The notes under the pieces were generated by a model, which was not told the DNA's origin, made no database searches, and was given only the letters and a program-made list of their open reading frames with translations. DNA of 34,738 bases from positions 1 to 34,738 of the IMG/VR virus record IMGVR_UViG_3300044798_000277. The stretch is one strand, 5' to 3'. This DNA is from a virus. This document shows positions 1 to 34,738 of the stretch, one piece after another. Position numbers and translations under genes: made by a program. Every line of letters starts with the position of its first letter. Position 1 is the first letter of the stretch.

Positions 1-375
1 CCATATGCGCTCGCCATTCCCGAGCGCTCCCGCCGTCTCATAGTGCGCGCCTTTGCTAGCCTCGGTCTGAATCAAGGCATCAACAAAGTCGAACATATAC
101 TTATTTTGGATGATCTCGTAAACGTTGCCTACTACACCGAGAAAATTGTATTTCCCCTCCTGGTCTACTCTGAAAGTGCCCCATGCCCCTATAGGCTCAT
201 GCGTATGAGGATGGATCAACTGTATCTTGTCCACCTGCCAATCAAGCCCGGCCTGTTGCATAGCCTCTTCCCATGTCATTGCATGGTCAAGGACTTGTCC
301 AAGGTTATGCCATGCTGCGCGCCTTCCCGCATAAGCGGCCCCTCCATCTCCGAACATCATTAAGTTATGTGACAT
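1..375 (-). CDS. DUF932 / TIGR03299-type phage-plasmid protein, 3' end outside window
   Basis: This is the first 125 codons of a leftward gene that leaves the window at base 1. The start is ATG at 375-373, preceded on the minus strand by AAGGAGGAG with about 7 nt spacing. The translation has the usual N-terminal layout of the DUF932 family: AWHNLG at residues 21-26, WEEAMQQAGLDW near 35-46, VVGNVYEIIQN at 81-91 and YETAGALGNGERIW at 112-125. The family is common in phages and plasmids, and its biochemical role is not firmly known. It is the only leftward gene and is divergent from the late operon, so it probably belongs to the early or replication side. It has its own promoter at 452-479. I am confident of the family; the function stays unassigned. 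Confidence 0.82.
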   Translation of the reverse strand, partial: MSHNLMMFGDGGAAYAGRRAAWHNLGQVLDHAMTWEEAMQQAGLDWQVDKIQLIHPHTHEPIGAWGTFRVDQEGKYNFLGVVGNVYEIIQNKYMFDFVDALIQTEASKGAHYETAGALGNGERIW

Positions 376-451
376 GATACGCTCCTCCTTGGCCCTGCCT
401 GGCCTACGCTCAGGGCTTACGGGCCTAATTCATATTGTTTATCTATCGTCT

Positions 452-474
452 AGTATAAAGGAATACTTTATAGT
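452..474. promoter_or_regulatory. operator-like palindrome over the leftward promoter
   Basis: AGTATAAAG (452-460) and CTTTATAGT (466-474) form an inverted repeat with one mismatch around the 5-bp centre GAATA. It covers the -10 box, the spacer and the first base of the -35 box of the leftward promoter. A dimeric repressor bound here would block RNA polymerase. No repressor gene is in the window, so the regulator is unknown. Confidence 0.45.
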
Positions 475-479
475 GTCAA
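452..479 (-). promoter_or_regulatory. sigma70-like promoter of the DUF932 gene
   Basis: On the minus strand a perfect TTGACA (complement of 474-479) is followed after 16 bp by TATACT (complement of 452-457). The DUF932 start codon lies about 77 bp further on. Both hexamers are near consensus and the spacing is within the normal range, so this is a strong candidate for the leftward transcription start. Confidence 0.7.
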
Positions 480-490
480 GCATGAACCCT

Positions 491-554
491 GCTCACGGTG
501 TGCATTGAATGCATCAATTCTGGCCTATAACGCCTAAATTGCTCAGGGTGTGCA
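491..554. repeat. pair of 14-bp direct repeats 50 bp apart
   Basis: GCTCACGGTGTGCA (491-504) and GCTCAGGGTGTGCA (541-554) differ at one base and start exactly 50 bp apart. Between them lies an ATTGA-ATGCA-TCAAT palindrome. The spacing of nearly five helical turns would put two bound proteins on the same face of the DNA. Function is inferred only from layout. Confidence 0.45.
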
Positions 555-654
555 GGACAATCGCCCCAAAACATCTCCCGATGCCTGTGGATTGGCTCTG
601 ATGCTTGACCCATAAAAAGGCCGATGGATTGTAGGTATCAGCCGCTTCTTGGCT

Positions 655-692
655 AGTTTGATAACTAAGTTAGATAACAAAGTTTGCTAACT
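655..692. repeat. pair of 12-bp direct repeats in an AT-rich stretch
   Basis: AGTTTGATAACT (655-666) and AGTTTGCTAACT (681-692) match at 11 of 12 positions, 26 bp apart. The sequence between them contains GTTAGATAAC, an imperfect palindrome that shares the TAAC element. The arrangement looks like a multi-site protein-binding region. No cognate binding protein is visible here. Confidence 0.4.
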
Positions 693-823
693 ACATAAGC
701 AAAGCTGAAATGTGATTCTCACTCGCGCCGCTCAGCCGGAGGCCGATCAAAGCGAAACAGTGAGGAAATGGCTGAAAAAAGAAGCGTGAGTGAGCATTAC
801 TTACCCTTTTATGGGATAAATCG

Positions 824-855
824 CCTGTAACAGGCTGTAGCTGGGCTTGACAGCC
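824..855. other. two adjacent small hairpins (CCTG-TAA-CAGG, GGCTGT...ACAGCC)
   Basis: CCTG (824-827) pairs with CAGG (831-834) around TAA. GGCTGT (833-838) pairs with ACAGCC (850-855) around an 11-nt loop. The two share bases 833-834, so they are mutually exclusive at the edge. Neither has a T-tract. They could be regulatory structures or chance. Confidence 0.3.
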
Positions 856-875
856 GGGGATGGCTTGTGTATCTA
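847..875 (+). promoter_or_regulatory. possible rightward (late operon) promoter
   Basis: TTGACA at 847-852 is followed after 17 bp by TATCTA at 870-875, which matches the -10 consensus at only three positions. It is the best rightward promoter-like pair upstream of the terminase genes. The -35 overlaps the distal arm of a GGCTGT/ACAGCC hairpin (833-838 with 850-855). Late phage promoters often depend on phage factors, so a weak -10 does not rule it out. Confidence 0.35.
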
Positions 876-1216
876 TAACACGGAGTTCAAAGGCAAGGCC
901 GGGAGCGAAGTCTGAAGCTTAGGTGTTAAGGGTCAAAGGTATTTAACATATTAAAACATTATCGGACATAGCCCTAATATCAAGGGGTTACATGATGCAT
1001 GATGCTCATAAGTGCCGCTCACCGAGGCTGAGTAAGACCCACTCACCCCAGACCCCACCCCCTCCGACCCCCTGGCCCAGCACCCCCGGTGGCCTGACCC
1101 CCAGCGAGCGCGATGATGAGTACCAGTACCTTCCCATCTCTCTCGAATCCCGGTTTCAAAGTATCTCAAGCCCTGTGGGTCGTATCTGCCCGCTGTAGGC
1201 TGAGGAGGTAAATCAG

Positions 1217-1246
1217 ATGGAGCCGATGAATGCCGATAGATCGTGA
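1217..1246 (+). other. nine-codon leader frame with the only good RBS before the small-terminase gene
   Basis: GAGGAGGT (1202-1209) is ideally placed for ATG 1217, which opens a nine-codon frame (MEPMNADRS) ending at TGA 1244-1246. The small-terminase frame starts at ATG 1230, inside this mini-frame and 20 nt from the RBS, and it is closed just upstream by TGA 1227-1229. Either the downstream gene is translated by coupling to this leader, or a one-base indel separates the true N-terminus from the gene body. Confidence 0.4.
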
Positions 1247-1604
1247 TGAGTTCAAGCGTGAGGTGACGGGAGGGTTACGGGATCTGCTCCGTCGGGAGTT
1301 TACGGTGGAGTGGATAGCCAAGCATTTGAGGAGGTTGGTGGAGAAGGCGGAGAATGATTCGACGAGGCTCAACGCGTTGATATTCATCAGCAAGGCTTCC
1401 GGGGAGTACGTAGAGCGGTCGAGCACCACGTTGGAGCTACCGGCGAACGTCTACGTCACGTTGGAGCTGGGGTTGAGCGGGAGGCCGTCCGTAACACATC
1501 AACCCGTGAAGGCCTTATCCGACCAGACAGAGCGCCTTGAGTCCTCACCTGGCGGTGAGGTAGAGGTTGGGGGATCTACCCCTGAGAACCCCGAAGATGA
1601 GTGA
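1230..1604 (+). CDS. putative terminase small subunit
   Basis: This 124-residue protein lies directly before the large terminase and overlaps it by 8 nt (ATGAGTGA). Position is the main argument: the DNA-recognition subunit of the packaging motor normally sits here. The sequence is helical and charged at residues 5-45 (WIAKHLRRLVEKAEN). The stretch DSTRLNALIFISKASGEYVE at about 43-62 has the look of the helix found in many small terminases. The C-terminal third is acidic and Pro/Gly-rich, probably disordered. No clear N-terminal helix-turn-helix can be named. The start lacks its own adjacent RBS. It could be another packaging accessory protein. Confidence 0.55.
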   Translation: MPIDRDEFKREVTGGLRDLLRREFTVEWIAKHLRRLVEKAENDSTRLNALIFISKASGEYVERSSTTLELPANVYVTLELGLSGRPSVTHQPVKALSDQTERLESSPGGEVEVGGSTPENPEDE

Positions 1605-3069
1605 CGTAGGGATTCACTACAAGGCGAGTCCAACGCTGTCGGCCTTCCATCAAAGCAGAGCTTTCTACAGGTTTCTGATCGGCCCGGTCGGGTCGGGCAA
1701 GTCAACGGGGTGTTCGGTGGAGCTGTTCAGGCGGGGTCAGGAGCAGTACCGGGGGCCGGACGGATTGAGGAAGACCCGGTGGGCGGTAAGCAGGAATACG
1801 TACCGGGAGCTTGAAGATACGACCTTGAAGACATGGTTGGACTGGTGGAAGCCCGAGCTCTTCGGGAAGATGAATTACAATGATATGGTGCATATCATCC
1901 GGTACAAGGATGTGGAGATGGAGGTTCTTTTCCGGGCGTTGGACACCCCCAAGGATGTGAAGAAGCTGTTGAGCTTGGAGCTGACCGGGGCGTGGATGAA
2001 CGAAGTGCGGGAGATGCCGAAGAGCATCATCGACGGGGTGGGGGACCGGGTGGGAAGATACCCGCCGGTCCGAGACGGAGGATGCGCATGGAGGGGAGTG
2101 ATAGGAGACAGCAATGCACCGGATACCGATCATTGGATCTACAGAATGGCGGAGGAGGAGAAGCCGACAGGCTGGGATTTCTTCAAGCAGCCGGGGGGAC
2201 TCATTGAAAGAGGGGGGAAGTTCCTCGAAAACCCGCAGGCCGAGAACCTTGAGAACATCGAGCCCCACTATTACCTCTCCCGCATGGCTGGTAAGTCATT
2301 GGATCATATCCGCGTGTATTACTGCGCGCAATACGGGTATGTTCAGGAAGGCAAGCCCGTTATCCCGGAGTACGTCGATGCGCTGCACTGTTCCAACGAG
2401 ATCATCGAGCCGAACCCGAGGCTGATCCTCTACATCGGCTTGGATTTCGGTCTCACCCCGGCGGCGGTATTCGGGCAGAAGATGGCGAACGGCAGGGATG
2501 TTTGGATCGACGAGCTCGTCACCGAAGATATGGGGGCGGTGAACTTCGGGAAGCTCCTCAAGCAGAAGATATTTCGGGAATACCGGAACTTCATGCGCAC
2601 CGATCAAAACCCGCAGGGTGCGGGGATTGTCATCGTCGGGGACCCTGCCGGGGAGCAAAGATCGCAGACCGACGAGAGAACGCCCTTCGAGATCCTGAAT
2701 CATCTCCTCAAGCCTGTGGGCCTGGAGGCGAACAAGGCTTCTACCAACGACTTCACCATCAGACGAGAAGCCATTGCCGTTCCCCTGGGGAGGATCATCG
2801 ACGGCAAGCCGGGGCTGATGATCTCCCCCAAGTGCATAGCGACCAGGAAGGGCTTGCGGGGCGCCTACTGCTACAAGCGCTTGGAGGTATCGGGAGAGGA
2901 GAGGTTCCGGGACGTGCCGGTCAAGAATAAGTATTCGCATCCGGTGGAAGCGGGGGGTTACATGCAACTGGAGATGGGGGAAGGCGATGCCCTCGTGCAT
3001 CAGCCGAGCAATAGGAACCGGACGGTAACGTCGGTTCTCAACAACATGCCGTTGTCGGGGGGGTGGTGA
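1597..3069 (+). CDS. terL: terminase large subunit (ATPase-nuclease)
   Basis: This 490-residue protein packages DNA into the prohead and cuts the concatemer. Walker A is GPVGSGKST at residues 29-37. The Walker B-like segment LELTGAWMNE at about 127-136 ends in the catalytic-type Glu. The C-terminal RNase H-like nuclease carries metal-binding acids at D283 (GLDFGLTP) and D349 (VGDPAGEQ). ATG 1597 is preferred over an upstream TTG (1567) because the homologous part begins at the tryptic-like N-terminus just before the ATPase core and the short overlap with the preceding gene is typical. Length fits P22/Sf6-type large terminases. Its position before the portal fits headful-packaging phages. Confidence 0.94.
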   Translation: MSDVGIHYKASPTLSAFHQSRAFYRFLIGPVGSGKSTGCSVELFRRGQEQYRGPDGLRKTRWAVSRNTYRELEDTTLKTWLDWWKPELFGKMNYNDMVHIIRYKDVEMEVLFRALDTPKDVKKLLSLELTGAWMNEVREMPKSIIDGVGDRVGRYPPVRDGGCAWRGVIGDSNAPDTDHWIYRMAEEEKPTGWDFFKQPGGLIERGGKFLENPQAENLENIEPHYYLSRMAGKSLDHIRVYYCAQYGYVQEGKPVIPEYVDALHCSNEIIEPNPRLILYIGLDFGLTPAAVFGQKMANGRDVWIDELVTEDMGAVNFGKLLKQKIFREYRNFMRTDQNPQGAGIVIVGDPAGEQRSQTDERTPFEILNHLLKPVGLEANKASTNDFTIRREAIAVPLGRIIDGKPGLMISPKCIATRKGLRGAYCYKRLEVSGEERFRDVPVKNKYSHPVEAGGYMQLEMGEGDALVHQPSNRNRTVTSVLNNMPLSGGW

Positions 3070-3070
3070 G

Positions 3071-3286
3071 ATGAAGGATATGTCTAAGATTAAAGGTGTT
3101 ATCTCGACTATCACGGTCGCAAGAGCAAGAGAAGTGATGGCAAATGCTTTTGCCGGAGATCCGTCTTTCAGAGATGTCTATGTTGCCAATATAGCGATGC
3201 TCCTGCATGACAGATATGGCATTACCGATTATGAAAAACGCAACGCCGCAGGAAACGACATTGTGAAGTTAATCTTTGAGTCCTGA
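3071..3286 (+). CDS. small hypothetical protein
   Basis: This 71-residue frame begins one base after the large-terminase stop. The sequence is soluble and mostly helical in character, with VAREVMANAF-like and VYVANIAMLLHDRYG-like amphipathic stretches. No motif is recognised. A second in-frame ATG at 3080 (MSKIKG) has GAAGGA just upstream and may be the true start. Its base composition is slightly more AT-rich than that of its neighbours. Coding is supported by tight packing in the operon; the function is unknown. Confidence 0.6.
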   Translation: MKDMSKIKGVISTITVARAREVMANAFAGDPSFRDVYVANIAMLLHDRYGITDYEKRNAAGNDIVKLIFES

Positions 3287-3297
3287 AGGAAAAGGCT

Positions 3298-3708
3298 ATG
3301 GCTGAGATCACGATCAGCATTACGGGGGAAACGACCGACCTGCGCTTCCAGCAGCTCGTCAAGGCGCTCGGGTTTCAGCTCTGCATAGAAGGCAATCCCG
3401 AGGTCAAGCGCATTCCCATGCCGATGCCCTACTCCGAGAAGAAGCGCGGGTGGCCGAAGGGCAAATCACGCAAGGGTCAGCCTTGCTTGCATCAGATCGG
3501 ACCCGACCCCAGCCGTGTGCCGGAACCTATGAACGGCGTCTTCAAATGGCAGGTTCTATTAAAGAACAAGCATACTCGTGACGTTAAGAACTTTATTATG
3601 GACGGTCGTTCAAAAGATGATGTGGAGAAGCTGGTAATCGAAAGCCTGGGCAAGGACTACGAGATCATGTCCATCGCGCCGGAGGTAGCCAGTGCCGAGC
3701 AAGGCTAA
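3298..3708 (+). CDS. hypothetical protein between terminase and portal
   Basis: This 136-residue protein starts at ATG 3298 behind GAAGGAAAAGG and overlaps the portal gene by 17 nt. Residues 40-60 are basic and flexible (SEKKRGWPKGKSRKGQ), which could contact nucleic acid. The C-terminal half (FKWQVLLKNKHTRDVKNFIM, then SKDDVEKLVIESLGKDYEI) looks like a small alpha/beta domain. I recognise no family. Its place in the packaging module makes a DNA-related or head-assembly role conceivable, but this is not shown. Confidence 0.65.
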   Translation: MAEITISITGETTDLRFQQLVKALGFQLCIEGNPEVKRIPMPMPYSEKKRGWPKGKSRKGQPCLHQIGPDPSRVPEPMNGVFKWQVLLKNKHTRDVKNFIMDGRSKDDVEKLVIESLGKDYEIMSIAPEVASAEQG

Positions 3709-5812
3709 AGGCGGGAAGACCAAAGATCAGGAGTTCCTCGACACCGCCGTCAAACGCCTGAAGAAGTCCGTCGATGCCGATGATTTCAACCGCGTCGCCG
3801 CCATCGAAGACCTGAAATTCCTCAACGGCGACCAGTGGGACGAGGGCGAACGCACACGGCGCAAGCAACGGGGAAGACCTGCGCTGCAGATCAATCTCCT
3901 GCCTCAGTTCGTCGATCAGGTTGTGGGGGATGAAAGACAGAACCGTCCGAGATGCAAGGTCAGACCTGTCAATTCCCAGGCCGATGTCAAGATCGCCAAG
4001 ATACGCGAAGGCATTATCTGGGATGTCGAATACCAGTCAAACGCCGAGGCCATCTACGATTCCGCCTGCGAGATGCAGACCTCCTGCGGCTACGGGGCAT
4101 GGAGGATACTGACCCGCAAGACCGAGGAAAACCCCTTCATTCAGGAAATATACATGGAGGCGGTCAAAAACCCGTTCCTCGTCTATTTCGACCCGAAGTG
4201 CAAGGACGCCGTCAACGCCGACGCGAAGTGGGCTTTCATCCTGAACAAGATGCCGAGGGACGAGTTCGAGGAAGAATACCCCGGCCACGAAATGCCGGGC
4301 GAACCGCTGAAGACCGGCAAGGGCCTGTCCTACGAAGAATGGTACAACGAAGACACGGTTACGGTCGCGGAGTATTTCGTGGTCGAGGAAGAGAAAAAGA
4401 CCGTCTGCCTCATGGACAACGGCGACGTGCTGCCCGAATCCGAAGCCAAGCAGAAGGTGAGCGACTTCAAAAAAGCACAAGAAGCGTTGGCTGCGATGGG
4501 GCCTACCGATCCATCCACCAACGCTCCCCTTGGGGGGCAAAGCCCCAAGGAACCGGAGATCAAGAAGACGGAAGAAACCATCGAACACGTCGTCCGGCAT
4601 TATGTCATCACCTGTCTGGAGATCCTCAAGGGACCCGAAGACTTCCCCGGCAAGTACATCCCGCTCGTCATGGTGAAGGGCAAGGAGCGCAACATCGAGG
4701 GCAAGACGCATATACGCGGCCTCGTGCGCGACGCCAAGGACCCGCAGCGCCTCGTCAATTACTGGGAGACGTCCGGCGCAGAAGTCGTTGCTCTGGCCCC
4801 GAAGTCCCCGTGGATCGGGACAGCCAAGCAATTCGAGGGCTACGAAAACGACTACGCCGCCGCCAACGTCGAGAACTTCCCCTTCCTGAAATACAACCCT
4901 GACCAGGACGCCCCGCCTCCCACGCGGGTCGGCATAGGCGACGTGCCCGTGGCGATCTTCACGCAGACGGCGCGCGCCGAGGAGCATCTGAAGTCCACCG
5001 TGGGCATGTACGGACCCGATCTCGGCCAGCAGGGACCCGAAAGAACGGGTGCGGCCATCAAACTGCGGCAAAAGCCGGGTGACGTGTCCACCTACGCCTT
5101 CATCGACAACCTGTCCAGATCCATCGCGCATTCCGGGCGGATCATCTGCGAGATGATACCGTTCGTGTACGATACCGAGAGGGACGTGCGGCTCCGCAAC
5201 GTGGATGACACCGAGGCATTCGTGCCCGTCAACATGTCTGCGGGGTCCGCCCTCGAAAAGATAAAAAGCAACCCCGAGCGCTACCAGGGCATGAACGCCG
5301 ACGAACTGAAAAGGCAGATACGCGAGAAGGGGACGAGCGCGAAGTACAATGACCTGACCGTCGGGAAGTACAACGTCATCATCACCGTCGGACCTTCCTA
5401 CACGACCGCACGCGAGGAAGCCTCGACCAACATGCTCGCGCTCGTGCAGGCCAATCCGAAGCTCATGCAGATAGCCGGGGATCTCGTCGTGCAGAACATG
5501 GATTTCAAGGACGCCGACGTACTGGCGGACCGCCTGAGAAAGATGCTGCCTCCGGGACTTGCGAAGCCCAAGCCGGGCGAGCCCCCGGCTCCGCCCCTAC
5601 CGCCGCCGCCGCAGATACAGGTGCAGATGGCAAAGCTCCAGAACGAGAAGGTGCGCCTGCAGATCGAGATGGCGAAGCTCCAGGTCGCCAAGCTCAAGCT
5701 GTTGAATGAAGTGCAGAACAGCAAGGGTGAAACACGCAAGGAAGTCTTGAAGATACTGGCCGAGGCGTTCGAGCCCACCGAGCCAGCCCAAGGAGAAGAT
5801 GCAAATGGATGA
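3692..5812 (+). CDS. P22-type portal protein
   Basis: This 706-residue protein should form the dodecameric ring at the capsid vertex through which DNA enters and leaves. The N-terminal part carries the P22-portal pattern: FLNGDQWDE near 48, GRPALQINLLPQFVDQVVGD near 63-82, RQNRPRCKVRPV near 83-94, then NPFLVYFDPKCKDAVNADAKW near 160-180. Length agrees with P22 gp1 (725 residues). The last 80 residues after a proline run (PPAPPLPPPPQ) are a long helix/coiled coil, like the P22 barrel. The start is GTG 3692 with GGAGGT 5 nt upstream. A perfect GC hairpin (4528-4550) lies inside the gene and encodes a variable loop. Confidence 0.94.
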   Translation: MPSKAKGGKTKDQEFLDTAVKRLKKSVDADDFNRVAAIEDLKFLNGDQWDEGERTRRKQRGRPALQINLLPQFVDQVVGDERQNRPRCKVRPVNSQADVKIAKIREGIIWDVEYQSNAEAIYDSACEMQTSCGYGAWRILTRKTEENPFIQEIYMEAVKNPFLVYFDPKCKDAVNADAKWAFILNKMPRDEFEEEYPGHEMPGEPLKTGKGLSYEEWYNEDTVTVAEYFVVEEEKKTVCLMDNGDVLPESEAKQKVSDFKKAQEALAAMGPTDPSTNAPLGGQSPKEPEIKKTEETIEHVVRHYVITCLEILKGPEDFPGKYIPLVMVKGKERNIEGKTHIRGLVRDAKDPQRLVNYWETSGAEVVALAPKSPWIGTAKQFEGYENDYAAANVENFPFLKYNPDQDAPPPTRVGIGDVPVAIFTQTARAEEHLKSTVGMYGPDLGQQGPERTGAAIKLRQKPGDVSTYAFIDNLSRSIAHSGRIICEMIPFVYDTERDVRLRNVDDTEAFVPVNMSAGSALEKIKSNPERYQGMNADELKRQIREKGTSAKYNDLTVGKYNVIITVGPSYTTAREEASTNMLALVQANPKLMQIAGDLVVQNMDFKDADVLADRLRKMLPPGLAKPKPGEPPAPPLPPPPQIQVQMAKLQNEKVRLQIEMAKLQVAKLKLLNEVQNSKGETRKEVLKILAEAFEPTEPAQGEDANG
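4528..4550. other. GC-rich perfect hairpin inside the portal gene
   Basis: CCTTGGGG (4528-4535) pairs perfectly with CCCCAAGG (4543-4550) around the 7-nt loop GGCAAAG. It encodes part of a Pro/Gly-rich loop between conserved portal segments. It resembles the free-standing GC hairpins at 9606-9629 and 11282-11299. It is not placed to terminate transcription usefully and may be a small mobile palindrome tolerated in a loop. Confidence 0.4.
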
Positions 5813-6647
5813 CGTCGTGAATGAGATCACGCCTGGCGTAGAAGGGACATCGCCAACCCCTGAGCCGGTCGCACCGACCGCCGAGCCCGTAAAACCGCCG
5901 GAAGAACCGGGCGCTCCGGCAGCCGAGCCGAAACCCATCGAAGAACCAGGGGGAGCGAAACCCAAAGGCGCGGAAGAACGGATCAGGGAACTCGTTGCCA
6001 AGCAAAGGGAAGCGGAACGCGAACGCGATTACTGGCGCGGCGTGGCTGTAGAGGGCAGACCGACCGGCGAAACGAAGCCCCAGGCTCCTACCCTTATGCA
6101 GCCTCCACAGCCGCCCGACATCAACAAGTTCGAGAATTATCAGGACTACGAAACGGCCAAGGACAAGTACAACGCCGACAACGCGGTCTATACCGTGCTC
6201 GAAAAGCTCCGCATTGAATCGCAGCAGCGTACGCAGCAGCAGATCGATGACGTCTTCAACGAACGCCTCAACAAGGCCGCCGAAGAAGACCCCGAGGTTC
6301 TGGACTTCAAGAGGGACAATACCCTTCCCGTGAGTCCGGCGATGGCAGCCGCCATCAAGGAAAGCGAGAAGGGACCGGAGATCATCCTCTACCTCGGGCG
6401 CAACCGGAAAGAATCCGCCCGGATAGCCAATATGAACCCCTTTGCCGCAGCGAGAGAGATCGGGAAGATTGAGGCCACTTTCCTCAAGCCTCCCCCTCCG
6501 CCACCACCCAAGATCATCAGCCAGGCTCCTGAGCCTATCACCACCGTAGTGCCCAAGGGCACAAAGACGGTAGAGCTTGAGACTCTACCCATGAGCGATT
6601 TTGTGGCGCGTAGGAATAAGGAGCAATTCTCAAAAGGGAGAAAATAA
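5805..6647 (+). CDS. capsid scaffolding protein
   Basis: This 280-residue protein lies between portal and coat, the invariable place of the P22-type scaffold (gp8), which templates procapsid assembly and then leaves. Composition fits. Residues 1-55 are Pro/Glu-rich and disordered, followed by a charged helical middle (EERIRELVAKQREAERERDY, then a Gln-rich helix near 135-150). After a run of seven prolines comes a basic C-terminus ending FVARRNKEQFSKGRK; P22 scaffold also binds coat through a basic C-terminal helix. ATG 5805 is chosen because AAGGAG (5790-5795) stands 9 nt away; ATG 5799 is too close. It overlaps the portal stop by 8 nt. Confidence 0.85.
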   Translation: MDDVVNEITPGVEGTSPTPEPVAPTAEPVKPPEEPGAPAAEPKPIEEPGGAKPKGAEERIRELVAKQREAERERDYWRGVAVEGRPTGETKPQAPTLMQPPQPPDINKFENYQDYETAKDKYNADNAVYTVLEKLRIESQQRTQQQIDDVFNERLNKAAEEDPEVLDFKRDNTLPVSPAMAAAIKESEKGPEIILYLGRNRKESARIANMNPFAAAREIGKIEATFLKPPPPPPPKIISQAPEPITTVVPKGTKTVELETLPMSDFVARRNKEQFSKGRK

Positions 6648-6650
6648 CCC

Positions 6651-7925
6651 ATGCCCAACACACTACTCACCCCTACGATGATAACGAGGGAAGCATTAAG
6701 GGTGCTTCACAACAACCTCGTCTTCGTCAAGGGGGTCAATCGTCAATACTCTGACGAGTTCGCCAAGTCGGGCGCGAAGATCGGATCGACGATCAACGTC
6801 CGCAAGCCGAACAGGTATTTCGTCAGAACCGGACCCGTGATGCAGGTTCAGAACACCACGGAAACGTATGTTCCGTTGTCGCTCACCCGTCAGTGGGGCG
6901 TCGATGTGAACTTCACCTCGGTCGAGCTTACCCTGTCGCTGGACGACTTCTCGAAAAGGATACTCACCCCGGCGATGGCACGGCTCGCTTCACAGATCGA
7001 TTACGAAGGGCTGGCCTTATTCGCCAACGTGTGGAATCAGGTCGGCACGCCCGGATTAACCCCTGGTAGCGCTGGCGGCGCACTTGGCACGCCTACATGG
7101 GTGCCTGTCCCGCAGATTTATCTCAATGCAGGCACATGGCTTGACTCAAATGCCTGCCCACGAGACGAGAACCGGCGCGTCGTGATCGGTCCTGCGGCAA
7201 TGGCGCTCTCCGTTGCCTCCCTGTCCGGCTTGTTCCAGGATCAGGGACTCATCGCAGAGCAGTACAGGAAAGGCGTCATGGGGACGGCCCTCGGCTTCGA
7301 GTTCGCCATGGATCAGAACATCAATATGCTCACGACCGGAACCCGTGCTTTACCGACAGCGGCAACCGTCACCGTAGCCGGGCAGGTAGGCGCAAGCCTG
7401 CTTACGACCGGCTGGGCGGTAGGGGCGACCCTGCGCGCTGGTGAGATATTCTCCATCGCTGGCGTCAATGCCGTCAACCCCGAGAACCAGCAACCCATCG
7501 AAACACAGGTGACGGCAGGTCAGGGCAATCAGTATTTCGTCGTGACCGCCAACTGCGTCGCGGATGCAGCCACGAACATGACCATACCCATCGCGCCATC
7601 CATCGTGGTGACAGGCGCGGCTGTGGCAAACGGCACCGTGACCAATTCACCGGCGGCAGGCGCTCTCCTCACCCTGCTCTCGGGGGCGGCTTCCACCGCG
7701 TTCCCGGTCCAGTTGGCCTACCACCAGGATGCCTTTACCCTCGGCACCGCCGATCTGGAGATGCCCAACGGCGTAGACTTTGCAGCGCGTGAATCTTACG
7801 ACGGCATCTCGATACGGATCGTCAGAGCGTTCGATATTCTCAACGACCAGTTCCCCTGCCGCATCGACGTTCTCGGCGGATGGGCAACCCTGCGGCCTGA
7901 ACTCGCTTGCAGGATTGCAGGATAA
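6651..7925 (+). CDS. major capsid (coat) protein, P22 gp5-like with I-domain
   Basis: This 424-residue coat protein of the HK97 fold belongs to the P22 coat family. The N-terminus (TREALRVLHNNLVFVKGVNR, then GSTINVRKPNRYFVRTG) is typical of the family. The middle segment ATVTVAGQVG...LRAGEIFSIAGVNAV...YFVVTA at about residues 237-305 corresponds to the inserted telokin-like I-domain of P22 coat, which stabilises the monomer. Length matches P22 gp5 (430). It starts 3 nt after the scaffold stop behind GGGAGAAA and is followed by a virion-type beta protein. Hundreds of copies should form the T=7 shell. Confidence 0.92.
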   Translation: MPNTLLTPTMITREALRVLHNNLVFVKGVNRQYSDEFAKSGAKIGSTINVRKPNRYFVRTGPVMQVQNTTETYVPLSLTRQWGVDVNFTSVELTLSLDDFSKRILTPAMARLASQIDYEGLALFANVWNQVGTPGLTPGSAGGALGTPTWVPVPQIYLNAGTWLDSNACPRDENRRVVIGPAAMALSVASLSGLFQDQGLIAEQYRKGVMGTALGFEFAMDQNINMLTTGTRALPTAATVTVAGQVGASLLTTGWAVGATLRAGEIFSIAGVNAVNPENQQPIETQVTAGQGNQYFVVTANCVADAATNMTIPIAPSIVVTGAAVANGTVTNSPAAGALLTLLSGAASTAFPVQLAYHQDAFTLGTADLEMPNGVDFAARESYDGISIRIVRAFDILNDQFPCRIDVLGGWATLRPELACRIAG

Positions 7926-7937
7926 AGGAGGCCCAAT

Positions 7938-9578
7938 ATGCCTATAGTCCACAAAACAGATTACAATCCCGACGGCACGGTTATCGGCCAGTCGGCAACG
8001 GACAAGGTCGGTTTCTTCGGGACTACCCCGGTCATGCAGCGGAGCAATCCGATGCAGTCCATCATACAGGGACAGTTCGCCGGAGAGATCAGAACACAAA
8101 CATGGAATACAGCCCCGGCACAGACCAACGCCATTACCTGCGTCGAGCAGATATTCAACATCACCAGCCCCAGCATCGCCGCCTCCGACTTCTGTCTTGC
8201 GATCAATCTTCCGGCGGCCTGCACGGTGGGCATGGCAGGCTGGCGTGTTTCATCCGCCAACAACATCGGCATCCAGTTCTGCAACCCCGCAGGCAACCTC
8301 ACCCAGGCAACGGGTCTCTTCAAGTACGTCCTCGCACGCGGCATTCTGCCCGTCTCGGTCACGCTCTCCCCAACTGCCGTTCCCTGCTCCAGCGCAGTTC
8401 TGCCGGGCACCTCTGAGCAGCTCTTCACCATCGCAGGCACCGGGGCGGCAGGCACGGCGGTACTCGAAGGCGACAAGGTCAAGGCCATCAATCTGACCAA
8501 TGCCGGGAGCGGTTACTACAACGCGCCCACCGTCAAGATCGCATCCAGTCCAAGCACGATTACCACAACGGCAACCGGCACGATGGCAGGTCTCCCCGTT
8601 CCTCCGATCCCCGGCGGATCGGGCGCTTCGGCAGTTGCCATCATCAGCGCAACCGGCACGGTCATCGGCGTGCAGGTCACGGAAGGCGGATCGGGCTACA
8701 CTTCAGCGCCTATCGTCACCTTCGAGGGCGGCAACAACATCTCTCCAGGCATGTGTCTATGGGTTGAAAAATCCGCGACACAGGCGGGTCTCGGCATCGG
8801 CAACGTCCGCATCGTGGACGACCGCACCATCGCCATCGAGTTCGTCAACCCCACGGCTGGCGCTCTCACACCAACGGCCCTCGGCACCTACCGCATCATC
8901 GCCATGAACGAGCTCCAGGCCATCAACAACATCGTGATGTACGGCATCAATGTCGGAACGGCTACAGCGGTAGCAACGACCACCGCCGCCATCTGGACCA
9001 TCCCCGTGACGCAGATCGCCGAAGGCGATTCTCTCGTCAGCACCTCCAAGCCCTCTCTCCAGACAGCCATCATCATCACACCAGGCTACTGCTCCGCCGG
9101 CAACATCATCATCCAGGCCAGCGGGCTCGGCGCTCAGCAGACACCGACCGCCAACGAGGTTTACAACTGTGCCGTGTGGCGCAGACTGCCACTCGGACCG
9201 GGCTTCCTCTTCTGTCAGACCCTCACGCCAACCGCTTGCGCTCCCAACGCCATCACCGAGATTGCTTACACCGTTGCCGGTATCCCAGCAGGCTCCGTGG
9301 TGTATGTCAACAAGCCGAGCTATACAGCGGGCATCTCCATCGGCAGCGCACGGGTCACGGGCGCAGGCACCATCGCCATCGCCTACATGAACACCACGGC
9401 AGGCGTCATCATCCCACCAGCGGAGAATTACACTATCTACTGCTTCCCCGTGGTCGATCAGGGCTTGACGACTTCCTGGGTGTCATCGGCAGCCTCGCTC
9501 ACCTTCAACCAGCTCGTCGATCTCGCCAACGAAGTGCAGACAGCGGAAGTGGTTTCCGGGATCATCAAGGGCTCATAA
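7938..9578 (+). CDS. repeat-built beta protein after coat, probable head decoration or virion surface protein
   Basis: This 546-residue protein has a strong RBS (AAAGGAGG). The N-terminus (DGTVIGQSATDKVGFFGTTP) is a pattern I associate with proteins encoded just after phage coat genes. A beta module of about 50 residues appears four times, near 84-136, 270-323, 363-414 and 453-503. Copies 2 and 4 are clearest: TIAIEFVNPTAG versus TIAIAYMNTTAG, each ending in Y-x-I. A different short motif, GSGYxxAPxVxF, occurs near 190 and 250. The protein is rich in Thr, Ala, Gly and Ile and has no membrane segment. Position suggests a capsid decoration or spike-like protein, by inference. Confidence 0.6.
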   Translation: MPIVHKTDYNPDGTVIGQSATDKVGFFGTTPVMQRSNPMQSIIQGQFAGEIRTQTWNTAPAQTNAITCVEQIFNITSPSIAASDFCLAINLPAACTVGMAGWRVSSANNIGIQFCNPAGNLTQATGLFKYVLARGILPVSVTLSPTAVPCSSAVLPGTSEQLFTIAGTGAAGTAVLEGDKVKAINLTNAGSGYYNAPTVKIASSPSTITTTATGTMAGLPVPPIPGGSGASAVAIISATGTVIGVQVTEGGSGYTSAPIVTFEGGNNISPGMCLWVEKSATQAGLGIGNVRIVDDRTIAIEFVNPTAGALTPTALGTYRIIAMNELQAINNIVMYGINVGTATAVATTTAAIWTIPVTQIAEGDSLVSTSKPSLQTAIIITPGYCSAGNIIIQASGLGAQQTPTANEVYNCAVWRRLPLGPGFLFCQTLTPTACAPNAITEIAYTVAGIPAGSVVYVNKPSYTAGISIGSARVTGAGTIAIAYMNTTAGVIIPPAENYTIYCFPVVDQGLTTSWVSSAASLTFNQLVDLANEVQTAEVVSGIIKGS

Positions 9579-9581
9579 CAA

Positions 9582-9629
9582 GGGGTCTCATTATACCCCA
9601 TAGACGGGGCACCTCTTCGGGGGTGCCCC
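9582..9629. other. two tandem hairpins at the head/glycan-module junction
   Basis: GGGGT (9582-9586) pairs with ACCCC (9595-9599). GGGGCACC (9606-9613) pairs perfectly with GGTGCCCC (9622-9629) around TCTTCGGG. The second is followed by a C-run and not by a T-run, so it is not a canonical intrinsic terminator. It could attenuate transcription or protect the 3' end of the very abundant coat mRNA. The RBS of the next gene follows directly. Confidence 0.5.
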
Positions 9630-9646
9630 CCCCCTTCGGAGGCGGC

Positions 9647-10186
9647 TTGATACACGAGAAGGCCATCATCGGCATCAATACGGTCGTGGAGTTCACCGCC
9701 GTCATTCAGGAAGGCTGCGTGATCGGCGACGACTGCTTCATCGGTCACAACGTCGTTCTGCGGCCCAAGACCCTGATCGGCAACCGCTGCAAGATCGGGC
9801 ACCTGTGCGTCTTCGAGGGGGATACTGTAATCGGCGATGATGTTGTCATCGCTGCGCAAAGTCACATCACCAAAGGGGCTACCATCTGCGACAAGGTCTT
9901 CATCGGACCCTGCGTATGCACCTGCAACGACCGGATCATGGTTCACCAGCGCAGGCACATCAAACCCTTCAAGCAGGAAGGCCCCACCATCATGTTCGCC
10001 GCCCGGATAGGTTCCAACGCAACCATCCTGCCCGGCGTCACCATCGGCATGAACGCCGTGGTCGGCGCGGGGTCGGTCGTCACCAAGGATGTCGGCGATT
10101 ATGCTGTCGTGTACGGCAACCCGGCTGTTTTTCAAAGGTGGGTGCCTGAAGACGAAAGACTATACCCGGAGGTGAGCATTGAGTAG
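9647..10186 (+). CDS. left-handed beta-helix (hexapeptide) acyltransferase
   Basis: This 179-residue protein is built of hexapeptide repeats. A first run (IGDDCFIGHNVVL, IGNRCKIGHLCVF, IGDDVVI) spans about residues 5-80. A loop with CTCNDRIMVHQRRHIKPF follows at about 88-107, then a second run (IGSNATILPGVTIG, AVVGAGSVVTKDV). The ending YAVVYGNPA is classical for the family. Such enzymes transfer acetyl groups to nucleotide amino sugars (WbpD/WlbB type) or glycans. The start is taken as TTG 9647 because GGAGG (9638-9642) precedes it and the region upstream is non-homologous hairpin sequence. It overlaps the next gene by 8 nt. The fold is certain; the acceptor is unknown. Confidence 0.85.
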   Translation: MIHEKAIIGINTVVEFTAVIQEGCVIGDDCFIGHNVVLRPKTLIGNRCKIGHLCVFEGDTVIGDDVVIAAQSHITKGATICDKVFIGPCVCTCNDRIMVHQRRHIKPFKQEGPTIMFAARIGSNATILPGVTIGMNAVVGAGSVVTKDVGDYAVVYGNPAVFQRWVPEDERLYPEVSIE

Positions 10187-11114
10187 AACACTGTCAGCAT
10201 CTTTAATCGTGAAAAATGAGGAAGCAACCCTGGAGGAATGTTTGAAATCCATTGCGGGCGTAGACGAGATCGTCGTTCTCGATACGGGCTCGACCGACAA
10301 GACGGTTGAGGTTGCCCGCAGTTTGGGCGCGGAGATTCATGAGGGCTACGTGTGGAAGGATGACTTCGCGGACGCCCGCAACACCTGTCTGCGCATGTGC
10401 ATCGGGGATTGGATTCTCTGCATAGACGCCGACGACAGGCTCGACCCCGGTATGCTCGACAAGATCCACAAGGCCATCGCGCACGCGGAGGAAACAAGCG
10501 AAAACATCGAGGCCATCCAGGTGCTCATGCACTGCGACGGCGATCAATTCTACAGCGACCGCGTCATCAAGAACATACCGGAAGTGCATTTCCTGCGGCC
10601 CGTGCATGAGTACGTGAACTGCAAGGGCAAGTACAAGCCCGAGGGCGAGAACGAGATCACCATCACCTTCCAGAACAGGGAGCCGCGGGGCGGCGACATC
10701 TGGTGGATCATGAAGATCATCGAAGCCCAGCTCCGCAAGGAGCCGGACGACCTGCGCTGGCAATACGTGGCAGGTCGGGAATACTTCGTCCGGGGCTACC
10801 TGCCGAACGCCATCTACTGGCTGGAACGCTATTTCAGTTACCGCGAGCAAAACAACTTCTGGTTCGGCACGGCGGAGATTGCGGACGCCTATTTCACCCT
10901 GGGATGGGCTTACTACGCGATGCTCGAATTGAAAAAGGCCAAGGAATGCGCTCTGAAATGCCTCGGCTTCAACGCGGACTTCCAGGAAGCCTGCAAGCTC
11001 CTCTCTCTGATAAGCAAGGCCGAAGGGGGCGAGGTGAATCAGGAGCGCTGGGAGGAGTTCGGCAAGAGCGCCAAGAACAGGGATCTGAATTTCAAGACCA
11101 AGGGACTAATCTAA
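10179..11114 (+). CDS. GT2-type glycosyltransferase with C-terminal TPR-like region
   Basis: This 311-residue protein opens with the GT-A nucleotide-sugar core: SLIVKNEE at 8-15, VLDTGSTDKT at 33-42, DDFADARN near 68-75 and the metal-binding DADD at 83-86. The C-terminal half (about 190-290) contains repeated helical pairs with aromatic small-residue signatures such as DAYFTLGWAYYAMLELKKAKECA, typical of the TPR tail of SunS-like glycosyltransferases. The start is TTG 10179 with GGAGGT 5 nt upstream, overlapping the acyltransferase stop. It is likely to transfer a sugar to a protein or glycan in the cytoplasm; acceptor and donor are unknown. Confidence 0.88.
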   Translation: MSRTLSASLIVKNEEATLEECLKSIAGVDEIVVLDTGSTDKTVEVARSLGAEIHEGYVWKDDFADARNTCLRMCIGDWILCIDADDRLDPGMLDKIHKAIAHAEETSENIEAIQVLMHCDGDQFYSDRVIKNIPEVHFLRPVHEYVNCKGKYKPEGENEITITFQNREPRGGDIWWIMKIIEAQLRKEPDDLRWQYVAGREYFVRGYLPNAIYWLERYFSYREQNNFWFGTAEIADAYFTLGWAYYAMLELKKAKECALKCLGFNADFQEACKLLSLISKAEGGEVNQERWEEFGKSAKNRDLNFKTKGLI

Positions 11115-11128
11115 GAAAGGAGAACGAT

Positions 11129-11275
11129 ATGGGAATCAGTACGAAAGGCAATGCCAATACCAGGCCGGGAACCAAGAAGGGCGCGGCTCCGTCAGCAACG
11201 AGCAAGACCTTCGGCTCCAAGACCCAGTACGCTGAAGCCTCCAAGACGCACATCGCCATCAAAGGCAAGAAGTGA
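11129..11275 (+). CDS. small basic protein
   Basis: This 48-residue protein has a good RBS (AAAGGAG, 5 nt spacing) before ATG 11129. It is rich in Lys, Thr, Ser and Gly and contains no hydrophobic stretch, so it is probably unstructured or nucleic-acid binding. It ends in KGKK. I recognise no family. The RBS and the overlap of its stop with the next GTG (GTGA) support that it is translated. Confidence 0.55.
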   Translation: MGISTKGNANTRPGTKKGAAPSATSKTFGSKTQYAEASKTHIAIKGKK

Positions 11276-11679
11276 TCGGGCGGGGAGGGGTTCCTCCCCT
11301 TCGATTCTTCATGAGACGGATGAAGAAGAACATTACGCTCATCTTCGACAGCGACCTGGCGAATAGATTGAACACGGTCGGGATCACCTTGTACCCGAAC
11401 ATCTATTTCTCCTTTCCTTTTGCCTGCGTCGGATCGGAGAGATACCTTGTCAAACATGAATTAATCCATGTTGAGCAAATAGAGCGCTCGAACGTCTTTA
11501 AGTTCTACTCGCTCTACGTGCTGGAGTGGCTCGGCAACATATTCCTCGGCAAGGAAGACGGAGATTCTGCGTACTACAGCCTCCAGGATGAGACAGAGGC
11601 GAGGGCTCGGCAATGGGAACCATTCACGGTGCGTGATTACGAGATCCTGCATGGCAACGGGATAACGGAGTTCGATTAG
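11272..11679 (+). CDS. small zincin-like protein with HELIH motif
   Basis: The protein has up to 136 residues. HELIHVEQ at residues 62-69 is an HExxH zinc-binding motif. A candidate third ligand lies in QDETEARARQ (E107 or E109), the usual spacing for a small metallopeptidase fold. Between them is a helical FKFYSLYVLEWLGNIFLG segment. Proteins with this core occur in phages as uncharacterised peptidase-like proteins. Start choice is uncertain: GTG 11272 has AAGG upstream and couples to the preceding stop, but places a hairpin in the first codons; ATG 11311 or 11320 would give 123 or 120 residues without good RBS. It may process a virion or host surface protein. Confidence 0.65.
   Translation: MIGRGGVPPLRFFMRRMKKNITLIFDSDLANRLNTVGITLYPNIYFSFPFACVGSERYLVKHELIHVEQIERSNVFKFYSLYVLEWLGNIFLGKEDGDSAYYSLQDETEARARQWEPFTVRDYEILHGNGITEFD
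11282..11299. other. GGGGAGG-GGTT-CCTCCCC hairpin
   Basis: This is a perfect 7-bp GC stem with a 4-nt loop followed by TTCGATTCTT, so it partly resembles an intrinsic terminator. It lies between the small basic gene and the conserved part of the zincin gene. It may reduce read-through or control the downstream start. Confidence 0.45.
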
Positions 11680-11680
11680 T

Positions 11681-14600
11681 ATGGCTGCGTATTATGTAGA
11701 ACCCAAGATTGCGACGACTGCCGCGTTAGGCGGTTCAATTTCCGGCGTCACTTTCACTGACACCCATCACGGATCTGGGAATTTTGCTGTTGGTCAATTC
11801 CTTACAGGTATTGGTGTAACTCCTTTTACATACATCACCCAGCTCATCTCTGGCGATGGTCATACTGACGGCAGCACATGGCGAGTAAGCATTTCGCAGA
11901 CCGTCACCGACCAGACTATCACTGGACATGGCGATATGATCGATGACGGTGCCGGGGCTTGGACAGCCGCCCTGAACATAGCGACGCCCTGCTCTGCACA
12001 AACGGCGATGGTTCATGCTGCTGGAGACGATATTGTTAATTTCCGTGGTTATCCCAATTATCAGCCCTATTTAACGCAGTATTATTCAGCGAATTGGCAA
12101 TGGCCTGGGATGTATCCAGCAAACAGTGGCACATTGAATCATTATATTACATTCCAGGCCTATACGGGTGAGCGACCTCAAATAACCGCGCAAACCGATA
12201 GTACAGGACTTAACGCTTTTGTCTTCGGTCCTTGGGCAAGAAGTTGGATTATCTTTGATGGTTTTGAATGTTGGGCGATTGTTCCTCCAACCCCAGAGCA
12301 TCCATTAGGAATAAGTATGGGTGGAATTAAGGTAGGACATAATAGTAACGCTCATCCTTATGATGATTCAACTCACTGTATAATTAGAAACTGTATTGCA
12401 CATGGAGGAGATGTGATCTGCCTCCTGGTGCAGAACAATAAGTGCTGCATACAAGTCAATACCGCTGGTGATATTCTGATAGAGAACTGTCTGTTTTATT
12501 TTTATGACAATGCGCTTAGACAGAGCCTTGGCCTTGCAGACTGGTGGACTGTTGACACTGCTACGAATAGCAATCATTGTGGTTGGCAGTCATATTACTG
12601 CGAGAGAATAACTGTTAAGAACTGCGAGATATATGACACTCCCGTGCCAATGTATTTTAAGACAGGATCGGAGGATGATTATGTTTTTTATAATAACTAT
12701 GTTCATGATTGTGGTGAAGGATGCTTTTATATAGGTTTGGGAACAGCGGGCTCGACATCTCATAACTGTTTAATATATAATAACGTATTTACATCAGAAA
12801 CATGGGCATGGGGTGGAGGTATTGTATCTGATTCTGATAGGGGTATTGCTGTAGATGGCTGGAAGATCTATAATAATACTATAAGATTAGCATCTACTAA
12901 TGTTGACGCTAATCTTATAACTCCTAAAAGGTTTACCAACTGGGAAGTATACAATAATATAGTTCTGGGAACACGTTCTGGTGTATATAACTTTCAGGAC
13001 AGTGCTTATTATGATTATGGATGCAGTATACTTAACGAAGATCATAATCAGTTCGGTCAGGCCGGAACCTATGGATTTCATATCAGACCGCGATGGAACG
13101 GAACCACCACTTATTCAATACTTGATCCAACGGTCCCGCCGGATGGCACATCATGGAAAGAGTCAACATGGCAAACCGATACTTCTGATGTGGGCTGTGG
13201 TGCTAACCCGAGTCATCATCCCGGCTGTAGTGATTTAAGATCAAATCCTCTCTTCACCAATGGGTCGGGTACTTATTCATTGCTTTCCGACTTCAATCTC
13301 CAAGTGGGGTCTCCCTGCTTAACAGGCGGCCGCGCTGGGGGCCTGATGGGTGCGAACATAGCCCTTGTGGGCTATAGTTCGGAGGAAGAAGTGACTTCTC
13401 CATCTGCTTCGCCCTCAGCATCGCCTTCGCCTACGGCTTCCTTGTCATTATCAGTATCGCCATCCCATTCGCCGTCTAAATCCCCCTCCGTCAGCCCCAG
13501 TCCGAGCTACTCGCCCTCGGCGAGCCCATCTGTGAGTCCTTCTTCTTCTCCTTCCTCCGGGTCGCCTCCCGCCTTGGATGTATTCTATTCCTGCAGCAAG
13601 TTTGGCACGGGCGATATAAAGACCGGCACTCCCAATGTTGTCATGTCGGGCAGCGTTGCCACGCTCGATGTTGCCCAGACCGGCAACATAGGGCGCGGGG
13701 ACCGCATCACCTATGAAACGCATCATTGCTTCATAAGCAATGTCAATTCTTCCACCTCGTTCGATGTGGTCGATGCCATCGGCGATCCCATTACCGACCA
13801 CGGATCGGTCGCCGTTGTCTCCATTGCGCATGAGTTCGCTTCCCTGGCGCTCGCATTGGCAGGCGCATCGGATGTCAATCATATCAACAACTCAAACCTG
13901 AACGCTGCCGATGTGCGGCTCTTTATCTATTGCTACTATGACCATGACGATTACACGGCGGACGGCTATGCGACCGTAAGCGGGTGGACGACCAGCGCTG
14001 GTTGCAATATCAACATCATCGTCCCGCGTGGCCCGACGTACAATGGCGGCTGCGAGTCCATCCTCAACAACCAGCATCCCGGCTATTGGGACACGACAAA
14101 GTATTACATTCGTGTGACAAGCGCCGATTATCGCTGTTTAACCATTTCATCGCAGCCATATACTTATGTCAGGGGCATCCAAGGAGACAATGCGGCAACA
14201 GCAGGTACCTCCTACACGGGAGTATTCAATACCAGCGGACTCACCACCACTGGTGTTATATGGGACTCATGTTATGCTCAGCATACCGGGACCGTCGGAA
14301 CAAACAGCTATTGCTTTGCTTACCCCAATATAACTGATGCATATGGAGATTCGGTCAAAATACGATTCATAAATTGCATAGCGTATAATCCAATCTATCG
14401 GGGATGGAGTGAACAGGCGAGTGCGAGTTACATCCATTTCCATTTCTACAACTGTCTTTCTGTGGATTGCGGAGGACAAGGTTATTACTCGTGGGGCGGC
14501 CCGGCGGCCTATAACTGTGTGGCCTTCGCTAATGTGGGCGCAAACTGGCCTGGAGGCATGTCCGGTGCCTATTGTGCCACCGACGACGGCACGGGTCCGG

Positions 14601-15301
14601 TAGCCAACCTTCTCGATATATCAGGGTTTGCCGGGGCTGCCATCTTCCTCGATTACGCCAATCATAAGTACGCTTCCTGCGTCGGTTCGCCGCTTATTAA
14701 TGCAGGCGACGATCTATCCGCCTGGATGACTGCCGAGGACTGCCTGGGCGTGCCGAGACCCGACCAGGCATGGGATATGGGTCCTTTCCAGTACCTCTCG
14801 GGGGGCACACCGTCACCGAGCGCCACTCCTTCCCCGAGCTATTCAGGATCGGCCTCGCCTTCGGTGAGTCCGTCGCCTTCGTACTCTCCTTCGGTTTCCC
14901 CCTCCGTCAGCCCATCCCCCAGCTATTCTCCCAGCGTATCGCCTTCGGCTTCTCCCAGCAAGAGCCCCTCAGCTTCGCCCAGCGTTTCACCTTCTCTTTC
15001 GCCCTCAGCCTCGCCCAGTTTAAGCCCCTCTGCCTCGCCGAGCGTCTCGCCTTCGGTGTCGCCAAGCGTGAGTCCCTCTTATTCCCCCTCGGCCTCGCCG
15101 TCGATCTCCCCCAGCAAGAGCCCCTCAGCCTCGCCCAGCAAGAGCCCATCTGTCAGTCCTTCGCCGAGCTACTCGCCAAGCCCATCCCGCAGCGCGTCGC
15201 CATCCCCATCCGAGGGAGCGCCGACTTCGAAGCTCATATGGATGTATAGTCAACCCCGCCGTTATCACCAGGCGGGCCGAAGAACAACCCAACACAGGTA
15301 A
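11681..15301 (+). CDS. giant fibre-like protein: two beta-rich (beta-helix-like) domains and Ser-Pro repeat arms
   Basis: This 1206-residue protein has five regions. Residues 1-570 are beta-rich with right-handed parallel beta-helix character (HCIIRNCIAHGG, ITVKNCEIYD, WKIYNNTIRL, WEVYNNIVLG). Residues 573-626 are an S-P-S-x array. Residues 627-1042 are a second such domain (VIWDSCYAQHTG, IRFINCIAYNP, FHFYNCLSVDCG). Residues 1043-1177 are a second array, and 1179-1206 a unique basic tail. The start is ATG 11681, 1 nt after the previous stop, with CGGAG upstream. There is no signal peptide or membrane span. The first domain is visibly more AT-rich than the flanking genes, suggesting separate acquisition. 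Beta-helix domains in phages usually bind or cut glycans; a virion fibre is the likely role (inference). Confidence 0.7.
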   Translation: MAAYYVEPKIATTAALGGSISGVTFTDTHHGSGNFAVGQFLTGIGVTPFTYITQLISGDGHTDGSTWRVSISQTVTDQTITGHGDMIDDGAGAWTAALNIATPCSAQTAMVHAAGDDIVNFRGYPNYQPYLTQYYSANWQWPGMYPANSGTLNHYITFQAYTGERPQITAQTDSTGLNAFVFGPWARSWIIFDGFECWAIVPPTPEHPLGISMGGIKVGHNSNAHPYDDSTHCIIRNCIAHGGDVICLLVQNNKCCIQVNTAGDILIENCLFYFYDNALRQSLGLADWWTVDTATNSNHCGWQSYYCERITVKNCEIYDTPVPMYFKTGSEDDYVFYNNYVHDCGEGCFYIGLGTAGSTSHNCLIYNNVFTSETWAWGGGIVSDSDRGIAVDGWKIYNNTIRLASTNVDANLITPKRFTNWEVYNNIVLGTRSGVYNFQDSAYYDYGCSILNEDHNQFGQAGTYGFHIRPRWNGTTTYSILDPTVPPDGTSWKESTWQTDTSDVGCGANPSHHPGCSDLRSNPLFTNGSGTYSLLSDFNLQVGSPCLTGGRAGGLMGANIALVGYSSEEEVTSPSASPSASPSPTASLSLSVSPSHSPSKSPSVSPSPSYSPSASPSVSPSSSPSSGSPPALDVFYSCSKFGTGDIKTGTPNVVMSGSVATLDVAQTGNIGRGDRITYETHHCFISNVNSSTSFDVVDAIGDPITDHGSVAVVSIAHEFASLALALAGASDVNHINNSNLNAADVRLFIYCYYDHDDYTADGYATVSGWTTSAGCNINIIVPRGPTYNGGCESILNNQHPGYWDTTKYYIRVTSADYRCLTISSQPYTYVRGIQGDNAATAGTSYTGVFNTSGLTTTGVIWDSCYAQHTGTVGTNSYCFAYPNITDAYGDSVKIRFINCIAYNPIYRGWSEQASASYIHFHFYNCLSVDCGGQGYYSWGGPAAYNCVAFANVGANWPGGMSGAYCATDDGTGPVANLLDISGFAGAAIFLDYANHKYASCVGSPLINAGDDLSAWMTAEDCLGVPRPDQAWDMGPFQYLSGGTPSPSATPSPSYSGSASPSVSPSPSYSPSVSPSVSPSPSYSPSVSPSASPSKSPSASPSVSPSLSPSASPSLSPSASPSVSPSVSPSVSPSYSPSASPSISPSKSPSASPSKSPSVSPSPSYSPSPSRSASPSPSEGAPTSKLIWMYSQPRRYHQAGRRTTQHR
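13397..13558 (+). repeat. Ser-Pro tetrapeptide array 1
   Basis: The stretch encodes about 54 residues of irregular S-P-S-x units between the two beta domains of the large fibre protein. It acts as a flexible or extended linker. Different Ser and Pro codons are mixed, so the DNA copies are imperfect. Confidence 0.9.
14807..15211 (+). repeat. Ser-Pro tetrapeptide array 2
   Basis: The stretch encodes about 135 residues of S-P-S-x, with x mostly A, V, L, K, I or Y, and a recurrent SPSPSYSPS. It is the C-terminal arm of the large fibre protein. It leads into the conserved tail beginning GAP. Confidence 0.92.
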
Positions 15302-15312
15302 GGAGGTATTAA

Positions 15313-15645
15313 ATGTCAGCATATACTGTAACAGTGCCGATCACCGGGACGATCTCCGACGCCGTTCCCAGCGGTCAATACGTCATTGGTTTATACATCC
15401 CGACCATCGACAACAGCATCGTGTACCTGCAGGCATCTCAGGACGGTGTGACCAACTGGGCTCGCATCCTCAAGTCGGACGGGTCCGCCGATTGGAACGT
15501 GGCTGTCAGCACGGGCAACAAGTGGATCTTTCTCGATCAGATGTCACCCTTTACGTACCTGCGGATCGAATGCGCAGCGGCTCAGAATACTGCGGCGCGC
15601 CAGTTCATCTTCGTATTCAAGCCGAACATCGAGGGCAACGTCTGA
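15313..15645 (+). CDS. small beta-sandwich virion-type protein
   Basis: This 110-residue protein has a perfect RBS (AAGGAGGT). The sequence is a series of beta strands: ITGTISDAVPSG, IVYLQASQDGVTNWARI, FTYLRIECA, RQFIFVFKP. This layout (two short conserved blocks, one around LQAS.DG..W and one around YLRI) is familiar from small uncharacterised phage proteins found near head or tail genes. No catalytic motif is present. It lies between the first Ser-Pro fibre gene and the sugar-enzyme genes and overlaps the next start by one base. It could cap or attach the fibre. Confidence 0.6.
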   Translation: MSAYTVTVPITGTISDAVPSGQYVIGLYIPTIDNSIVYLQASQDGVTNWARILKSDGSADWNVAVSTGNKWIFLDQMSPFTYLRIECAAAQNTAARQFIFVFKPNIEGNV

Positions 15646-16562
15646 TGCTGAGCGTCCTCATCCCTTCCCGGAACGAGCGGTTCCTCGTGCATACCGTGGC
15701 GGATCTCCTGAGCAAGGCGAATGGAGAGATAGAGATCATCGTCGTCCTGGACGGCTATTGGCCCGACGTGAAGCTCCTGGAGGATTCGCATGTAACCCTC
15801 CTCCATAGGCCGGTGTCGTACGGGATGAGGAATGCCATCAACTCGGCTGCTGCTATCGCCAAGGGCGATTACGTCATGAAGTGCGATGCGCATTGCATGT
15901 TCGGCCAGGCGTTCGACGAGATCCTAGCGGCAGAATGCGGAGACAACGAGATCATCATCCCCCGGCGCTACAGTCTGGAACCCGAGACCTGGGAGATCAG
16001 GGAGACGGGCCGCCCTCCCATCGACTATGAGTTCATCAGTTTCCCCTACGAGATGAACGTCCAGACCGTGCGCGTCGGGAACAAATGGTGGGAACGGGGA
16101 GTCGCAAGAGCTGATGTTCTCGTGGATGAGAATATGACCTGCCAGGGCTCCTGCATGTTCATGTCGAAAAAGCACTTCATGAATATCGGCCCCCTGCAGG
16201 AAGAGGGCTATGGAACCTTCATCCTCGACAGCGAGGAAGCCACGAATAAGACCTGGACGAGCGGCGGCAGGGTCATGGTCAACAAGAAGACCTGGTACGC
16301 GCATCTGCACAAGGGCAACCAGTACGGACGCGGTTATTTCATCGACAAGCGGCCCTTGAAACGGGGGCGCAGATACCACATCGATTTCTGGATGCACGAC
16401 CGCTGGCCTAAGCAGACGCGCAAGTTCGAGTGGCTGGTGGAGCATTTCTGGCCTATTCCAGGCTGGCCCGAGGACTGGCGAGATCCTCGCTACGAAAAGG
16501 CATATCTGGAGTCGTTGGATGGGGACCCTGGAATACATCAAGCAGAAGTATCGCCTGGATGA
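15645..16562 (+). CDS. GT2-type glycosyltransferase
   Basis: This 305-residue protein has a GT-A core: LSVLIPSRNE at the N-terminus, IEIIVVLDGYWPD at about 29-41, and MKCDAHC at 78-84, where D81-A-H83 stands at the DxD position. The downstream block SGGRVMVNKKTWYAH is shared with the glycosyltransferase at 18819, so the two are paralogues. No membrane helix is present, so it is a soluble cytoplasmic enzyme. ATG 15645 overlaps the previous stop (TGATG). It overlaps the methyltransferase gene by 44 nt. Donor and acceptor are unknown; the neighbouring Ser-rich fibre is the obvious candidate acceptor. Confidence 0.87.
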   Translation: MLSVLIPSRNERFLVHTVADLLSKANGEIEIIVVLDGYWPDVKLLEDSHVTLLHRPVSYGMRNAINSAAAIAKGDYVMKCDAHCMFGQAFDEILAAECGDNEIIIPRRYSLEPETWEIRETGRPPIDYEFISFPYEMNVQTVRVGNKWWERGVARADVLVDENMTCQGSCMFMSKKHFMNIGPLQEEGYGTFILDSEEATNKTWTSGGRVMVNKKTWYAHLHKGNQYGRGYFIDKRPLKRGRRYHIDFWMHDRWPKQTRKFEWLVEHFWPIPGWPEDWRDPRYEKAYLESLDGDPGIHQAEVSPG

Positions 16563-17178
16563 CGGCCCCTCTCCCATCGAGATCAGAGATACCAACCGTG
16601 ATGATCTTGGAGAATTATTCAGGGAGCTGGGGTTCACCAGGGGGGCGGAGATCGGCGTCTGCTGCGGGGACTTCTCTGAGCAACTGTGCAAAGACATTCC
16701 TGGTTTGCACCTGATTTGCATCGATCCCTGGATCGTCTACGAAAACTACTTCGATTACATGATACAGGATACCCTCAACGAAGCCTACGGGATGGCTCAG
16801 GAGAAGCTGAAAAACTATGATTGTGAGCTGGTCCGCAAGTTCAGCATGGATGCGGTCAAGGATATTCCCGACGGTTCTCTGGACTTTGTCTACATAGACG
16901 GCAACCATTCCCTCGACAACGTCATAAACGACCTCACCCAGTGGAGCAGGAAGGTCCGCAAGGACGGCATTGTCAGCGGGCATGACTATAGAAGCCTTCC
17001 GCGCAGATACCGATTGCATTTCCAAGTCGTCGAGGCGGTGAACGTCTTTACGAGGGTCAATGAAATAAACCCCTGGTTTCTGCTGGGCCGCACCAAGTCG
17101 CTGCCGGGCGAGAAGAGGGACAAGGAACGAACCTACTTGTGGGTAAAGAAGAATGAAAGCGGCCCATATCTCAGCTAA
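16519..17178 (+). CDS. class I SAM-dependent methyltransferase (Methyltransf_24 type)
   Basis: This 219-residue protein has the SAM-binding motif I AEIGVCCGDF at 43-52, an acid after the next strand (ICIDPW near 71-76) and the later motif DFVYIDGNH at 122-130, typical of the Methyltransf_24 family of sugar and cell-envelope methyltransferases. The start is ATG 16519 with GGAG about 7 nt upstream, well inside the end of the previous glycosyltransferase gene. It probably O-methylates a sugar, perhaps capping a glycan. The context of glycosyltransferases on both sides supports this; the substrate is not visible. Confidence 0.87.
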   Translation: MGTLEYIKQKYRLDDGPSPIEIRDTNRDDLGELFRELGFTRGAEIGVCCGDFSEQLCKDIPGLHLICIDPWIVYENYFDYMIQDTLNEAYGMAQEKLKNYDCELVRKFSMDAVKDIPDGSLDFVYIDGNHSLDNVINDLTQWSRKVRKDGIVSGHDYRSLPRRYRLHFQVVEAVNVFTRVNEINPWFLLGRTKSLPGEKRDKERTYLWVKKNESGPYLS

Positions 17179-17803
17179 TCTGTGCGCTCGCATGACGGAG
17201 ATCGTGGATCTTCCGCAAAAACTGCCGGAAGACGTCAGCCTGGATACATACCTGTTTACCGAGAAGAACTATTCCATCAGAACACAGGCGATGACCATCC
17301 GATTGCAGGTGTCGATCATCAAGATGTTCGGATGGCAGATGGTGCCCGATTACGACATCTATATCTGGACGGACATAGACTTTAGGATGATTCGGGATGA
17401 TTCGATTGCTTGGCTACTGGATCACCTCGGCTCGGACGACATTGTATTTTTCAGGCATCCGAAACGCAGTACGATCAGGGAGGAGGCGGAGTTTCTCCGG
17501 TACAATGTACCCCGCAAGGAAGAATTGAAGTCGAGATACAACAGGGAGCTCCTCGAAGAGCAGATGCAGGCCATCCCCGAGTCAGACAAGGACGCTTTCC
17601 TGCTGGCGTCCGGGATATATGCATACCGCAACAATGACAGGATTCACCGCTTCATGAAGGAGTGGTGGTATCACACCTCGCGCTTCCATATCAATAACCA
17701 GCTCTCTCTGCCGTATGTCTTGAAGACAAGCGATTGCACGTACAGCATCATCGCTGACGACATCTATCATTGCAAACACTTCGGTTTCTACAGGGTGAAG
17801 TGA
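17153..17803 (+). CDS. DUF616/TOD1-like glycosyltransferase
   Basis: This 216-residue protein contains YIWTDIDFRM with D74-I-D76, a DxD-type metal site, in the setting I associate with the DUF616 (TOD1/MUCI70 glycosyltransferase-like) family. Supporting blocks are DDIVFFRHPKR near 97-107, a RDEAEFLRYN-like segment (REEAEFLRYN), and RFHINNQLSLPYVLK near 178-192, where family members have a DQxSLPY-like block. The protein is short and lacks a membrane anchor. ATG 17153 overlaps the methyltransferase gene by 26 nt; ATG 17192 (MTEIVD) is an alternative. It is presumed to add a sugar to the same glycan as its neighbours. Confidence 0.7.
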   Translation: MKAAHISANLCARMTEIVDLPQKLPEDVSLDTYLFTEKNYSIRTQAMTIRLQVSIIKMFGWQMVPDYDIYIWTDIDFRMIRDDSIAWLLDHLGSDDIVFFRHPKRSTIREEAEFLRYNVPRKEELKSRYNRELLEEQMQAIPESDKDAFLLASGIYAYRNNDRIHRFMKEWWYHTSRFHINNQLSLPYVLKTSDCTYSIIADDIYHCKHFGFYRVK

Positions 17804-18819
17804 TGGACTGGAAATATCCCGAGATCAGAGAAGGCGAACCGACCAAGTACGGCTGGATGGTTCAGCACGTAGACAACTTCCACCTGGGATACATGACCGA
17901 CATCGGCGCATTCACCTATATAAACGCGAAGCATAGCGTCATCATCAAAGACTTCGTGCAGATCGGTTCGCACTGTTCGATCTATACCATATCATCAATC
18001 GACGGCAAGGAGGGGATCGTACTGCTGAAGAAGAACTGCAAGATAGGATCTCACAGCACGATCATGCCGGGAGTGACGATAGGCGAAAACGCTATTGTCG
18101 GGGCGCACAGCTTCGTCAACAGCGATGTTCCGGACAACGCGGTTGCCTACGGAATACCGGCTGCCGTTCAGAGCGGGACCGAAGGATCTTCGGAGGGTGT
18201 TTATAAGATCAACGAACTATTCGAGCAGGAGCTTTCCCGCTACACCGGCGCACCCTATGTTGCCCTGATCGATTGTCAGAGCAACGCCCTCTTCTTGGCG
18301 CTGACCTACGAGGGAATAGCCGGGAAGACGATCACCATCCCGGCCAGGACCTATCCGTCTGTTCCGTGCGAGATCATCCATGCCGGAGGAAAGGTCAAGT
18401 TCAGTCCGGTTGAAGGGACGACCCTGAAGGGTGCGTACCGGCTGGAGCCGACGAAGGTGTGGGATTCTGCGCTGCGGTTCACCCCCGATATGTATATCGC
18501 CGATTCGCATATGTGCATATCGTTCACGGGACCGTACAAGCATCTCAAGTTGAGCAAGGGCGGCGCTATCCTGACGGACGATTACAAGGCGTGGCTCTGG
18601 TTCCGAAGGGCGCGGTTCTCGGGAAGACGGGAATGCTCCTATCATACGGACAATCTGGATATGCTGGGTTGGAATTTCCTCATGACCCCCGAAACAGCGC
18701 TGCGAGGGCTCCTGATGATGCGGCAGTTCTACGATGCGCAGGGCAATCCCAAGCACAACGAGGATCTGGATTTGCCGTACCCGGACCTCAGCAAGTTCCC
18801 CGTCTATACGGAGGCATGA
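17803..18819 (+). CDS. fusion of hexapeptide acyltransferase and short DegT-type aminotransferase
   Basis: This 338-residue protein has residues about 25-122 as a left-handed beta-helix acyltransferase (IGAFTYINAKHSVIIKDFVQ, IGSHSTIMPGVTIG, ending AVAYGIPA). Residues about 128-335 follow the DegT/DnrJ/EryC1/StrS pattern: CQSNALFLAL for the usual GTSAL block, PARTYPSVP, WDSAL with D221 where the PLP-ring Asp lies, and SFTGPYKHLKLSKGGAIL. In the last, K246 sits seven residues before the conserved GG, as the Schiff-base lysine does. It is only about 210 residues against the usual 370-400, and the Gln/His after the Asp motif is missing (Leu). It may be active on a nucleotide keto-sugar or be a degenerate binding domain. 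ATG 17803 overlaps the previous stop. Confidence 0.78.
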   Translation: MDWKYPEIREGEPTKYGWMVQHVDNFHLGYMTDIGAFTYINAKHSVIIKDFVQIGSHCSIYTISSIDGKEGIVLLKKNCKIGSHSTIMPGVTIGENAIVGAHSFVNSDVPDNAVAYGIPAAVQSGTEGSSEGVYKINELFEQELSRYTGAPYVALIDCQSNALFLALTYEGIAGKTITIPARTYPSVPCEIIHAGGKVKFSPVEGTTLKGAYRLEPTKVWDSALRFTPDMYIADSHMCISFTGPYKHLKLSKGGAILTDDYKAWLWFRRARFSGRRECSYHTDNLDMLGWNFLMTPETALRGLLMMRQFYDAQGNPKHNEDLDLPYPDLSKFPVYTEA

Positions 18820-20474
18820 TGCCTGACCTTTCCATCCTCATCCCGGCCCGCAACGAGATGTTCCTGGGCAAGACCATCGAGAACATCCTCGAGAACATCG
18901 AGGGTGACACCGAGATCATCGCCGTCTGTGACGGCTATTGGCCGGTTCCGGGCATCAACGACCATCCGAGGGTCAGCCTCATACACTACACCGAGTCGGT
19001 CGGCCAGCGCAGGGCAACGAACGATGCGGCCCGGCTTTCCAGGGCGAAGTACATCATGAAATGCGATGCGCACTGTGCCTTCGACAAGGGCTTCGATGTG
19101 AAGCTCATGGCCGACATTGAGTACGACTGGACGGTCGTGCCGAGGATGTATAACCTGCACGGCTTCGACTGGCAGTGCAAACAATGCGGCAACCGCACCT
19201 ACCAGGGACCGACCCCGACCAAGTGCATGAAGTGCGAAGGCACGCAGTTCGAGCGGGTCATCGTATGGCAGCCGCGCCTCAATAGACTGTCCGACTTTGC
19301 CCGCTTCGACAAGGATATGCACTTCCAGTATTGGCAGGACTATCGCAAGCGACCGGAGTCCAAGGGCGAGATCGCCGACCTCATGTGCCATGTCGGGGCC
19401 TGCTGGATGATGCACCGGGAGCGGTTCTGGGACCTCGGCGGCATGGATGAGAAGCATGGCTCCTGGGGACAGATGGGCGTGGAGGTTTCCTGCAAGACCT
19501 GGCTCTCCGGGGGACGTCAGGTCGTCAATAAGAAGACCTGGTACTCGCATATGTTCCGCACACAGGGGGGAGACTTTGGATTTCCCTACCACCTCTCGGG
19601 TCACGACGTCGATAAAGCGCGGGCATACTCGAAAGATATGTGGTTGAATAACAAATGGCCGCTTGCAAAACATAATCTGCAATGGCTGCTCGATAAATTC
19701 GCCCCAGTTCCCGGTTGGGACGTACAATCTAGCACACCCGCCGTAAAGAATGCAGCCTTGAGCACTACAGGGGCAAAGGGAGTGGTGTACTATACCGACA
19801 ATAGGCTGGACAGCGATATAATGGACGTTGTTCAGCAGCAAATCTTGAAATGTTGCAACAGCCATCCGATAGTGTCGGTTTCTCTTACACCTATCGATTT
19901 CGGCAGAAATATCGTTCTTCCGATGGAGCGGGGCATTTTGACCATGTTCAAGCAGATCCTCGCCGGGTTGGAGGCCATCGATGCGGAGATAGTTTTCTTC
20001 TGCGAGCATGACGTACTCTATCATCCCAGCCACTTCGATTTCACGCCGCCGAGGAAAGACGTGTTCTACTACAATGAGAACACCTGGAGGGTCGATTATG
20101 AATCGGGGCAAGCGCTCTTCTACTACTGCCGACAGACCTCGGGTCTTTGTGCCTACAGGGACTTGCTCATTGAACACTACCGCAAACGTACCGAAAGAGT
20201 TGAACGGGACGGTTACGATCGACGCATCGGATACGAACCAGGGTCTCATCAGTTCCCTCGGGGAATCGATAATTACATATCGGACAAGTACTGGTCGGAG
20301 TTCCCCAACATAGACATCCGGCATGGCGGCAATCTGACGCGGAGCCGCTGGAGCCAGGATCAATTCAGGGACAAGAACACCTGTCTCGGCTGGACAATGG
20401 CGGACGAGGTTCCTTACTGGGACAGAACCAAGGGACGATTCAAAGAACTGCTGGCGGTGCTGAACAATGGGTGA
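18819..20474 (+). CDS. two-domain glycosyltransferase: GT2 with zinc ribbon plus second GT-like domain
   Basis: This 551-residue protein has an N-terminal domain (1 to about 290) that is a GT2 parallel to the 15645 gene: [28 protein letters not shown] with D83, and [15 protein letters not shown] four-cysteine zinc ribbon is inserted at C120/C123/C136/C139. The C-terminal domain (about 305-551) starts [13 protein letters not shown] and carries [14 protein letters not shown] (E396-H-D398) as a second possible metal and sugar-nucleotide site. It therefore looks like a bifunctional or polymerising enzyme. ATG 18819 overlaps the previous stop and has CGGAG upstream; ATG 18816 is equally possible. 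It overlaps the next, Ser-Pro-rich gene by 8 nt. Confidence 0.85.
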
Positions 20475-22779
20475 CTCGGGCGTAAAATATCCGGGGACGG
20501 TCGCTGGCACCATTGGCGATAACGACTGGACAAATGCGGATGCCGCGCATCTTGCCGCCGATGATACCAGTTATGCAACCTGCGCTGTACCAAAAACAGA
20601 ACATACATCATTACTTCTTTGCACCAACTTTTCTTTCAATGTTCCGTCTTACGCTACAATAACCGGCATTAAATTAGAATATCAAGTAAAATGCGGTACC
20701 GCAGGGAAGATGACCGATGGAGGTATTTATCTTCCTTTAGGAGAATCAACAGATCACTCCGATTATGGAACATATTATCCCGCCAGCGATACCACATACA
20801 CAAAAGGCGGCGATGGCGACATGTGGGGTCTGACTTCAGCCACACTGACGCCTGCCGTTGTTAACAATGTTGATTTTGGTATTAAGTTTTTTGCCTTAAA
20901 TACAGATACTTTATTCAACAGAACCGTCTCGATGGATTTCCTGCGGGTTACGGTCTACTGGTCGCCGAACACGCCGAGTTTGAGTCCCTCCCTCAGCCCC
21001 AGCGCATCACCTTCAGTCTCCCCCAGCGTCAGCCCCAGCCCGAGCTACTCCCCGTCAGTCAGTCCCTCAATATCGCCCAGCGCTTCACCCAGCGTTAGCC
21101 CGAGCGTTTCACCCTCGCCCTCGTATTCGCCGAGCCCCTCCCCGAGCATCAGCCCTTCAGCCAGTCCTTCGGCCTCACCCTCGGTCAGCCCGAGCCCATC
21201 TTACTCACCTTCGATCAGCCCGTCAGCTTCGCCATCGGTCAGCCCTTCCCCTTCGTACTCACCCTCGGTTTCCCCGAGCAAAAGTCCTTCGGCTTCGCCA
21301 TCAGTCTCCCCGAGTGTTTCACCTTCGCCGAGTTACTCACCAAGCATATCGCCATCGGTCAGCCCGAGCGTAAGCCCAAGTCCGTCATATTCTCCTTCGG
21401 TCTCACCATCCCTCAGCCCGAGCGCCTCGCCATCGGTCTCACCATCCGTAAGCCCCAGTCCTTCGTATTCACCGAGTGTTTCGCCATCGCCGTCCCCCAG
21501 TGCTTCTCCGAGTGTCAGTCCCTCGGTATCGCCATCCCCCAGCTATTCCCCGTCGGTATCGCCGAGTCTGAGCCCATCGGCTAGTCCGAGCATAAGCCCC
21601 AGCGTTAGCCCCAGTCCGAGCTATTCTCCGTCGATAAGCCCGAGCATATCGCCCTCGGTCAGTCCAAGTCCTTCGTACTCCCCGTCCGTCAGCCCTTCAG
21701 TTTCACCAAGCAAATCACCCTCAGTATCGCCGTCAATCTCACCGTCAGTTTCACCTTCTCCGTCATATTCCCCATCAGTCTCGCCCTCGGTCAGCCCAAG
21801 CGCGAGCCCCTCAATCTCCCCGAGTATTTCACCGAGTGTGTCGCCCTCGCCCTCTTATTCACCCTCAAGGTCCCCTTCTGCCAGTCCTTCGATTTCCCCG
21901 AGCCTCAGCCCCTCGGCCAGTCCGAGCGTCAGTCCGAGTCCCTCTTATTCACCTTCAATATCGCCTTCATTGAGTCCTAGCCTCAGTCCTTCAGTCTCGC
22001 CAAGTGTTTCACCCAGCATCTCCCCCAGCGCTTCACCATCGGTCAGCCCCTCCCCGAGTTACTCTCCGAGTGTCAGCCCCAGCATCTCGCCCAGCGCCAG
22101 CCCGTCATTGAGCCCGAGTATATCTCCGAGCGCATCCCCTTCAATTTCCCCCAGCCTCAGCCCAAGCGTTTCGCCCTCGGTTTCCCCTTCCCCGAGTTAT
22201 TCGCCGTCGGTTTCCCCGAGTTTAAGCCCCAGCCTCAGCCCCTCAGCTTCACCTTCGCCTTCCGCGGGAGGCGTCAGTCCGAGTGCATCACCAAGTGTTT
22301 CACCGTCGGTAAGTCCAAGTGCTTCGCCGTCGGCTTCGCCCTCGATCTCGCCGAGCGTCTCTCCGTCTCCCTCGTATTCCCCGTCCATATCCCCTTCCAT
22401 CAGCCCTTCGGCCAGCCCTTCAGCGTCGCCAAGTGTGTCGCCTTCGGTAAGCCCTTCAAAAAGCCCCTCGGCCAGCCCGAGCGTCAGCCCCTCGATTTCG
22501 CCCAGCATTTCACCTTCGGCGAGTCCAAGTGCGAGTCCTTCGCCGTCCGCTAGTCCGTCCGCGAGTCCTTCCATTTCACCGAGCGCCTCGCCCTCAATAT
22601 CGCCGAGCCCGAGTTATTCGCCGTCGAGGTCGCCGTCGAGGTCGCCCTCATATTCGCCCTCAGCCTCGCCTTCACCGTCCGCCGGAGCCCCGAGCAGAAG
22701 GCGATTCTTCATGGTGGAACCCCAGAGATGGCTCACCGGGGGCAGGAGAACCTTCCACGGTCATCCGATAAGAAGATAA
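20467..22779 (+). CDS. mucin-like Ser-Pro repeat protein with N-terminal beta domain and conserved C-tail
   Basis: This is a 770-residue protein. Residues 1-166 are a beta-sandwich domain of a type frequent in phage and bacterial surface proteins ([18 protein letters not shown], then [20 protein letters not shown] and [11 protein letters not shown]). Residues 170-738 are an almost pure S-P-S-x array, interrupted once by SAGGVSP near 599-605. Residues 740-770 form a basic tail resembling the tail of the 11681 protein. There is no signal peptide or membrane span. It follows directly the two-domain glycosyltransferase with an 8-nt overlap. A long, extended, Ser-rich rod like this is an expected target for O-glycosylation. 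Function as a fibre or stalk is inferred. Confidence 0.7.
20974..22680 (+). repeat. Ser-Pro tetrapeptide array 3 (about 569 residues)
   Basis: The array encodes P-S-x-S units with x drawn from A, V, I, L, K, R, P and Y. A higher-order unit of SPSPSYSPS followed by several S-x-S-P units recurs through the array. All six Ser codons and all four Pro codons are mixed, so the protein pattern is far more regular than the DNA. One break at about 22261-22275 (SAGGV) resembles the SAGAP that ends the array, as if two arrays had been joined. Confidence 0.95.
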
Positions 22780-22794
22780 AGAAAGGAGACAAAC

Positions 22795-22998
22795 ATGCCG
22801 AAAGGTACTAAAGTAGAGAAAATGTATCAGGCTATGAAGAGAGAGGGTATGGATGCAGGCAAAGCGGCGCGCATTGCACAGGCTAAAACCGGCCTTGCTC
22901 TCGCAACCGGCAAACCTCCCAAGGGCAAGAAGAGGAAGAAACGACCCGAAGCCATCAAGCGCTTCATGAACAGGCGCAATAAAAGGAAGGTAGCATGA
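22795..22998 (+). CDS. small basic phage protein
   Basis: This 67-residue protein has a strong RBS (AAAGGAG). The N-terminal half (MPKGTKVEKMYQAMKREG, then KAARIAQAKTGLALATGKPP) is a pattern I have the impression of seeing in many small phage and bacterial proteins of unknown role. The C-terminus is very basic (KGKKRKKRPEAIKRFMNRRN). DNA binding or packaging with the genome is conceivable. It overlaps the next gene by ATGA. Confidence 0.65.
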   Translation: MPKGTKVEKMYQAMKREGMDAGKAARIAQAKTGLALATGKPPKGKKRKKRPEAIKRFMNRRNKRKVA

Positions 22999-23264
22999 GG
23001 CTGGACCAGTTGAGGAGAAGGCGTCGCCGGAGGAGGATCACGGTCTCCGAGCATAGGGCGCGGGTCTTCAAGGCCATGTCGAAGAAGATCCCCATTCCCG
23101 AAACCACGACCCCGGCCTTTGCTGCCGGTTCGCACAAGCTGCTCGCTCTTCAGAAACACCAGGGCATCGTCAAGCCGAGCACCGCCCGCAAGATGGAGAA
23201 GATCGAGAGCTGGATCAAGCACCGTCAGCGCGGCAGGTGGGGCAGGGTTCAAACAGGAGAATAA
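22995..23264 (+). CDS. arginine-rich small protein
   Basis: This 89-residue protein begins with MRLDQL followed by a run of eight arginines. The middle is helical (SEHRARVFKAMSKKIPIPE) and the C-terminus is basic (KMEKIESWIKHRQRGRWGR). ATG 22995 overlaps the preceding stop. Charge suggests nucleic-acid contact, possibly in the virion. No family is recognised. Confidence 0.55.
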   Translation: MRLDQLRRRRRRRRITVSEHRARVFKAMSKKIPIPETTTPAFAAGSHKLLALQKHQGIVKPSTARKMEKIESWIKHRQRGRWGRVQTGE

Positions 23265-23265
23265 T

Positions 23266-23502
23266 ATGGCTGAATATCCACGCATGATATACCACGTCAA
23301 TCTTGGTCAGAAGATCGTCAAGTCCACCAAGGAGCTCAATTCCGCTCTCAGAAAGGGCTGGTCGATGTCGCCCGTCCTCTTGTCTGAGGTCGAGGGCCTG
23401 CGTGTGCAGATCAAATACTACGAGGAGCAACTCGCCAAAGCGCAGATCCGACTGGCCGAGATCACGGGGGAGATCGTCCTGGAAGAAGAGGTCGAACCAT
23501 GA
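23266..23502 (+). CDS. small hypothetical protein with C-terminal coiled coil
   Basis: This 78-residue protein has RBS AGGAG 6 nt before ATG 23266. Residues 1-40 (YPRMIYHVNLGQKIVKST, ELNSALRKGW) resemble small phage proteins with a short beta-helix element, and residues 42-70 form an amphipathic helix (VEGLRVQIKYYEEQLAKAQI) likely to pair in a coiled coil. It ends EEEVEP and overlaps the gp4-like gene by ATGA. It may be a head-tail accessory protein, by position only. Confidence 0.6.
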   Translation: MAEYPRMIYHVNLGQKIVKSTKELNSALRKGWSMSPVLLSEVEGLRVQIKYYEEQLAKAQIRLAEITGEIVLEEEVEP

Positions 23503-24227
23503 CGGTCGGCGATGTCATAAGAAGGGCGCTGCGTGAAATTGGGGCGCTCTCCAAGAATGAGCCTCCCTCCGCCGATGAAATGAACGATGGACTCGAAGCC
23601 CTGAACGATATGCTCGGGCTCTGGTCAGCCAGGAAGATCATCGTGCGCGGCATGACCTTGGAGAACTTTCCCCTCACGGCGGCTGTCCCCAGCTATACCA
23701 TAGGACCGACAGGCGTATTCGCTACCCCCAAGCCCTACCGGGTGACGAGCGGATACATCCGGGATACGAACCTCGTAGACACGCCGCTGGAGATCGTCAG
23801 GGTGGATGAATACGATTCCTATGAGGACAAGGCCATATCCTCGGCAAGACCCTGGGCTTTGGCCTATGATCCCGGCGCTGCTCAGCAGGCGGCTCAGCTT
23901 GGCACGCTCTTCCTCTATCCCACGCCGGACGCCTCCACTACATATCGCCTATACATCGAATCGCAGAAGGCTTTTGCGAACTTCGCCAACATTGCGGCCA
24001 CGGTGACGTTCGAGGAGGCTTACAGCGAGGCCCTGAAGTACAATCTTGCCATTCGACTCTATCGTGAATACCACGAGCATATGAAGCCGATACCGACCGA
24101 TCTCATCGTCCTAGCGAAAGAAGGCATGTGCGCGATAGAGAAGCTCAATGCCGAGCAGGTCCATTCCGTCATCGAGGTGCCGGGCAAGAAAGCGATCTTC
24201 AACGTCTACACGGGGGATTATCACTGA
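23499..24227 (+). CDS. P22 gp4-like tail accessory factor (portal-tail adaptor)
   Basis: This 242-residue protein begins MTVGDVIRRALREIGALSKNEPPS, then DEMNDGLEALNDMLGLWSA, the signature opening of the gp4-like adaptor family. A later block (DTPLEIVRVDEYDSY, then LFLYPTPDASTTYRLYI) and the helical C-terminal third (FEEAYSEALKYNLAIRL) complete the fold. In P22 the protein forms a ring under the portal and seals the filled head. It is longer than P22 gp4 (166 residues) but similar to other phage members. Its position before gp10 matches P22, and the stop overlaps the next ATG (TGATG). Confidence 0.88.
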   Translation: MTVGDVIRRALREIGALSKNEPPSADEMNDGLEALNDMLGLWSARKIIVRGMTLENFPLTAAVPSYTIGPTGVFATPKPYRVTSGYIRDTNLVDTPLEIVRVDEYDSYEDKAISSARPWALAYDPGAAQQAAQLGTLFLYPTPDASTTYRLYIESQKAFANFANIAATVTFEEAYSEALKYNLAIRLYREYHEHMKPIPTDLIVLAKEGMCAIEKLNAEQVHSVIEVPGKKAIFNVYTGDYH

Positions 24228-25699
24228 TGCCTGAAATTCCATTCCTCGGACCTACCTACCCTTCGCGCAGCCTGAACATCGAGGCGGATCGCAGCATCAA
24301 CCTCTTCCCGGAGCTCAACCCAGCGGACGCCAAGGACGTCATCGCCATGATCGGCACGCCGGGGACTATTCTGTTTACCAGCCTTCCAGACGGTCCGGTG
24401 CGTGGAGTGCATGTCTTTAACAACTTGATGTATGTCGTTGCCGGGGCAAACCTCTACAGCGTAAATGCAATCGGAGTAATATCCGCTTCTCTTGGAGCCT
24501 TGACCACCAACTTGGGGCGCGTCTGCATGGCTGACAATGGCTTGACCTCAGCGGGCGTGGGCGGCAACCAGCTCATGATAACGGACGGGATCAACGGCTA
24601 CATCTTGAATGTCGTTACTACTGCATGGACGACCATTGCAGGCGGCGGTTGGCCCGGCAATCCCCTGTTTGTGACCTATCTCGACAGCTATTTCATCATC
24701 AACCACCTGGGCAGTATGAACATACACGTCTCCAACGGCTTCAACGGCATCACCTGGAACGCCCTGGCTACGGCACCTGTGCAAGCATCCCCGGACCTGC
24801 TCCAGTGCGTCATCAACCTGCATCAGCAGTTGTGGTGCATCAAAGAATATACAACCGAGGTCTGGTATGACGCGGCGGTGCCGGTGACAATCGGATCGCC
24901 CTTCCTCCGAGTTCCCGGAGCCGTGCTCGATGTAGGCACGACAGCCCCCTGGACGGTGGCGCGGGGCGACAACAGCATTTTCTTCCTGGCAAATGCACGC
25001 GGCGAAGGACCCGGTGCCCTGATCGGTGTGGTGGAGATGAGCGGATACAATCATGTCGTCATATCCCCGCCCTCGATCAACTATCAGATCCACCAGATGG
25101 CAACGGTAGCGGACGCCTTCGGATACTTCTACAGCATGGGCGGGCATAGCTTCTATGTGATTACCTTCCCAACCGGCAAGGCAACCTATGTGTATGACAC
25201 GACGACGCAGATGTGGCATGAATGGTCGATGTATAAGGACGCTCCCTACGATTATGATCGGCACTTCAGTAATTGCTATGCCTTCTATAACGGCAAGCAC
25301 TATGTCGGGGACTTCCGCAACGGCAACATCTATGAGATGCGGAGCGACGTCTACACGGACAACGGCAATCCCATCGTGGCGGTGCGCATAGCGCAGCATC
25401 AGGCGGACAAGCGCGAGCTGGGCAACATCATCATCCACAAGCTCATCGTGGATGCCGAAACAGGAGTGGGTCTCGTGGGACCGGCAGGTGTCGCTCCAAT
25501 GGCGGCGCTCGCCTGGTCGGATGACGGCGGACATACCTACAGCAGCGATTACGCCGTAGCGATGGGTGCGATGGGCGAGTATAAGACGCGCATGGTGTGG
25601 AGGAAGCTCGGACGCTCAAGGGATAGGGTATTCAGGCTGGCGATGGCCGACCCGGTCAAGAAGGTCTTGATCGGCGCTTACATCGAGGCAACCGCATGA
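24227..25699 (+). CDS. P22 gp10-like tail hub / packaged DNA stabilisation protein
   Basis: This 490-residue protein begins IPFLGPTYPSRSLNIEADRS, INLFPEL, matching the family opening in which residues around RS.N.DAQRSVNLYPE are typical. The remainder is a long series of beta blades (GPVRGVHVFNNLMYVVAGAN, NQLMITDGINGYI, YFIINHLGSMNIHVS, KATYVYDTTTQMWHEWSMY), as expected for the beta-propeller tail hub. P22 gp10 has 472 residues. It follows the gp4 equivalent directly as in P22, and its stop overlaps the next start. It should sit below the adaptor ring and bind tail spikes. Confidence 0.88.
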   Translation: MPEIPFLGPTYPSRSLNIEADRSINLFPELNPADAKDVIAMIGTPGTILFTSLPDGPVRGVHVFNNLMYVVAGANLYSVNAIGVISASLGALTTNLGRVCMADNGLTSAGVGGNQLMITDGINGYILNVVTTAWTTIAGGGWPGNPLFVTYLDSYFIINHLGSMNIHVSNGFNGITWNALATAPVQASPDLLQCVINLHQQLWCIKEYTTEVWYDAAVPVTIGSPFLRVPGAVLDVGTTAPWTVARGDNSIFFLANARGEGPGALIGVVEMSGYNHVVISPPSINYQIHQMATVADAFGYFYSMGGHSFYVITFPTGKATYVYDTTTQMWHEWSMYKDAPYDYDRHFSNCYAFYNGKHYVGDFRNGNIYEMRSDVYTDNGNPIVAVRIAQHQADKRELGNIIIHKLIVDAETGVGLVGPAGVAPMAALAWSDDGGHTYSSDYAVAMGAMGEYKTRMVWRKLGRSRDRVFRLAMADPVKKVLIGAYIEATA

Positions 25700-26175
25700 T
25701 AATGCAGCCGCCCCCAATCAAAGACCCACTGTTCGGAACGCCGGAGAGCATCATTTCGTCCGTGCCCTGGATCATGTGGCTCAGCAGATTGGGGGGAACA
25801 CGCATCAATGCCTACAGGCTGACATGGGATATGGCGACTGCATCCGGGGCCGTCGTCATCACTGACATAGGCTTCATGCCTTCCGTATGCATTCTCATTG
25901 CCTACGGAGGTACAGGCACGGGTGGCCGCTACATGGGTGCCTCATGGGGCATATCCATCGGCAATGTAATCGTGTCCTGTGTTTACAGTGTAACGGCAGA
26001 GCAGCCGGGACAATGGGCTGGAAACGGGACAAGGCTCGGCAGATTACTTCAGGCTGCGGGGGCCAGCGTTTACTGCGACATAAACTCCTTTCAACCGGAT
26101 GGCGCAGAGGTGTATTTCACCAAGGATGGATTGCCCGTAGGAACTAGTGTTTGGACATTCATTTTCTTTGCATAG
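25696..26175 (+). CDS. hypothetical protein in the gp26 position
   Basis: This 159-residue protein overlaps the gp10-like gene by 4 nt with GAGG upstream. It is a beta-rich, Gly-rich sequence with VVITDIGFMPSVCILIAYGG and VWTFIFF. In P22 the tail needle gp26 is encoded here, but this protein has no coiled coil or heptad pattern and is not a needle by sequence. It could be a small tail-tip beta protein. Function is unknown. Confidence 0.6.
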   Translation: MIMQPPPIKDPLFGTPESIISSVPWIMWLSRLGGTRINAYRLTWDMATASGAVVITDIGFMPSVCILIAYGGTGTGGRYMGASWGISIGNVIVSCVYSVTAEQPGQWAGNGTRLGRLLQAAGASVYCDINSFQPDGAEVYFTKDGLPVGTSVWTFIFFA

Positions 26176-26182
26176 GAGCGAT

Positions 26183-26647
26183 ATGATTATACGTGAAGCA
26201 ACGGCCTCAGACATTATTGACATAGTATCGAAGACCATGCGGCCAGGTGACAAGACGCCGTTCATCGCGCAGCGCGTCATTCCCATCGATGGCACCGCGA
26301 CGGCGCTTGCGCTCAACATCCTCATAACTAACCCACAGAAGAACAGTGTGGTGTTCGTTGCCGAGGATGAACTGGACGGCATTGTGGGTGCCCTGGGAGG
26401 ACACATCGAGCCGTATATGTTCAACCGGCAGTATCTCATCGCACGCGAAGACTTCCGGCAGGCCCTCGTTGGCGCGAAAGTCACCTGGAAGCTCATCACC
26501 GCCTTTGAGGACTGGGCCAAGACACACGGCGTAAGCGCTGTCCTGCTCTTTGAGCGCACGTCATACACGATCAAGTCCCTGGAGCCCTACATGGAGAGCC
26601 TGGGATACAAACTGCTTGAGAGGTCATATCTCAAGGAGGTGATATAA
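26183..26647 (+). CDS. GNAT-like N-acetyltransferase
   Basis: This 154-residue protein with RBS AGGAG opens with MIIREATASDI, the standard first strand-helix of GNAT enzymes. It has a VVFVAEDELDGIVGALGGHI pair of strands in the centre, then a long helix (LITAFEDWAKTHG) and the last strand YMESLGYKLLERSYLKEV. The acetyl-CoA loop (R/Q-x-x-G-x-G/A) is not clearly preserved, so activity is uncertain. Similar GNAT-like proteins are found in the structural region of several phages. It occupies the place of P22 gene 14, and its stop overlaps the next start. Confidence 0.7.
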   Translation: MIIREATASDIIDIVSKTMRPGDKTPFIAQRVIPIDGTATALALNILITNPQKNSVVFVAEDELDGIVGALGGHIEPYMFNRQYLIAREDFRQALVGAKVTWKLITAFEDWAKTHGVSAVLLFERTSYTIKSLEPYMESLGYKLLERSYLKEVI

Positions 26648-27450
26648 TGGGAACGACAGCGGCGATAGTTGGCGCATCAGCCCTTGGTGGAACGCTTGGA
26701 TTGCTTGGTTCAGAAATGCAGTCGAGTGCGATAGAGAAGGGGGCTGCTACATCATCGGACGCGACAAAATATGCAGCCGAATTGCAATATGCAATGTGGC
26801 AGGAACAGCAGAGAATGATGAAGCCCTGGCGCACAGCCGGGGAATCAGCGTTGAATAAGTTATCTGCCGCCGGGATACCGTCTTTTTATCCCGATCAATA
26901 TAAGCTAGATCCCGGCTATCAGTTCCGTCTTGAGCAGGGCGTCAACGCCTTGAATGCTTCGGGCGCGGCAGGCGGCTACCTCGGTTCCGGCAACCTGGGA
27001 ACGGCGCTTGTGGGCTATGGACAGGAGCTCGGCTCCCAGGAGTACCAGAACGCCTACAACCGTTATATGAACGAGCAGAATACTTATTATAACCGTCTGG
27101 CTGGTATAGCAGGCATTGGTCAAACGTCATCTGAATACCTGGCTGGTGCAGGAGGCACGGCAGCCGCGAACATGGGCAACCTGGCCGTGGGCGGTGCGAA
27201 CGCCCTGGCTGCGGGTCAGACAGGCGCGGCAAATGCGTGGGCGGGGGGCATACAAAACCTAAGCAATCAATTCATGGGCGGTCTTGGTACCTATCTCAAC
27301 TACCAGCAGCAGCAGCAGATGATCAACGCCTTGAAGATGAATCAAGGTTACTCGCCTTATTCCTCTTATGTTGCAGGCAACCCCGCCTACGACTCGTGGA
27401 ACTCATGGGACTATTCCGGGACCCCCGTTGTTGGCGGGGGGACATGGTGA
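26647..27450 (+). CDS. P22 gp7-like DNA ejection (internal virion) protein
   Basis: This 267-residue protein has a strong RBS (AAGGAGGT). An N-terminal hydrophobic Gly/Ala segment (TAAIVGASALGGTLGLLG) is followed by an EQQRMMKPWRTAGESALNKL helix. The family hallmark DPGYQFRLEQGVNALNASGA starts near residue 88, and YGQELGSQEYQNAYNRYMNE with its LAGIAGIGQ follow. P22 gp7 (229 residues) is ejected into the host with the DNA. The C-terminus is Gln/Tyr/Ser-rich. It heads a three-gene block with the length pattern of P22 7-20-16. Confidence 0.8.
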   Translation: MGTTAAIVGASALGGTLGLLGSEMQSSAIEKGAATSSDATKYAAELQYAMWQEQQRMMKPWRTAGESALNKLSAAGIPSFYPDQYKLDPGYQFRLEQGVNALNASGAAGGYLGSGNLGTALVGYGQELGSQEYQNAYNRYMNEQNTYYNRLAGIAGIGQTSSEYLAGAGGTAAANMGNLAVGGANALAAGQTGAANAWAGGIQNLSNQFMGGLGTYLNYQQQQQMINALKMNQGYSPYSSYVAGNPAYDSWNSWDYSGTPVVGGGTW

Positions 27451-27458
27451 GGTGACAT

Positions 27459-28949
27459 ATGCCTGAAAACGCACTCACTATAGCTGACGTTTACAAGCCG
27501 ACTTCGGCGATGGAGTACATGCAGTTTGCGCAGGCGGCGATGCAGAATAAGATCGCGCAGATGCAGATGGACGAGTACCAGCGTGATCTTGGCCTGTCGG
27601 CCTCAGTCGCCAACGCCCTGATGCAGGTTCCTGCGGCACCGACACCAACCGCGCCGCAGACACCTACTCTCTCCCCAACACCTATGGCCTCCCCCGGTGG
27701 AGCATTACAGCCTGGAGCGGGAACACCGAGCGGTGGCATTCAACCGGGAGTAACCCCTGCCGCCCCTGCCATGCAACCGCCTCCACCGGCCATGCAGGAG
27801 CAGATTGCCCCGCTCATCAAGATGGCTCAAGGCATGGGCATACCGCCCGAGGCCGTGCAGCGCGACCCTGCAGGGTTCTATCGGTGGGCGCAGGCGCAAC
27901 AGACAAAGCAGATCGAGCAGATCAAAACCTTGGGCTCCTTCATCAAGAACGTGGGTTTGCCTGCTTTCAAGCGTATGGCTGAGGATGGTCAGCTCGATGC
28001 GGTCTTCCCGATGATTAAGAAGATGAAACTCGACAATCTTTCAATGGATGAGGGGGGGAAGTCGGTCATACACAAACTGGAAGACGGATCATCCATCGTT
28101 TCCTACACGGACGATAGCGGTAAGGAGCATGTGTATCATACACAAGCCAAGGTTCAACAACCGGCGTCTGCCAGGCTCAAATACATAGCCGATGAAATAA
28201 AGAAGCAAAACCCCGATATGCCGGATACAGTGGCTTATGGTCAAGCTGCAGGGATATATGCCCAAGAGCAGGAAGCGATTAACACCAGGATTGCTCGGGC
28301 ACGTGCAGCCGCTTACTCGCAATTCAGGCCCTATCCGGTTGTAGACAAGACAAACAATGAACCGAAGATGGTCAGCGGCGCAGAGATTTTGAACAATCCC
28401 GATAAATATGCTTCTCCTGGTCCAGTGCAGACCGCACTCAACAAGAAGGCGTTGCTCGAAGACATCCGTGGAAGCATCGTTCTGGTGAGGGGTTCGGTGA
28501 AGAATTTATCAACGCCGTTTTCCGCCAAACAGATAGCCGCATTAACATTCGTGTCCAAGCAGCGTGATCCGAAGTCGGCCCTCTCGCAATTCTTCGGTAG
28601 CGAAGTCGCAAGCACCTTGTCGGAGGATCAGTGGGAATATCTCGTACAATTAAACGTGCTTGTTGAGCAAGGCATGGCTATGCGGAGCGTTCTCGGTGCT
28701 GGTCAAGGGTCTGACATGCTGAGGGAAGCCATAAAGAATGTTATCCCAACTGCCGCTACACCAAGCGCCAAGTTTGTGAACGTACAACTGGATGCGTTTG
28801 AGAAGACCCTTGATAGGCTATCGCGTGGCATTCTTAATGTTAAGCTGGCTCCAATGCCGGAGTCTCCGACCGCGACTCCACCACCTGCACCTGCTACGCC
28901 AGGTGTCACGATCATGAAGTTCGACGCCCAGGGGAATAGGATACAATAA
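27459..28949 (+). CDS. probable ejection protein in the gp20 position
   Basis: This 496-residue protein is assigned by position and length (P22 gp20 has 471 residues) more than by motif. Residues 1-50 are a Gln/Met-rich amphipathic helix (MEYMQFAQAAMQNKIAQMQM). Residues 57-115 are Pro/Ala/Gly-rich and flexible, and the remainder is mostly helical with another proline-rich patch before the end. Helical, flexible and soluble composition is what ejected internal proteins show. RBS GAGGTGA stands before ATG 27459, and the stop overlaps the next ATG. Confidence 0.6.
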   Translation: MPENALTIADVYKPTSAMEYMQFAQAAMQNKIAQMQMDEYQRDLGLSASVANALMQVPAAPTPTAPQTPTLSPTPMASPGGALQPGAGTPSGGIQPGVTPAAPAMQPPPPAMQEQIAPLIKMAQGMGIPPEAVQRDPAGFYRWAQAQQTKQIEQIKTLGSFIKNVGLPAFKRMAEDGQLDAVFPMIKKMKLDNLSMDEGGKSVIHKLEDGSSIVSYTDDSGKEHVYHTQAKVQQPASARLKYIADEIKKQNPDMPDTVAYGQAAGIYAQEQEAINTRIARARAAAYSQFRPYPVVDKTNNEPKMVSGAEILNNPDKYASPGPVQTALNKKALLEDIRGSIVLVRGSVKNLSTPFSAKQIAALTFVSKQRDPKSALSQFFGSEVASTLSEDQWEYLVQLNVLVEQGMAMRSVLGAGQGSDMLREAIKNVIPTAATPSAKFVNVQLDAFEKTLDRLSRGILNVKLAPMPESPTATPPPAPATPGVTIMKFDAQGNRIQ

Positions 28950-30862
28950 TGCCGATTCAAGTCCAAATTGAAGGCCGGGGCGCTGTTGCCGAGTTTCCAG
29001 ACGGCACCGATCCGAAGGTAGTCCAGGCTACCGTCAAGAGGATACTTTCGGGAGGAGAACGCACCGCTGCCGGTGATATGTGGCAAATGGCAAAGAACTT
29101 TCCCGGCGACGTTTACCGGCTCGGCAAGGAGTCTATCGAGGGGGTCAAGGCATTCCCCGCCGGACCTTTGATAATGCCAAGAACAGCGGGGCGTTTATTC
29201 GAGGCCGGACGCGGTTTTGTGCAGGCTGCTCCTGAAATGGCGAGAGAGGCTGGATCTGCCGCTTTGCAGGCTGCTCAGCATCCCATAGCAGCCGCCCAGC
29301 AGGGACTTGAGGCGGCAAAGGGCTATGCGATAGAACACCCTGCTCATTTGGCTGCCATGTTCCTCCCCGCTGGACCAGCGGCAGGCAGAGCCGCGGCCAA
29401 GGGTGCGGTCAGGGGGATGGTATCGGAGAAATTGCCCGCCCATTTGTATGAGTCGGGTGCCAAGTGGAGCACGGTTCTCAAGCCTGCGACACGAAAAGAG
29501 ATAACCGGCACCTTGCTGAAAGAGCGCATCCCTTTGAATCCGGCTGGATATGACAAACTGGCTGGCACAATCGATGCTATCCAGGAACAAGTCAGTGCTG
29601 TTCTGGCACCTGTCAAGGATGTTCAGGTCAGTCCCTTCAGAGTGCTTTCGCGGCTGAAACCGGCACTGGAAAGAGCCCGCAAAACTCTGAACCCCAACGA
29701 AGCCCTCGCTCAGATCGGCAAAGAGGTTGATGAATTTTTAGAGAACTGGGGCAGCGGCAACCTGACCGTTGAGAATGCCCACGAGGTCAAGAAGGACATC
29801 TACAGGCAGATAAAGAAGCACTACGAGGCAGCCAATAAGGTTGCTACAGGACTTTATACAGACGGAGAAGTGGCAGCCAAGAAAGCCATAGCACGAGGCC
29901 TCAAGGAGGAGATTGAGAAGATCACGGGCGGTGACATCATCAAGAATCTGCATGACCGAGAATCCAAGCTCCTCCGTGCGGAGCCCCATCTGGCGCGTGC
30001 GATTGGCCGCGTCAGCAACCTTAATATGTATAGCTTGGACGATGTGCTTGCGACTATCGCAGGGGCTACAATCGCCGGAGGTCCTGGAGCTGGTGCTGCC
30101 GCCCTGCTCAGCCATTTCTTCGGTATGCCCGCCATGAAATCCAAGATCGCCATCATGCTCAAAGGCTGGCGCGATTGGGCAACTACCCTGCCTCCCAAGT
30201 TAAGAGGGGAAGCTGAGACTATCCTGAACAATGCGGCCATGCAGGACACCAAGAAAATAGATTTTCTGAGCGACCTGTCAAGGAAGGCTCCCAGGATAGC
30301 CGGGCCTGCTGCTCAACCGACCGTAACCGGACCACCTGCTCCAAGGGCTTTACCTGCTCCGCAGAAGTTCACCATGCGACCAGCTGGATCGCCCCCGGTT
30401 GTACGCAGACCGTACCCTGAATCGACTGGTCAGATGGTCGGGGAATACCCCGAGGTCGTGATGAAGGGCGCGAAGAATAACATCCTTGGAAGCGATCTCG
30501 AAGTCGCAGCGCGCATCAAGGGCGATATACAGGCTGCAAAGGCGGGCAAGCGAACTCCTCTGCCTGATGGTACTTGGACGGGACAGGGATCTACCTGGCC
30601 CGATTATCTGAAAGGCGGAGGCTACACGGCGAAGCATCTCAACCGCATCATCGACAAGGCCCTCGCGGGCGAGAAGCTGACCGAACTGGAACGGAGGAAC
30701 TTCAACACCATTGTCAAGGCCAAGCTGGCAGAAGAAGAGGAAATGATTGCGGCAATGAACAAGAACGCCCTGGCCGGACCCATGAATGAGATCCCCACCA
30801 CCGGGGGAAGGGCGAGAGGCATTCTGGATGTTCTGAGAGACCAGGTAGGAGATAGACGATGA
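28949..30862 (+). CDS. probable ejection protein in the gp16 position
   Basis: This 637-residue protein opens with VQIEGRGAVAEFPDGTDPKV, similar to the FPDGT-type N-terminal motif seen in other ejection proteins. It has Ala-rich helices at 60-150, a long charged helical section and one glycine-zipper hydrophobic segment near 368-390 (TIAGATIAGGPGAGAAALL) that could insert into the host membrane. P22 gp16 (609 residues) has the same place and size and partly lyses membranes. The C-terminal 150 residues after a Pro-rich hinge are a separate basic helical part. It overlaps the following gene by ATGA. Confidence 0.62.
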   Translation: MPIQVQIEGRGAVAEFPDGTDPKVVQATVKRILSGGERTAAGDMWQMAKNFPGDVYRLGKESIEGVKAFPAGPLIMPRTAGRLFEAGRGFVQAAPEMAREAGSAALQAAQHPIAAAQQGLEAAKGYAIEHPAHLAAMFLPAGPAAGRAAAKGAVRGMVSEKLPAHLYESGAKWSTVLKPATRKEITGTLLKERIPLNPAGYDKLAGTIDAIQEQVSAVLAPVKDVQVSPFRVLSRLKPALERARKTLNPNEALAQIGKEVDEFLENWGSGNLTVENAHEVKKDIYRQIKKHYEAANKVATGLYTDGEVAAKKAIARGLKEEIEKITGGDIIKNLHDRESKLLRAEPHLARAIGRVSNLNMYSLDDVLATIAGATIAGGPGAGAAALLSHFFGMPAMKSKIAIMLKGWRDWATTLPPKLRGEAETILNNAAMQDTKKIDFLSDLSRKAPRIAGPAAQPTVTGPPAPRALPAPQKFTMRPAGSPPVVRRPYPESTGQMVGEYPEVVMKGAKNNILGSDLEVAARIKGDIQAAKAGKRTPLPDGTWTGQGSTWPDYLKGGGYTAKHLNRIIDKALAGEKLTELERRNFNTIVKAKLAEEEEMIAAMNKNALAGPMNEIPTTGGRARGILDVLRDQVGDRR

Positions 30863-31242
30863 CATGGGAAGAATACTACCAGACCGACCCGTTCAGCTTT
30901 TTCCACCATTTGAAAAATGTGTTGATGTGGGGCACCCCCGAAGGAGAAGGTACAGGTGGTTACTACCCGGAGAATCAAAATGCGCTGGCTGCTCCTTATA
31001 GTGGGACAGCGAGGAGAGAAAATCCCTACCGGGAAACCATACCGTACTATGGGCCGGAGTATAACAATGCGCTGGCCTTTGCAGCTCCTGGATATGCAAG
31101 ACAATGGTACTTGAGAAGGCCCGGCAATGTCTCAGGCTGGATCACTGAACATCCCGATGGCACGTTGAGCTGGGAACCGGACGACTTGGGAGATTTATGG
31201 GAATCCCCATCGAAGAAGAAGTCGGATGAGCCTAAAAGATAA
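30859..31242 (+). CDS. hypothetical protein
   Basis: This 127-residue protein with GGTAGGAG upstream is rich in Trp, Tyr, Pro and Gly. It contains two similar segments, YYPENQNALAAPYSGTARR near 40-58 and YYGPEYNNALAFAAPGYARQ near 63-82, which look like an internal duplication of a Y-N-x-A-L-A motif. No known domain was found. It lies between the ejection block and the ATP-grasp gene, overlapping the latter by 17 nt. Confidence 0.6.
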   Translation: MTWEEYYQTDPFSFFHHLKNVLMWGTPEGEGTGGYYPENQNALAAPYSGTARRENPYRETIPYYGPEYNNALAFAAPGYARQWYLRRPGNVSGWITEHPDGTLSWEPDDLGDLWESPSKKKSDEPKR

Positions 31243-32473
31243 ACACGTCCTCGTCTACGACCTGGGCCTCTTCACGGAACAGTCCTTGAGGCTCCTGCGC
31301 GACGTGGCTGAGGTCAAATACTTCGTGCCGTGGGTATCAGCCTTCCCCGAGATATTCAGGGAGAAGATCGGCGAGGGTCTGGACGGCCTCGAGCGCGTGG
31401 ACTACTTCTGGGATCATGTCGATAAGGCCGACATGATATTCGTTCCCGATACGCATTGCTCGGACATAGTGCAGTTCCTCCGCCGGCATGAATACCCGGT
31501 GGCCGGTGTCGGTTCTGCGGAGCGCTTGGAGCAGGATAGATGGTACGGCAGGACGCAACAGAAGGAGAATGGTCTGCCGGTGCAGGAAACGCACCGGATC
31601 GTCGGCATCGACGCCCTCATGGAGTTCTGCAAGACGCATAAGAACTTCCATATCAAGATCGATACCTTCCGGGGCATCGAGGAGTCTTTCCTCCATATCG
31701 ACTTCCACCAGAGCGAAAGCACGATCTATAAGATGGCGCATACCCTCGGTCCCTACAAGGAAGACATCGTGTTCCTGTGCGAGGAAGACATACCAGGGGT
31801 GGAGCCGGGCCTGGATGCGATCACCTGGGAAGGCGAGCTCATCTATCCCTGCATGGTCGGCTATGAGAGCCCCGGCACGGGCATCGTCGAGCATACCGTG
31901 CAGACGCTTAATGACATGCCTCTGGCGCTTCAGATCATCGATGAGGGTCTCGCTCCAGCCTTCAGGGAGCACAAGATGCGCTTCTTCTACTCGGCGGAGA
32001 TCAAGATCGGCCCTGACCGCATCCCCTACCTCATAGACCCGACGATGCGCATGGCCGCACCGGGCACCTCCGCCATTCAGTGCGAGCTCATCGAGAATTA
32101 CACCGAGGTCATCTATGGCCTGGCAACGGGCGAGAAGGTGATCCCCGTCATCAAGCACAAGTACGGTGCGGCCCTGCCAATGAATACAGAAGAGGGCGGC
32201 AAGGAATGGGTCAACATCGGCTTCCCGGAGGACATGCGCAAGTGGGTCAAGCTCCGCATGGCGGTCAAGAAGGACAAGGATTATTACATGGTGCCCGGCT
32301 TCGAGAGCGCGGGGTGCGTTATCGGCTTCGGCGAAACCGTTGAGGAGGTCATCAACGTGGTGAAGGAGAGGGCCAATGAGGTCAAAGGCAAACGCCTCAA
32401 CAAGGAGCCCACAGGATTCGATGGCATCGCCGAGCATATTGAGGAAGGCAAGAAGTACGGAATCCCTTTCTAG
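31226..32473 (+). CDS. ATP-grasp ligase-like protein (PurD-type fold)
   Basis: This 415-residue protein has an N-terminal Rossmann-like part (KHVLVYDLG, ADMIFVPDTHCSDIVQFLRR, VAGVGSAERLEQDRW) followed by the ATP-grasp fold. FHIKID with K144 is a candidate ATP-binding lysine. FLCEEDIPG and EGELIYP follow, and YLIDPTMRM (D271-x-T273-x-R275) stands where ATP-grasp enzymes have E-x-N-x-R. The organisation recalls glycinamide ribonucleotide synthetase, but no purine genes are nearby. Family members catalyse ATP-dependent carboxylate-amine ligation. In this place it may modify a virion protein or host component. Start ATG 31226 has a poor RBS. Confidence 0.75.
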   Translation: MSLKDKHVLVYDLGLFTEQSLRLLRDVAEVKYFVPWVSAFPEIFREKIGEGLDGLERVDYFWDHVDKADMIFVPDTHCSDIVQFLRRHEYPVAGVGSAERLEQDRWYGRTQQKENGLPVQETHRIVGIDALMEFCKTHKNFHIKIDTFRGIEESFLHIDFHQSESTIYKMAHTLGPYKEDIVFLCEEDIPGVEPGLDAITWEGELIYPCMVGYESPGTGIVEHTVQTLNDMPLALQIIDEGLAPAFREHKMRFFYSAEIKIGPDRIPYLIDPTMRMAAPGTSAIQCELIENYTEVIYGLATGEKVIPVIKHKYGAALPMNTEEGGKEWVNIGFPEDMRKWVKLRMAVKKDKDYYMVPGFESAGCVIGFGETVEEVINVVKERANEVKGKRLNKEPTGFDGIAEHIEEGKKYGIPF

Positions 32474-32482
32474 GAGAAGATT

Positions 32483-33688
32483 ATGTCGCAGACATCTTTA
32501 ATGCCCATGCCGAAGTTGCAGTTCTTCAACAACAACGGCCTCCCGCTCGCCGGCGGATTCGTCTACACGTACCAGCCGGGCACTATGATAGCCAAGCCTA
32601 CCTATACGCTCAGCTCCGGCCTGGTTGCCAACCCGAACCCCGTTGTACTCGACAGCGCAGGCAGGCCGCCGAACAATATCTGGCTGAGCGGCTACTACGC
32701 CATCTACCTCTATGACTCGCTCATGAACCTGATTTGGTCCGTGGACAACGTATCCTCGATGCCTTCATATATCTCTGGAGCGCAGTGGATACCCCAGCCG
32801 CTTGTCTACACGTACATCGGCACCACGCAGTTCTCCACGCCCGGTGACTACACGACCCTGTTCACGGTGGGATCGAGGATCTCTGCAACCGTGACCGCCG
32901 GGACTATCTATGGTACCGTCACTGCGAGCACGTACGGGGCACCGATTACCACCGTGACCTGCATGTGGGATGCGGGCGCACTCGATGCTGGCCTGTCGGC
33001 TGTCTACACCGGCATCATCACAACGGCTCCGAATGCCATGCCCGTTATTAGACCCATAGAATATACAGTCAACCAAGTATTCACCGTTGCGCGCATGAAT
33101 GGGACGTATATTGCGAACCTGGCGACTGCCATATCTTTCACCTTGCCACCGGCAAACACGATCCCTTCGGGCGGATGGTTCAAATTCATCAATAAGGGTA
33201 CCGGTCCTTTGACTGTAGTGGGCACGGTCAGCGGCATCGCAAGCCCGTTTTTGAATATATACGATGAAATCACCTGTGTTTCTGATGGGACACAGTGGTA
33301 TGGTATATTGGTCCAGGCTGGCCCCGCTGAACTGTATGCTTATGGAGCCACAGCCGTGACAGCTCTTAACATGGGCACTGTATATCCCTCCGAAAGATGG
33401 CTTGTTGAAATATCCGTTAATCTAAGCTGGACTGGTGCGCCGGTTACAGTGTGCAGAATGGATACAACAGGCGCAGGAACGGCGACATTTTTATGGACCA
33501 ACGGCACGACAACTTCTTCAGAAAAAATGCCGATTGACACAGGGATAGCTACTTATGTAATAAAATCTGATGTTTTGAGAATATCTGCCGTCGGCACGTT
33601 GACCATAACGAATACTATTACTCCCACGGGTGGAGGTCTTATCACCTATACGCACAACGATATATTTGCCTACAGGCTACGGCATTAA
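32483..33688 (+). CDS. tail spike/fibre with conserved virion-binding N-terminus
   Basis: This 401-residue protein with RBS AGGAGAAG begins MPKLQFFNNNGLPLAGGFVY, TYQPGT, then NPVVLDSAGRPPNNIWLSG and IWSVDNVS. This is the conserved N-terminal head/tail attachment region of many podovirus spikes and fibres. The remainder is beta-rich and has no clear enzymatic motif. The C-terminal 130 residues, from about base 33300, are visibly AT-richer than the front, consistent with exchange of a receptor-binding tip. It lies after the ejection genes, as spikes do in P22-like phages. Confidence 0.78.
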   Translation: MSQTSLMPMPKLQFFNNNGLPLAGGFVYTYQPGTMIAKPTYTLSSGLVANPNPVVLDSAGRPPNNIWLSGYYAIYLYDSLMNLIWSVDNVSSMPSYISGAQWIPQPLVYTYIGTTQFSTPGDYTTLFTVGSRISATVTAGTIYGTVTASTYGAPITTVTCMWDAGALDAGLSAVYTGIITTAPNAMPVIRPIEYTVNQVFTVARMNGTYIANLATAISFTLPPANTIPSGGWFKFINKGTGPLTVVGTVSGIASPFLNIYDEITCVSDGTQWYGILVQAGPAELYAYGATAVTALNMGTVYPSERWLVEISVNLSWTGAPVTVCRMDTTGAGTATFLWTNGTTTSSEKMPIDTGIATYVIKSDVLRISAVGTLTITNTITPTGGGLITYTHNDIFAYRLRH

Positions 33689-33698
33689 AGGAGATCCT

Positions 33699-33926
33699 AT
33701 GGACGGAGCAGTGGCAACGAACATTCTCTTTGCGGTGGGAAGCGCGGTGGTAGCCTTTCTTCAGGCCATGATCCTCGGGGCGCTCAAGGGATTGAAGGTA
33801 AAGATAGACACGATATGCAAGCAGCAGAAGGAGGATCGCATTCACACTCAGCGCTGCATCTATTACCACAAGCATGTCGATGGCGACGTCGTCCTCGGCC
33901 CGGAGGCTGCTCCCGTTGACTCCTGA
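33699..33926 (+). CDS. one-transmembrane protein, holin-like candidate
   Basis: This 75-residue protein has a good RBS (AAAGGAG). Residues 3-30 (GAVATNILFAVGSAVVAFLQ, then AMILGALKG) form one membrane helix, followed by a charged, probably coiled-coil helix (KVKIDTICKQQKEDRIH) and a short soluble tail. Size, topology and place directly before a peptidoglycan peptidase suggest a holin or another small lysis protein. A Gly/Ala/Val-rich single span is compatible with pinholin-like or class III holin families. The exact class cannot be told. Confidence 0.6.
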   Translation: MDGAVATNILFAVGSAVVAFLQAMILGALKGLKVKIDTICKQQKEDRIHTQRCIYYHKHVDGDVVLGPEAAPVDS

Positions 33927-34293
33927 AGAATGGAAAGAGTTTGACGACTTCTCGGCTGCCGAGTGCGGGGAGGGCATGAACCTTGTCTTTATGCGCAAGG
34001 TGGTGAAGCTCAGGGCGTTCTTGGGTATGCCCATGATCGTGAGCGCGGGCTGGGCGCAGAGCGGCCATGCGCCGGACAGCTACCATTACCAGGGTCGGGC
34101 GCTCGACTTCTGGGTGGATGCAGACCCACGTTGGATAATGCGCAAGATCGACGTCTTGGGCGAGTTCAATGGCGTGGGGTTCTATCCCTATTCGAAGCAC
34201 AAGTTCTTTCACATCGATGATCGCAACCAGAGCAAGTATCAACGCTGGGTATGCAGGATGCCGGGTCAATATATCTATCTGCTGGGAGGATAG
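33916..34293 (+). CDS. M15-type peptidoglycan peptidase (endolysin)
   Basis: This 125-residue protein has the zinc ligands of the M15 family: H57 and D64 in SYHYQGRALDFW, and H99 in FFHIDDR, with the SAGW strand before. Such enzymes cut stem-peptide bonds in peptidoglycan. The start is taken at TTG 33916, which opens LTPEEWKEF, because GGAGG (33902-33906) precedes it by 9 nt and the overlap with the membrane protein is then only 11 nt. ATG 33874 would add 14 residues but has no RBS. It lacks a signal peptide, so it would rely on a holin. Confidence in the family is high. Confidence 0.85.
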   Translation: MTPEEWKEFDDFSAAECGEGMNLVFMRKVVKLRAFLGMPMIVSAGWAQSGHAPDSYHYQGRALDFWVDADPRWIMRKIDVLGEFNGVGFYPYSKHKFFHIDDRNQSKYQRWVCRMPGQYIYLLGG

Positions 34294-34294
34294 C

Positions 34295-34738
34295 GTGAAC
34301 AATGTGGACAAATACATAGTGGTCCGCGACCATATGAAGACCGGCGACATGCTCGCCTGGGCTGGCAATAGCTGGATCAGCAGGATCATCCGGGCAAGGT
34401 CGGGACCTTACAGCCACACATCCGGCATCATACGGCTGAGCGAGTACGAGGGGATGGAGAGAAAGCGCTACACCATCGAGGCAACCGAAAAGGGCCTGGT
34501 GCTGGCGCGGCTCTACAACGATCTGCTACACTACGACGGTCATTGCTGGTGGTATCCCCTCGTCGAGAGTTGGGACTGCCTGCGCCAGGGAATAGGGGAG
34601 AAAGCGCTGGATGCCATCGGTACGCCCTACGACTTCGGCTCGCTCTTCAGGAACGCCCTGGGCCATGTCAGCGCGAACGCCAAGAGCCTCTTCTGCAGCG
34701 AGGCATGGTATATCTTCTATGGTTTCAAGGGCAAGGCC
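34295..34738 (+). CDS. permuted NlpC/P60-like (YiiX/C92-type) protein, 3' end outside window
   Basis: The first 148 codons are visible, starting at GTG 34295, 1 nt after the previous stop with GGGAGGA 4 nt upstream. The sequence shows the circularly permuted papain-like order: GDMLAWAG at 17-24, the catalytic-type His in PYSHTSG (H41), an acid in YTIEA (E62), GTPYDFGSLF at 109-118, and the nucleophile-type Cys in LFCSEAWY (C134). The fold includes amidases and peptidases acting on cell wall or lipoproteins. Next to the M15 enzyme it may be a second lysis enzyme or act on the host envelope. The end is missing. Confidence 0.78.
   Translation, partial: MNNVDKYIVVRDHMKTGDMLAWAGNSWISRIIRARSGPYSHTSGIIRLSEYEGMERKRYTIEATEKGLVLARLYNDLLHYDGHCWWYPLVESWDCLRQGIGEKALDAIGTPYDFGSLFRNALGHVSANAKSLFCSEAWYIFYGFKGKA

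Follow-up and report, generated by a model that had tools for sequence, protein, structure and literature searches.

A PurD-like family of probable ATP-grasp ligases found almost only in phages and carried among virion genes

The stretch of virus DNA analysed here (34,738 bases, the window) carries one copy of a gene, at 31226-32473 on the + strand, whose 415-residue product, P0001, belongs to a widespread and unnamed family of PurD-like ATP-grasp ligases that is almost confined to phages, most of them uncultured. The reading that we favour, with a probability of roughly 0.55, is that P0001 is a late-expressed accessory carboxylate-amine ligase of PurD fold, which would act on substrates other than those of GAR synthetase. 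The PurD-like signal of this open reading frame (ORF) is well above chance, given a family that can be followed over its full length and the strong purifying selection seen in all close pairs (dN/dS of 0.04-0.23).

A profile is needed to see this likeness, since P0001 alone has no significant family match. The single sequence finds nothing significant in Pfam, PHROGs, NCBIfam or the PDB sequence set (its best sequence-level L-amino acid ligase match, LAL_C2, stands at 0.05), tblastn returned nothing from 50,697 phage records, even at E 10, or from 72,556 plasmid records, and six exact 8-mers used as a homologue search found none. Homologues were fetched from IMG/VR with a degenerate DNA pattern for Y[LIV]IDPTxRxxxP, which gave 69 loci (64 of which encode a homologue by tblastn), and a profile-based scan of IMG/VR gave 86 loci. 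An alignment of 42 sequences (A1), whose members are 24-67% identical and recognisable over their full length, yields a profile that matches PurD structures in the PDB (2yw2 at 3e-11, 5vev at 1.2e-9 and 1vkz at 6.3e-8), and the purD model TIGR00877 is matched by 23 of the 42 members (best value 1.3e-11), P0001 itself giving no match. Pfam, PHROGs and NCBIfam hold no model for the family, and no description of it was found in a literature search outside which lay the original text of Iyer et al. 2009. A scan of 84,980 cellular genomes, run with a closer alignment (A3) that distant cellular relatives may have escaped, gave two matches, on small phage-like contigs of 18.6 and 9.8 kb. Both contigs carry phage genes; the virion module of one (L261) matches that of the window, and the other (L262) is judged to be nearly identical to a viral locus (L040). 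PurD-like matches in Listeria, Acinetobacter and faecal 'phage' records were set aside, being ordinary PurD that probably comes from the hosts. The tree described below includes 95 or more distinct sequences of the family, whose genes lie in virion modules across a wide variety of uncultured phages.

The fold is predicted to be that of PurD, in line with the first-pass annotation of this DNA, which had called the product a PurD-like ATP-grasp protein and proposed fold prediction as a check. AlphaFold2 run with A1 gave a full-length PurD-type model (pLDDT 95.4, pTM 0.92); a single-sequence model (pLDDT 37.8) was discarded. Foldseek placed PurD entries on top (E 4e-20), the top PDB matches being all ATP-grasp proteins, and structure matches in a viral library were much weaker (best 9.5e-10). 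In VIA-align, the model matches PurD 2yw2 with a Z of 31.9 over 375 residues (3.0 A, 15% identity), Z being about 25 for PurT and PurK and about 23 for biotin carboxylase. Since the structure matches to PurD run over the full length, P0001 as modelled has all PurD domains, including a C-terminal PurD-type (GARS_C-like) domain at residues 313-415 (32162-32470, + strand) that also shows when the profile is aligned with 2yw2 and 1vkz. Small-molecule ligases such as PurD, PurT, PurK and biotin carboxylase typically have N, lid and C domains of this PurD type.

Alignment with PurD allows the residues that are invariant in the 42 sequences (K144, R149, G150, E193, G195, D197, E214, E258, Y268, I270, D271, P272, T273, R275 and P279) to be set in the frame of a known active site (all coordinates are on the + strand). 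In the N domain, a D-L-G-L-F motif (residues 12-16, 31259-31273) stands at the phosphate-binding position of PurD GGREHA, the N-terminal phosphoribosylamine-binding motif, where P0001 reads GLFTEQ. Invariant K144 (31655-31657) pairs with the lysine of PurD VIKADG and would, by analogy, be the ATP-binding lysine; invariant R149-G150 (31670-31675) fall at the PurD glycine-rich loop, with RGIEES where PurD has LAAGKG; and invariant E193 (31802-31804) pairs with the GxE of PurD EEFLxGEE. E214-S-P216 (31865-31873) occupy the position of PurD DHK, next after which comes the GPNTGGMG substrate loop, deleted in clade 1 of the tree. Residue 216 is a nearly invariant lysine in the clade and a proline in the window copy, which could therefore be altered or weakened. 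The motif Y-L-I-D271-P-T273-M-R275-x-x-x-P279 (32027-32062) stands against E-x-N-x-R-x-x-D-P in PurD (E-F-N-x-R as aligned), so that the D-x-T-x-R reported at first pass in place of E-x-N-x-R is indeed present, as D-P-T-M-R at residues 271-275. Thirteen positions ahead of D271, at a spacing usual for ATP-grasp metal ligands, lies E258 (31997-31999), an invariant first acidic residue at the canonical position of a metal ligand, where PurD has no acidic residue; E258, D271 and T273 are the predicted metal-site residues. The invariant catalytic lysine, these metal-site residues and the low dN/dS make it probable that P0001 is active as a ligase.

In a tree of 102 rows, built by a quick method and with few PurD rows (four), 82 phage sequences form clade 1 (support 100), another 13 form clade 2, also of phage sequences (support 99), and the four PurD form a third clade (support 100). 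Clade 2 has E-x-T-x-R, several of its members keep the GPNTG loop, and by these motifs it is intermediate between PurD and clade 1. Read as a series from PurD through clade 2 (E-x-T, loop in several) to clade 1 (D-x-T, no loop), the motifs suggest that a metabolic ligase has been shifting to another substrate inside phages. Because it stands in a separate and fully supported clade, has no GGREHA and has lost the GPNTGGMG loop, P0001 is on sequence grounds not a GAR synthetase, and the family tree with phage homologues, which had been proposed at first pass, shows no orthology to that enzyme. The clade-2 sequences include an unannotated PurD-like ligase at 8001-9332 of MW202796.1, a complete circular phage genome.

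The gene lies, as already noted at first pass, between ejection and tail-spike genes. A DNA ejection protein (26647-27450, + strand; phrog_598, 4.9e-36) is encoded upstream and a spike or fibre with a virion-attachment N-terminal domain (32483-33688, + strand) begins 9 nt past the ligase end; its place next to the ligase is kept in close relatives. The ligase start overlaps by 17 nt the 3' end of a 127-residue ORF (30859-31242, + strand), which has no homologue among the fetched loci and contains an imperfect internal repeat (ENQNALAAPYSGTARRENPY / EYNNALAFAAPGYARQWY). This ORF was considered as a putative RiPP/graspetide precursor, but small ORFs upstream of the ligase vary among relatives and, by eye, have no core peptide in common; the sequences covered include two such families. 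A GNAT-like acetyltransferase is encoded at 26147-26647 of the window, between Hc3 and the ejection genes (phrog_1249, 5.6e-6), and MW202796 and PBR31 have an annotated acetyltransferase in a comparable position.

Across 74 distinct loci, the ligase is mostly found beside terminase, portal, scaffold, ejection or spike genes, and its neighbours nearly always run in the same direction (68 of 69 on the upstream side, at a median gap of 1.5 nt, and 63 of 69 on the downstream side, at a median gap of 6 nt). One contig (3300038417_000596) carries two clade-1 paralogues, 64% identical, in two virion slots, one after the portal and the other after ejection genes. Rhodoferax phage P26218 has the gene order of the window (TerL, portal, scaffold, MCP, Ad3, Hc3, ejection, two internal proteins, spike), with only 156 bp at the place of the 127-residue ORF and the ligase, and in Xanthomonas phage PBR31 the spike follows directly after internal protein C. 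Since its slot is empty in P26218, the ligase gene is accessory in the virion module, and this empty slot in a cultured phage provides a defined contrast for the phages that carry the ligase.

PurD-type ATP-grasp enzymes use MgATP to phosphorylate a carboxylate, and an amine then attacks the acyl phosphate. P0001 is predicted to work in the same way, coupling a phosphorylated carboxylate to an amine, with a substrate pair that would be other than glycine and phosphoribosylamine because its N domain and substrate loop are conserved but not those of PurD. Its gene would be a moron-type accessory that sits in the late virion operon and is presumably expressed along with it. A common small molecule or a generic host target would be a likelier substrate than a particular virion protein, as the active site stays constant across unrelated virions, and in many relatives the ligase may work beside a small HExxE metalloprotein-like protein. 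Four points weigh against this accessory-ligase reading: (i) the proline at residue 216 could mean that the window encodes an altered or weakened member, (ii) with D in place of E and T in place of N at metal ligands, ATP might be turned over more slowly, (iii) neither the window nor its close relatives have the HExxE partner and (iv) a place among virion genes would fit a virion-protein substrate too.

This last point leads to an alternative that we consider unlikely, yet a real contender: the ligase would modify a virion or injected protein, attaching an amino acid or forming an amide bond on one of the ejection, portal or spike proteins while the particle is assembled. It is favoured by the location of most copies in the late module beside portal, terminase, ejection or spike genes, by the comparable slot of the clade-2 relative in MW202796, which sits after ejection-position genes, and by the contig with two copies in two virion slots. 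However, the neighbouring virion proteins differ in family (the portal is phrog_156 in c8 and the window, and phrog_113 in c11) while the ligase active site is fixed, cultured phages that share this virion module form particles without the ligase, and the fold is one of small-molecule ligases, not of RimK/TTL/R2K-type protein ligases. The first-pass proposal of a post-translationally modified virion protein thus keeps the virion-module position in its favour but is weakened by the unrelated portals and by the cultured phages without the gene.

The HExxE protein belongs to a family of ~130 residues with invariant HExxE, G, P, H and E (HExxE...H...E, alignment A2), represented by L108:9600-9977 and 18 others, near portal or terminase genes. 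It looks like a metalloprotein, with metal binding predicted from its motif, has no PDB match and gives only one weak match, to M78 peptidase (0.049). It adjoins or is near the ligase in 22 of the 74 loci, and the window and its subclade lack it. Used as bait, it recovered at least 80 loci (near-duplicates included). A ligase of clade 1 or clade 2 is present in at least 40 of them and is the direct neighbour in at least 31 (our own count). Since it occurs without the ligase in half of the sampled loci, some of which have short flanks, the pairing is, among loci gathered with the partner or the ligase as bait, an association and not obligate. An undescribed system, carried in virion operons, in which a ligase derived from PurD and remodelled at its active site, often together with an HExxE hydrolase or processing partner, would covalently modify virion or injected proteins is in our view doubtful.

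The accessory-ligase reading also has a specific form, in which P0001 would help to take over the host or to exclude superinfecting phages, for instance through a change in a cell-envelope or signalling metabolite. This would suit a gene that is accessory, phage-restricted and patchy across virion types, and a role of this type has been proposed for the amidoligase genes of phiEco32-like phages and for phage amidoligase and GATase (PMC10580990), but such comparable genes are early and not in the virion module (PMC3890496), and we regard this form as improbable.

Between the major head protein and Ad3, the window contains an insert of about 15 kb (7938-22779) with two GT2 glycosyltransferases, hexapeptide transferases, a methyltransferase, a DegT-type stretch and a beta-helix protein, which suggests a movable virion or surface glycosylation cargo. 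That the ligase contributes to glycan decoration, another first-pass idea, for example by placing an amino acid onto an amino sugar in a glycan of the virion or surface, could appeal to the glycosyltransferases, hexapeptide transferases, DegT-type aminotransferase stretch and methyltransferase at 9-20 kb of the window. However, L075, L078 and L023, which are the closest relatives, retain the ligase at 58-60% identity and have no gene of the insert, MCP being followed directly by Ad3 and their portal/scaffold/MCP-to-spike runs holding the ligase and no glycan gene, and the neighbours in other carriers are terminase and portal genes, not sugar genes. The ligase is therefore independent of the glycan system, and this very improbable link was rejected. 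Scarcely credible is a genuine or slightly diverged GAR synthetase boosting purine synthesis, for which PurD is indeed the best fold and profile match, but which is at odds with the separate clade (support 100), the absent GGREHA and GPNTGGMG, the change from E-x-N to D-x-T, the lack of a TIGR00877 match for P0001 and the window ORFs scanned, none of which is a purine gene (in agreement with the first-pass remark on nucleotide-metabolism genes), so that this purine AMG reading was rejected on motifs and tree.

Among known systems, PurD (TIGR00877) shares with P0001 the full-length fold, domain order, ATP lysine, GxE, motif arginine and GARS_C-like C domain, whereas P0001 is only 15% identical, falls in a separate clade, has neither GGREHA nor GPNTGGMG, carries D-x-T for E-x-N and has an extra acidic residue, E258. 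PurT, PurK and biotin carboxylase (Z 23-25) belong to the same ATP-grasp group, whose members have flanking domains at both the N and the C terminus, but they match less well than PurD and the ligase has no biotin, formate or AIR context. The R2K clade of ATP-grasp proteins (CDC123 relatives), for which protein modification has been predicted in phages (PMC4431377; PMC7824862), is also phage-encoded but is a separate ATP-grasp clade, set apart by the descriptions in these papers. The L-amino acid ligases (YwfE/BacD 3wo1 and B. licheniformis LAL 3vot) are ATP-grasp amine-carboxylate enzymes of similar architecture (Foldseek E about 7e-14), but their Foldseek match is below that of PurD and they are absent from the 50 VIA-align rows. 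A set of amidoligase, GATase and ATP-grasp genes was reportedly described in phiEco32/LUZ24-type phages by Iyer and colleagues in 2009. No amidoligase or GATase match was found among the window ORFs scanned (about 30 against PHROGs and 17 against Pfam). This set, seen in UFV-P2 as ORFs 23, 25 and 28, shares with the window a phage-encoded ATP-grasp protein, but its member is of about 290 residues and lies in an early module with amidoligase and GATase (PMC3890496), whereas the window ligase is a PurD-type protein of 415 residues carried in the virion module.
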